Below are positions 1-64,000 of a stretch of DNA of 64,000 nucleotides, one piece after another. A program made the position numbers and the translations under genes. The notes below the pieces were generated by a model. It saw only the letters and a program-made list of their open reading frames with translations. It did not search any database and had not been told where the DNA came from. Source of the stretch: Phytophthora quininea (lineage: Eukaryota; Oomycota; Peronosporomycetes; Peronosporales; Peronosporaceae); contig JAAVTG010000748.1 of the NCBI GenBank assembly GCA_011947345.1, positions 1-64,000 on the forward strand, in the 5' to 3' direction. The number at the start of each line of letters is the position of its first letter. The stretch's first letter is position 1.

Positions 1-208
1 CGCTCCTGGACAAATTGCTTCCGCTCTTTCGGCGAAAAATATTGTCGATGGCCTTGGTTGCTTGAAGCAGCTGTAAAGAAGACTTGGCAGACACAGGTGG
101 TGTAGGAGGCGACACGTTGGCCGGCTCTCGACGGGAATATTTGCCTCCCAACTGAAATGGAATATCGATGTGAGCGGATATCTGCTACTGTAATACCTCC
201 CAAGCGCT

Positions 209-1231
209 TTAGAGTCGAAAGGAGCTGTAGCGACGTTGAGCTAGACTTTCGAGAGCTTCGGGGTCCTTTTCAATGATGTGCAACGCAATGGCGACAAAAT
301 CTGCAGCTTTCAACGGATGCCCTGGCGGTATTTTCCGTCGTAAAGTATTGACTCCTCGCATGAGATCGGTGATGTCCGACACGGACACCCCGCCGAGGAC
401 GACATCCAGCGCAACCATTTGCAAGGTGGTGATAACGGACCGAGAGTTTTGCATCGTGCTAGACACGTACAGCGCGTTGAAAACGTCCACGTTGAAGATC
501 ATAATCTGCGGCATCAAGTCATATTTTCTCTCTAGGCAGAAGCTGATCCAGTTCTTGGCAATAATTTTGATGACAGGAAGCAACAGCACATAAAACTTTT
601 GCTCTAGTGTTCCCACTTGAATGAAGCCGTAGAGATAAGCAGGATAGACAAATGTCAGCAACACTTGCAAAATAAGTACCACGATGGCCTGCAACAACTC
701 CCTCAGTAGCGCTGGATCTCGTCGCAGTACGCGACCGAAAAATACCACGAAGCAAATCACCAAACAGACAAACCACACTGGAACCCCCACGACCAAAGCG
801 AACGGAAGAGGGAACCCAATAAGACTGGACATAGCCACCATAAATCCAATTGTACCGGCACTTGAGAGTATGGGCATTGCAACCACTTGGAAGGAGTTAA
901 TGTGCAGACCAGGCACGCTGATTCGAAATTGCTCCAGGATCACACGCGTCATGAGCGCGATCGTTAAGAAATCTCGACCCCAAAACAAGAAATTTGCAGC
1001 TGAACCAGCTGTAGGTGATGCCAATGGGGCGGCATCGATCAATGTGAGGATAAACAAGCATGGGAATGGCGACACAATACTGACGAGAATCGCCCGTCCA
1101 CGAGAAGTTGTGCGACTGTAGTTGAGTAGATGGCGCATCCGTTCGGCTGAGTAGTGACCGCGAAGTTCTGCCTGGAAAGTCGACATGAATTTGTGCGCTC
1201 GGCGCACGACATACCGAACGTCTTCCTGCAT
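209..1231 (-). CDS. oomycete multi-pass membrane protein
   Basis: Uninterrupted reading frame of 340 residues on the minus strand, starting MQEDVRYVVRRAHKF. About six hydrophobic segments can be seen, near residues 48-70, 80-100, 110-130, 138-165, 182-205 and 210-232, with charged N- and C-terminal tails. The layout (basic N-terminal tail, a Pro-Cys pair in the first membrane segment, then two transmembrane pairs) resembles a large oomycete-specific family of uncharacterised transmembrane proteins; that assignment is from memory. No catalytic or transport motif is visible, so the function is unknown. It is one of the few genes here with no frame break. The next gene upstream is more than 600 bp away and no operon-like link is expected in a eukaryote. 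Confidence 0.7.
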   Translation of the reverse strand: MQEDVRYVVRRAHKFMSTFQAELRGHYSAERMRHLLNYSRTTSRGRAILVSIVSPFPCLFILTLIDAAPLASPTAGSAANFLFWGRDFLTIALMTRVILEQFRISVPGLHINSFQVVAMPILSSAGTIGFMVAMSSLIGFPLPFALVVGVPVWFVCLVICFVVFFGRVLRRDPALLRELLQAIVVLILQVLLTFVYPAYLYGFIQVGTLEQKFYVLLLPVIKIIAKNWISFCLERKYDLMPQIMIFNVDVFNALYVSSTMQNSRSVITTLQMVALDVVLGGVSVSDITDLMRGVNTLRRKIPPGHPLKAADFVAIALHIIEKDPEALESLAQRRYSSFRL

Positions 1232-1269
1232 TGGATTCTCCAGTAACCTCGCGTTGCGTCAATAATGCG

Positions 1270-1886
1270 TTAGACTGCGGATGGACGATCGACCTGGTGA
1301 ATGAATATATAGGTGTCAAAATAGCATAGACTCACCCACGGCGTATATTGCTGGTTTGGCAAAAGTGAAACACACCTAGAACCAACAAAGGCCAGTGCAG
1401 CGGCACGATGATTCGATGTCCGAATCGAGCCATTCGTTCGTAAACACGCAGTCTTACACAATGATGAAGTTCATGGTACGTCGAGCTAGTCGAGCTGCAA
1501 TTGACACTCGAACACCTTCAACGGGATGTTTGCGGCTGAGGAGAAGACTTGACGCACACGAAGATGTTGGTGGTGATTCTTGGATCCACACGCCGTTGAA
1601 CATGCCTTGCAGCGTCCACGACTTCGCCTGCTTGGCCTCTCGGTATTGTCGAAGAGGTTTGACGCTTCATCATCTCATGAAGCTGACGCCCTGCGTCAGC
1701 TTCGTATTGCTACAGAACGCGTTTATCTTGCATCCGGCTCCAGGCACCATCAACTAACGATTGACTACCCATGCTGCTGTACTTTAGACTTCACTTCGCA
1801 AACGATATTCTAATTGTCTCGTTCTTTCAACCAACGATTGACTACTTCCGCCCCCTAACCAACAGCTCACAACGCAAGAAAAGACA
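1270..1886. other. intergenic stretch with a hairpin
   Basis: No convincing gene is seen between the membrane-protein gene and the left arm of the inverted duplication. Short open frames exist but lack any recognisable domain. A perfect inverted repeat with an 11-bp stem and a 3-nt loop (GAAGCTGACGC / GCGTCAGCTTC) lies at 1679-1703. It could be a transcript hairpin or simple chance. Confidence 0.4.
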
Positions 1887-2492
1887 ATGACCACACGCGA
1901 GCCTTCTCCTTAGGTATTGCGAGTTCTGGAAGCAACGGCGCCTCCGTCCACATATGGCCGGGAGAAGACGCACAAGAAGTGAACACGGCCGACCTGCCTG
2001 GTGTGGGCACGCCTTCGTGGGAGGTATACCAAGACTGGGCCTGCAAGCAGAAGGACTGCCAGCCAGGGATCATGCTTCAGTTCGGGCCCACGTCGACGGT
2101 CGAGGCGGCGGGGAGGGTCCCCCACGAAATCGTCATGAAAATCTACAAGGAAGCAGAGAGCATTGTGGCCCACTTGGCACCTCTCTGACGATTTCGTCAA
2201 CGGAGTGCCGCCGCAGATCCCTGGCCCGCTGAAGCACACGGAGCTGATGCAATACATGTCTGTTCGCGTGGCCGTGACAACGATGATCACCGCCATCTCG
2301 GACCCGGGGAGCTGTACCCGACCATCGACACGCTGCCTGAGGGCAACTACATTTGCCGTGTCGTTGCCACTGGAGAGCGGCGGTGGTCTGCGTGCCAATC
2401 TTCTGAGCTCCGCAAGCGTAGAACGTCAACTCACCTTCAACATTGCACCTAACTACAAAAGAATCTACAAACTTGTTTGTCCATCTACATAG
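1887..2492 (+). pseudogene. unidentified gene, left duplicate (broken)
   Basis: Coding-like sequence with no family I recognise. Conserved stretches between the two copies include TPSWEVYQDWACKQKDC, MLQFGPTSTVEAAGRVP, KIYKEAESIVAHLAP and FVNGVPPQIPGPLKHTELM. The duplicate at 16624-17217 keeps a longer frame through the middle part, while this copy lacks 4-5 bp near 2186 and changes frame. The other copy instead has a stop directly after the QKDC segment, which is read through here. The opposite damage suggests one ancestral gene that decayed separately in each arm. A secreted or metabolic protein is possible, but nothing in the sequence decides it. Confidence 0.45.
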
Positions 2493-2535
2493 TTTACATA
2501 GTTTATGTTTTACATTCCTCTGATAATCGGAAGCT

Positions 2536-3584
2536 ATGGTACCTCTTGCTGCTCGTGCTGCTCGTGCTGTTCTTGCCCCTGCCGTTGTAACCGCCTCCTC
2601 GTCTGTGTGTAGAACCTCTTCAACTTTGGCGTCCCGTCCGCCACGCTGCAGTTCTCCCTCTCTGGCTCTGACCGCCCCACCATCAAACTACCTCGCCAAG
2701 AAGACTCTAAAACCTCCAATAGAAGTCCCTCTTTTCAGAGACGACGAAGCTGTCCAAGGAGTGTTACAAATCTGCGTCGAAGCAGATAAGAAGTTGGAGC
2801 ATACTGGACTCAAGTTGGAGCTGCTGGGGCTCATTGACGTGCCTAAAAACAACTTTGAGTTTCTCAACGTGACCAAAGAGCTGCAGTCGAGTGGAGAAAC
2901 CATCCAAGGAGAAGAGAAGTTTCAGTTTGACTTTGGCCGGGTGGAGAGGCTCCACGAGAGCTACTACGGCCACACTGTCAAACTCCGATACGTCCTACGC
3001 GCCACGTTGGCCAGAGGTTCGTACGCCAGCAGTTTGGTGCAGGAGCAAGATCTGTGGGTGCAGAAAGTGGCTCCACCGCCGCCAACCGACCACTCGATCA
3101 AGATGGAGGTGGGCATCGAAGACTGTCTGCACATTGAGTTCGAGTACGACAAGTCCAAGTGAGTTGCCTGGCGAGATACAAGTTGCTTTATGTTGTGCTG
3201 TTTATTCATTTCCTTGTCTTGTTCCTCGCCGTAGATACCATTTGAAGGACGTGGTGATTGGCAAGATCTTCTTCCTGCTGGTGCGCATCAAGATCAAGCA
3301 CATGGAGCTGGCGATTTTGCGGCGAGAGAGTGTGGGGACGGGCAACCAGCGCCACAGTGACAGTGAGACGGTCACCAAGTTTGAAATCATGGACGGCGCT
3401 CCTGTCAAGGGCGAGTGTGCCCGTGCGGCTGTATCTGTCGCCGTATCCACTTACGCCGACCTACCGCAACGTGCAGAGCCGCTTTTCGGTGAAATACTTC
3501 CTCAACCTGGTGCTGGTGGACGAAGAGGACCGACGCTACTTCAAGCAGCAGGAGATCACGTTGTGGCGGAAGAGCATCGGCTGA
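2536..3584 (+). pseudogene. VPS26 retromer subunit, left duplicate with deletions
   Basis: Copy of the intact gene at 15517-16581. Expected exons are the ATG (2536-2538), 2613-3158 and 3235-3584, with introns of 74 and 76 nt at the same places. The arrestin-fold VPS26 core is plain: YHLKDVVIGKIFFLLVRIKI, then TKFEIMDGAPVKGE, then LVLVDEEDRRYFKQQEITLW. Relative to the right copy it lacks 5 bp near 2721 (frameshift), 9 bp near 2844 (three residues lost in frame) and 2 bp near 3416 (frameshift in the GES-VPVRL segment). No full-length protein can be read, so it is probably a decaying duplicate, or a copy damaged by assembly indels. Confidence 0.85.
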
Positions 3585-3740
3585 ATTGCTGGTGGTGGTG
3601 AGGTATAACCAGCGATCGAGGTAAGGGAATAATACATGCTACAATAGTGTGCGCTTTCGATGGCGTAGTGCTAATGTGTTATTGTCATCTATGACTTCGG
3701 GTAATCCCTTTCTGGAAGCGACGCTTGCTGCACGTGCAGA

Positions 3741-5183
3741 ATGGGAGCTGGGGCATCGACGAAGGCGCTGGATGGACTCGACGCAGCGCTGAAGACCTCT
3801 ATCGACTCCGGCAAGCTAGTGATCACCCATCGAGAGTTGCCAGCGCTCCCGCCAGAAATGCTAGCGCGTGCCACACACTTGAGAGTTGATACTGGAACAT
3901 ACCACGTTACGACAGCTGCCCGCCAGCTTCGGTTGTCTTGTGCTGCTCGAGTAAGTGACCACCGATTGGATCTTGATTCACTTCACTACCTCACAGTGGC
4001 GATGTCATTAGACGCCTGTCATTAGCAGGTAACGAGCTGGAGACATTACCCATGTCGTTTAGCGAACTCAAACGCCTGGAAGAGCTAGATGTCAGCGATA
4101 ACAAACTCCGTTCACTGCTGGGGAATTTTGCGACCTGAGCGCTCTGCGCCGATTGTACGCGCAAAGCAACGCTCTGAAGCGCTTGCCTCGGGAGTTTGGC
4201 GCGCTGAGCAGTCTTGAGATGCTGGATCTGCGGAACAACGCTCTCCGGAAGCTCCCAAGTCGTTTCCGTGCCTGACGAGCCTCACACGCCTCGATTTGAG
4301 TAGCAACAAGCTGAAGCAATTGCCTGAAGCTTTTGGGAGTGGACTCCGGATGTGCGTCCTCGGACGCAACCTACAAGAACTGCCGGAGTTTATCGGCATG
4401 TTGGTGGGTCTCCAGGTGCTGTCACTCAGCAACAACGCACTGTACAAACTTCCAGCTTCCTTTCAGAACTCTCAAGCCTCACGAATTTGTCTGACTGGAA
4501 ACAGAATCGAGTGCTTTCCTGGCCCGCAGCTTGGAGGCTTGAAAGCACTCGTCACGCTGTCGTACACGCAGAACAGACTTCGTCAGTGGCAACCAGGAGA
4601 GAGAGTCAACATTTTGGACGAAGATGCCACAGACACAGAAGATAAAGCAGATGACTTGACCGATGACGCGACAAACGAAGGCGAAGAAGCAGGTGGTGAC
4701 AACGTCCTTCAAAATCCTTTCGTGAATTTGTCAGCAGTGCAGTACCTCGACTTTAGTGATAACGCGCTAGTTCACCTGCCAGCACGCGGCTGGGACCAAC
4801 TCAGCGAGCTGTTGCACTTGAAGCTCGCTCGAAATCGCCTGGAATCGCTTCCGAATGGACTGAAAGAACTGCCAAAGCTGCAGCGTCTTGATATCGCCGG
4901 GAACAAACTCAAGACTCTGCCACCCGCACTGTTTGCTGTCAAAACCCTTGAGATTCTTGATGTCCAGAAGAATTCACTGCATGAGCTACCAGAAAATATG
5001 GGCGAGTGTGAAGCATTAACTCGACTCACGTTGACGAAAAACCAAAACTTGCACGGCCTTCCTGCGAGTCTCCGCAAACTTTCTCGTTTGCAAGAGCTAC
5101 GTGTGGATAAAGCTTGTTTCTTGGCGTTGGATGAGGAGCAGACAACATTTTGCAGGAGCGTGCAGTACTTCTCAGCTGAATAA
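3741..5183 (+). pseudogene. leucine-rich-repeat protein, left duplicate (broken)
   Basis: Starts MGAGASTKALDGLDAAL; the glycine at position 2 followed by AGAS suits N-myristoylation. Many LRRs of the type L..LP..L..L..L.L..N.L follow, split by an acidic insert (DEDATDTEDKADDLTDDATN) near 4613-4672 that separates two LRR blocks. The end is ...CRSVQYFSAE. An intron with donor GTAAGTG after the first exon (near 3950) and acceptor CTCACAG near 3997 matches the other copy. Frame breaks: 2 bp missing near 3886, one T missing near 4128 and a break near 4273 shared with the other copy. From 4296 to 5183 the frame is open. The family resembles SHOC2-like intracellular LRR proteins; the partner is unknown. 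Confidence 0.75.
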
Positions 5184-5324
5184 AGGAAACACATCGTAAC
5201 CTAGTTGGCTGTTGGGTGCAAGACCGTTGGTGTAAGAGTTTTCCGATCTATTGCGTGGTCAATAAACCTCAGCCGTCCGACGATTGGCCCACTTTCATTT
5301 TGCAACGTGACGGGGAGCGGCAAG

Positions 5325-8300
5325 ATGGAGAAGAAAGCAAGTGAAGACCCGCCAGCAAGCCGACAGAACCCTGCGGCGTCGTTATTGTCTCGCCAGAAGG
5401 AAGTGATACGTAGCCCTCAACGTGAGATGGAGGTGAAACGTGAAGATCTGCCAGTTGGCGAGAGCCCTTCAGGGTCGCCTTTGTTTCGCTTGATGAAGTT
5501 GGTGCGCGAAACTCAGTGCGAGATGGAAGTGGTGAAGCCTGTGCTGGATGAGTTGGAGGTGATGCGGCTGTGCTGTGGGTTTGGAATGATGTCTTGCGTG
5601 AATCCAAAGATTTCGACTTTGATGTCGTTCACGCCCACGAATTTGACGATGACTTTGCACGATTCCTGCGATACGAGTTGCTGGGCAACTCGAACCCAAA
5701 ACAAGTCGGCTTTAAAGGTTTAATCGGCAAACAAGAGGAAGTTCGGACTGCATTGGTTGGCATGAATGCCTGCTCACATGGGATACTGAAGTCAATGAAT
5801 GGAAACCATGAAGGTATTTACTGCGTTAAGGTCGATGAAGATGGAAAGGTCCCAAGCCTAGTGGTGTTTTCGTGGATCCGCGACGAGCTCTTCGAGCCTC
5901 GACGCCTTCGAGATACGGCAACGTTTGTGCTGCGTTTCCTGACGGGCTTGGCTCCTGACATTATTTGCTGTTTGTCAACGTCTGATATGGAGCAGCTTAA
6001 GACCGCTGTCCTATCTTCTAATGAGGAGCAGGAGGAAGAAGACTTTTCGACGTATTCTGTTTCATTTCGCGTTGAAAAGCAAGTGGACCAAAATGATGAC
6101 ACGAAATGCGTTGCAACGAGTTCTATCCCATTGGATAAGCTTCCAGCGGAGTGCAGTGACCTTTGCTTGTTGAAGGGGAGCTATCCTGCGCTGTCTTGGC
6201 AGGGTAATCCACTCGACTATTCGCCGTGACACATTCAAGAGGAATTTCTCCTGGAAGACACAAGAGACTTTCCCGAAGTGGCTGAAGGCCGAGTCGCAGC
6301 AGCATCGCGTTGAGTTGAGCAGTGCAGTTGGCCGCTCACCCAAACTTTGTGAGTGTATTCTTCGGGAATTTGACAAGTGGCCTGAGGGCCGCATAATCGC
6401 TTTCCGAGAGGAGCGGAAACAGAAGGAGCAAGCAAAGTATGTTGCTGCAGTAAAGAGCCTGAATGAGGAACTTAAAAAGCAGCGCGAGAAACTGGAGCAA
6501 GTTTCTGCTATTCTCTTTCAGCTGCGTCAGGACGCAACGCCTGACTCGACGCTACTGGAAGGAAAAACACGTACGAGGAATTTCTGCAGTGGCTACAGCT
6601 GGTATTCTCCCGTAGGATCGACGAGAAGTTCGTGGCGGTTTTGAACTCTCCAACACACTTCAGTGAGATTGGCGCCAAGCTCTACGCTTTGTATGAACGC
6701 TCCCCAGAAGCTGATCTCGACGAATTTATTGAGATGTGTGCTACTGCAAAACAGCAAAAATATCGCAAGCTATTGCGAAATGTCGCGGGCGATATACTGC
6801 GAAAGCCCAACCATCAGCAGATGACAAGCAGCAAGAAGTAAGTTGGGAGGGATTTCTTCTGAAAATCGCTGGTCCGCTGGCTAAGTTGCGTGGAAATGGT
6901 GGATTGCAGTGGAGAGTGGTTTTGCAGCAGCTAAGGAAGTTCGACTGAAAGAGATCAAAGGCCGCCAGAAACACTCGGATTCGGAATTGAGCAAAGAAGA
7001 ACGATTGATTGTAGAGAATGCATTCACTCAGCTACAGAGCGAGCTACTGGCAAAGGATGGGCTTGTGCTGCAAGTAAGTGCGACACCACGGAAGAAAGTT
7101 GTTTTGTGTGAAATCTCTCGCGAGAGCTTAGCGCCTTCAACAGACTATCAAGCGGTGATGAAGGTGAATACGGCATCTCAAGGGCGGACAGAGTATTTGG
7201 GTCATATTCTGTTGGACTCTAATGTAAACACTTTGGTGACGTTCACTGTGAAAGTACGATCGATTCTACAAGTGTGCGTAGGCAAGGAGCGCATGTGCGT
7301 GAAGCTGATTCAGTTCCCGCCTCTTGTCTTCAATGACCGTCGACCGCCACCTGCAAAAGAAACCATTTTACGCACATTTGGGAAGTTTGCGTCAGTCTGC
7401 GATTACGACGCTCAAGATCGAATCATGACGTTCATCTGTGGCACGTCCATGTATACAAGTTGGACGAATCTTTCAGTCGAATGGAACCGATGAAAACCAT
7501 TGATTTGGGTGTGCGCTCGACTTTGACCGCGCTGCCGTTCACTGACGCCTTACACCTGGACAATGCGGTGTACGTGACAGACTCGAGCGGATATTCGCAA
7601 GCCATCGACATGCGCAATGACCAAACTTCGACAGTTTTCCGTGGCTATGAGAACGTGGTCGATAAGCCACGCCAAATGATGGGATTGGCGGACAACCTTG
7701 TACTCGGAGTTTTGTCCATGATCCCAATTGGAGACGGGGCCTATGGCGGTGTATTAGAATGCAGTTCCCGTGACGACTACCGTCATTTGCCGATATTACC
7801 TCTCGGTGTGGAATTTCTGTCTTCGCAGCCACACGTGCACTTCGTCAACGATCGATTGTTTGTTTTGGATCCTCTCGCATTGAAGCTGTACACATTCTCG
7901 GTCGAGGTGACGGTACGAAGTGATTCATATCGTGTGCGGCAAGTTGATAAGCAAACCGAGTATGTTGAGGTGAAGCCAAGAGCGTGGATTGCCTGCGCAA
8001 GCAGCATTGGCTGTATGCGTTCTATCACGTCTTTGAAAAGTTCCCAGTCCTGGGATTGCTGGAAGCTGGTCCTGCCAATCCGGTATCGGTAACGATCGCT
8101 TGTTCTCGCGACGTATATCATAGCACGCTTCTTGAAGATTGCCACGACTTTTGTCGTTGCTAATGAGCGACTTGATGGCGCTGAACAAACCCTTGCACAG
8201 ACTAGATTTGACGAAAGGGCTTGCGGTGATCGACTCGTTTGATGGCGTGAAGATGCAAACCACACCGTTAACTTCGCTCCTCCAAACGCTCATTACGTTC

Positions 8301-11300
8301 CTGCCGATTCAAGTGTGTCGGGCAGAAGGGAACGCGTTGACTGTCCTGTGTGACGGGGTGGATCAATCGGCTGAGCAGTTTGAAATGGACGTAGAGATGG
8401 AGTCGTGGGGTGCAGCAGACATTGCCGAATCGATTCGATTTGGTTTGTTGTCCCCCTGCTGTCTGCTTGGAGGGGTCGCTGCATCGTCATCACGTCCATG
8501 GGGAAGCAATCGACTGGAAAAAGCTACTTCCTAAACCACTTGACGGGATCATCGTTTGCGATCGCTGGAAATCGTTGCACGGATGGCGCTTGGATGACGT
8601 TACGCGTTTTGAAAGACGTATTGCTCGTGGTGCTTGACTTCGAAGGATTGGGCTCCTTTGAGAGAACAGACCAGGAAGATGTGTTCCTGTCGGTCCTAAA
8701 CGCTTCGCTGTCAATGTTTACAGTCTTCAGAATGGAAATGCGACTCGACAAGGACACTGATAGTCTCTTCACTAAGTTTCAGAAGGGAACCAACCTGCTC
8801 AAAAACGATGAACGCCTATTCCAGGGTAAACTGTACATGAGTGTGAAGGATGTCAATCCCAACGACCGTGACGGTGTTTTGACGGAGTTTAATAAGAAGA
8901 TCCAAATTCTTGTGACTGCCAATCGCGAGCAGAACTTCCTGACCGACATGTACTCGGGAATTTGGCCATCAACTGCTCTCCTCCGCTCGGCACTTATGGA
9001 TATTTTAATTCCCTCCGTCATGCACGACAGCTGATTAACGAAATTATCGAAAAGCAGCAAGGATTTTCTAGTGGAAGCTCCTTCCACGACTGCATTCGTT
9101 TGGTGCTGGCGAAGATCTCGATTTTTGACTGGACTGCGGTCGATGAGACTTCGCAGAGTTGCAGATGAATGAACTCTGCCGAAAACTCCCAGGCGTATGC
9201 CGAACTGGGCGCCTCATCCCAGTGGATGCCCAAGCAAAGGATTTGAGCGTGATCGAGTTAGTCATGGAGCCAATCTTGCTCAACGACTCTGCTTTGGCAA
9301 TGCTACGATTCGAACAGCTTTGCGAGGAATATCCGGAGTTTGTCGACTGCTGGACGAGCGTAAACCAGGAGATCTCGCTGGATGACTGGAATGACGACGA
9401 GGTTGATCTTGGCCCCGCGCTGTGCACTCCAGGTACGATCGACATGGCTATGGCTCATTTTACGTTGCAGAACTTGTTTCAGCGTTATCTGGCGTTGACC
9501 GAGAAAGGTGCGCTAGAGAAAATTACGCGTAGAGACTACCAAAACTTCGATGCCATGTTGTTGTTTCTGGTTCGTCGTCGCAAGACGAAGGTGACGTTAT
9601 GGTTGAAGCAGCAGTTGGGACCAGAGCGATTCTTGGAGGAGTGGGGACAAATCCAGCAGACCCAAGTCTCTTCGTTGGAATCACTTTTCAAGCGATGCCT
9701 GCACACGGGTGCGCCAAGTGCCAGCTCCAATGCTTACAGTCGGCTTGCCACTCGCTCGATGAGGAACATGACTGTGGTATGACCCACAAGTGCCGCAGTC
9801 TCTGTGAATACTGCGTGCAGTGCTACAAACCAGGAAAGGAGATTCCTCATTGCGCAATTGAAGCAGGTCACGAAGGAATGTGCAACTGTGGCAAAGGTGA
9901 TCATACGTGTGGTGCCGAGTGTAGTCTAGTAAGCGCTTCAAACTGTGCGAAGCTATGTGTGCTTATTGGAGGACACGATGGTGACCACAGGTGCTCTGTG
10001 CAGCTGCATTTGTGCGGTGTTTCCTGTAGCGCAACCAATTGTGGTGGCAAATGCATCTTGAATGCGGAACGCCAGCACACAGTGCACAAGTGTGCGGAAA
10101 CACAGTGCAACCACGCGTGTGAGATGGAGGACTGCAAGGAGCGCTGCAGCACCGCCAACCATTTCCACGACCAACCCAACTTGTGCGCAACGTTTGCTTC
10201 AGAGAACGGACAAAACGTTGAAGCAATTGTAGCAGGCCACGTAAGCCACATGTGCAGCTCTCGCCACGCTTGCAATGCGCTATGCGAGGCGGATGGAATC
10301 TGCAGCAAGACTATTGAGGTCTCAACCTGCCAGTTCTCCGGTCAACGAGACACTTTCGAGTTCGTTCATCGGACAATGACAGGGGTCCGCAATAAATGTG
10401 CTATAGTCCTAGTTCCAGGACAAACTAACCACGATGGTGTTGCGCACTCCTGCGTGAAACTCTTGTCTGATGGGACTCAAACAGTTCACTCGTGTGATGT
10501 CCGATGCGCCGCGTGCGCGTACTATTGCGACAAACCTTTTGACCACGACGGAGATCATTCGGCAGCTCACGGCAGCATGAGGAACATGCATTTCGTCGCT
10601 CAGAATAAAGATCTGGATTGGCAAGGACACAAGTACACGGCTGGAGAGAGAGGTATCGCGGAAATGTGCAACATGTACTGCTCTGGAGCTGGTCGAGGCC
10701 ACGTACACTATATGAAGTGCGGACAAGGAAACGCAGAGACTTGTGTGTACGCTGGGAATTCTCGTGATCAGCGCCGTCATTGCAAGACGGTACTCCAACC
10801 TCCTCCAGACCGTGAGGTCGACGAAGTACTGCACGAGAAATATTGGAAGACGATCGGCTGGGAGGATCCCTGTGGGTCTGCAGCGGAGCGTGCGTTATTC
10901 GCCAAATGCCCGGCCATGTGCGTTGCCCCAGAACACAGTGCCACAAACGCGTCACCGTCTTATTGCGATCTTCAGGCTTGGCATGCAGCTGCTACACCGG
11001 ATGAATCCGATGAATGCGACCGCTTCTCGTACGTTTGTGGCCACCGCTTTACTTGTTCGCACACGTCGGTGACGGGACTTCAGCACCATGTTTTTGTCTT
11101 GGACTGTTCCGGTTCGATGCGAGGGGTCCGTGGCAGAAGTTGATGCAGGGATATCGCGAATACTTGCGAGCTCGAATGACGAGAGGCTCCATCCACGATA
11201 TCGTGTCGGTGGTCACGTTCGGTGATAAGGGTGTTATCGAGTTCGAGGGCGTCAAGATTGAAAATGCGGTGAATCGCTGCATCCCTTTCCGTGGCGGTGG

Positions 11301-11640
11301 CACTTTCTACTCGAACGGCTTGAGTCGAGCCAACGCCATCATTTCCCGGATGAACCGCAAGCTCTACAAGCCCGTGTTGATCTTTTTCACCGATGGGCGT
11401 CCCGCCGACCGCAAGAAAGGACCAGCGCTAGCGACAGACATCCGGAATCGCTTTGCAATGCTGGGAATGGAGACGTTTGTGGTGGGTTGTGGTCGTGTGA
11501 GCGATTTGGGTGTGGGGGATCTTGCGACTAGACTTGGGGGAGAAATTCATGAAGCGGCTACGGCTGCGGATCTGAGCACGACGTTCCGTTCCATTGCGGT
11601 GTCGTTGGGCGCTCGAGCAGGACTCATTCACAGCGGTTAA
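5325..11640 (+). CDS. giant GTPase / Cys-rich / VWA protein, frame-interrupted
   Basis: One very large gene of about 2,100 codons, starting MEKKASEDPPASRQN and read in successive frames with about eleven frame changes and almost no nonsense codons. Order of parts: N-terminal region of unknown fold with a coiled-coil segment (about 6400-6530); a region with propeller-like repeats (about 7460-8090); a large-GTPase domain with P-loop GKQSTGKS at 8501-8524 and DFEGLGSFERT from 8636, as in GBP/VLIG-type dynamin-like GTPases; a Cys/His-rich block of repeated C-x3-C and CGKGDHTC-type units (about 9700-11070); and a C-terminal von Willebrand A domain with MIDAS residues DCSGSM at 11102 and FTDGRP near 11384. 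It probably acts in the cytosol, perhaps binding GTP and metal. The many single-base frame changes look more like sequence indels than like old decay. Confidence 0.75.
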
Positions 11641-11872
11641 GTCGACGATGGAGTGAGCTCTTTGCCATGTTTGCGTGTCTTGTGAGCGAGCCATCGAAAA
11701 GGAAAGGAAGGGATTGATCTTAACAAGTTGAATGTGCGCTCACGAAAGTTTTGTGTCTTATCGTTTGCTTTAACTGAAGCTTGCATGTTAGCATGATGAT
11801 TCGCTCAGTTGAATAGAGTCTGTAGTGCCGGCGGGGTGGCGCGAATCGGTAGATTGGATTCAAGTAGAGCGA

Positions 11873-12668
11873 TCATTTCTCGTTTGTTCGAGTCGGGGTT
11901 TCCTTTGATCGAGGCAAAATACATGCCAACTGGAGCGCAGTGAGACCGTCACTGTCGGGAATATTAACAAGGTTCGACTGTGCCAGCAGACGAACACAAG
12001 TTAAATGACCGGCAGCAACTGCAACGTGGAGCGCTGTACGTCGTAAATGGTGCGTGAGCAACATTGGATCGGCACCGCACTGCAGTAGCAGGTTCAAAAT
12101 GTCGACATGGCCTTGCCCAGCTGCAATGTGCAGTGAAGTCATTGCATCGTCGGAAGCATCGAGTTGGCCATCCACTTCTGCATCTGCCAGCAGTAACTCT
12201 TTGACCGCTTCAAGATGACCACCACGAGTTGCTAAGTGAAGTGCACTCCAGCCACCATTTCGACGAGCTTCCAAAAGTTGTTTGTCTTTTGTCTGTACGA
12301 GGCAGCACAGCAGTACTATCGCCGAGCATCGCAGCACAATGCAAAGCCGTCCATCCTGCCTAAAAGTAGTAAGTACTAGGTTAGCTTCGATGTAGCAGAT
12401 GAAGAGACTATATATCCTTTTGGCGTACGCTGTCGGTAGCAGAAAAGTCCAATCCAGCCAGCTGCAATGATCGGATAAGTGTTGGGTGGAGTTCATGCTG
12501 TGCTGTTACCAATCCGTGCAGCAAAAGCGGCTTGGGTCGATCCTTCGCCACCAAACTCTTTGGAAAATAGCTCCGTGGACGACCACAGCACCGGCAGACA
12601 CAATTTGCTTCGGCAACACCTCCATCTTCTTCGTTCACCTTCCAGCACAAAAAGCATTCCCACTTCAT
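11873..12668 (-). CDS. RanBP2-type zinc finger / ankyrin-repeat protein
   Basis: Two-exon gene. Exon 1 starts MKWECFLCWKVNEEDGG and carries a RanBP2-type zinc finger (W-x-C-x2-C ... N-x-C-x2-C, ending CRCCGRP). It then runs through HPTLIRSLQLAGLDFSATDS to a GTACGC donor near 12430; the acceptor TTTTAG lies near 12362. Exon 2 begins AGWTALHCAAMLGDS, the first of about four ankyrin repeats (GGWSALHLATRGGHLEAV, AMTSLHIAAGQGHVDIL, RRTALHVAVAAGHLTCV). A single frame change near 12310 lies between the first and second repeat. Zinc finger plus ankyrins suggests a ubiquitin- or protein-binding adaptor. The start chosen puts the zinc finger at residue 3; an upstream in-frame ATG at 12761 would add 31 residues with no visible domain. 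Confidence 0.7.
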
Positions 12669-12808
12669 TCTCAAGACAAGCAAACCGCAGGAAGAAGACT
12701 CGCAACTCGTACGCACACTAATATATATAGCCCCATCATAAGACGTGGGGTAGTATGACATTCACACGAGGACAATCTCATCACTCTCACTAGTTCCGCT
12801 CTCCTAGA

Positions 12809-13768
12809 CTAAGCGATCTGGTCTGCAGCCGTAGGCGACTGCGCTTCGAACGCTGCATGCGTCTGCTTGTACATGTTGACAAGATGTTGTCCACTGGTCG
12901 TTGGCTCATATTTGGCCGGGTTCTCAGCACTCACACAACTCGTGAAGCACTCTACTTGACACGTAAAGTTTGGCTCGTAGAAGAACGGCACCGAGTAGCG
13001 CTCCTCCCCTGACTTGTTCACCACCCGATGCAGAGTCGACTTGAAGATCCCATTTGTGAATCGTTCTGCCATGTCTCCAATATTCACGACAAAGGCGTCT
13101 TCGCGTGGCGGCACATCGATCCACTCGCCTTCATGGAAAATCTGCAGTCCGCCCGTCGCATCCGTCGACAGCAACGTGATGAGTCCGTAGTCAGTGTGGG
13201 CTCCAGCTCCAAACACACCTCTGTCTACATCAGACTTCTCCGGAGCGTAGTGCAGCAGCCTCAACGCTGCCATGGGCTTGTCGAACATGCCCGGAGCGTC
13301 GAATTGTCCCTTGGCTCCTGCTGCTTCAGCAAAGAGCTGGGCAACCCCAAAGCCCAGCTCACACATCACTGCATGGTACTTCTCCATCGTGGACTGGAAA
13401 GTGGGGAACTTCTCTGCGTCAGGAAAGAGATTGGGGCCGTGCAAAGGCAACGCCATCTCGTCCGAGTCCAGAGGCACATGGCGACAGATGTAGTATCCTT
13501 CTTTCGTGTCTCCGACAGTCTGTTTGGCTGGGTCTAATGTCTCCTCGTTCATGAGTGTGTAGCCTCTCATGTACTTGTTGGCCAGCACTCGACGCTTCTC
13601 CTCCAGCGGTTGGTGGAAGAAGTGCCGCATCTCCTCGTACACTTGGCTCTTGAGGGGCTCAGGGACGCCGTGGTGCACCAGGTAGAAGAAGCCCACGTCC
13701 GTGCAGGCGCGGCGAAGCTGGGCGGCGGCGTCCGGGCTGGAGAAGTCCACTTCCGGGATCAGCACCAT
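12809..13768 (-). CDS. 2-oxoglutarate/Fe(II)-dependent oxygenase (IPNS-like)
   Basis: Intact single-exon gene. From MVLIPEVDFSSPDAAAQL it encodes 319 residues; an in-frame ATG at 13849 would add 27. The N-terminal non-haem dioxygenase region (ACTDVGFFYLVHHGVPEPL) is followed by the jelly-roll core. The iron ligands are visible: H and D in GAHTDYGLITLL and the distal H in STLHRVVNKSGEE. The 2-oxoglutarate-binding R-x-S is in ERYSVPFFYEPN. Length and motifs match the isopenicillin-N-synthase-like superfamily, which oxidises varied small molecules in the cytosol using oxygen and 2-oxoglutarate; the substrate cannot be told. It is the only complete gene between the duplication arms and ends 43 nt from the 5' side of the ankyrin gene on the same strand. 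Confidence 0.88.
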   Translation of the reverse strand: MVLIPEVDFSSPDAAAQLRRACTDVGFFYLVHHGVPEPLKSQVYEEMRHFFHQPLEEKRRVLANKYMRGYTLMNEETLDPAKQTVGDTKEGYYICRHVPLDSDEMALPLHGPNLFPDAEKFPTFQSTMEKYHAVMCELGFGVAQLFAEAAGAKGQFDAPGMFDKPMAALRLLHYAPEKSDVDRGVFGAGAHTDYGLITLLSTDATGGLQIFHEGEWIDVPPREDAFVVNIGDMAERFTNGIFKSTLHRVVNKSGEERYSVPFFYEPNFTCQVECFTSCVSAENPAKYEPTTSGQHLVNMYKQTHAAFEAQSPTAADQIA

Positions 13769-13899
13769 GACCAGAGAGCGGAGACTTGAGCAGTCGGCGG
13801 CAAATTGAAGACTGACTGGGATATTGCTAATCGAATTCCGGCGGTCCAATGTGCGGCCAGCACGTCGACAGCGTCAGCTATAGTATATTGTACTTTCCT

Positions 13900-15357
13900 T
13901 TATTCAGCTGAGAAGTACTGCACGCTCCTGCAAAATGTCGTCTGCTCCTCATCCAACGCCAAGAAACAAGCTTTATCCACACGTAGCTCTTGCAAACGAG
14001 AAAGTTTGCGGAGACTCGCAGGAAGTCCGTGCAAGTTTTGGTTTTTCGTCAACGTGAGTCGAGTTAATGCTTCACACTCGCCCATATCTTCTGGTAGCTC
14101 ATGCAGTGAATTCTTCTGGACATCAAGAATCTCAAGGGTTTTGACAGCAAACAGTGCGGGTGGCAGAATCTTGAGTTTATTCCCGGCGATATCAAGACGC
14201 TGCAGCTTTGGCAGTTCTTTCAGTCCATTCGGAAGCGATTCCAGGCGATTTCGAGCGAGCTTCAAGTGCAACAGCTCGCTGAGTTGGTCCCAGCCGCGTG
14301 CTGGCAGGTGAACTAGCGCGTTATCACTAAAGTCGAGGTACTGCACTGCTGACAAATTCACGAAAGGATTTTGAAGGACGTTGTCACCACCTGCTTCTTC
14401 GCCTTCGTTTGTCGCGTCATCGGTCAAGTCATCTGCTTTATCTTCTGTGTCTGTGGCATCTTCGTCCAAAATGTTGACTCTCTCTCCTGGTTGCCACTGA
14501 CGAAGTCTGTTCTGCGTGTACGACAGCGTGACGAGCGCTTTCAAGCCTCCAAGCTGCGGACCAGGAAAGCACTCGATTCTGTTTCCAGTCAGCGACAAAT
14601 TCGTGAGGCTTGAGAGTTCTGAAAAGGAAGCTGGAAGTTTGTACAGTGCGTTGTTGCTGAGTGACAGCACCTGGAGACCCGCCAACATGCCGATAAACTC
14701 CGGCAGTTCTTGTAAAGGTTGCGTCCGAGGACGCACACCCGGAGTCCACTCAAATTCCCAAAAGCTTCAGGCAATTGCTTCAGCTTGTTACTACTCAAAT
14801 CGAGGCGTGTGAGGCTCGTCAGGCACGGAAACGACTTGGGAGCTTCCGGAGAGCGTTGTTCCGCAGATCCAGCATCTCAAGACTGCTCAGCGCGCCAAAC
14901 TCCCGAGGCAAGCGCTTCAGAGCGTTGCTTTGCGCGTACATTCGGCGCAGAGCGCTCAGGTCGCAAAAATTCCCCAGCAGTGAACGGAGTTTGTTATCGC
15001 TGACATCTAGCTCTCCCAGGCGTTTGAGTTCGCTAAACGACATGGGTAATGTCTCCAGCTCGTTACCTGCTAATGACAGGCGTCTAATGACATCGCCACT
15101 GTGAGGTAGTGAAGTGAATCAAGGATCCAATCGGTGGTCACTTACTCGAGCAGCACAAGACAACCGAAGCTGGCGGGCAGCTGTCGTAACGTGGTATGTT
15201 CCAGTATCAACTCTCTCAAGTGTGTGGCACGCGCTAGCATTTCTGGCGGGAGCGCTGGCAACTCTCGATGGGTGATCACTAGCTTGCCGGAGTCGATAGA
15301 GGTCTTCAGCGCTGCGTCGAGTCCATCCAGCGCCTTCGTCGATGCCCCAGCTCCCAT
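13900..15357 (-). CDS. leucine-rich-repeat protein, right duplicate
   Basis: Exon 1 is 15146-15357 (MGAGASTKALDGL..., a possible N-myristoylation signal), then an intron of about 47 nt with GTAAGTG donor (15139-15145) and CTCACAG acceptor, then exon 2 from 15098 to the stop at 13900. Two LRR blocks flank an acidic linker (DEDATDTEDKADD). Compared with the left copy, the stretch from 15098 to about 14825 is open. The frame changes at about 14825 (shared with the left copy) and about 14715 (specific here, two extra bases). The shared break suggests that the ancestor already had it, or that a tiny intron or recurrent error lies there. It is probably a cytosolic or membrane-anchored scaffold of the SHOC2-like type; binding partner unknown. 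Confidence 0.7.
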
Positions 15358-15516
15358 TCTGCACGTGCAGCAAGCGTCGCTTCCAAGAAAGGGATTACGC
15401 CCGAAGTCATAGATGACAATAACACATTAGCACTACGCCATCGAAAGCGCACACTATTGTAGCATGTATTATTCCCTTACCTCGATCGCTGGTTATACCT
15501 CACCACCACCAGCAAT

Positions 15517-16581
15517 TCAGCCGATGTTCTTCCGCCACAACGTGATCTCCTGCTGCTTGAAGTAGCGTCGGTCCTCTTCGTCCACCAGCACCAGGTTGAG
15601 GAAGTACTTTACTGAAAAGCGGCTCTGCACGTTGCGGTAGGTCGGCGTAAGTGGATACGGCGACAGATACAGCCGCACGGGCACACTCTCGCCCTTGACA
15701 GGAGCGCCGTCCATGATTTCAAACTTGGTGACCGTCTCACTGTCACTGTGACGCTGGTTGCCCGTCCCCACACTCTCTCGCCGCAAAATCGCCAGCTCCA
15801 TGTGCTTGATCTTGATGCGCACCAGCAGGAAGAAGATCTTGCCAATCACCACGTCCTTCAAATGGTATCTACGGCAAGGAACAAGACAAGGAAATGAATA
15901 AACAGCACAACATAAAGCAACTTGTATCTCGCCAGGCAACTCACTTGGACTTGTCGTACTCGAACTCAATGTGCAGACAGTCTTCGATGCCCACCTCCAT
16001 CTTGATCGAGTGGTCGGTTGGCGGCGGTGGAGCCACTTTCTGCACCCACAGATCTTGCTCCCGCACCAAACTGCTGGCGTACGAACCTCTGGCCAACGTG
16101 GCGCGTAGGACGTATCGGAGTTTGACAGTGTGGCCGTAGTAGCTCTCGTGGAGCCTCTCCACCTGGCCAAAGTCAAACTGAAACTTCTCTTCTCCTTGGA
16201 TGGTTTCTCCACTCGACTGCAGCTCTTTGGTCACGTTGAGAAACTCAAAGTTGTTTTTACTGTCCAGAGGCACGTCAATGAGCCCCAGCAGCTCCAACTT
16301 GAGTCCAGTATGCTCCAACTTCTTATCTGCTTCGACGCAGATTTGTAACACTCCTTGGACAGCTTCGTCGTCTCTGAAAAGAGGGACTTCTATTGGATCG
16401 GAGGTTTTAGAGTCTTCTTGGCGAGGTAGTTTGATGGTGGGGCGGTCAGAGCCAGAGAGGGAGAACTGCAGCGTGGCGGACGGGACGCCAAAGTTGAAGA
16501 GGTTCTACACACAGACGAGGAGGCGGTTACAACGGCAGGGGCAAGAACAGCACGAGCAGCACGAGCAGCAAGAGGTACCAT
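15517..16581 (-). CDS. VPS26: VPS26, retromer complex subunit (intact)
   Basis: Three exons: 16579-16581 (ATG only), 15945-16504 and 15517-15868, with introns of 74 nt (16505-16578, ending GTGTGTAG) and 76 nt (15869-15944, GTGAGT...CCGTAG). The coding total is 915 nt, or 304 residues, and is exactly in frame. Exon 2 begins NLFNFGVPSATLQFSLSGSD, which aligns with the start of VPS26 proteins elsewhere. The conserved core follows: HSIKMEVGIEDCLHIEFEYD, YHLKDVVIGKIFFLLVRIKI, EIMDGAPVKGESVPVRLYLS and LVLVDEEDRRYFKQQEITLW. VPS26 is an arrestin-fold subunit of the retromer trimer (VPS26-29-35) that retrieves cargo from endosomes. The protein ends soon after LWRK and lacks the longer tail of animal VPS26. 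The donor after ATG (GTACCT) is weak, but no other start gives an in-frame protein. Confidence 0.92.
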
Positions 16582-16623
16582 AGCTTCCGATTATCAGAGG
16601 AATGTATAACATAAAATATGTAA

Positions 16624-17217
16624 ACTATGTAGATGGACAAACAAGTTTGTAGATTCTTTTGTAGTTAGGTGCAATGTTGAAGGTGAGTTGAAGCTCTACG
16701 TTTGCTGAGCTCGGAAGATCGGGACGCAGACCACCGCCGCTCTCCAGTGGCAACGACATGGCAAATGTAGTTGCCCTCAGGCAGCGTGTCGATGGTCGGG
16801 TACAGCTCCCCGGGTCCGAGATGGTGGTGATCATCGTTGTCACGGCCACGCGAGCATCCGCCATGTATTGCATCAGCTCCGTGTGCTTCAACGGGCCAGG
16901 GATCTGCGGCGGCACTCCGTTGACGAAATCGTCAGTGCAGAGAGGTGCCAAGTGGGCCACAATGCTCTCTGCTTCCTTGTAAATTTTCATGACGAGGCTT
17001 CGTGGTGGGACCCTCCCCGCTGCCTCGACCGTCGACGTGGGCCCGAACTGAAGCATAACGCCTGGCTAGCAGTCCTTCTGCTTGCAGGCCCAGTCTTGGT
17101 ATACCTCCCACGAAGGCGTGCCCACACCAGGCAGGTCGGCCGTGTTAATTTCTTCTTCTACACCGCTTGCTTCCAGAGCTTGCAACAACTGTGGTGTAGG
17201 CTCACGTGTGGTCATTG
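16624..17217 (-). pseudogene. unidentified gene, right duplicate (stop after QKDC)
   Basis: Counterpart of 1887-2492. It reads MTTREPTPQLLQALEASGVE, then NTADLPGVGTPSWEVYQDWA and a TAG stop after KQKDC (near 17066). It continues in frame as PGVMLQFGPTSTVEAAGRVP and LCTDDFVNGVPPQIPGPLKH, with a frame change near 16800. No domain is recognised. A duplicate-specific stop here and duplicate-specific deletions on the left leave no intact copy in the window. Confidence 0.45.
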
Positions 17218-17391
17218 AGTCGTTGTCTTTTTGCCTAAGTAGTCGAAAGAATGAGCGTTCTCGCCAATGCGTTTTTGCAGTTGAGGAGAAGATTTCTTCA
17301 TCATCTCATCGCCTGCATCTAGGCGTTCATCTTGTATCCTGTTCTTGCTAAACGCCGTTCAGTCTCGTCGATGACAAAATGTTGCTATCTC

Positions 17392-17740
17392 TAGCCAGTG
17401 ACCTTCTTCATGTGGAACTCGACGACGGCACGGAGCTGGTCGGCCGTCTCGGTCAGCGAGCCATTGGACATCATCAGTGCAGGGAACATGTCCGCCTTGT
17501 TAAGTCCGAGGCATAACAAATGCGGGATCTTGTTGATGAGCGTGTCCGGGCCAGTCAGACGTCATTCTTTTAGCGAACCTGGACGACCTTCTTGTTCTTG
17601 TTGACCATCTTTAGGTCGTCCACCGTCATGTATTCCAAGCGAAGGTGCCTCTGAAACGCGTGTCCTTCTGTGTGGTTGTAATTTTCCAGCGCGGTCTGAG
17701 CCTCGATGGTCTCGTTGAAGTGTGCTTCTTGCCCGTGACG
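17392..17740 (-). pseudogene. 60S ribosomal protein uL1 (L10a), degraded
   Basis: Minus-strand fragments in two or three frames match ribosomal protein uL1 (eukaryotic L10a): HFNETIEAQTALENY, then MTVDDLKMVNKNKKVV, then DTLINKIPHLLCLGLNKAD and QLRAVVEFHMKKV. The central part between the second strand and the NKNKK motif is missing, the N-terminal start is absent and the C-terminal third is gone. The family normally has about 215 residues and sits in the L1 stalk of the large subunit. This is a non-functional remnant just outside the right duplication arm. No poly-A tract or target duplication was identified, so its origin (retrocopy or DNA duplication) is open. Confidence 0.7.
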
Positions 17741-18323
17741 TCGCTGTTCAGGTCCACGGTCTCGTCGGCCAAGCACCAGTCTCTCCCCTAGTTCCCTTAA
17801 AATCACCGTCAACCTCCTCCCTCGAAAAGAACACGGTGAGATCGAGCGCAAAGGAGACCCAGTCGAGAACACGGCGTAGATTACGGCCCACACGCAGCGC
17901 TTTTGACGCCACAGCTGGCCACCCGTTGGAGGAGTCAGGTCGACGTGGTCCTGGCCTTCTTCACGCTTTATCGAAGCACAGCTCGAATCATATCGCGCTT
18001 ACTGGTGCTAGTTGCAGTGGGTAGTGGATTTCGGAGCAGCTCAAGTTGTAGTTGTTGCTGTGTAAGATGGAGCAGGAGAGCATCAATACTGCCCTAATGC
18101 CGACGACGCAGTCCATGTAGTCCGTTGGCGACGTAAATGAATATCATCGTAGTGGTTTCTCAAGCGAAATCGACCCAGGCTCCCGAGTACAGCGGCGCGT
18201 TCAACCGCTACGTGAAGTTGTCCCAGGCTAGCATCGAGCACATGACGCTATTGTCCACGTCCAGCAACAACGGCGGCTGGACTCTAGAGAATGTACGTAC
18301 GAACCCAAAGCAAGCAGCGTTCC
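17741..18323. other. no recognisable gene
   Basis: Only short open frames are present. The best is a plus-strand frame at 18137-18358 with coding-like text (FNRYVKLSQASIEHMTLLST, LENVRTNPKQAAFLKLLARK) that overlaps the 3' end of the BED-finger remnant on the other strand. It has no start context or domain that I can support and may be a fragment of an unidentified gene. Confidence 0.3.
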
Positions 18324-19488
18324 TCAAGCTTCTAGCTCGCAAGGTGCGCGAGAGCTAACGAGCTGCTCAAACGCCGCAGTACCAGTCGCCAACTTGATGA
18401 AAATTCTGTGTACTCGTCTTCTTGAATTGCAGCAAGAGAAACAAAGCGGGTACAAGGTGTTGACGAGCGTGTGAACACAATTGCACTGTTTCGTATGAAC
18501 AAGCGGGACATCTTGGCTGCCGAAAGCATAATCTCTCTGTGAGTAGTAGAGATTCGCCAACGCCATCTTGATCGTCTCCTCAGACGGAAGTTTCGGTACT
18601 GCGCCACCGAAAACTACGCCGTAGCCATAGTTGAGTCCTTGCGATGGCCACTCCGTTGAGCTCCCGAACAAGAGCAAACTCAGCTCGCACCCCATGTGAG
18701 AGACATCCAGAGGCTCGTACTGCGCTATCAGGTACTTAAGCAGTCGATGTGTCAGCACCTTCTGGCTGGCCACATTGAGACCAGTCACGCTCGCATTTGC
18801 AGCAGTGTTACTCCCGTTGCTAAGTCGTCGTCCTCGTAGTGATCCCGAAGTGGATCCAGCAACACTCGAGGAGTCAAAGTATCGCTGATCCAATCCCACC
18901 CCCACCTCCATCGCAGCTTCATTCAACTCAAACCCCGTGGGGAACTGCACTGCACCGCCTGTAGACAACGTCACCAACCCTGACGGGTCGAACTCTGCAC
19001 CTGTCATCGAAGTCGCAGTCTCCTGCTCTGGCAGCCTCCTCCTCTTGGCAACTTGTCCGCTCGTTGCTCGTCTTCTTGCCGTCCGAAGCTCCAGCAGTTG
19101 GTGCTGCCGTTGCCTCCCCTGCTCAGCAGGCGACAAGCTGCCGAGCATCCCGGCCGTATCCGGTGGCAACAATCCCGAGGGTGCTGCAGCGGGAGAGTGA
19201 CTGGCATTGTGAGTGTGGCCAGCTCGCCGCTGGGTCTTCGGTTGGTCGTAGTCCGCTGCGGCCTTGCCAGGCTCGTACTTGTGGTGCTTTTTACGTAGGT
19301 GGCGGTTCATCGTGCTGGTAGTAGGCGAACCGCGTGGTCTGAGCTGGGCACAGCATGCAGATGACGAACTTGCCCGTCGTGTCCTTGATGAAGTAGTCCC
19401 AGATGAAGCTCGGCAGTGGACGGCTCGATCGTGTCAACCGCGAAGGTCGCCGAGGCCCCAGTGAAATTTGTCCAAGGAAAAAGGACAA
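18324..19488 (-). pseudogene. BED zinc-finger / hAT transposase N-terminal remnant
   Basis: The first part (19488 to about 19295) reads SFIWDYFIKDTTGKFVICML, TTRFAYYQHDEPPPT and stops. The next frame gives MNRHLRKKHHKYEPG. Together these are a BED-type zinc finger (W-x-Y-F, C-x2-C, H-x4-H) split by one frame change. A low-complexity basic linker follows, then QKVLTHRLLKYLIAQYEPLD, which resembles the region of hAT transposases just before the catalytic core (about 18740). The catalytic DDE/RNase H part and the dimerisation domain are missing. It is either a truncated hAT element or a small domesticated BED-finger gene. Confidence 0.6.
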
Positions 19489-19707
19489 AAATGTGCCCTT
19501 CGATGACGGTTAGTTGCCAGAGCTGGCCAAACTAACCATAAACAAGGAAATCGAGTTCTAACGTTGGCGACTGTTATGGTAGTCATCGAAGCAGCCTTCG
19601 CTATGTTCAAGTACAAGAACACACCGCTCACATGACACTGCCATGTGTTCGAGTGTCAGCAGACGAAGGCTCTTTTACAGCGCACCAACTGCATCGTCCT
19701 CGGGATT
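19466..19707 (-). mobile_element. piggyBac 3'-end remnant
   Basis: From 19511 to 19707 this is over 90% identical, in the same orientation, to 22500-22693, the end of the piggyBac transposase gene that codes the C-terminal Cys/His-rich domain (GCFDDYHNS on the minus strand). The remnant starts just after CCCTTCGATGACGG. A 25-bp sequence at 19466-19490 recurs inverted (24 of 25 matches) at 24485-24509. Everything upstream of the Cys-rich domain is gone. Confidence 0.7.
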
Positions 19708-20004
19708 GCGATATTTCTCCGTGCTTGAAGCTTGTTTATCGGTGCATTTGAGCGCCGATGTTTGTTTAAGCAAAATAACTAGAATCCTGCTCGTAGTAGT
19801 CTCCCGTTCAACAGAAATACGACGACGTATCCAGCAGCAAGGCAGACCAGAGCGAACGGAAGCAAACAATCGGGGGTACTGATGCTGATCGGGCTCCGAC
19901 TCCCAGATGATAAAACTGAAGAGCAAGTGGAATTGATGGTCGACCTTCGCGATACAGATCAATTGAGAAGACCAGAAGTTGAAGACACCTTCGGAATCGT
20001 ATCT

Positions 20005-20103
20005 CTAGTCTATCCGCACTTCAGTGGACTTGATGGCCGTCAACTCTGCAGTAGCTACGGCAATGACTGCTGCCACAGAGACGACGGCAGCGTAAAAGTT
20101 CAT
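20005..20103 (-). CDS. possible truncated secreted peptide (32 aa)
   Basis: A short frame starts MNFYAAVVSVAAVIAVATA, a convincing signal-peptide shape. It is followed by ELTAIKSTEVRID and a TAG stop, after which the same frame goes on (RYDSEGVFNFW). It may be the 5' end of a small secreted-protein gene cut by a nonsense change. It lies 3 nt from the end of the frame of the neighbouring oxygenase gene. No effector motif (RxLR, LxLFLAK) is visible. Weak call. Confidence 0.3.
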   Translation of the reverse strand: MNFYAAVVSVAAVIAVATAELTAIKSTEVRID

Positions 20104-20670
20104 CTTGTACGGATCCGTAACGGTGGCGCTGGAAATTCAAGAGTGGGGCTCTTCCGGATTATGGCGACCAAAAGATTGAGCAGTAGTACCGGCCCAAGGA
20201 TGTGTTTTATAGATCGAGTCGAAATTTGGTTCCGTCTCATCTTGTCGTCGATGTAGACCTCACAGGGTAGACAACGCATGAGAACATAATAAAAATCCCA
20301 ACGCAGCACTTCCGTACCGTGTGCGTGAATCCTCCTCCCCGACCGCCACGCCAAATGGCTTTTCCGTCGGAAGGAATGGACTGCACCTCGCCGTTCTCGA
20401 CCGTGTTGCCGCACTTCTTGTCGTTGACCATGTCGAGAATGACGTCCTTCACCGACATGCCCTTCTCCTTAGCTATAGTCTTGAACTTGCCAACTTGGTC
20501 TCCTCCACTCCCGATATCCCAGTAGTTGTCAATCATCGTGATCCACCCTTGGTGGGGCCGCCACCGCCTTCCCAGGACGGCTTGGGCTGGTAAAGCCAGC
20601 CATGGGCGGCAACCTGAGAGGTATAAACCACTAGGCCAATGGCCGACGATAACAGGATTCCTGGAAGCAT
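20104..20670 (-). pseudogene. AA17-like copper oxygenase (LPMO), frameshifted
   Basis: The start MLPGILLSSAIGLVVYTSQV gives a signal peptide ending VAA, followed directly by HGWLYQPKPSWEGG. A histidine at the mature N-terminus is the copper-brace hallmark of lytic polysaccharide monooxygenases. The frame changes in the GGGGPTKGG run (near 20560) and continues as ITMIDNYWDIGSGGDQVG, MSVKDVILDMVNDKKCGNT and WRGGRGGGFTHT. It then shifts again to CLPCEVYIDDKM, the GPCEV(Y/W)-type segment I recall from oomycete AA17 enzymes, which oxidatively cut pectin. After that segment the family similarity stops, so the C-terminal third is missing or unrecognised. It is probably an inactive copy, or an active gene with assembly indels. 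Confidence 0.6.
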
Positions 20671-20842
20671 CGTTTCCGGCGAGCTCTCGGCAGACTGCAA
20701 ATAGCGGGGTGAAAACTCTTTGGTTTGTGCGCTTCGGTGAGCCAGCCAATGGTCTAATTAACACAAGTCCTCGCCAAACATCAAACGGACAGCACCTCGG
20801 CGACACTTGAAGCGGCATTGCTCGGCTGTTTTCGGCGACCAT

Positions 20843-21287
20843 AGAGTAGAGGTGTCACGATGAATTTACCCTTCGCACAGCTCGATTTCGGGGCGATTAA
20901 AGCCAAACACGCGGGCGACCGATCTCAACAGCGAGCCGAGCAAGCGACCGATCCACCTCTATGGTGTTTACGATCTCGAGGACGTCAACAGTTTACGAAC
21001 CATTTACGATTGCTCGGCCATGGTCTTGAAGATACCGTGGCCAGAGTCGACCATGGAGTCGACTCAGATTCGTAGAGATGACCGTGAGATTTAGCGGAGG
21101 ACGCCAACACTAGCGAAGTTATTGACTACACCGATCCTTGTCGACTTTCATGTTCTTTCGAGTAACGTGATGCTACGAAGGGCAGCAAGTTTGAATAGCT
21201 GTGAAACAACTTCACAGGAAGTTTTGCGATAATGGAAAAGAAAAACAATGTGAATTAATGTCCTTCCGCTATACCACCACCGCAAAA
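20843..21287. other. spacer between oxygenase and NLP genes
   Basis: No clear gene is seen. A plus-strand frame at 20860-21075 begins MNLPFAQLDFGAIKAKHAGD and, with one frame change near 20950, would continue LYGVYDLEDVNSLRTIYD. It could be the first exon of an unidentified gene, but nothing further supports it. Confidence 0.3.
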
Positions 21288-22037
21288 CTAAAACGGATTC
21301 GATTTCTTCAGCAACTTGGGGAAGACGTCGTCCTTCAGCGGGCAGCGGATCTTCTGCGAGTTCCACAGAGACTGGTCGAAGTCGAAGTTGCTGAGCGATT
21401 CTCTTGCGGCGTCGGTGAGTTGGTCCCATTGAATGAGGTCTTGAAACTCGCCGGTGTTCTTGGTAAGACGCAGAGAAGCACTGCCGCTCCACCAAAAGTC
21501 CACGTACGAGTCGAGTTTGACGCTGACGTCGTCGAGGTATTTCGCCTTCGGTGGGGAGCGCTTGGAGTAGCCGACGTTGGCGGACATTGACACACCCAGC
21601 ACCGTCGAATCGTTGGCCACGGGGCTGTCGGTCCACACCACCGCCCATTGCCACATGTGGCGGTAGCCGGACAAGTACCTGGAAAACCGACGGGCCTTGG
21701 GGAAGTACCAGGCGTACATGATGGCCCACTTGCCGTCGTACTCTGCCGATCGAGCGTAGACTTGCGACCCCAATGGAGACCCCGTGCAGTCACTGTTGGC
21801 CTTGCCGGAGTACTTCAAACCACCACTGATGGAGCCATTAGCGTCGACTGCAGGGTACGGTTGGCAGCCGTAGCTGACGGTGAGCTGCGGCTTAAACTTG
21901 ACTGCCGCCTTCTCTTCATCGGTGACCGGTTCGGGCTGAGCGAACGGCTGCACTCGGTCGTGGTTGGTGTTGGCGATGTTGGCACAGACCGCTGACAGCG
22001 ATAGCACAGTGGCTACGAAGAATGCTCGGAGGTTCAT
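21288..22037 (-). CDS. NLP (NPP1 family) secreted protein, degenerate heptapeptide
   Basis: Complete open frame of 249 residues. The chosen start, MNLRAFFVATVLSLSAVCA, is an ideal signal peptide; an in-frame ATG 135 nt upstream would bury it. Family marks are visible: two cysteines (58 and 84) as in type 1 NLPs, and the AIMYAWYFPKAR segment (105-116). The family's central heptapeptide appears as GYRHMWQ (124-130). Several normally invariant positions of that motif, including acidic and histidine positions tied to cation binding, are replaced. By family knowledge such proteins are usually not cytolytic, so this member is probably non-toxic or has another role. No frame break is seen. It lies between piggyBac sequences, next to the AA17-like gene. 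Confidence 0.9.
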   Translation of the reverse strand: MNLRAFFVATVLSLSAVCANIANTNHDRVQPFAQPEPVTDEEKAAVKFKPQLTVSYGCQPYPAVDANGSISGGLKYSGKANSDCTGSPLGSQVYARSAEYDGKWAIMYAWYFPKARRFSRYLSGYRHMWQWAVVWTDSPVANDSTVLGVSMSANVGYSKRSPPKAKYLDDVSVKLDSYVDFWWSGSASLRLTKNTGEFQDLIQWDQLTDAARESLSNFDFDQSLWNSQKIRCPLKDDVFPKLLKKSNPF

Positions 22038-22557
22038 CTTTCGACAGGAGTGTTGCCGTGGACTCTGGTTCGGAAGTGAGCACGACTTTGGCGATGGTTC
22101 TGGCCTGGATCCATCGGATGCGAGTCGGAGCTGGACCAGAAGAACGGAAAGACCGATGGGCGCTATCGTCAACTTGCTTGGGATCTGCAGCTTCGGCAGT
22201 CTGAGCCGTCATCACTCATGCGAGTGAGCAGTACCCGACAAGCTTGCAGAAGACGAAAGCGTGGGGGACTGGCGCTCAATGTTCGGACAGCTCACAAACA
22301 GTAGATATCAAGAAGGGTCTCCAGTATATTAGCACGTTTGTTAGCAAGTTCATTGCTCAGTGCAGTGGCAAACGGTTTCCAGTAGGCGCAGTACGCGGTA
22401 TCCATGTTTCCCGGCGCGGACACTGCGAAAAGCTGGGTCTCCTCGACGATCGAGAGCATAACGTATGATACTGGTAATCGAAGGGTATTACTTCGATTAC
22501 GGTTAGTAGCCAGAGCTGGCCAAACTAACCATAAACAAGGAAATCGAGTTCTTACGT
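22038..22557. other. NLP upstream region and piggyBac 3' flank
   Basis: No gene is seen at 22038-22480, which includes the NLP promoter side. Near 22473-22501 two copies of a CCCTTCGATTAC-like sequence face away from each other (GTAATCGAAGGG, five bases, CTTCGATTACGG), where the 3' end of the piggyBac copy begins. No TTAA is present at this edge. Confidence 0.4.
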
Positions 22558-24514
22558 TGGCGACTGTTATGGTAGTCATCGAAGCAGCCTTCGCTATGTT
22601 CAAGTAGAAGAACACACCTGACACTGCCATGTGTTCGAGTGTCAGCAAACGAAGGTTCTTTTACAGCGCACCAACTGCATCGTCCTCGGGAGATGCTGGC
22701 CAGTGCAGCAAACTGGCTGAGGTGGTCGAGGCTCAATCAATTTGCAGCTACGGCTTCTCTTGCGGCTGGTTACTGCGCCGAACAGCTTTGTGCTCAATTC
22801 AATCCGAAACTTGGCGTGTGTTAGGTTGGACTTGGGGAATGCCAGCTTGTAGAGTAGGTATGCGTTAACGATTGACACGTCGAGCATCCAGTAGAAGAGA
22901 GGCATCCATTTTCGCGGCGAGGTTTGCTGGACCGTGTAGTAGCTACGATACTGGTTGCTTGTGTCGACGCTGCCCATGTAGCTATGACAGATTTTTGAGA
23001 TACATGTATCGCGAGGCTTCATGCCTGCCAAAGATCTGGCACGGTCGAGTTGTGATAACTTACGGGTGTGGGGATACTTGTCGAGCTCCACAAATGCATC
23101 ATCGCCGTGTGTCGTATGGAGAGTCGTTAGAAACTGAGCCGAGCAGCGAACGTCTACCCAAACCACTACCAGTGCGTCCATCACTACTTTGGAGGCCAGG
23201 GTATTCCATGCAAACTTGGCTAGGACTGGAATCCTCTTTGACCGGAAATTCATGTCTTTTGGATACAATTCTGACTTCGCTGCTACTGTTCCGCAAGCTC
23301 CAATCCCTAATTTTCGCAGCCTGTCAAATAATGTGATCGAGGAATAGAAATTATCCATAAAGACGTTGAATTTGTGTGTCTTGTACGGCATCTGCCTGCA
23401 GAGATATACGACGACGGTTGGTGTCGAGCCTGACGTATCTCTGTAGTACTCAAATGCGTATCAATATCCATTACAGCAGACAGAATATAATTTGTAGCTG
23501 TGTGGAATAGGCTTTCTCGGCATATTGACAGTATGGGGAGAGACACCGGTGAACCGCACCATCATTTCGTCCACAGATACATTTGTAGCAGGCCTGTAGT
23601 ATCCTTTAAATTTGGCGGCTAACATCGACGACACGGGTTCCAGTTTTGCGAAGGTTTTTGGCTGCTGGTTGGAGTCCGCTATCGAATCAGGTGGAGAAAC
23701 GTGTATAGTTGTTCGTAGTTCCTGAAAGCGGTCTCGAGTCATTTTTGAGACGAATCCATACTTTAGAAGAGCGTCATCCGTAGACCAACACTCCAGCGGT
23801 CGTGCTATGCCAAACATGCCCACAATGCCAAGCCAAACTTTTAACTCCCCAAGGTGAAATGGTGCCACGCTGTATTTCCATCGTTATCTCCACGTGAACA
23901 CTTCAGGTCTCTGTACAGGTTCGTGTTTTTCACATTAAGTGCCAGTTTTTCACCTTCCCAGAACAAACAAAACGTGTCGAGCGCACAAGGTCCACCATTG
24001 AGCAGACTTTCAGGCAGCAACGCCTCTTCCTCATGGTCGGAGAAAGGGCTTTCAAACGGCTCAAAGGTTTGATCCACACCAACGTAGTGACCACTCTTGC
24101 TCTGCACACCCTGCTTCCCTCCACCGATTCCAGCGTCTGGTGCACGTTCAGGAGTCTGCTGTCCAGCTTTCCTCGCACGATGGCGGTCCAGGAAGAGCAC
24201 TACTTCATACGCACGCTTGTTCTCCCAAGTATGTGGGTCGCGAGCTTTGGCGCGGTCGAAGGCTGCCTCCAACTCATCGTCGTCCTCGCTGTGGCTGTCA
24301 CTGTCGCTCTCACGACCAGCAACTTGATAGCGGTTGGAATTGCGGACGATCTCCAACCTAGAGTCTACCCAGTCCTTCAATTGCTCGAGCGGGTTTGTTC
24401 TGTTCTGGAGATTGCCAAGCGCTGACTGCTCGCAATTCCTTCTCGTAATCGAAGGGTGTAGATTTGTGTGCGTTACACAACTAGTTTTATCCTTTTTCCT
24501 TGGACAAATCGGCT
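22558..24514 (-). pseudogene. piggyBac transposase, one stop and frame changes
   Basis: DDE transposase of the piggyBac family (DDE_Tnp_1_7), read from about 24514 to 22558. An acidic N-terminal part (RESDSDSHSEDDDELEAAFD) leads into the catalytic domain. The frame changes at a G run near 23850 (WHHFTL / GELKVWLG). All three catalytic aspartates are present: SVDEMM (codon 23569-23571), FMDNFYSS (codon 23353-23355) and GSVDTSNQYRSYY (codon 22963-22965). One in-frame TGA at 23461-23463 interrupts the otherwise continuous frame from 23868 to 22642. A frame change near 22680 leads into the C-terminal Cys/His domain (RCSWCAVKE ... GCFDDYH). It is inactive as written but lightly damaged. The element's own ends are not clear. 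Confidence 0.88.
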
Positions 24515-24524
24515 GAATCTGACC
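24515..24524 (+). repeat. MULE target-site duplication, left
   Basis: GAATCTGACC, repeated directly at 42071-42080 outside the other end of the MULE. Confidence 0.85.
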
Positions 24525-24553
24525 GAGCAATTTCCATAACCAAGTGGAATTCC
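24525..24553 (+). repeat. MULE terminal inverted repeat, left
   Basis: Begins GAGCAATTTCCATAACC and ends GGAATTCC. The reverse complement of 42042-42070 matches it with one mismatch (GAGGAATTTCC...). Confidence 0.88.
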
Positions 24554-24805
24554 CTTGCTTTTTCCAAAGCGTGTGTAGAGACTGAGCCCACTCTCTTTGT
24601 TTGCAACTAGTTGGCCGGTCATGAGACTTGGAATTAAATCATAGAAAGTGGCGAGAAAATCATAGCATTTGGCAAGAAAATCATGACATGTTGGCAGAAA
24701 AATCTACTACCATCATGGCAATCGGAGATGAAATCACGGAAAATGGATATGTGTAATTAGGTTAAGGGAGCCATATATGTACTTGCTGGTTCGTCGCCTC
24801 CACCT

Positions 24806-25467
24806 CTACTTCTTGCTCCCTTTCAGTTTACGTCGTTTATGCTTCTCTTTGGGTCCTGGTTTTTCTCCTCGTGAGCCTTTTTCCCTTGGCGAAGTCGGAA
24901 CGACAGGCATGCGGCAGGACGTATCGATTGCAAGCGTAGAATCAATCAGAAAGGGTACAAACTTCAGCGTGTATGTGTCTCGAAAGTGTTGGAGCGAAAG
25001 TCGGTCGGCATCGTAAAGGTTAGCAATTGGAGTTCCATCTTGAATTGCAGCCGCCGTAGCGTGTACGCATGGAAAGTCTTGGTCGGCCCAGTTCGCACAT
25101 GCGCACGTGCGAGCTACCATATCAACGTAGCGCCAAGGGTGAATGTACCCGTTCTCACCCACGTCGCCTTCGTAGCGCACCATGTAAGATCCTTCGATGC
25201 AGGGCTCGAAATTGCAGGATTTACTAGCGGCGGTCAATTCATCTCGGCGCTTTCGCAGGTAAGGAACCAGCTCTTTTTCCGAACTCTCAGCGATCCAATT
25301 TGCAGCTCGCTGTCGCATTTGTGACGCACGTTGACATAGTTTGAAGGCGGACATATTAAATGCATCTAACGGCTTTGCTGATCTGCATTCATTTCCAATC
25401 CAGTTGCTGGCTTGTTCGGACAAGTTGGAAGTTGTCTCATCATAAGTTGGAACTTCGAATCGATTAA
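24806..25467 (-). pseudogene. MULE transposase, C-terminal half with SWIM zinc finger
   Basis: Open frame entering at the TTAA (25464-25467) as NRFEVPTYDETTSNLSEQ. It continues through SEQASNWIGNECRSAK to a SWIM zinc finger, RTCACANWADQDFPCVHATA (C-x-C ... C-x-H), typical of MULE transposases after the catalytic core. A basic tail (KEKHKRRKLKGSKK) closes it. It is in the same frame as the N-terminal half ending at 40150 once the intervening insert is removed at TTAA. The host gene was therefore continuous here before the insertion. Confidence 0.9.
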
Positions 25468-25482
25468 CCCTTTGACCCCCAG
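25464..25482 (+). repeat. TTAA duplication and left terminal inverted repeat
   Basis: TTAA at 25464-25467 is followed by CCCTTTGACCCCCAG, the left terminus of the 14.7-kb element. Confidence 0.85.
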
Positions 25483-25666
25483 AGAATTATATATTCTTAC
25501 GTGCATCATTATGTTCATACTGCCGCAAATCCGTTACTATGATTGGTCAAAAACCTGACGTAACTGTGTTAGAGATGGGTTTCAATTTTTAGGTGCAAAA
25601 TGTAGTCTGTATGATCTGATCGACACGAATATGTGCGGATTATAAAAAAAAATCCCTCGGCGAAAT

Positions 25667-27442
25667 GTGCGCAGGGAATGCGCTGTTTTAGCAAGCTTGT
25701 ATCTTGCCTCCAGAGGAGGACGAAGCCAGCCTCAGTTCCGTCATATCTACGAGGGCACCCCACGCACGTGCACCAGACCTTCGAGTTGCTACGGGGAAAG
25801 CTCAAGCGCACGCGCGCACTGGCTGTGTGTCAGCTATGGCGGCGCGAAGTACTTCGCGCTGGTCTACGAGGACATCGTGCGCCTGAGAGTGCAGGAGCTG
25901 GAGCAGCATATGGAGAGTCTGAGACTCAATGCGGAGCAACTCAAGGTGCAGACGAAGGAGACGCAGAGAGACCGCGAGCGATAGGAGATGAAGATGACAG
26001 TGCAGAGAGATCATCAGAACTTGCAGCAACTGGAGATGACCAACGTCAAGTTGTCGACTGAGGCCGGGCACTGGAAAGTGGTGGTGAAGCAGAGAGAGCA
26101 GCTCACGGCCTTGCAGCTGCAAATGGAGAACTTGAAGCAGGAGACGCAGAAGAACGAGACTCAGTCCAAGACGAAAGTGTCGATCAAGACGCTCGAGAGC
26201 AAATTGCAGTACGCTGAAGCGGAAGCCCAGTGCATGAAGGAGCAGTGTTACCTAGCTGAGTCTCGTTGTCAGCAAACGTCCAACGAGCATCTAATGCTGG
26301 AGAAGGATCGCTAAGCTACTGGAGAGAGGACGTGGCGGCAAAGGCACAGAAGTACCAAAATCAGCTTGCGGCTTGTGAAGGTGAACTAACCCGCCAACGT
26401 TTTCGTATGCAGGAGCGCAGACGTATCAGAACCAGCTTACGGCTTGCGAAAATGAATTGGCTCACCAAGATATTCGTCTCCACGAGCTGGAGGAGATGGC
26501 GACGAACGCTCAGAAGTACCGAAGCCAGCTTGCTGCCTAAGACGAGTAGGATCGCAGAGGCGCTAATGTGCAAGAGGTGGAGCGGAAGTTAGCGGAAGTG
26601 ATTGCTGCCAACTCGTCGAGTACCAGCGCAGCGCGACAGTAGCAAATGGAGTGGCAGAATCAGATCACCACAGAAAAGAATAATATGTTGAAGCGGCTCG
26701 AGACTGAACGTCGACGGGCGATTGAGATGGAGGAAATAGCGTCGGCCTTGAAGAAGGAGAATATGTCGGCTCAGAGAGAGCTGAAGTCTGTCAAGAAGGA
26801 GCAGTTTTGAGCACTCGTTCTCGCGCTTACAGCAATGTACGCAACCACACTGCGGTAGGCCTTGCGAGAGAGGCTATCACTGCTCTGATGAGCGACTTTA
26901 AGGCAGGGACAGAAGAGTTGCAGGCTCAGTGCAAAACACCAAGCGTCCTTGATGAGCTCTAAACTCGATCGTCTGGCTAACCAATTCGTTCGACCAAAGG
27001 CAAACTGAAGCTCAATAGAACAGCCGACTGCTCAACGAGCAAGTTGACGAACTCAAGGTAGGCGTGTCTGTAGGCCAGCGAGGAGCAGATTTCTTGGAGA
27101 CGTATGAGACGTATGAGGAAGACGGCATCCACGAACTGATGGAGCTGGGCTCACTGCACAAGTGGCATTGCCGTCGGAGCAGGATGTGGTGATTGACGAC
27201 ACGGGATCAACAACGCGTCGTCTTCAGCTCCGGCTGCTCTCACTAGACGCGGGAAGACACCGAGGAAGGGTGAGATGCCGTCGCTGCTGACTGGCATCAG
27301 CCGTGCAGGTGCAGTGAAGGGTTGATCACAAGACGTTGACACCGAGTAACTCCAGCAGTTTCAGCAAGAGCGACACGTCGCCCAACGGAGTCAAGGCAGA
27401 TGACCTCAACATCGCCAAGGGACGAACCACATCACAGTGAGC
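25667..27442 (+). pseudogene. captured coiled-coil protein gene, decayed
   Basis: The plus strand codes a long Glu/Gln/Lys-rich coiled coil: KYFALVYEDIVRLRVQELEQ, HMESLRLNAEQLKVQTKETQ, a TAG (near 25982), then MKMTVQRDHQNLQQLEMTNV and LESKLQYAEAEAQCMKEQCY. It then decays through several frames, with QNQLAACEGELTR-like units recurring near 26360, 26440 and 26520. A last recognisable piece, TPSNSSSFSKSDTSPNGVKA to a TGA at 27442, crosses the palindrome edge, so only the 3' tip is repeated at 39527-39641. It is probably a host structural gene carried inside the transposon. The exact family (golgin- or centrosome-like) cannot be told. Confidence 0.55.
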
Positions 27443-27909
27443 AGAAGGCTCGGCCAAGTCTGCCAAAGGAGCAGGCAGGGCCCCAACTCAGGTGGCAACA
27501 TCGCACACTATCCAGCAGCTTACCCGATGTCGGCATTGTACGTGATCCTGAATCTGTTGCCGTATTTTGAACGGCAGTGATGCTGGGTGAGCAGGTGCTG
27601 ATCACTGGGAGCTGGTATAGCTGACGGGCAAAATGTCTGTGATCTTGCGGACAAGGCTGTTGCAGAATCGCTTGAACCAAGAGTCGACTTGCGCAGATGA
27701 GGGCCACCTCGTTTGCATCCAGGCCGTTCGGGAGACAGGAGCAGCAAAACGGAATCGAGTGAGCTATTGTCGCTGTGATGAAAGTTCCGCCAAGATGAAG
27801 CAGCAGTCAATGCTCGAGACGTTTCTACTGCTACTGAAATACAAGAAAAACTCCATGTGCTGTCTGATTATCCTCCACTTCCTGTTCCGCGTTTTCACAC
27901 TGCAGTCTG

Positions 27910-29300
27910 ACAACTTTATCAAGACTTCTTGGGGTGAAACTCTTTGCTAGCAACCTCAGCATACAGTACAGCGCCAGCCTTGACGTTCATAGCGACAAAA
28001 TCGACGAGCTGCTCGTTGAAGACCTCTTCAGCACGTTCGGGTTGCTTCCGTTCGCGTTCAGCTTGGCCGTGATTCCTTTATCCTTAGCAAGGCGCAGGAA
28101 CGGTAGCAAAGCAGTCTGAATCGTTGGCTCACCTCCACAGATCGCGGGGCTCCTGTGCTCGGTGGACGCGACTTAGTCCAGAATCGCGAGATCTTCGGGC
28201 TCTTCGTTGACGAGGTAGCTGGTGTGGCACCAACCGCATTTCAAACTGCAGCCCATCGTGAACACAATCGATGCTACTTGATTTCCCGGGAAGTTCGTGG
28301 GCGTGGGCTTGGTGGAGCGGCCAATTTGAAAGTCGATCGGGTAGTGCTCAATGGTGGTGTAGATCTTGTGCATGATGAATGCAGCCTTCTTGCCAGTCTC
28401 CCAATCCAACACCGGCCGGAAGTAACCGACGATACTTCCCAGTGATTTCTCACGCAGTGTGGGCACTCAAAGTTCTCACCAGCGAGGTAACCGTGTGTTC
28501 TGCAGACACTGAAGGTTGGGGCCAGTGCCACGTACGGGATCCGATACGCGCTCGTGATCGATCGGACGAGGTCTCGCGCTTGCGTCCAGCTCGACAAACG
28601 TTCACCCAGGAAGGCAGGAAGACAGTGCCGCTGGTGTACTCTGTCTGCAGCGATTCTTGGTAGTTCAACGCCTCGAAAAAGTCGTCGGCCGAGTCCACTG
28701 GTAGTACGGTCGAGTTGTAGAGCTCGGGATCTTGGCCTCGGGGAATAGCTCGCTGTCGATCTTGGCCAGCTTGTAGCAGATGGACTCGGATGGTGTAGCC
28801 TCCAAGTTGTACAAGTGCTTGGTCTGGAGCTGGATGATTTCGTGGAATTGGTCCTTGATGGACTGTAAGACACTGCCGGCAAAGGCCTTGTTGTGGTAAA
28901 TCCCACGACCCAGCAGGGTGCTGCAGGCCTCGTTCATGCAGATGACACTGATCGTGGGGAAGTGGTTGTTCCATCGCTCTTGGCACGCTGGAAGTCGCTC
29001 TTGAGACAGAGCTGCGTGTACGGGTAGAGATTCGTGTTGGCCTTGATCATTTGGCGCTTGGTCTATTTGCCACCGCCGGTCTCCTTGACGAAATCGAACA
29101 ACTTCAAGACAAATTTTGTACGTATCGCCAGGTATGCAGGGCGTGGCTGGTGGTGAGTGGGTTAGCGCCAGAACAAGCAGACACCTTTCGGGTCAAGACG
29201 TAGTCGACAGTACATGGAGCGCGGGGCACGCCATACTTCGTCGTCATCTCCCACACGGCTTGAAGCGTGATGATTCTTGGTCAAACTCTTGGTGGGGGTG
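27910..29300 (-). pseudogene. NrdD-NrdG fusion remnant, left-arm copy
   Basis: Mirror copy of 37670-39060 with the same frame breaks. The 97-residue frame at 28173-28466 joins the NrdD glycyl-radical segment (GSIVGYFRPVLDWETGKKA) to the activase start (VFTMGCSLKCGWCHTSYLV). It differs from the right copy by an Ala/Thr change on the antisense strand near 28650. See the right-arm entry for domains. Confidence 0.75.
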
Positions 29301-30803
29301 GATCCGTTATCATCGCTCTTGATCATCACTTCAGCAGAGAGCTTGTTGGACTGCGGGAGCGGTAACAGACGCCTCAGCAGACATGGAGGCGTCTTGGTCG
29401 GAGCCGGGAAATGGTGCTGCCACGAGATCCAGCTGGTCGTCGCTGGATGGTCTACCCTGGGTACATCTCATGATAATGACATGCCATTAGTTTACGGACC
29501 TCACTGGCAGAGCTGCGGACAGCGCCGTGGACAGCGCTGCGCTGCGGTGTGTTCACACAGCGTGGGCTCGTAGGTGAGCCACTTACTCACCTTCATTTGT
29601 GTACTGTTAGACAAAGCAAGATGTGGTGACACAATCCGAAGCTGGAGCCTGGAGGACAAGCTGCTGCCTCAGAATGTATCGGAGGATCTGACTTCACGTC
29701 GCCCGAGAGTGTCAAAAGCAGAACGAACAGGACGAGGACGATTGCCTGAAGGACGTGCCGCTGAAAAGCGAAGAAGGTCACAGGGTGAGCGACAGTCTCG
29801 TGCTGTGCTCTGTGCTGGTGATGGCATCTGGCATGCGGCTTATGTCGGAGAAGTACGGAAGAGTGATGACATTCACTGAGATTTGGCTGGGGCGGCAATG
29901 AAGTCACGCACGACGCGCCGAATGCGTTGGAAAAACTGTTGAAGAGTATGACGCACGTGTTGTTCCAGACCGCAACCCAGAGTTTGCTGTACAGCCAGAC
30001 GTCGGGCGGCGCTGAAACGGGTGTCGTCAAAATACCTGCGAGAGCTGTAGCGGATTCTGTGGGACGACGAGGACGCGTGCGAGAGCGGATTGTTCGGCTT
30101 GGCTGTCGATGCGGTTACCAGAAACTAGTTCGAGACTTTCTGCGCGCGTCAATGTTGTTTGAGGCTGCCAGCGCGGCAAAATGCTGCAATTCGCGAGACA
30201 CAATGATCGCTAATTGCGTGATGCGTACGCACTCGCACCGCGAGACTGAGGCTTTGGTGGCGCATGAAAGTGCTGTTGCTGTGCAGCCCGAACAATCTTG
30301 CTGGAGCTGTCCTCTCCGAAGAAGTTTGCTGCAGCACCGTGCAAGTCTTAGTTCTGTTTTGAATTATGCCTGTGATCAGCTGGCGTACCAAGGCAAGGGT
30401 GAGCCAAATGCCGTGCATCAGAGCTTCGGGGCGCTGCCCACACTGACGGTGAACTGCCTTTCGAAGTCGTGGTCCTGCCTTTCGGCGGCTACCTGGTGTA
30501 AGATGAACGTGAAGAGCAAGATCGTCGTGGAGCACTTGCAGGTAATCCTGCAGCTGAGTTTTACGTCCCTGGTGTCGGCGTACTATGCGTTCGTACTTCG
30601 ACGTAGAGAACAGCACCACTGACAGCGCGGTGGTGAAGGGCGAGGACGCCTGGTGTGTACAGTTGCTGCGCCATCGTCAGCGCTTTTCTCCAATGTGGCA
30701 TTGGATGTGTACTCTCAAACCTTGCAAGAGGACGCCAAGCTGCCATCTGAAAGTGGAGAAGCTTTACCGCTTGGCCAACACCAAGTGATGAACCGATGCG
30801 TGG
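29301..30803 (+). other. unidentified captured sequence, left arm
   Basis: The plus strand has long frames at 29574-29879 and 29927-30622 and a short one at 30585-30788 (MRSYFDVENSTTDSAVVKGE, EDAWCVQLLRHRQRF). They change phase relative to one another, and the longer ones are equally open in antisense. No domain is recognised. The mirror copy is 36167-37669. It may be a third captured gene, but direction and product are undecided. Confidence 0.3.
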
Positions 30804-30989
30804 TTATATATAACTACAATGAGAAGACGATTGACAGCGACAAAAATCAAAGTTGTATTCACTCGGGAAGCTGGAGTTCGGCGATGGGCGTAATTGAATT
30901 GTTTTTGCGACGACGAATATTGAAGGGGCCTCGCCGACTGAAGCTGCTGCTACCAGCTCCAGCGCATGGCGAACGCTGGGTGTTGCTAT

Positions 30990-31930
30990 ACTGAAGGCAT
31001 CGCGGAAGTGCAGCGCGGCAAAGCACTCAACATGGTAACCGCGCTGACACTCAGTGCATCCCCACCGTGACCGAAGGTGCATTCCCCGCATACTGCACAG
31101 CATGCAGTACAACTGACCGCTGGAGTGCTCAGTTGAGTTCGGCGTGAGAATATGACGGCTGCTGTCAACACCGACAGTTGCTGCTACCGATGCTGTTGGA
31201 GATCTTCGCTTTGCAACTCGCCTTTTCATCAGCTCCAACGAGCCGGAATTGGAATTCCTTTCGAGACCTCGGGTGCTGCATCTCGACGAAACGATGTAGA
31301 GCCCACCGCTAATAACTCCACCAATCAGTGTCGCCACCATTGGGATCCAAATGTAGTAGTACGAGTCCATTGAGAAGACCTGGTGGTAACCGACAATGTA
31401 CATGAACAAGCGAGGCCAAAGTCGTGGTTTGGGGTCGTGCCCAGCGCCGATATGGACATGAAGCAGCGCAATATGTCGCTGACCAGCAGCGTCAGAGCGA
31501 ACGGGGCCCCCTTCTTCCCTGGCCAACAATCGCGTGCGTTCTTGGTGAGGTGCTTGTGCATGGGTCCTCACACAGAATCCTCTGGTAGTCGAGCACGTAA
31601 ATCAACGCTGCAGCCACAAAGACCCCAGCACCTGCTGCGAACCAAGTAGCCGGGTACTTTCCACCACGACAGGCGGTCACACATTGCGCCGGTGATGGTG
31701 ATGCCCGAGATGCGGTGCGCGCCGCTGACGTTGTCGCCGATGAACGTGCCGACCATCAGGGCCACGCCCCAGGTGACGCACGTCGTCATTGTGTCGCCGT
31801 ACTGTCCGTTTCAGAGGCTGTTCTGCTGGATGCCGACCAGGCCGGAGGAGATGGCGACGGTCGTGGCCAGGTAATCAGTCATACCCTCGCGTTCTTGATG
31901 ACGAAAGTGTTCTTCTTGCGTCTGGGAGCG
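30990..31930 (-). pseudogene. aquaporin remnant joined to a Cys/His cluster, left-arm copy
   Basis: Mirror of 35040-35980. The frame breaks differ slightly between arms because of single-base indels: here AGVFVAAALIYVLDYQRILC reads on from the fourth membrane segment in one frame, and YIVGYHQVFSMDSYYYIWIP plus MVATLIGGVISGGLYIVSSR is continuous with the Cys/His part (YCMLCSMRGMHLRSRWGC). Confidence 0.65.
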
Positions 31931-32515
31931 GCGAGAACTTGTGCAGGCTCGTGGTCAAAGTGGACATGGCCGTCACTTCGAACCTCGAGGACAGAGAGAT
32001 CCGAAGCCACGCCTTCTCACCGACACAACCCGATGCTCTCCACATCGACCGCCAATTGCCGCTTACACCGTGGTGGTCAGCGAGATCTTGTTGGCAGCAG
32101 GCACGGTGGCAGTGTGCACACGGTGCAGCACCGACGGCAACAGGAATCTTGTCTTGCAGAGTTCCACAGTCACGAGCAGTGCACAGCGTGGTGTCGGCGG
32201 CAAGGTGGCGGCTTGATCGCTTGGTGGATAGGAAGTAAATCGAATAATGAGCAGCTAGCGGCGTTTGGCGCCGCATTGGCGTCGTTTGGTGCCGCATTGG
32301 CGCCATCACACAACATCTTCGCGCCAAAATTCAAAAGCTATCGAGCACGTGCCGGCGCGCAAACCGCTGAGCTGCGTGGTTGAAGTCAGGCAAGCACCAG
32401 TGCCAGTAGTCCTACTACCAAGATAAGTAAGGAGAGGCCACGCAAGCGGTCATCACGGTAGAACTCACCCGCAAGACGGTCTTCAATTTGAAGACCTCCT
32501 TCATTTTGGTTCTCG
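31931..32515. other. captured sequence without a clear gene, left arm
   Basis: Includes the aquaporin 5' region and a 21-bp direct repeat around 32256-32300 (GTTTGGYGCCGCATTGGCG). A perfect 19-bp palindrome, GGTCTTCAATTTGAAGACC, lies near 32478-32496. Open frames are equal on both strands and no domain is seen. The mirror is 34455-35039. Confidence 0.35.
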
Positions 32516-33211
32516 ATGCGTCCTACTGAGGACGAGTTTTGGACGCTATTTTCGCTCGTCGCGGAACAGCCAGGATGCCATAACCGCTCGGTAAATACAA
32601 AGTTATTTGAACATTTGCGCTGGGGATTTACGTGTGTGTTTTTCAGTTTATACGGTGCTGGGGCAGGTCGTGCAATCACGTTGACTTCGTCGTGCGGAAG
32701 CTACATCCTGAGGACATACAGCATTTCATCGACGAAAAGGCAGTATCGCATCCAGAGGACGATGTACGCTGTCTAGCCGGACTGTACGTCCAAGCTAGCA
32801 TGGTGAGGTCGACGGTAAGTTACTCGATTCTAGTGGTGTGAGACAAAACTAATGTTCATGAAGGTTTCCGAGCAAATGGTGCGTGAACGCTACGACGCGA
32901 TCGCAGCACACATGAAGAGGTGGAGACGGACTGCCGATGGCGAATGGGACCAGCATCCCGAACTGTCACCAGAAACTCGCGAGTTTGCGCCCATTCAAGT
33001 GCAGCGCATTAGTTCACTTCTTGGTGACATCGCCCAAGTTCTGGCATGGGCACAGTATGCTGCTTCAAGTGGCTTCTCTGTTCCCGGGTGGTTGACGCCA
33101 GGGCGGCTACATTGTCACCATGACAATGCCTACTTCGACAGATTGCTTTCATTACCATATGACCAGCGATTTTCATGTAGCTGTTGCCCTGGCAACCCTT
33201 ACGTCGAATAA
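32516..33211 (+). pseudogene. unidentified intron-containing gene, left-arm copy
   Basis: Three exons can be read: MRPTEDEFWTLFSLVAEQPG to HNRS; an intron (GTAAATACAAAG...TTTTTCAG); FIRCWGRSCNHVDFVVRKLH to YVQASMVRST; an intron (GTAAGTTACT...CATGAAG); then VSEQMVRERYDAIAAHMKRW to a stop at 33211. Exons join in frame and the introns are short, as in oomycete genes. The family is not recognised; the protein is charged and soluble, about 200 residues. The 3' end points toward the palindrome centre. It may be intact, so 'pseudogene' here reflects only its transposon context. Confidence 0.45.
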
Positions 33212-33350
33212 TCTCAAACATTACGTTCAACCAAGCAGTTTCATTTCCTTGCTTGGTATCCAACCACGCCGCAACGCCAACAGGGTCGAACACCGCCTCG
33301 CAGTAGCAGTGGTGACAGCCATCGTATTCGAAAATTGGGCCAGCCGACGA

Positions 33351-33618
33351 GGTCCCGGTAGTCACTGCCACTACTGCTACGCCGCGTACGGCTCCGTTGA
33401 CCACCCCACCTGTCGAATCCGTCGCGGTGGCCGCTGCCACTGCTACCACTGCTACTACGACGCCGCGTACGGCTCCGCTAACCATCGCACCTGTCGAACC
33501 CGCCGTACGCGGCATCGTAGCAGCAGTGGCAGCGGTCATCGCTACAGATTCGACAGGTGCGATGGTTAGCGGAGCCGTACGCGGCGTCGTAGTAGCAGTG
33601 GCAGTGACTACCGGGACC
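33351..33618. repeat. palindrome centre made of short inverted and direct repeats
   Basis: The centre is not a simple spacer. A unit of about 78 bp containing CGCCGCGTACGGCTCCG and CACCTGTCGAA occurs twice on the left (near 33390 and 33468) and inverted on the right (near 33555 and 33505). The nearest perfect pairing (33481-33496 with 33551-33566) is centred at 33523.5, while the long arms are centred at 33484.5, one unit away. GCN-rich triplet runs give Ala/Thr-rich open frames in several phases. Confidence 0.8.
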
Positions 33619-33757
33619 TCGTCGGCTGGCCCAATTTTCGAATACGATGGCTGTCACCACTGCTACTGCGAGGCGGTGTTCGACCCTGTTGGCGTTGCGG
33701 CGTGGTTGGATACCAAGCAAGGAAATGAAACTGCTTGGTTGAACGTAATGTTTGAGA

Positions 33758-34454
33758 TTATTCGACGTAAGGGTTGCCAGGGCAACAGCTACATGAAAAT
33801 CGCTGGTCATATGGTAATGAAAGCAATCTGTCGAAGTAGGCATTGTCATGGTGACAATGTAGCCGCCCTGGCGTCAACCACCCGGGAACAGAGAAGCCAC
33901 TTGAAGCAGCATACTGTGCCCATGCCAGAACTTGGGCGATGTCACCAAGAAGTGAACTAATGCGCTGCACTTGAATGGGCGCAAACTCGCGAGTTTCTGG
34001 TGACAGTTCGGGATGCTGGTCCCATTCGCCATCGGCAGTCCGTCTCCACCTCTTCATGTGTGCTGCGATCGCGTCGTAGCGTTCACGCACCATTTGCTCG
34101 GAAACCTTCATGAACATTAGTTTTGTCTCACACCACTAGAATCGAGTAACTTACCGTCGACCTCACCATGCTAGCTTGGACGTACAGTCCGGCTAGACAG
34201 CGTACATCGTCCTCTGGATGCGATACTGCCTTTTCGTCGATGAAATGCTGTATGTCCTCAGGATGTAGCTTCCGCACGACGAAGTCAACGTGATTGCACG
34301 ACCTGCCCCAGCACCGTATAAACTGAAAAACACACACGTAAATCCCCCAGCGCAAATGTTCAAATAACTTTGTATTTACCGAGCGGTTATGGCATCCTGG
34401 CTGTTCCGCGACGAGCGAAAATAGCGTCCAAAACTCGTCCTCAGTAGGACGCAT
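33758..34454 (-). pseudogene. unidentified intron-containing gene, right-arm copy
   Basis: Mirror of 32516-33211, convergent with it toward the palindrome centre. One G more in the run near 34345 falls inside the first intron, so the encoded exons are the same. Confidence 0.45.
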
Positions 34455-35039
34455 CGAGAACCAATGAAGGAGGTCTTCAAATTGAAGACCGTCTTGCGGG
34501 TGAGTTCTACCGTGATGACCGCTTGCGTGGCCTCTCCTTACTTATCTTGGTAGTAGGACTACTGGCACTGGTGCTTGCCTGACTTCAACCACGCAGCTCA
34601 GCGGTTTGCGCGCCGGCACGTGCTCGATAGCTTTTGAATTTTGGCGCGAAGATGTTGTGTGATGGCGCCAATGCGGCACCAAACGACGCCAATGCGGCGC
34701 CAAACGCCGCTAGCTGCTCATTATTCGATTTACTTCCTATCCACCAAGCGATCAAGCCGCCACCTTGCCGCCGACACCACGCTGTGCACTGCTCGTGACT
34801 GTGGAACTCTGCAAGACAAGATTCCTGTTGCCGTCGGTGCTGCACCGTGTGCACACTGCCACCGTGCCTGCTGCCAACAAGATCTCGCTGACCACCACGG
34901 TGTAAGCGGCAATTGGCGGTCGATGTGGAGAGCATCGGGTTGTGTCGGTGAGAAGGCGTGGCTTCGGATCTCTCTGTCCTCGAGGTTCGAAGTGACGGCC
35001 ATGTCCACTTTGACCACGAGCCTGCACAAGTTCTCGCCG
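34455..35039. other. captured sequence without a clear gene, right arm
   Basis: Mirror of 31931-32515. A long minus-strand frame (34585-35586) runs antisense across this and the aquaporin remnant and has no domain. Confidence 0.35.
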
Positions 35040-35980
35040 CTCCCAGACGCAAGAAGAACACTTTCGTCATCAAGAACGCGAGGGTATGACTGATTACCTG
35101 GCCACGACCGTCGCCATCTCCTCCGGCCTGGTCGGCATCCAGCAGAACAGCCTCTGAAACGGACAGTACGGCGACACAATGACGACGTGCGTCACCTGGG
35201 GCGTGGCCCTGATGGTCGGCACGTTCATCGGCGACAACGTCAGCGGCGCGCACCGCATCTCGGGCATCACCATCACCGGCGCAATGTGTGACCGCCTGTC
35301 GTGGTGGAAAGTACCCGGCTACTTGGTTCGCAGCAGGTGCTGGGGGTCTTTGTGGCTGCAGCGTTGATTTACGTGCTCGACTACCAGAGGATTCTGTGTG
35401 AGGACCCATGCACAAGCACCTCACCAAGAACGCACGCGATTGTTGGCCAGGGAAGAAGGGGGCCCCGTTCGCTCTGACGCTGCTGGTCAGCGACATATTG
35501 CGCTGCTTCATGTCCATATCGGCGCTGGGCACGACCCCAAACCACGACTTTGGCCTCGCTTGTTCATGTACATTGTCGGTTACCACCAGGTCTTCTCAAT
35601 GGACTCGTACTACTACATTTGGATCCCAATGGTGGCGACACTGATTGGTGGAGTTATTAGCGGTGGGCTCTACATCGTTTCGTCGAGATGCAGCACCCGG
35701 AGGTCTCGAAAGGAATTCCAATTCCGGCTCGTTGGAGCTGATGAAAAGGCGAGTTGCAAAGCGAAGATCTCCAACAGCATCGGTAGCAGCAACTGTCGGT
35801 GTTGACAGCAGCCGTCATATTCTCACGCCGAACTCAACTGAGCACTCCAGCGGTCAGTTGTACTGCATGCTGTGCAGTATGCGGGGAATGCACCTTCGGT
35901 CACGGTGGGGATGCACTGAGTGTCAGCGCGGTTACCATGTTGAGTGCTTTGCCGCGCTGCACTTCCGCGATGCCTTCAGT
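35040..35980 (+). pseudogene. aquaporin (MIP) remnant joined to a Cys/His cluster, right-arm copy
   Basis: Segments typical of aquaporins/aquaglyceroporins appear in order: DYLATTVAISSGLVGIQQNS, a TGA where Trp is expected, WGVALMVGTFIGDNVSGAH, GAMCDRLSWWKVPGYLV, then the last helices YIVGYHQVFSMDSYYYIWIP and ATLIGGVISGG. The first NPA box is replaced in frame by RISG (SGAHRISGITITGA), and the second NPA region is lost at a frame change near 35540. From about 35700 the frame runs into CMLCSMRGMHLRSRWGCTEC with H and CF following (C-x2-C-x12-C-x2-C-x4-H-x2-C, 35864-35964). That is a zinc-binding pattern like transposase C-terminal Cys domains and not part of any aquaporin. It cannot make a working channel. 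Confidence 0.68.
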
Positions 35981-36166
35981 ATAGCAACACCCAGCGTTCG
36001 CCATGCGCTGGAGCTGGTAGCAGCAGCTTCAGTCGGCGAGGCCCCTTCAATATTCGTCGTCGCAAAAACAATTCAATTACGCCCATCGCCGAACTCCAGC
36101 TTCCCGAGTGAATACAACTTTGATTTTTGTCGCTGTCAATCGTCTTCTCATTGTAGTTATATATAA

Positions 36167-37669
36167 CCACGCATCGGTTCATCACTTGGTGTTGGCCAAG
36201 CGGTAAAGCTTCTCCACTTTCAGATGGCAGCTTGGCGTCCTCTTGCAAGGTTTGAGAGTACACATCCAATGCCACATTGGAGAAAAGCGCTGACGATGGC
36301 GCAGCAACTGTACACACCAGGCGTCCTCGCCCTTCACCACCGCGCTGTCAGTGGTGCTGTTCTCTACGTCGAAGTACGAACGCATAGTACGCCGACACCA
36401 GGGACGTAAAACTCAGCTGCAGGATTACCTGCAAGTGCTCCACGACGATCTTGCTCTTCACGTTCATCTTACACCAGGTAGCCGCCGAAAGGCAGGACCA
36501 CGACTTCGAAAGGCAGTTCACCGTCAGTGTGGGCAGCGCCCCGAAGCTCTGATGCACGGCATTTGGCTCACCCTTGCCTTGGTACGCCAGCTGATCACAG
36601 GCATAATTCAAAACAGAACTAAGACTTGCACGGTGCTGCAGCAAACTTCTTCGGAGAGGACAGCTCCAGCAAGATTGTTCGGGCTGCACAGCAACAGCAC
36701 TTTCATGCGCCACCAAAGCCTCAGTCTCGCGGTGCGAGTGCGTACGCATCACGCAATTAGCGATCATTGTGTCTCGCGAATTGCAGCATTTTGCCGCGCT
36801 GGCAGCCTCAAACAACATTGACGCGCGCAGAAAGTCTCGAACTAGTTTCTGGTAACCGCATCGACAGCCAAGCCGAACAATCCGCTCTCGCACGCGTCCT
36901 CGTCGTCCCACAGAATCCGCTACAGCTCTCGCAGGTATTTTGACGACACCCGTTTCAGCGCCGCCCGACGTCTGGCTGTACAGCAAACTCTGGGTTGCGG
37001 TCTGGAACAACACGTGCGTCATACTCTTCAACAGTTTTTCCAACGCATTCGGCGCGTCGTGCGTGACTTCATTGCCGCCCCAGCCAAATCTCAGTGAATG
37101 TCATCACTCTTCCGTACTTCTCCGACATAAGCCGCATGCCAGATGCCATCACCAGCACAGAGCACAGCACGAGACTGTCGCTCACCCTGTGACCTTCTTC
37201 GCTTTTCAGCGGCACGTCCTTCAGGCAATCGTCCTCGTCCTGTTCGTTCTGCTTTTGACACTCTCGGGCGACGTGAAGTCAGATCCTCCGATACATTCTG
37301 AGGCAGCAGCTTGTCCTCCAGGCTCCAGCTTCGGATTGTGTCACCACATCTTGCTTTGTCTAACAGTACACAAATGAAGGTGAGTAAGTGGCTCACCTAC
37401 GAGCCCACGCTGTGTGAACACACCGCAGCGCAGCGCTGTCCACGGCGCTGTCCGCAGCTCTGCCAGTGAGGTCCGTAAACTAATGGCATGTCATTATCAT
37501 GAGATGTACCCAGGGTAGACCATCCAGCGACGACCAGCTGGATCTCGTGGCAGCACCATTTCCCGGCTCCGACCAAGACGCCTCCATGTCTGCTGAGGCG
37601 TCTGTTACCGCTCCCGCAGTCCAACAAGCTCTCTGCTGAAGTGATGATCAAGAGCGATGATAACGGATC
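36167..37669 (-). other. unidentified captured sequence, right arm
   Basis: Mirror of 29301-30803. The only difference noticed is one G fewer in the run near 37675. Nothing recognisable. Confidence 0.3.
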
Positions 37670-39060
37670 CACCCCACCAAGAGTTTGACCAAGAATCATC
37701 ACGCTTCAAGCCGTGTGGGAGATGACGACGAAGTATGGCGTGCCCCGCGCTCCATGTACTGTCGACTACGTCTTGACCCGAAAGGTGTCTGCTTGTTCTG
37801 GCGCTAACCCACTCACCACCAGCCACGCCCTGCATACCTGGCGATACGTACAAAATTTGTCTTGAAGTTGTTCGATTTCGTCAAGGAGACCGGCGGTGGC
37901 AAATAGACCAAGCGCCAAATGATCAAGGCCAACACGAATCTCTACCCGTACACGCAGCTCTGTCTCAAGAGCGACTTCCAGCGTGCCAAGAGCGATGGAA
38001 CAACCACTTCCCCACGATCAGTGTCATCTGCATGAACGAGGCCTGCAGCACCCTGCTGGGTCGTGGGATTTACCACAACAAGGCCTTTGCCGGCAGTGTC
38101 TTACAGTCCATCAAGGACCAATTCCACGAAATCATCCAGCTCCAGACCAAGCACTTGTACAACTTGGAGGCTACACCATCCGAGTCCATCTGCTACAAGC
38201 TGGCCAAGATCGACAGCGAGCTATTCCCCGAGGCCAAGATCCCGAGCTCTACAACTCGACCGTACTACCAGTGGACTCGGCCGACGACTTTTTCGAGGCG
38301 TTGAACTACCAAGAATCGTTGCAGACAGAGTACACCAGCGGCACTGTCTTCCTGCCTTCCTGGGTGAACGTTTGTCGAGCTGGACGCAAGCGCGAGACCT
38401 CGTCCGATCGATCACGAGCGCGTATCGGATCCCGTACGTGGCACTGGCCCCAACCTTCAGTGTCTGCAGAACACACGGTTACCTCGCTGGTGAGAACTTT
38501 GAGTGCCCACACTGCGTGAGAAATCACTGGGAAGTATCGTCGGTTACTTCCGGCCGGTGTTGGATTGGGAGACTGGCAAGAAGGCTGCATTCATCATGCA
38601 CAAGATCTACACCACCATTGAGCACTACCCGATCGACTTTCAAATTGGCCGCTCCACCAAGCCCACGCCCACGAACTTCCCGGGAAATCAAGTAGCATCG
38701 ATTGTGTTCACGATGGGCTGCAGTTTGAAATGCGGTTGGTGCCACACCAGCTACCTCGTCAACGAAGAGCCCGAAGATCTCGCGATTCTGGACTAAGTCG
38801 CGTCCACCGAGCACAGGAGCCTCGCGATCTGTGGAGGTGAGCCAACGATTCAGACTGCTTTGCTACCGTTCCTGCGCCTTGCTAAGGATAAAGGAATCAC
38901 GGCCAAGCTGAACGCGAACGGAAGCAACCCGAACGTGCTGAAGAGGTCTTCAACGAGCAGCTCGTCGATTTTGTCGCTATGAACGTCAAGGCTGGCGCTG
39001 TACTGTATGCTGAGGTTGCTAGCAAAGAGTTTCACCCCAAGAAGTCTTGATAAAGTTGTC
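37670..39060 (+). pseudogene. anaerobic ribonucleotide reductase (NrdD) fused to activase (NrdG), right-arm copy
   Basis: Pieces in order: WEMTTKYGVP and YCRLRLDPKGVCLFWR (about 37715-37800); IKANTNLYPYTQLCLKSDFQ (about 37925); MNEACSTLLGRGIYHNKAF and LYNLEATPSESICYKLAKID (38032-38220); STVLPVDSADDFFEALNYQE (38250-38330); YVALAPTFSVCRTHGYLAGE with ECPHC (38430-38515); and the glycyl-radical loop VGYF (Gly codon 38542). These follow class III reductase order. The same frame then enters a radical-SAM activase with C-x3-C-x2-C in MGCSLKCGWC (from 38716), then, after a TAA at 38794, LAICGGEPTIQTALLPFLRL and NANGSNPNVLK. At least four frame changes and one stop make it non-functional as written. 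A direct NrdD-NrdG fusion is unusual, and class III enzymes are oxygen-sensitive and mainly prokaryotic. Confidence 0.78.
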
Positions 39061-39690
39061 AGACTGCAGTGTGAAAACGCGGAACAGGAAGTGGAGGATA
39101 ATCAGACAGCACATGGAGTTTTTCTTGTATTTCAGTAGCAGTAGAAACGTCTCGAGCATTGACTGCTGCTTCATCTTGGCGGAACTTTCATCACAGCGAC
39201 AATAGCTCACTCGATTCCGTTTTGCTGCTCCTGTCTCCCGAACGGCCTGGATGCAAACGAGGTGGCCCTCATCTGCGCAAGTCGACTCTTGGTTCAAGCG
39301 ATTCTGCAACAGCCTTGTCCGCAAGATCACAGACATTTTGCCCGTCAGCTATACCAGCTCCCAGTGATCAGCACCTGCTCACCCAGCATCACTGCCGTTC
39401 AAAATACGGCAACAGATTCAGGATCACGTACAATGCCGACATCGGGTAAGCTGCTGGATAGTGTGCGATGTTGCCACCTGAGTTGGGGCCCTGCCTGCTC
39501 CTTTGGCAGACTTGGCCGAGCCTTCTGCTCACTGTGATGTGGTTCGTCCCTTGGCGATGTTGAGGTCATCTGCCTTGACTCCGTTGGGCGACGTGTCGCT
39601 CTTGCTGAAACTGCTGGAGCTACTCGGTGTCAACGTCTTGTTGAGCGACCATACGTGCTTGTCCTCCGTCTCACACTACATACCGAACGT

Positions 39691-39927
39691 TCACCGTGCA
39701 TCGCCCAACTCTCGAGCAATGCACACGGGGAACTCGAGTCTTCTGCGTTGATCCAGCCGGCCATGCTTTAGGTAATAGTAGATTTGATAGAGCGCCTTAT
39801 TGATGTTGCTAGGATGGGGTATCTTGTGCGTCTGTAGAAGCCGATTCCTGCTCACCAGAAGCTCCCTGCCGTAGGTGACCCAGTCGCACGGGGTAGATAA
39901 GCAATGCTCACAATAGTGTGCTTCCAT
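39691..39927 (-). pseudogene. Cys-rich oomycete repeat-associated frame, truncated
   Basis: A frame of 78 residues, MEAHYCEHCLSTPCDWVTYG ... ALYQIYYYLKHGRLDQRRRL, with C-x2-C and P-C-D-W. I recall similar C..HC...PCDW/KALYR.Y.Y...G sequences in many oomycete hypothetical proteins linked to repeats. It ends near the palindrome edge (39641) and is found only on this side of the palindrome. Confidence 0.4.
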
Positions 39928-40134
39928 GGCGATGCTCGATAGGAGGAAGGATTTTGTTCTGCCAGCTCTCTACAAAATGTACAACGGAAGTTTTAAATGT
40001 TTTTTGTAATGCCAGCCGTTCTTTTATCAGCTCTTTTTACCCAGTTCGCAACGCTTCTTATTGGCGAAAAACGCTAAAATTCTCGACTCCTATTGGCTAT
40101 AACTAAGCGACAACATAGTGTCGATTTCTGGCGG

Positions 40135-40153
40135 CTGGGAGTCAAAGGGTTAA
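40135..40153 (-). repeat. right terminal inverted repeat and TTAA duplication
   Basis: CTGGGAGTCAAAGGG followed by TTAA at 40150-40153. It mirrors the left terminus with one mismatch. Confidence 0.85.
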
Positions 40154-41468
40154 GAAACTCGTACTTCACCCGGTTTTCTTTCTTCACACTATCCAGATAC
40201 GCGGCTGCACTGGCATTCGTGCGACTTAATTCGGATCGGAAGAAATTGTAGTCATTCTCACAGTCAGTTTTGGCCATGCGAGTGACCAGGTTCCGTTCCG
40301 TATTAGTGAGTGCATGCTTTTCAGTAATATTCCGCTTGATATGTTGTAGGCAGAACCGGTGGCCGGTGTTGGGAAATTTTTTCTTAAAGGCACTTGTCAG
40401 ACCTTTCTGGCGATCGGAAATTGCAGTGAAATGTTCAAAGTCTCCTAGGGCGTCTTTAACTACCTGGAGAAACCACGACCAATTAGCGTCGTTTGTCACT
40501 CCAACCAATGCCATAGCAAACGGCGTTACGTGCTTGTTGTAGTCTTTTGCTGTGGCAACTAAGAAAACCCCAAACTCGTTCATCTCCCGCTCCGTCAAAG
40601 CCTATCATCCGTCGGCCCATGGTGGCAATTCGGATTCCAATGTTAGGAATCAAGCAAGCTCGAGAAAATGTTCCGTCGGAACACTTCACGAATCTCCATA
40701 CTGATCCGGGATTACCAGTAGTTACCATTTCGAGATACGTCTCTAGCCTCTGATAGCTTAGTAGTCGGTCACCACGAAGTTGGTCATCCATTCCGGTTTT
40801 AATACGCGAAATGGCGGACAAACTGAGTGTATGTCCTCACTCTTCAGGAAATTCTGAATAGCTTTTCCTGTCATCGTGTCTGTAGATCCTCCATGAGTTG
40901 GCAGCATTTTGAAGACAACCAAGGACTTACATGCTTCGAGCGATTGAGTTGTATCTCTTTTCTTTTTGGCAGGACGCGGGATGGAACCCTCGACAGGAGG
41001 ATCACTAGAAAAAACAACGTTTTTCAGGTGCTTATGACAGAGGTTTAGTCATGTAATTTGCCAGCGATCTGGTTTCCCCGAGAAGTTGATGAAAAATGGA
41101 CAATTAATGGCAGCAGTATCCGCGTCGCGATCAAAGTATTGCTGGCCGTATAAGTTTTTGCAGCAATACTTGGCGTTGTATGCGCTGCTGTTCTTGACAA
41201 AGAGCTGAAATCCACACTTAAATGCGAACTGTTTGCAGCGAAGTTACAGAGCCTTTTGAGTGGCGTGAAAGTCAGCACCAAGGTTCCGGTGACCGTCGCT
41301 AGCTGTTCCGTAGCTCGTGTCGTTCTTCGTCTCCGTTTGGATAGGGGCGTCCTCGCGAAGAAGTTCCATGTTCTTTGCGATCGCAACATCAGAAGCCTCT
41401 AAGACAAGCATCGACGGGCTGCCGAACATCTCCGGGTGGGCAGGAGTTTTGGCCTTCTTCTGGCTCAT
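40150..41468 (-). pseudogene. MULE transposase, N-terminal half (FAR1-like and catalytic domain)
   Basis: It begins MSQKKAKTPAHPEMFGSPSM, shifts frame to a FAR1-like zinc-binding region (FAFKCGFQLFVKNSS, YCCKNLYGQQYFDRDADTAA), then a linker (MDDQLRGDRLLSYQRLETYL) and the MULE catalytic core. In the core, GRRMIGFDGA supplies the first Asp, ISDRQKGLTSAFKKKFPN the second, and FCLQHIKRNI the conserved C-x2-H. The frame is open from 40598 to the TTAA at 40150-40153, where it is cut after KYEFL by the 14.7-kb insert. Frame changes near 41230, 41045 and 40595, and several stops in the linker, show that the gene is dead apart from the insertion. Confidence 0.88.
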
Positions 41469-41637
41469 GGGGGCGATCTGACGTCACAGCAGAACTAAGG
41501 ATGGCACAACAACTTGTATACTATGTAGTAGTAACGTGTCAACGTCCAGCTATTATTAATGAACCTCACCACTACATGCTGACGTAAGTTCTGAGCCCAA
41601 GTTGAGCTGCAGCAGCCTGCGCTTCCACCGTTTTCCA

Positions 41638-41886
41638 CTATTCAAGCGACAGATTGAGCTTCTTGCGCGAGCGATAGTTCTTGCTCGCCAGGAGAGCTCT
41701 TGCCCTGCGATCTGTTTCACGAGAAGTTACTGCCTCGTCGCCACACGGGAACACGCGCTGAAGGTGCTTCCGTAGTCCTGCAGGCGTTTTCAAAACACGT
41801 TGACACCGGAAACACTTTCGCGTCAATCGCTTTCTCGGCCGCCCGCGCTTCCTGGGGACGCGCTTCTTCGACTTGACCTTCACCAT
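41638..41886 (-). CDS. small AT-hook / zinc-finger protein in the MULE
   Basis: 82 residues starting MVKVKSKKRVPRKRGRPRKR, which contains an AT-hook (RGRPRK), followed by a C2H2-like finger (CFRCQRVLKTPAGLRKHLQR ... C). It lies inside the MULE, 0.17 kb upstream of the transposase start on the same strand and near the right terminus. It may be an accessory DNA-binding protein of the element or a captured host fragment. An upstream in-frame ATG at 41964 is possible, but AT-hook proteins need no such extension. Confidence 0.5.
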   Translation of the reverse strand: MVKVKSKKRVPRKRGRPRKRLTRKCFRCQRVLKTPAGLRKHLQRVFPCGDEAVTSRETDRRARALLASKNYRSRKKLNLSLE

Positions 41887-41942
41887 TGAGCTTGGAGATC
41901 CGACACTGAAGAAGGAAAAAGTAAGAAAACACCCGTCCCAGC

Positions 41943-42070
41943 CCACCCACTTACTTATGGACATCGTCGCGCTTTTTCTTAGCTACAACGACCAGATCCA
42001 CTTGCTTATGGAACTCGTCACTGCTGGAGGCAAGAGTAAGTGGAATTCCACTTGGTTATGGAAATTCCTC
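41943..42070 (-). repeat. MULE right terminus with three subterminal repeats
   Basis: The terminal inverted repeat is 42042-42070. The motif CCACTTRSTTATGGA occurs three times here: near 41944-41959, 41999-42014 and 42049-42063. The last lies in the terminal repeat itself. The 55- and 50-bp spacing suggests transposase-binding sites. The left end has only the terminal copy. Confidence 0.7.
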
Positions 42071-42080
42071 GAATCTGACC
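42071..42080 (+). repeat. MULE target-site duplication, right
   Basis: GAATCTGACC, identical to 24515-24524. Confidence 0.85.
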
Positions 42081-43483
42081 ATTTTTTCATCAAAATAGCC
42101 AGTGTCTGTTAAAGTATATCGTATTATAATGTAGCCATCACGTGCTCTACAAAGAGGTAATGTAACGGAATTTTGTCCCGAAATGGTATCATAAATGGTC
42201 CTGAAATTGTGTTTCTTGGTCATAGTGTTTGCTTATACTTTCCAGCGATCGAATGACTAGGCGGAAAGGAGGCCCAGTTCTGCTTATTTACGTCCTCGAA
42301 CTCGAACTATGCCTACAAGATAAGTAATTACGGCGATTATAACTGTTCAACCACTTTGTATTATTGGTGGCCATTTTGTGTAGTGTAGAAGAAGGCCGTA
42401 TGAACGGCTGTGCTATCTAAGAAAGTGGTTTCACGTCACTGCTCGAGTAATCGTTTTGCCGGTGGTATATCAAAATAAATTCCCAAAAGCCTTACATCTG
42501 AAAAACAAAACGGATATCCCTCCTGTTTAAGTCACGAACTTCATTTTAGCAGAGACAATAAATCGTTTTAAATGAAACACTTGGCGGGACCCCGGGTTCC
42601 CCACGAAAACCGAGAAAATCATAATTATATATAAATATTTGAAGGCAATGAAAATACTCAACGGAAAAGCTCTCATAGTAAAACGCGATGAAATTATCCA
42701 ACTATAACCCATCAGAGAAGAACATATAAGTTTGTCGAGGTAAAATACTTAATTCCAAACAGTTCCTTCGTTATTGCCAGTCTGTACCCAAATCTAAGTC
42801 ACGGCGTGGTTATGCTATTGAGAAATTACCGGTTATTTTGAGAGCACCGGGGTCCGAATGGGACCCCGGGTCTTGCCAAGCGTTTCAAATGCACAAATTA
42901 TCATTTGCCGACGTCAAAATAACATTTAAAAACGCAATACGTTGAGCCCGCTTGGTGTTCCCTGGGCGAAGCCGTGGTCACGCTCTGGTGTTACTAACCA
43001 CTTTTCATTCTTAACCGTCATCACCTCACACTCGTGACGGACGTTTTTCATGAACGTAATCAGATTGCTGTCAAACGGCGCCGTCTCAGGGCACCTCACC
43101 GGCTCATCCCCTGGCACCCGACGGTACTTGCCTCGGTCACCTTTCACTCGCTCAACGTCTACCGTGGGACCCCCTGTCCTTGCTGCCTTCATAGCGCAAA
43201 GTCGATTATTGCTCTTAGCTCAGCCTACATCTTCTTTATAGTGTAGTGCTTACGATCACACTTCGTAAACGTTACATCTGCCAGTATTGTTCCCGATACG
43301 GCCGCAATCTGATAGAGCGAAGCGTTACCTCGGTCGCACCGTCTACTTCCATTTTGTTGACTACCCTCAGCCAAAGCGATCCAGTGGTGACTACCTATTA
43401 AATATTACTCCATATGTCTCAATATGATTTAAATTACATAACAAGAGACTCAAAAGTGATACCATAAAGATCAAGTTATATCA
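42081..43483. other. AT-rich intergenic region
   Basis: Clearly richer in A+T than the rest of the window. A minus-strand frame at 42926-43192 (MKAARTGGPTVDVERVKGDR, then FDSNLITFMKNVRHECEV) is coding-like but not identified. A MITE-like structure is listed separately. No RNA gene was seen. Confidence 0.4.
42573..42887. mobile_element. MITE-like element, about 315 bp
   Basis: The ends are imperfect inverted repeats: TGAAACACTTGGCGGGACCC at the left and, reading inward from the right, TGAAACGCTTGGCAAGACCC. Inside the right end is a perfect 9-bp inverted repeat (CCGGGGTCC, 5-nt loop, 42847-42869). No coding capacity. No clear target duplication, although TTAA is adjacent on the left only. Confidence 0.45.
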
Positions 43484-44040
43484 CTACGACAGAGAAATTG
43501 TGATAAGGCGGATCAAGTGCAACAATGCTGCTCTGGTTGGCTTCTCGAAGAACACAAAGCCCTTGATCATACGTAGCCTTACCACGCGGAAGAGGGCGTG
43601 GCAGAAGCTTCCTTTTCCGAAACCTACACTTGCCTGTGTGTGGGAGCGCGTAGTCGTTATCCCCTCCAGTCTCCAACAAGCACCGCATACAATTCTACAA
43701 ACTAAAAAAATGTTTTCCAGCGTTCCTACTGTCATCTCTTCGAAAGCAATACCAACGGCAGAAACAATTCCTTCCACACCGGCCATTCGGTGGTGACACT
43801 GCAGCGACTGAAAAGACGCAAAAATCCCCGTCAAGCACATTCATACCATGAGAGTTCAGTGGTTGAAACTGAAGCCGAATATTCCACCCATCGGTACAGC
43901 CAGCCTCCACAATGTCCCATTCGAACGGCGAAACGTGTGGCTATTGGTGGACGTAATATGGCGCCGTCTGTCCTTGTGTGGCCACTGAGTCTTTATTGCG
44001 GGGAACAACAAACTTAAGCAAATACGTTCCGGTCAACTGT
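43484..44040 (-). pseudogene. Tc1/mariner transposase C-terminal remnant
   Basis: Minus-strand text in several frames, HVSPFEWDIVEAGCTDGWNI, RLQFQPLNSHGMNVLD, FASFQSLQCHHR, EGIVSAVGIAFEEMTVGTLE and NIFLV, follows the last third of Tc1-like transposases found in oomycetes. The segment that normally holds the second catalytic Asp reads VHQ-stop-PHVSP. The position of the third (after PNS in relatives) is NSHGMN. At least two catalytic residues are therefore lost, besides the frame changes. Confidence 0.65.
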
Positions 44041-44086
44041 GTTTAGGTTGTGTAGGTATTCATCATCTCTTTAGTGCTAGCTGCCG

Positions 44087-45331
44087 TTACGTTTGGCCAT
44101 GTAGTCCTCTGCCAAGGCCCATATTCCTAATTTGCCATCCAGGTCGAACATGTAAAATATTAGCGTTGTGCACTTCAGGGCTGCATTCACTTCAGCAACC
44201 GTCAAGTTGACGTACATATATTTGTCTGTAGACTTTCCCAGCGCCATCCGAGCTTTTAGGATGTGCTCGAGTGCTCACACGAGGCACAGAATCCTGTCAC
44301 CGGAAGCATGTATAGTGTTCCAACCTCCTCGCGATCACCGACATTGTGGTGTCGTAGTAAAATCCTCTCAAAAGTGTAAGGAGGATGTTCAGCGCTGACC
44401 GTATCTCCGCAAGCTGCTGGGGTCGCCGGCTGCCACAATCGTGTTCTTGCCAGAGAAGTCCGTCATGTCCGTTGTACTCCGACAATCTCCTCGACGCCAA
44501 ATTGGTGCAGCTCGACAAAATTGGACGATGGGAAGTCCCTGCAAACCAAAGCTAAAATCATAGAACGCACGCAGCACCGGTGGTACGGTGTGAAACTGGG
44601 TCCACGTCGCCTGTTGCACGTATTCTAAAATCCGTTGCCTGCAAACGTGGAATTGATGACTGAATCGTGACTTGACGTTCAAGAACCGAGGGTTCCAACG
44701 ATGGGGCGCCTTTTGGGTCAGCAGTCAGCCGAAAGTTGAATTTCCTGTCCTTCCATGTCGAAACGGCGTGACCACCTGGAGAGGTCTGCGTTTTGGTGTC
44801 GTGCACACACGCACTGTCTTCAACAAGTCCGAGTGATGACCCTAAGTTCTGAGGCATCGAAAGGTAGTGTCAAGTCTTCAGTCACAATTTTGGGAATCCT
44901 TCCGCGACTACGGCTGCTGAGATCCGGATGTCAGTCTGTTTTACTGTCATCTCGGCGGAATTGAGAACCAAGCCACTCATGCCCACTCCGGTCTGCAACA
45001 CGAAGTTCAAGTAATCCACTTTGAGTACTGAAATGGGCTCTGTTAACACAACTGTGTAGGAATCCGATTCTTGAAGAACATGAAGGATGCTCTGGGTATT
45101 CAGCATGTAATAACTTGTGTCGATACTGTACGACCACGTGACCGCAATTTCCCCGGATAAAACTATGAATGCTAAAGGATGGTCAACGTAAATTCCAGGC
45201 CACAGACACTGCTCATCGAGTCGAGATTGTAGCAACATCACCTTGACGTTAAACCTGTCACGCTTCTCATCTGCCTGGAATCCCATAACTTGAGCTGTAG
45301 CAGTGTCACCTGTAATCTGGACGATCTTCAC
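44087..45331 (-). pseudogene. unidentified gene, frame-interrupted
   Basis: It starts MKIVQITGDTATAQVMGFQA and is open to about 44880 (NFVLQTGVGMSGLVLNSAEM, ISAAVVAEGFPK). It continues in other frames with TRFLDVKSRFSHQ..., DMTDFSGKNTIVAAGDPSSL, IRSALNILLTLLRGFYYDTT and KSTDKYMYVNLTVAEVNAAL, and ends LGIWALAEDYMAKRNGS at 44087. It seems to be one gene of about 410 codons with four or five frame changes. No family is recognised; the N-terminal half is rich in beta-strand-like hydrophobic stretches. It lies between a dead transposon and sequence with no gene. Confidence 0.4.
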
Positions 45332-46440
45332 GTAAGAAAACGCTGATGGTTAATCAAAACGCGGTAGTCCAAACAAACGCAACATCTCCCAGGATATCGG
45401 TTAACAGCTGATGTTAAGTCTGGTGGGCACGCGAGCGTGCAGTTAAGCGAGAGGACGCTTTAGTGAGCAAGTACCAAAGCGAAAGTGAGCTCTGGCCAAG
45501 TTGGTAACCCTGTTCGCGCCCTTTGAGAACCCGAGTTGCGGTCATCTGACCAGTCGCAATCGTGCAGTCCGTGGTTGCTTTGGTTGACTGCCTGGAAACT
45601 GTGCCTTCATCCAAGATCCTTCGTAAACCAATCAGATTGTGGATTGCTGCAAAATTGATATAATTACGTGAGACGATATTCGTTTTGTGAAATATGTTTT
45701 CAGACAGAGAAAGTAACATGAAGCATTTTAGTTGGCTGGGTATTTTGTCTGATATATACTTTCCATAAAAGGACAGCTGGTAGTTAGCTTGCCAGTAGCT
45801 GCATTGTGTCCGCTGGTGTAGTGTTCTTCGTACCAAGCGATGGATTACCGTGCTGTCCATAGCCGCGAACGTAGCGGTATCGATTATACCAGTATGCAGC
45901 TGCTTAAAACCATGTACTAACAATCGGGCATTGTACCTAATATTTTCGCGATTTCACGCAGCACCCAACTCAAATGTGAGTATTTTAACCAATTTCTATG
46001 TTGCAGCCCCGCGAGGGCGATTGACCAATATTCAAGTACAGTTTCAGATCAATATCTCAACCTCGGCTTCGTCAAATATGGTGTAAAACTCTGGTGCCTT
46101 TAATAGCCAGAAGGTAAGAACGGTGCGCGATGTGGTTTACTGAAACGTATTTCGTGACGTCGATTCTAGTACCTGCGAGCAGCTCTTTTATCTTTTTCTC
46201 GCGAGTAGTTGGTACCATTGTGCCCGCTGAGAGGGGGAAGCGGAGTGAGTTCTGCTTTGCAGACGAACGGTACGACTTGGCATTTTTGGTTTACTTTCAC
46301 CTGTATTTACGGAGTGACCAAGGACGATCGTTTAGCGATACGACCTTTGTGTTATATCAAGCATTGGTGTTTGCATAGCACAGACACGGTCAGACTTGCT
46401 TCGGATATTATCGTCAGCGTACCGACAGTCTCCTGGCTGC
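45332..46440. other. no recognisable gene
   Basis: Two medium frames exist, 45414-45923 minus (MLVHGFKQLHTGIIDTATFA) and 46130-46378 plus (MWFTETYFVTSILVPASSSF). Neither has a domain or an intron pattern I can support. The tRNA array begins at the end of this stretch. Confidence 0.35.
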
Positions 46441-46810
46441 TCAAAGTCGAGGCTTCGAGTCCGTCCGACGTCACTGACTGTCATGCAGCATGAGCAATGG
46501 AATCGGTGCAGTGCTGTCCTAGCTCGTCTGCCAGTACAGTCGGCTTTCTGAACACACGTAGCCAGTCATGTGACCATGCTACAGACATCTCCAGTCATGG
46601 CTGCCAGTGTCGGGTGTCGGAGGGATGGCCTGGGTTCTCAGCGCGTATCGCCATGGACCATTGGAGTCTGTTCGTGTCAGTCATCCTGTCCACCAGTACG
46701 TAGGTTAGCGAGCTCTGGCGCTCGACTGGCGCCACTCATCAGCCTCCCGACACCATCCAGCAGGCACGGCCACCTCTATTCATCACTGAGGTCAACGGTT
46801 CGGCCCCGAC

Positions 46811-46852
46811 GAACACCGAACGCCGAACGCCGAACGCCGAACGCCGATCGCT
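46811..46852 (+). repeat. GAACGCC heptamer microsatellite (unit 1 example)
   Basis: Heptamer run CGAAC(A/G)C CGAACGC ... upstream of CGATCGCTCTC. One heptamer more or less accounts for the 1126/1134 bp size classes. The stretch is absent from the four short units because it lies in the deleted segment. Confidence 0.85.
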
Positions 46853-46930
46853 CTCCTGGGTTCTGTCGACTCCTGCATCGCTTGAAACGTGTTGTCACCA
46901 GCACAGACATGATAGAGCAGCGAAAGGAGG

Positions 46931-47030
46931 GTCGCCGGCGCAAAAGTATGGTCGCCGACGCAACAGTATGGCCGCCGACGCAACAGTATGGCCGCCGACG
47001 CAACAGTATGGCCGCTCACGCAAAAGTATG
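46931..47030 (+). repeat. five 20-bp repeats next to the tRNA (unit 1 example)
   Basis: Five copies of a 20-bp unit of the form GYCGCCGACGCAACAGTATG directly abut the 3' side of the tRNA gene. The first and last copies read CAAAAG in place of CAACAG; read on the minus strand these supply TTTT. The unit ending at 59222 has four copies. Confidence 0.9.
47022..47025 (-). terminator. Pol III terminator of tRNA-Lys copy 1
   Basis: Read on the minus strand, TTTT follows the tRNA 3' end after seven bases. A second TTTT lies at the far end of the 20-bp repeats (46942-46945). Copies at 49293, 52347, 53473 and 56191 have only TTT at the near site. Confidence 0.75.
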
Positions 47031-47032
47031 GT

Positions 47033-47105
47033 CGCCCACCGTGGGGCTCGAACCCACGACCACAAGATTAAGAGTCTTGCGCTCTACCGACTGAGCTAGA
47101 CGGGC
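47033..47105 (-). tRNA. tRNA-Lys(CUU), copy 1
   Basis: 73-nt gene with a complete cloverleaf. The acceptor stem GCCCGUC pairs with GGUGGGC (two G-U pairs) with discriminator G. The D arm is GCUC/GAGC. The anticodon stem CAAGA/UCUUG encloses loop CUCUUAA, giving anticodon CUU (Lys, AAG codons). The T arm is GUGGG/CCCAC with loop UUCGAGC. There is no intron, and CCA is not encoded. The internal B box GGTTCGAGCCC is intact and the A box sits in TAGCTCAGTCGG. Confidence 0.98.
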
Positions 47106-48166
47106 TGCACGAATGACATATCCGCCGCGGTACATCACAATCCGACGACAACCTCCACAACACAATTCACCGCACCAAACACGGTGGAGCACACTACGCG
47201 GCTGCAACGATGTTCACACACTCCTGTGCCGTGCTCTAGCACTGTGCAGAGATGACGTTTGCCTCCATAAACTTATAAGTCTCTCATCCAACATTCCTGG
47301 TTCTGGAGAAACGACCATTGCTCTCCATGGTATCCTAACGATGCCTACGGCCATGTGCTAGCATTAACGACCTTGCTGACCCACCTCCATGGACCTGCAA
47401 GTCCGATCCATCGCACAGTCTAGTAGCAGAGGTGAACGTTTGAGACAGTCACGAATCGCGCGCTACCGCGATGAAGGCCGAATCGACGCCATGGTTCGAT
47501 GCGCCATGACGCGTACAGCTGCTTAGCGCGGTCGAACACTGGAAAACGATACCTACCTCATTCCGGGCGGCCGGTCAAAGTCGAGGCTTCGAGTCCGTCC
47601 GACGTCACTGACTGTCATGCAGCATGAGCAATGGAATCGGTGCAGTGCTGTCCTAGCTCGTCTGCCAGTACAGTCGGCTTTCTGAACACACGTAGCCAGT
47701 CATGTGACCATGCTACAGACATCTCCAGTCATGGCTGCCAGTGTCGGGTGTCGGAGGGATGGCCTGGGTTCTCAGCGCGTATCGCCATGGACCATTGGAG
47801 TCTGTTCGTGTCAGTCATCCTGTCCACCAGTACGTAGGTTAGCGAGCTCTGGCGCTCGACTGGCACCACTCATCAGCCTCCCGACACCATCCAGCAGGCA
47901 CGGCCACCTCTATTCATCACTGAGGTCAACGGTTCGGCCCCGACGAACGCCGAACGCCGAACGCCGAACGCCGAACGCCGATCGCTCTCCTGGGTTCTGT
48001 CGACTCCTGCATCGCTTGAAACGTGTTGTCACCAGCACAGACATGATAGAGCAGCGAAAGGAGGGTCGCCGGCGCAAAAGTATGGTCGCCGACGCAACAG
48101 TATGGCCGCCGACGCAACAGTATGGCCGCCGACGCAACAGTATGGCCGCTCACGCAAAAGTATGGT

Positions 48167-48239
48167 CGCCCACCGTGGGGCTCGAACCCACGACCACAAG
48201 ATTAAGAGTCTTGCGCTCTACCGACTGAGCTAGACGGGC
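48167..48239 (-). tRNA. tRNA-Lys(CUU), copy 2
   Basis: Identical to copy 1 and 1134 bp from it. TTTT is present at both the near and far terminator sites. Confidence 0.98.
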
Positions 48240-49292
48240 TGCACGAATGACATATCCGCCGCGGTACATCACAATCCGACGACAACCTCCACAACACAAT
48301 TCACCGCACCAAACACGGTGGAGCACACTACGCGGCTGCAACGATGTTCACACACTCCTGTGCCGTGCTCTAGCACTGTGCAGAGATGACGTTTGCCTCC
48401 ATAAACTTATAAGTCTCTCATCCAACATTCCTGGTTCTGGAGAAACGACCATTGCTCTCCATGGTATCCTAACGATGCCTACGGCCATGTGCTAGCATTA
48501 ACGACCTTGCTGACCCACCTCCATGGACCTGCAAGTCCGATCCATCGCACAGTCTAGTAGCAGAGGTGAACGTTTGAGACAGTCACGAATCGCGCGCTAC
48601 CGCGATGAAGGCCGAATCGACGCCATGGTTCGATGCGCCATGACGCGTACAGCTGCTTAGCGCGGTCGAACACTGGAAAACGATACCTACCTCATTCCGG
48701 GCGGCCGGTCAAAGTCGAGGCTTCGAGTCCGTCCGACGTCACTGACTGTCATGCAGCATGAGCAATGGAATCGGTGCAGTGCTGTCCTAGCTCGTCTGCC
48801 AGTACAGTCGGCTTTCTGAACACACGTAGCCAGTCATGTGACCATGCTACAGACATCTCCAGTCATGGCTGCCAGTGTCGGGTGTCGGAGGGATGGCCTG
48901 GGTTCTCAGCGCGTATCGCCATGGACCATTGGAGTCTGTTCGTGTCAGTCATCCTGTCCACCAGTACGTAGGTTAGCGAGCTCTGGCGCTCGACTGGCGC
49001 CACTCATCAGCCTCCCGACACCATCCAGCAGGCACGGCCACCTCTATTCATCACTGAGGTCAACGGTTCGGCCCCGACGAACGCCGAACGCCGAACGCCG
49101 AACGCCGATCGCTCTCCTGGGTTCTGTCGACTCCTGCATCGCTTGAAACGTGTTGTCACCAGCACAGACATGATAGAGCAGCGAAAGGAGGGTCGCCGGC
49201 GCAAAAGTATGGTCGCCGACGCAACAGTATGGCCGCCGACGCAACAGTATGGCCGCCGACGCAACAGTATGGCCGCTCACGCAAAGTATGGT

Positions 49293-49365
49293 CGCCCACC
49301 GTGGGGCTCGAACCCACGACCACAAGATTAAGAGTCTTGCGCTCTACCGACTGAGCTAGACGGGC
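49293..49365 (-). tRNA. tRNA-Lys(CUU), copy 3
   Basis: Identical gene. The near terminator site is TTT only; the far site (about 80-100 nt on) is TTTT. Confidence 0.98.
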
Positions 49366-50419
49366 TGCACGAATGACATATCCGCCGCGGTACATCACAA
49401 TCCGACGACAACCTCCACAACACAATTCACCGCACCAAACACGGTGGAGCACACTACGCGGCTGCAACGATGTTCACACACTCCTGTGCCGTGCTCTAGC
49501 ACTGTGCAGAGATGACGTTTGCCTCCATAAACTTATAAGTCTCTCATCCAACATTCCTGGTTCTGGAGAAACGACCATTGCTCTCCATGGTATCCTAACG
49601 ATGCCTACGGCCATGTGCTAGCATTAACGACCTTGCTGACCCACCTCCATGGACCTGCAAGTCCGATCCATCGCACAGTCTAGTAGCAGAGGTGAACGTT
49701 TGAGACAGTCACGAATCGCGCGCTACCGCGATGAAGGCCGAATCGACGCCATGGTTCGATGCGCCATGACGCGTACAGCTGCTTAGCGCGGTCGAACACT
49801 GGAAAACGATACCTACCTCATTCCGGGCGGCCGGTCAAAGTCGAGGCTTCGAGTCCGTCCGACGTCACTGACTGTCATGCAGCATGAGCAATGGAATCGG
49901 TGCAGTGCTGTCCTAGCTCGTCTGCCAGTACAGTCGGCTTTCTGAACACACGTAGCCAGTCATGTGACCATGCTACAGACATCTCCAGTCATGGCTGCCA
50001 GTGTCGGGTGTCGGAGGGATGGCCTGGGTTCTCAGCGCGTATCGCCATGGACCATTGGAGTCTGTTCGTGTCAGTCATCCTGTCCACCAGTACGTAGGTT
50101 AGCGAGCTCTGGCGCTCGACTGGCGCCACTCATCAGCCTCCCGACACCATCCAGCAGGCACGGCCACCTCTATTCATCACTGAGGTCAACGGTTCGGCCC
50201 CGACGAACGCCGAACGCCGAACGCCGAACGCCGATCGCTCTCCTGGGTTCTGTCGACTCCTGCATCGCTTGAAACGTGTTGTCACCAGCACAGACATGAT
50301 AGAGCAGCGAAAGGAGGGTCGCCGGCGCAAAAGTATGGTCGCCGACGCAACAGTATGGCCGCCGACGCAACAGTATGGCCGCCGACGCAACAGTATGGCC
50401 GCTCACGCAAAAGTATGGT

Positions 50420-50492
50420 CGCCCACCGTGGGGCTCGAACCCACGACCACAAGATTAAGAGTCTTGCGCTCTACCGACTGAGCTAGACGGGC
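50420..50492 (-). tRNA. tRNA-Lys(CUU), copy 4
   Basis: Identical gene with TTTT at both sites. Confidence 0.98.
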
Positions 50493-51213
50493 TGCACGAA
50501 TGACATATCCGCCGCGGTACATCACAATCCGACGACAACCTCCACAACACAATTCACCGCACCAAACACGGTGGAGCACACTACGCGGCTGCAACGATGT
50601 TCACACACTCCTGTGCCGTGCTCTAGCACTGTGCAGAGATGACGTTTGCCTCCATAAACTTATAAGTCTCTCATCCAACATTCCTGGTTCTGGAGAAACG
50701 ACCATTGCTCTCCATGGTATCCTAACGATGCCTACGGCCATGTGCTAGCATTAACGACCTTGCTGACCCACCTCCATGGACCTGCAAGTCCGATCCATCG
50801 CACAGTCTAGTAGCAGAGGTGAACGTTTGAGACAGTCACGAATCGCGCGCTACCGCGATGAAGGCCGAATCGACGCCATGGTTCGATGCGCCATGACGCG
50901 TACAGCTGCTTAGCGCGGTCGAACACTGGAAAACGATACCTACCTCATTCCGGGCGGCCGGTCAAAGTCGAGGCTTCGAGTCCGTCCGACGTCACTGACT
51001 GTCATGCAGCATGAGCAATGGAATCGGTGCAGTGCTCTGGGTTCTGTCGACTCCTGCATCGCTTGAAACGTGTTGTCACCAGCACAGACATGATAGAGCA
51101 GCGAAAGGAGGGTCGCCGGCGCAAAAGTATGGTCGCCGACGCAACAGTATGGCCGCCGACGCAACAGTATGGCCGCCGACGCAACAGTATGGCCGCTCAC
51201 GCAAAAGTATGGT

Positions 51214-51286
51214 CGCCCACCGTGGGGCTCGAACCCACGACCACAAGATTAAGAGTCTTGCGCTCTACCGACTGAGCTAGACGGGC
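51214..51286 (-). tRNA. tRNA-Lys(CUU), copy 5
   Basis: Identical gene in the first short (794-bp) unit, with TTTT at both sites. Confidence 0.98.
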
Positions 51287-52346
51287 TGCACGAATGACAT
51301 ATCCGCCGCGGTACATCACAATCCGACGACAACCTCCACAACACAATTCACCGCACCAAACACGGTGGAGCACACTACGCGGCTGCAACGATGTTCACAC
51401 ACTCCTGTGCCGTGCTCTAGCACTGTGCAGAGATGACGTTTGCCTCCATAAACTTATAAGTCTCTCATCCAACATTCCTGGTTCTGGAGAAACGACCATT
51501 GCTCTCCATGGTATCCTAACGATGCCTACGGCCATGTGCTAGCATTAACGACCTTGCTGACCCACCTCCATGGACCTGCAAGTCCGATCCATCGCACAGT
51601 CTAGTAGCAGAGGTGAACGTTTGAGACAGTCACGAATCGCGCGCTACCGCGATGAAGGCCGAATCGACGCCATGGTTCGATGCGCCATGACGCGTACAGC
51701 TGCTTAGCGCGGTCGAACACTGGAAAACGATACCTACCTCATTCCGGGCGGCCGGTCAAAGTCGAGGCTTCGAGTCCGTCCGACGTCACTGACTGTCATG
51801 CAGCATGAGCAATGGAATCGGTGCAGTGCTGTCCTAGCTCGTCTGCCAGTACAGTCGGCTTTCTGAACACACGTAGCCAGTCATGTGACCATGCTACAGA
51901 CATCTCCAGTCATGGCTGCCAGTGTCGGGTGTCGGAGGGATGGCCTGGGTTCTCAGCGCGTATCGCCATGGACCATTGGAGTCTGTTCGTGTCAGTCATC
52001 CTGTCCACCAGTACGTAGGTTAGCGAGCTCTGGCGCTCGACTGGCGCCACTCATCAGCCTCCCGACACCATCCAGCAGGCACGGCCACCTCTATTCATCA
52101 CTGAGGTCAACGGTTCGGCCCCGACGAACGCCGAACGCCGAACGCCGAACGCCGAACGCCGAACGCTCTCCTGGGTTCTGTCGACTCCTGCATCGCTTGA
52201 AACGTGTTGTCACCAGCACAGACATGATAGAGCAGCGAAAGGAGGGTCGCCGGCGCAAAAGTATGGTCGCCGACGCAACAGTATGGTCGCCGACGCAACA
52301 GTATGGCCGCCGACGCAACAGTATGGCCGCTCACGCAAAGTATGGT

Positions 52347-52419
52347 CGCCCACCGTGGGGCTCGAACCCACGACCACAAGATTAAGAGTCTTGCGCTCTA
52401 CCGACTGAGCTAGACGGGC
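52347..52419 (-). tRNA. tRNA-Lys(CUU), copy 6
   Basis: Identical gene; near site TTT, far site TTTT. The heptamer run of this unit ends CGAACG in place of CGATCG. Confidence 0.98.
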
Positions 52420-53472
52420 TGCACGAATGACATATCCGCCGCGGTACATCACAATCCGACGACAACCTCCACAACACAATTCACCGCACCAAACACGGTG
52501 GAGCACACTACGCGGCTGCAACGATGTTCACACACTCCTGTGCCGTGCTCTAGCACTGTGCAGAGATGACGTTTGCCTCCATAAACTTATAAGTCTCTCA
52601 TCCAACATTCCTGGTTCTGGAGAAACGACCATTGCTCTCCATGGTATCCTAACGATGCCTACGGCCATGTGCTAGCATTAACGACCTTGCTGACCCACCT
52701 CCATGGACCTGCAAGTCCGATCCATCGCACAGTCTAGTAGCAGAGGTGAACGTTTGAGACAGTCACGAATCGCGCGCTACCGCGATGAAGGCCGAATCGA
52801 CGCCATGGTTCGATGCGCCATGACGCGTACAGCTGCTTAGCGCGGTCGAACACTGGAAAACGATACCTACCTCATTCCGGGCGGCCGGTCAAAGTCGAGG
52901 CTTCGAGTCCGTCCGACGTCACTGACTGTCATGCAGCATGAGCAATGGAATCGGTGCAGTGCTGTCCTAGCTCGTCTGCCAGTACAGTCGGCTTTCTGAA
53001 CACACGTAGCCAGTCATGTGACCATGCTACAGACATCTCCAGTCATGGCTGCCAGTGTCGGGTGTCGGAGGGATGGCCTGGGTTCTCAGCGCGTATCGCC
53101 ATGGACCATTGGAGTCTGTTCGTGTCAGTCATCCTGTCCACCAGTACGTAGGTTAGCGAGCTCTGGCGCTCGACTGGCGCCACTCATCAGCCTCCCGACA
53201 CCATCCAGCAGGCACGGCCACCTCTATTCATCACTGAGGTCAACGGTTCGGCCCCGACGAACGCCGAACGCCGAACGCCGAACGCCGATCGCTCTCCTGG
53301 GTTCTGTCGACTCCTGCATCGCTTGAAACGTGTTGTCACCAGCACAGACATGATAGAGCAGCGAAAGGAGGGTCGCCGGCGCAAAAGTATGGTCGCCGAC
53401 GCAACAGTATGGCCGCCGACGCAACAGTATGGCCGCCGACGCAACAGTATGGCCGCTCACGCAAAGTATGGT

Positions 53473-53545
53473 CGCCCACCGTGGGGCTCGAACCCACGAC
53501 CACAAGATTAAGAGTCTTGCGCTCTACCGACTGAGCTAGACGGGC
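53473..53545 (-). tRNA. tRNA-Lys(CUU), copy 7
   Basis: Identical gene; near site TTT, far site TTTT. Confidence 0.98.
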
Positions 53546-54265
53546 TGCACGAATGACATATCCGCCGCGGTACATCACAATCCGACGACAACCTCCACAA
53601 CACAATTCACCGCACCAAACACGGTGGAGCACACTACGCGGCTGCAACGATGTTCACACACTCCTGTGCCGTGCTCTAGCACTGTGCAGAGATGACGTTT
53701 GCCTCCATAAACTTATAAGTCTCTCATCCAACATTCCTGGTTCTGGAGAAACGACCATTGCTCTCCATGGTATCCTAACGATGCCTACGGCCATGTGCTA
53801 GCATTAACGACCTTGCTGACCCACCTCCATGGACCTGCAAGTCCGATCCATCGCACAGTCTAGTAGCAGAGGTGAACGTTTGAGACAGTCACGAATCGCG
53901 CGCTACCGCGATGAAGGCCGAATCGACGCCATGGTTCGATGCGCCATGACGCGTACAGCTGCTTAGCGCGGTCGAACACTGGAAACGATACCTACCTCAT
54001 TCCGGGCGGCCGGTCAAAGTCGAGGCTTCGAGTCCGTCCGACGTCACTGACTGTCATGCAGCATGAGCAATGGAATCGGTGCAGTGCTCTGGGTTCTGTC
54101 GACTCCTGCATCGCTTGAAACGTGTTGTCACCAGCACAGACATGATAGAGCAGCGAAAGGAGGGTCGCCGGCGCAAAAGTATGGTCGCCGACGCAACAGT
54201 ATGGCCGCCGACGCAACAGTATGGCCGCCGACGCAACAGTATGGCCGCTCACGCAAAAGTATGGT

Positions 54266-54338
54266 CGCCCACCGTGGGGCTCGAACCCACGACCACAAGA
54301 TTAAGAGTCTTGCGCTCTACCGACTGAGCTAGACGGGC
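54266..54338 (-). tRNA. tRNA-Lys(CUU), copy 8
   Basis: Identical gene in a short (793-bp) unit; TTTT at both sites. Confidence 0.98.
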
Positions 54339-55057
54339 TGCACGAATGACATATCCGCCGCGGTACATCACAATCCGACGACAACCTCCACAACACAATT
54401 CACCGCACCAAACACGGTGGAGCACACTACGCGGCTGCAACGATGTTCACACACTCCTGTGCCGTGCTCTAGCACTGTGCAGAGATGACGTTTGCCTCCA
54501 TAAACTTATAAGTCTCTCATCCAACATTCCTGGTTCTGGAGAAACGACCATTGCTCTCCATGGTATCCTAACGATGCCTACGGCCATGTGCTAGCATTAA
54601 CGACCTTGCTGACCCACCTCCATGGACCTGCAAGTCCGATCCATCGCACAGTCTAGTAGCAGAGGTGAACGTTTGAGACAGTCACGAATCGCGCTACCGC
54701 GATGAAGGCCGAATCGACGCCATGGTTCGATGCGCCATGACGCGTACAGCTGCTTAGCGCGGTCGAACACTGGAAAACGATACCTACCTCATTCCGGGCG
54801 GCCGGTCAAAGTCGAGGCTTCGAGTCCGTCCGACGTCACTGACTGTCATGCAGCATGAGCAATGGAATCGGTGCAGTGCTCTGGGTTCTGTCGACTCCTG
54901 CATCGCTTGAAACGTGTTGTCACCAGCACAGACATGATAGAGCAGCGAAAGGAGGGTCGCCGGCGCAAAAGTATGGTCGCCGACGCAACAGTATGGCCGC
55001 CGACGCAACAGTATGGCCGCCGACGCAACAGTATGGCCGCTCACGCAAAAGTATGGT

Positions 55058-55130
55058 CGCCCACCGTGGGGCTCGAACCCACGACCACAAGATTAAGAGT
55101 CTTGCGCTCTACCGACTGAGCTAGACGGGC
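55058..55130 (-). tRNA. tRNA-Lys(CUU), copy 9
   Basis: Identical gene in a short (792-bp) unit next to another short one. A GC dinucleotide is missing from the GCGCGC run upstream in the unit. Confidence 0.98.
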
Positions 55131-56190
55131 TGCACGAATGACATATCCGCCGCGGTACATCACAATCCGACGACAACCTCCACAACACAATTCACCGCAC
55201 CAAACACGGTGGAGCACACTACGCGGCTGCAACGATGTTCACACACTCCTGTGCCGTGCTCTAGCACTGTGCAGAGATGACGTTTGCCTCCATAAACTTA
55301 TAAGTCTCTCATCCAACATTCCTGGTTCTGGAGAAACGACCATTGCTCTCCATGGTATCCTAACGATGCCTACGGCCATGTGCTAGCATTAACGACCTTG
55401 CTGACCCACCTCCATGGACCTGCAAGTCCGATCCATCGCACAGTCTAGTAGCAGAGGTGAACGTTTGAGACAGTCACGAATCGCGCGCTACCGCGATGAA
55501 GGCCGAATCGACGCCATGGTTCGATGCGCCATGACGCGTACAGCTGCTTAGCGCGGTCGAACACTGGAAAACGATACCTACCTCATTCCGGGCGGCCGGT
55601 CAAAGTCGAGGCTTCGAGTCCGTCCGACGTCACTGACTGTCATGCAGCATGAGCAATGGAATCGGTGCAGTGCTGTCCTAGCTCGTCTGCCAGTACAGTC
55701 GGCTTTCTGAACACACGTAGCCAGTCATGTGACCATGCTACAGACATCTCCAGTCATGGCTGCCAGTGTCGGGTGTCGGAGGGATGGCCTGGGTTCTCAG
55801 CGCGTATCGCCATGGACCATTGGAGTCTGTTCGTGTCAGTCATCCTGTCCACCAGTACGTAGGTTAGCGAGCTCTGGCGCTCGACTGGCACCACTCATCA
55901 GCCTCCCGACACCATCCAGCAGGCACGGCCACCTCTATTCATCACTGAGGTCAACGGTTCGGCCCCGACGAACGCCGAACGCCGAACGCCGAACGCCGAA
56001 CGCCGATCGCTCTCCTGGGTTCTGTCGACTCCTGCATCGCTTGAAACGTGTTGTCACCAGCACAGACATGATAGAGCAGCGAAAGGAGGGTCGCCGGCGC
56101 AAAAGTATGGTCGCCGACGCAACAGTATGGTCGCCGACGCAACAGTATGGCCGCCGACGCAACAGTATGGCCGCTCACGCAAAGTATGGT

Positions 56191-56263
56191 CGCCCACCGT
56201 GGGGCTCGAACCCACGACCACAAGATTAAGAGTCTTGCGCTCTACCGACTGAGCTAGACGGGC
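56191..56263 (-). tRNA. tRNA-Lys(CUU), copy 10
   Basis: Identical gene; near site TTT, far site TTTT. Confidence 0.98.
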
Positions 56264-57316
56264 TGCACGAATGACATATCCGCCGCGGTACATCACAATC
56301 CGACGACAACCTCCACAACACAATTCACCGCACCAAACACGGTGGAGCACACTACGCGGCTGCAACGATGTTCACACACTCCTGTGCCGTGCTCTAGCAC
56401 TGTGCAGAGATGACGTTTGCCTCCATAAACTTATAAGTCTCTCATCCAACATTCCTGGTTCTGGAGAAACGACCATTGCTCTCCATGGTATCCTAACGAT
56501 GCCTACGGCCATGTGCTAGCATTAACGACCTTGCTGACCCACCTCCATGGACCTGCAAGTCCGATCCATCGCACAGTCTAGTAGCAGAGGTGAACGTTTG
56601 AGACAGTCACGAATCGCGCGCTACCGCGATGAAGGCCGAATCGACGCCATGGTTCGATGCGCCATGACGCGTACAGCTGCTTAGCGCGGTCGAACACTGG
56701 AAAACGATACCTACCTCATTCCGGGCGGCCGGTCAAAGTCGAGGCTTCGAGTCCGTCCGACGTCACTGACTGTCATGCAGCATGAGCAATGGAATCGGTG
56801 CAGTGCTGTCCTAGCTCGTCTGCCAGTACAGTCGGCTTTCTGAACACACGTAGCCAGTCATGTGACCATGCTACAGACATCTCCAGTCATGGCTGCCAGT
56901 GTCGGGTGTCGGAGGGATGGCCTGGGTTCTCAGCGCGTATCGCCATGGACCATTGGAGTCTGTTCGTGTCAGTCATCCTGTCCACCAGTACGTAGGTTAG
57001 CGAGCTCTGGCGCTCGACTGGCGCCACTCATCAGCCTCCCGACACCATCCAGCAGGCACGGCCACCTCTATTCATCACTGAGGTCAACGGTTCGGCCCCG
57101 ACGAACGCCGAACGCCGAACGCCGAACGCCGATCGCTCTCCTGGGTTCTGTCGACTCCTGCATCGCTTGAAACGTGTTGTCACCAGCACAGACATGATAG
57201 AGCAGCGAAAGGAGGGTCGCCGGCGCAAAGTATGGTCGCCGACGCAACAGTATGGTCGCCGACGCAACAGTATGGCCGCCGACGCAACAGTATGGCCGCT
57301 CACGCAAAAGTATGGT

Positions 57317-57389
57317 CGCCCACCGTGGGGCTCGAACCCACGACCACAAGATTAAGAGTCTTGCGCTCTACCGACTGAGCTAGACGGGC
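57317..57389 (-). tRNA. tRNA-Lys(CUU), copy 11
   Basis: Identical gene; near site TTTT, far site reduced to TTT. Confidence 0.98.
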
Positions 57390-58449
57390 TGCACGAATGA
57401 CATATCCGCCGCGGTACATCACAATCCGACGACAACCTCCACAACACAATTCACCGCACCAAACACGGTGGAGCACACTACGCGGCTGCAACGATGTTCA
57501 CACACTCCTGTGCCGTGCTCTAGCACTGTGCAGAGATGACGTTTGCCTCCATAAACTTATAAGTCTCTCATCCAACATTCCTGGTTCTGGAGAAACGACC
57601 ATTGCTCTCCATGGTATCCTAACGATGCCTACGGCCATGTGCTAGCATTAACGACCTTGCTGACCCACCTCCATGGACCTGCAAGTCCGATCCATCGCAC
57701 AGTCTAGTAGCAGAGGTGAACGTTTGAGACAGTCACGAATCGCGCGCTACCGCGATGAAGGCCGAATCGACGCCATGGTTCGATGCGCCATGACGCGTAC
57801 AGCTGCTTAGCGCGGTCGAACACTGGAAAACGATACCTACCTCATTCCGGGCGGCCGGTCAAAGTCGAGGCTTCGAGTCCGTCCGACGTCACTGACTGTC
57901 ATGCAGCATGAGCAATGGAATCGGTGCAGTGCTGTCCTAGCTCGTCTGCCAGTACAGTCGGCTTTCTGAACACACGTAGCCAGTCATGTGACCATGCTAC
58001 AGACATCTCCAGTCATGGCTGCCAGTGTCGGGTGTCGGAGGGATGGCCTGGGTTCTCAGCGCGTATCGCCATGGACCATTGGAGTCTGTTCGTGTCAGTC
58101 ATCCTGTCCACCAGTACGTAGGTTAGCGAGCTCTGGCGCTCGACTGGCACCACTCATCAGCCTCCCGACACCATCCAGCAGGCACGGCCACCTCTATTCA
58201 TCACTGAGGTCAACGGTTCGGCCCCGACGAACGCCGAACGCCGAACGCCGAACGCCGAACGCCGATCGCTCTCCTGGGTTCTGTCGACTCCTGCATCGCT
58301 TGAAACGTGTTGTCACCAGCACAGACATGATAGAGCAGCGAAAGGAGGGTCGCCGGCGCAAAGTATGGTCGCCGACGCAACAGTATGGTCGCCGACGCAA
58401 CAGTATGGCCGCCGACGCAACAGTATGGCCGCTCACGCAAAAGTATGGT

Positions 58450-58522
58450 CGCCCACCGTGGGGCTCGAACCCACGACCACAAGATTAAGAGTCTTGCGCT
58501 CTACCGACTGAGCTAGACGGGC
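58450..58522 (-). tRNA. tRNA-Lys(CUU), copy 12
   Basis: Identical gene; near site TTTT, far site TTT. Confidence 0.98.
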
Positions 58523-59221
58523 TGCACGAATGACATATCCGCCGCGGTACATCACAATCCGACGACAACCTCCACAACACAATTCACCGCACCAAACACG
58601 GTGGAGCACACTACGCGGCTGCAACGATGTTCACACACTCCTGTGCCGTGCTCTAGCACTGTGCAGAGATGACGTTTGCCTCCATAAACTTATAAGTCTC
58701 TCATCCAACATTCCTGGTTCTGGAGAAACGACCATTGCTCTCCATGGTATCCTAACGATGCCTACGGCCATGTGCTAGCATTAACGACCTTGCTGACCCA
58801 CCTCCATGGACCTGCAAGTCCGATCCATCGCACAGTCTAGTAGCAGAGGTGAACGTTTGAGACAGTCACGAATCGCGCTACCGCGATGAAGGCCGAATCG
58901 ACGCCATGGTTCGATGCGCCATGACGCGTACAGCTGCTTAGCGCGGTCGAACACTGGAAAACGATACCTACCTCATTCCGGGCGGCCGGTCAAAGTCGAG
59001 GCTTCGAGTCCGTCCGACGTCACTGACTGTCATGCAGCATGAGCAATGGAATCGGTGCAGTGCTCTGGGTTCTGTCGACTCCTGCATCGCTTGAAACGTG
59101 TTGTCACCAGCACAGACATGATAGAGCAGCGAAAGGAGGGTCGCCGGCGCAACAGTATGGTCGCCGACGCAACAGTATGGCCGCCGACGCAACAGTATGG
59201 CCGCTCACGCAAAAGTATGGT

Positions 59222-59294
59222 CGCCCACCGTGGGGCTCGAACCCACGACCACAAGATTAAGAGTCTTGCGCTCTACCGACTGAGCTAGACGGGC
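59222..59294 (-). tRNA. tRNA-Lys(CUU), copy 13
   Basis: Identical gene in the shortest unit (772 bp), which has four 20-bp repeats. The far site is lost (CAACAG) and the near site is TTTT. Confidence 0.98.
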
Positions 59295-60355
59295 TGCACG
59301 AATGACATATCCGCCGCGGTACATCACAATCCGACGACAACCTCCACAACACAATTCACCGCACCAAACACGGTGGAGCACACTACGCGGCTGCAACGAT
59401 GTTCACACACTCCTGTGCCGTGCTCTAGCACTGTGCAGAGATGACGTTTGCCTCCATAAACTTATAAGTCTCTCATCCAACATTCCTGGTTCTGGAGAAA
59501 CGACCATTGCTCTCCATGGTATCCTAACGATGCCTACGGCCATGTGCTAGCATTAACGACCTTGCTGACCCACCTCCATGGACCTGCAAGTCCGATCCAT
59601 CGCACAGTCTAGTAGCAGAGGTGAACGTTTGAGACAGTCACGAATCGCGCGCTACCGCGATGAAGGCCGAATCGACGCCATGGATCGATGCGCCATGACG
59701 CGTACAGCTGCTTAGCGCGGTCGAACACTGGAAAACGATACCTACCTCATTCCGGGCGGCCGGTCAAAGTCGAGGCTTCGAGTCCGTCCGACGTCACTGA
59801 CTGTCATGCAGCATGAGCAATGGAATCGGTGCAGTGCTGTCCTAGCTCGTCTGCCAGTACAGTCGGCTTTCTGAACACACGTAGCCAGTCATGTGACCAT
59901 GCTACAGACATCTCCAGTCATGGCTGCCAGTGTCGGGTGTCGGAGGGATGGCCTGGGTTCTCAGCGCGTATCGCCATGGACCATTGGAGTCTGTTCGTGT
60001 CAGTCATCCTGTCCACCAGTACGTAGGTTAGCGAGCTCTGGCGCTCGACTGGCACCACTCATCAGCCTCCCGACACCATCCAGCAGGCACGGCCACCTCT
60101 ATTCATCACTGAGGTCAACGGTTCGGCCCCGACGAACGCCGAACGCCGAACGCCGAACGCCGAACGCCGATCGCTCTCCTGGGTTCTGTCGACTCCTGCA
60201 TCGCTTGAAACGTGTTGTCACCAGCACAGACATGATAGAGCAGCGAAAGGAGGGTCGCCGGCGCAAAAGTATGGTCGCCGACGCAACAGTATGGTCGCCG
60301 ACGCAACAGTATGGCCGCCGACGCAACAGTATGGCCGCTCACGCAAAAGTATGGT

Positions 60356-60428
60356 CGCCCACCGTGGGGCTCGAACCCACGACCACAAGATTAAGAGTCT
60401 TGCGCTCTACCGACTGAGCTAGACGGGC
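60356..60428 (-). tRNA. tRNA-Lys(CUU), copy 14
   Basis: Identical gene; TTTT at both sites. The spacer upstream has one substitution (ATGGATCGATG, near 59683). Confidence 0.98.
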
Positions 60429-61482
60429 TGCACGAATGACATATCCGCCGCGGTACATCACAATCCGACGACAACCTCCACAACACAATTCACCGCACCA
60501 AACACGGTGGAGCACACTACGCGGCTGCAACGATGTTCACACACTCCTGTGCCGTGCTCTAGCACTGTGCAGAGATGACGTTTGCCTCCATAAACTTATA
60601 AGTCTCTCATCCAACATTCCTGGTTCTGGAGAAACGACCATTGCTCTCCATGGTATCCTAACGATGCCTACGGCCATGTGCTAGCATTAACGACCTTGCT
60701 GACCCACCTCCATGGACCTGCAAGTCCGATCCATCGCACAGTCTAGTAGCAGAGGTGAACGTTTGAGACAGTCACGAATCGCGCGCTACCGCGATGAAGG
60801 CCGAATCGACGCCATGGTTCGATGCGCCATGACGCGTACAGCTGCTTAGCGCGGTCGAACACTGGAAAACGATACCTACCTCATTCCGGGCGGCCGGTCA
60901 AAGTCGAGGCTTCGAGTCCGTCCGACGTCACTGACTGTCATGCAGCATGAGCAATGGAATCGGTGCAGTGCTGTCCTAGCTCGTCTGCCAGTACAGTCGG
61001 CTTTCTGAACACACGTAGCCAGTCATGTGACCATGCTACAGACATCTCCAGTCATGGCTGCCAGTGTCGGGTGTCGGAGGGATGGCCTGGGTTCTCAGCG
61101 CGTATCGCCATGGACCATTGGAGTCTGTTCGTGTCAGTCATCCTGTCCACCAGTACGTAGGTTAGCGAGCTCTGGCGCTCGACTGGCACCACTCATCAGC
61201 CTCCCGACACCATCCAGCAGGCACGGCCACCTCTATTCATCACTGAGGTCAACGGTTCGGCCCCGACGAACGCCGAACGCCGAACGCCGAACGCCGATCG
61301 CTCTCCTGGGTTCTGTCGACTCCTGCATCGCTTGAAACGTGTTGTCACCAGCACAGACATGATAGAGCAGCGAAAGGAGGGTCGCCGGCGCAAAAGTATG
61401 GTCGCCGACGCAACAGTATGGTCGCCGACGCAACAGTATGGCCGCCGACGCAACAGTATGGCCGCTCACGCAAAAGTATGGT

Positions 61483-61555
61483 CGCCCACCGTGGGGCTCG
61501 AACCCACGACCACAAGATTAAGAGTCTTGCGCTCTACCGACTGAGCTAGACGGGC
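61483..61555 (-). tRNA. tRNA-Lys(CUU), copy 15
   Basis: Identical gene; TTTT at both sites. The 5' flank has one substitution (GATGCTCAC, near 61662). Confidence 0.98.
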
Positions 61556-62616
61556 TGCACGAATGACATATCCGCCGCGGTACATCACAATCCGACGACA
61601 ACCTCCACAACACAATTCACCGCACCAAACACGGTGGAGCACACTACGCGGCTGCAACGATGCTCACACACTCCTGTGCCGTGCTCTAGCACTGTGCAGA
61701 GATGACGTTTGCCTCCATAAACTTATAAGTCTCTCATCCAACATTCCTGGTTCTGGAGAAACGACCATTGCTCTCCATGGTATCCTAACGATGCCTACGG
61801 CCATGTGCTAGCATTAACGACCTTGCTGACCCACCTCCATGGACCTGCAAGTCCGATCCATCGCACAGTCTAGTAGCAGAGGTGAACGTTTGAGACAGTC
61901 ACGAATCGCGCGCTACCGCGATGAAGGCCGAATCGACGCCATGGTTCGATGCGCCATGACGCGTACAGCTGCTTAGCGCGGTCGAACACTGGAAAACGAT
62001 ACCTACCTCATTCCGGGCGGCCGGTCAAAGTCGAGGCTTCGAGTCCGTCCGACGTCACTGACTGTCATGCAGCATGAGCAATGGAATCGGTGCAGTGCTG
62101 TCCTAGCTCGTCTGCCAGTACAGTCGGCTTTCTGAACACACGTAGCCAGTCATGTGACCATGCTACAGACATCTCCAGTCATGGCTGCCAGTGTCGGGTG
62201 TCGGAGGGATGGCCTGGGTTCTCAGCGCGTATCGCCATGGACCATTGGAGTCTGTTCGTGTCAGTCATCCTGTCCACCAGTACGTAGGTTAGCGAGCTCT
62301 GGCGCTCGACTGGCGCCACTCATCAGCCTCCCGACACCATCCAGCAGGCACGGCCACCTCTATTCATCACTGAGGTCAACGGTTCGGCCCCGACGAACGC
62401 CGAACGCCGAACGCCGAACGCCGAACGCCGATCGCTCTCCTGGGTTCTGTCGACTCCTGCATCGCTTGAAACGTGTTGTCACCAGCACAGACATGATAGA
62501 GCAGCGAAAGGAGGGTCGCCGGCGCAAAAGTATGGTCGCCGACGCAACAGTATGGCCGCCGACGCAACAGTATGGCCGCCGACGCAACAGTATGGCCGCT
62601 CACGCAAAAGTATGGT

Positions 62617-62689
62617 CGCCCACCGTGGGGCTCGAACCCACGACCACAAGATTAAGAGTCTTGCGCTCTACCGACTGAGCTAGACGGGC
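62617..62689 (-). tRNA. tRNA-Lys(CUU), copy 16 (last)
   Basis: Identical gene; TTTT at both sites. Its 5' flank (62690-63182) carries more private substitutions than inner units (near 62933, 62947, 63081 and 63172), as expected at the edge of an array. Confidence 0.98.
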
Positions 62690-63182
62690 TGCACGAATGA
62701 CATATCCGCCGCGGTACATCACAATCCGACGACAACCTCCACAACACAATTCACCGCACCAAACACGGTGGAGCACACTACGCGGCTGCAACGATGTTCA
62801 CACACTCCTGTGCCGTGCTCTAGCACTGTGCAGAGATGACGTTTGCCTCCATAAACTTATAAGTCTCTCATCCAACATTCCTGGTTCTGGAGAAACGACC
62901 ATTGCTCTCCATGGTATCCTAACGATGCCTACAGCCATGTGCTAGCGTTAACGACCTTGCTGACCCACCTCCATGGACCTGCAAGTCCGATCCATCGCAC
63001 AGTCTAGTAGCAGAGGTGAACGTTTGAGACAGTCACGAATCGCGCGCTACCGCGATGAAGGCCGAATCGACGCCATGGTTTGATGCGCCATGACGCGTAC
63101 AGCTGCTTAGCGCGGTCGAACACTGGAAAACGATACCTACCTCATTCCGGGCGGCCGGTCAAAGTCGAGGCCTCGAGTCCGT

Positions 63183-64000
63183 GCGAGCCGACAATTCCCC
63201 ACCGCCATGCTTGAAGGATTAGGGATTGACCCTGCCAGTGATGGCGCTTGATTGCTGACCTAACTAGATTTATCTAAAGCGAGCTTCATCGAGAGGCGTA
63301 CTATCGGTGATGAAAAGACCGTCTTAACAAATGCCAGCCTGCCTGCAGTCCATAACCGTAGTTGACATGAAATTGCGATAGACAGTGACCTCCAAATTCC
63401 TGGAACCACTTCACTTAATTCACGTTCATCGTTAAGACGCGATCCAGATGACTGGGAATAGCAATTCGGTAAGCGTTCTCGTTGACCATTCCCACCACAC
63501 AAAACGATCCATACTATACAAAGGCCAACTTCTTCAACGTTCTTGTCCCTCGCTTTGTTCTGATGAATTGCTATACTCACACCGGATATCCCACTAGGGT
63601 TACTGGGGACTGCCGCTCCAGACGTTTCTTGTGACGGTCTTGGGCTTTAATCAACTGTAACTCCACTATCCGTCACGAAATCTCTCAGTGACAGGTACAA
63701 TTTCCGCCGGCAGTCAGCCACGGTTCATGATACATATGCGACGGTGCTAATGTAAAACCTAACGCTTCACTAGTAAACCGCATCTTCAACCCAGGAGCGC
63801 AAAAACTCTTGGCTGGATGAAGAAAAGGTAAGGCATACAAGAGTGGAAAAGGTGCAAGGTTGTGCGCACTTTTTCTTACTACCTCCGTAAGGAAAATACT
63901 GAGCATTTCTACCCAAATTGCGTCCTGTTGAGAGGCGGTACCCTGTCTAAAACGATCGAAGGCGGTACCCTTGCAAAAACATTCAGCTTTGAATTTTGAA
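63183..64000. other. no recognisable gene
   Basis: Sequence beyond the array. Minus-strand frames at 63260-63580 and 63685-63906 lack any domain. A 12-bp direct repeat, AGGCGGTACCCT, occurs at 63933-63944 and 63960-63971. Confidence 0.4.

Follow-up and report, generated by a model that had tools for sequence, protein, structure and literature searches.

The window analysed here, a 64-kb stretch of Phytophthora quininea DNA without any N, contains 16 tRNA-Lys(CTT) genes lying head to tail between positions 47033 and 62689; ARAGORN predicts no other tRNA gene in it. In plus-strand order, copies 1 to 4 are located at 47033–47105, 48167–48239, 49293–49365 and 50420–50492, copies 5 to 8 at 51214–51286, 52347–52419, 53473–53545 and 54266–54338, copies 9 to 12 at 55058–55130, 56191–56263, 57317–57389 and 58450–58522, and copies 13 to 16 at 59222–59294, 60356–60428, 61483–61555 and 62617–62689 (ARAGORN and Rfam). 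All are on the minus strand, an orientation missing from the preliminary description of this DNA. The 73-nt gene sequence is identical in every copy, and each scores 67.8 bits against the Rfam tRNA family RF00005 (gathering score 29), so by score the copies are not pseudogenes. This confirms the sixteen identical head-to-tail tRNA-Lys genes first described, and with them a tandem array given over to a single isoacceptor in an oomycete. A pattern of 72 bases of the gene, allowed up to three mismatches, found 31 matches in the 87-Mb assembly as against none for the backward control, which shows that the array is not due to chance. Comparison of one unit with the window by blastn extends the whole array, with partial units at its edges, to about 46435–63186 (minus strand). 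By eye, the array starts at 46441 and ends at 63186, being bounded as a whole by an imperfect direct repeat of ~28 bp with a left copy at 46441–46468 and a right copy, different at two sites, at 63159–63186. The span originally given, 46441–63182, has the same start as the edge placed by eye and stops just short of the end found by both approaches.

The spacing had been described as regular, which is true for 11 of the 15 gene-to-gene intervals (1126–1134 bp), while the remaining four are short (772–794 bp). Along the plus strand, the intervals are 1134, 1126, 1127, 794, 1133, 1126, 793, 792, 1133, 1126, 1133, 772, 1134, 1127 and 1134 bp. The same 340 bp are missing from all four short units (794 bp, ending at copy 5; 793 bp, copy 8; 792 bp, copy 9; 772 bp, copy 13), the last of which also lacks one copy of a 20-bp minisatellite. 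This minisatellite, with 4.3–5.3 copies detected by TRF, sits directly 3′ of each gene (for example at 48067–48170, minus strand), and a 7-bp repeat, CGAACGC, is present in 5–6 copies in the window spacers (for example at 47944–47985; TRF) except those of the short units; it is also absent from the units of the homologous array on contig C437. The genes show the features of Pol III tRNA genes: an intact cloverleaf, A and B boxes (the search pattern matches the A-box region and the GGTTCGANNCC box) and a T-run after a 7-nt trailer. Located in a variant minisatellite unit, the TTTT run is likely to serve as the Pol III terminator. Both TTTT and TTT occur in each of the two homologous arrays, a difference that might come from a weak terminator, from slippage or from errors in the reads. 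Since the arrays have no SNPs in common, a biological cause is less likely than read error or repeated slippage. An Rfam search of one unit with E-values up to 1 returned the tRNA alone and no further RNA gene in the spacer. An ORF of 164–172 aa is listed for the spacer in seven of the 16 units, yet it has no Pfam match, runs through the minisatellite and antisense to the tRNA, and corresponds to antisense ORFs of only 94–102 aa in the C437 array. We therefore take it as a chance frame and reject a spacer protein.

Pattern searches found 33 Lys(CTT) genes in the assembly, a count that more divergent genes could escape: 16 in the window array (contig C740), 16 on C437 and a solitary copy on C723 with three mismatches and 59.6 bits. 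The family is nearly confined to one locus, with 32 of the 33 genes in two homologous arrays, and the search revealed no intact Lys(CUU) gene outside them. The C437 array has the same edges as that of the window, and the C437 flanks align collinearly with the window as well as with C740 at 64–74 kb. Fourteen of its genes are exact, and two have one-base indels (60.6 and 65.3 bits).

What is new here is that both homologous copies of a tandem tRNA locus can be compared, making the pair a worked case for timing homogenisation. Between the consensus sequences of the two arrays, 28 of 870 spacer sites are different, while mean diversity inside the arrays is just 0.12% and 0.15%; units are ~20–27 times closer to others in the same array than to units on the other homologue, and among internal units no SNP is common to both arrays. 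From these comparisons, each homologue seems to maintain uniformity among its repeats through within-homologue concerted evolution, and the original suggestion that homogenisation underlies the near-identity of the units is borne out. In the window array, SNP135 and SNP380 occur in all four gametic combinations, which points to exchange within it, as does the single deletion with identical breakpoints in four units that are not all adjacent; no four-gamete pair was found among the C437 markers tested. In C437, neighbouring units resemble each other more than units in shuffled order do (P about 0.01), which is not so in C740 (P 0.51). The flanks next to the array differ between homologues at 295 of 4715 sites, as against 28 of 870 in the spacer (Fisher P 0.0003). 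As the count is just 130 of 4397 in a flank farther away, we do not claim that the spacer is specially conserved. Between homologues, the ~100 bp 5′ of the gene have zero substitutions and one 1-bp indel (column 1092), no more than a hint of conservation in a region picked after the fact.

We consider it very probable that this array of intact Pol III-type genes, each having its internal promoter boxes and followed by a short T-run, is the main locus for tRNA-Lys(CUU). Its origin would be a single event that predates the divergence of the homologues, a duplication across the ~28-bp direct repeat. Unequal exchange through crossing-over, gene conversion, or both would have kept the units alike within each homologue since then, and the copies would be transcribed to supply jointly the tRNA that reads AAG. 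Codon use, a point raised in the preliminary description, comes to 34 AAG and 27 AAA over five ORFs in the window that carry a recognised domain, two of them favouring AAA, so that a clear AAG bias is absent in this small sample.

The same description saw the array as a distinct case, a view that is not supported: this genome holds further tRNA arrays, and tandem arrays of one tRNA gene are on record from Phytophthora infestans (PMC9584435) as well as Peronospora effusa (PMC11540230). The array is of the same-gene tandem kind already described for the Peronosporaceae. Monomeric tandem tRNA arrays are known from Phytophthora infestans (Matson et al. 2022, PMC9584435), where about two-thirds of the families are each limited to one chromosome. 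As here, one gene is repeated head to tail in near-identical units, with variants near the array edge; on the other hand, its Cys array has 271 genes rather than 16, with a unit of 513 nt rather than about 1130, and both homologues are resolved here (PMC9584435).

A less likely but reasonable possibility is that the array is mostly silent, with few copies used and the rest a by-product of repeat turnover, as in the Arabidopsis Ser-Tyr-Tyr cluster. If the organism needs this tRNA, at least some copies have to be working, given that the search turned up no intact Lys(CUU) gene outside the two arrays. This falls short of proof, since AAG might also be read through wobble by Lys(UUU). The silenced Arabidopsis cluster itself is described in the accessible part of its report (PMC12308677), and tRNA gene number in P. 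infestans shows a modest correlation with codon use (R = 0.41; PMC9584435).

That the copy number is a product of assembly, the true array having another number of units, seems to us unlikely. Units that are mostly 99–100% alike are hard to assemble, contigs C723, C725 and C62 start or stop inside other tRNA arrays, and exactly 16 genes in both Lys(CTT) arrays is an odd coincidence; yet the units vary in a non-periodic order (in the deletion, heptamer count and SNPs), the array is flanked on either side by other sequence, and the homologous contig shares the edges. Moreover, tRNA copy numbers in P. infestans agree with read depth (PMC9584435).

Oomycete tRNA arrays have been interpreted in two conflicting ways in the literature, as expanded genes in P. 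infestans and as SINE-like elements in Peronospora effusa, where ~99.6% of more than 6,000 tRNAs fall into 33–39 clusters per isolate according to the accessible part of that report (PMC11540230). The Lys(CTT) locus offers a test of this conflict and favours genes. If SINE-like, its units would be tRNA-headed non-coding retroelements expanding in tandem, as the authors proposed for the Peronospora clusters, which in the same part of the report have a similar anatomy: an identical tRNA, a less conserved spacer with frameshifted ORFs, and one location per repeat (PMC11540230). The spacer ORF in seven window units adds to the likeness, although it is without a Pfam match and its C437 counterparts are shorter. 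We find such an origin very unlikely for the array studied here. In an assembly search that skips very common words, all 34 matches to a 795-bp spacer piece are in the two Lys(CTT) arrays, whose recovery serves as a positive control, and no dispersed copies were found outside them. All 19 matches to the spacer of a sister array, Thr-Trp-U6-Ser, are likewise on the three contigs of that array. For the spacer of a Lys(TTT) array, 13 of the 15 matches listed are on two array contigs, the query's own place not being among them, and the other two are of 55 bp at 86%. In addition, the tRNA part of each unit is an intact gene, and hardly any other source of Lys(CUU) was found. The two homologues have the edge repeats in common, inspection by eye revealed no poly-A, and the sister array carries U6 snRNA. 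True tRNA genes are therefore favoured over SINE-like elements, since the spacer piece matched just the two arrays, 32 of 33 genes are there and U6 occurs with a sister array.

A structural or telomeric role, which the preliminary description mentions for Entamoeba arrays, we consider extremely improbable here. Short tandem repeats between genes do recall E. histolytica, but the array is inside a 124-kb contig, 46 kb and 61 kb from its ends, with non-array flanks on both sides and no TTTAGGG-type repeat in the 64-kb window. These observations bear on the telomeric form of the idea and are not decisive, as contig ends are not chromosome ends; the accessible part of the Entamoeba report presents the telomere idea as not yet testable there (PMC2652664). 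From the same part of that report, Entamoeba resembles the present case in having largely uniform tandem tRNA units (Tawari et al. 2007, PMC2652664), and the short repeats of E. histolytica and E. dispar would be matched by the 20-bp and 7-bp repeats through convergence, not descent. It differs in being an unrelated lineage with units of up to five tRNA genes, some with 5S RNA, and in the telomeric proposal made there, as the array here is internal to its contig.

Several isotypes are arrayed in this genome, as seen from a tRNA family search in which 63 of 4332 candidates were scored and a pattern search covering the best 100 of 141 matches. All 16 U6 matches scored are on contigs of one sister array type. 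The tRNA make-up of the C62 array is the same as that of the P. infestans Thr(CGT)-Trp(CCA)-Ser(GCT) array (PMC9584435), and among open-licence papers we found no published report of U6 in oomycete tRNA arrays. A strand switch in the Lys(TTT) array is similar to the inversions inside Peronospora effusa arrays noted in the accessible part of that report (PMC11540230). Of 47 5S matches scored (from 4464 candidates), 46 are in a separate array on C87, spaced at roughly 530–560 bp, and two overlapping 3.1-kb pieces of this array contain no tRNA, so a linkage of 5S to tRNA genes is rejected. A broader reading, which we put forward tentatively and consider improbable, is that Pol III genes (tRNAs, U6 and 5S) may be kept as private arrays that are the sole sources of their RNAs, homogenised within their own homologue and fixed in copy number; the 16 and 16 genes would then place array size under stabilising control, not free drift.

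Local amplification of tRNA units with copy-number variation is also known from the Arabidopsis Ser-Tyr-Tyr and Cys clusters and from human 1q23.3, to judge from the accessible parts of the published accounts, in which most Arabidopsis tRNA genes are dispersed, as opposed to the several arrayed isotypes here. The host is placed in the Peronosporaceae by one Fe2OG protein encoded in the window (best match 90%), with relatives in Nothophytophthora sp. (88%), P. ramorum (86%), P. sojae (86%), P. boehmeriae (85%) and P. kernoviae (84%).

The preliminary description had proposed an array of sixteen tRNA-Lys(CUU) genes, and both the array and its identity hold up on ARAGORN predictions, Rfam scores and the sameness of the copies. 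Over the whole window, ARAGORN predicted 16 tRNA-Lys(CTT) genes and no tRNA genes of any other type; all 16 are identical, lie on the minus strand and score 67.8 bits with Rfam. Unit comparison within the window places the tandem array at 46435-63186. Eleven of its 15 gene intervals measure 1126-1134 bp, while the other four are 772-794 bp due to one 340-bp deletion common to those units. A 20-bp minisatellite comes after every gene, and a 7-bp repeat is present in all but the short units; a single unit searched against Rfam with E-values up to 1 matched nothing besides the tRNA. The array had also been put forward as a distinct case, yet tRNA arrays have already been reported in P. infestans and P. 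effusa. The tRNA strand is G + T rich between 47001 and 63000, where the plus strand has a GC skew of about -0.08 to -0.11 and an AT skew of about +0.07 to +0.11, and similar richness is apparent by eye upstream of several other arrayed tRNA genes.

The assembly comprises 87.2 Mb in 993 contigs, of which the window's contig, C740, spans 124,270 bp; the window is C740:1-64000. An Fe2OG-dioxygenase ORF in the window has its top match (90%) in an unnamed protein, followed among the named ones by Nothophytophthora sp. (88%), Phytophthora ramorum and P. sojae (both 86%), and further Peronosporaceae. Transposase-type domains (DDE_Tnp_1_7, MULE, BED finger and hAT dimerisation) occur near the array, at window positions 22642-23391 and 40074-40583 and at 6830-9285 of the assembly piece L009.

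We searched the whole assembly with a 72-base gene pattern allowing up to three mismatches; it matched at 31 places, 30 of them without any mismatch (16 on C740 and 14 on contig C437) and one with three mismatches on contig C723. Two more genes on C437, each altered by a single inserted or deleted base, reach 60.6 and 65.3 bits, so this second array (C437:11943-27096, gene intervals 943-947 bp) also has 16 genes. A looser anticodon-loop pattern (32 matches), which misses the insertion-bearing C437 gene, revealed no additional Lys(CTT) locus. On either side of the array the two contigs are collinear; their aligned pieces, which insertions separate, are about 92-95% identical, and identity reaches 96% at window positions 12.7-15 kb. 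The latter segment (12700-15000) has a third, near-identical copy (100%) at C739:16452-18749, a contig in which neither pattern found a Lys(CTT) gene. Beyond C437, a genome search with the left flank (42.5-46.4 kb) hit just C488 and C85, with one short and weaker match in each. Both arrays share their edge positions and are bounded at each edge by the same direct repeat of about 28 bp. From these sequence comparisons we read the arrays as two homologues, which would be haplotypes that have diverged or else the subgenomes of a hybrid.

Alignment of all units from both arrays points to concerted evolution: 28 of the 870 spacer columns distinguish the two consensus sequences, and mean diversity is 0.12% within C740 and 0.15% within C437 versus 3.1% between arrays. 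Internal units have no SNPs in common between the arrays; the three columns listed as common SNPs are in edge partial units. Both arrays also vary in small indels, located at a T-run and at a GC dinucleotide, which could be read errors. Across the C740 units, SNP135 and SNP380 occur in all four combinations, and a deletion with the same breakpoints is found in four units that are not all neighbours of each other, while no four-gamete pair was detected among the markers tested in C437. In C437, adjacent units resemble each other more than they do after shuffling (P about 0.01), as compared with P 0.51 in C740. The 497-bp upstream partial unit of C740 carries four private SNPs, not counting the most outward repeat site, compared with three in the 15 complete units together. 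Variants often close to one edge are described for P. infestans tRNA arrays in PMC9584435. Judged from the sequence of one assembly, this is a well-resolved locus, useful because both homologues are assembled. Each homologous array has exactly 16 genes despite unit homogenisation since divergence, an equality that may reflect either chance or some control over array size.

The imperfect edge repeat, in the tRNA sense, is CGGACTCGA(A/G)GCCTCGACTTTGA at both edges. The edges of the window array differ at two repeat sites, and every internal junction has the downstream-edge letter. From the edge repeats and internal-junction letters we infer one founding duplication through exchange between the two edge repeats, which would predate the split of the homologues.

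PMC11540230 proposes that tRNA clusters of P. effusa are SINE-like elements, a reading that is very improbable here on the evidence of spacers, U6 genes and the distribution of intact gene copies. All 34 matches to a 795-bp piece of the window spacer lie inside the two Lys(CTT) arrays, both of which were recovered, and all 19 matches to the Thr-Trp-U6-Ser array spacer are on contigs C62, C514 and C515. For the Lys(TTT) spacer, 13 of 15 matches are on C473 and C432 in an incomplete search that missed the query's own place, and the remaining two are 55 bp at 86%. The 16 U6 matches (from the best 48 of 3427 candidates scored) are likewise all on C62, C514 and C515, with four directly observed inside Thr-Trp-U6-Ser units. 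The solitary C723 Lys(CTT) copy scores 59.6 bits with an altered B box, and the two arrays are therefore the only fully intact Lys(CTT) source found. The genome search scores the best candidates only and skips very common words, making these statements on spacers, U6 and sole source good rather than absolute.

Other tRNA gene arrays came to light in pieces chosen among the best search matches, which are not a random sample. Ile(AAT) genes are arrayed on C207, C723 and C725 (spacing about 550 bp), Thr(TGT) genes on C136 and C551, and Gln(TTG)-Gln(CTG)-Arg(ACG) on C86. A genome search placed 5S genes in a separate array of their own on C87. The Lys(TTT) arrays of C473 and C432 (spacing about 1.46 and 1.6 kb; pieces L012 and L013 for C473, L014 and L015 for C432) include a strand switch resembling inversions reported in P. 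effusa. The Thr(CGT)-Trp(CCA)-Ser(GCT) array on C62 has the tRNA make-up of one reported on P. infestans Chr1 (PMC9584435). Its 2.67-kb tandem unit, Thr(CGT)-Trp-U6-Ser, contains U6 snRNA genes, four of them in C62:1-9900 (piece L024), and our searches of the open-licence literature showed no report of U6 inside oomycete tRNA arrays. 

In this C62 array, genomic CCA apparently follows one Trp(CCA) and one Thr(CGT) gene copy (L024 833-907 and 5730-5804), which is unusual in nuclear eukaryotic tRNA genes. On contig C389, organelle-like tRNA genes repeat at about 36.6 kb, as if the mitochondrial genome had been assembled for more than one round.
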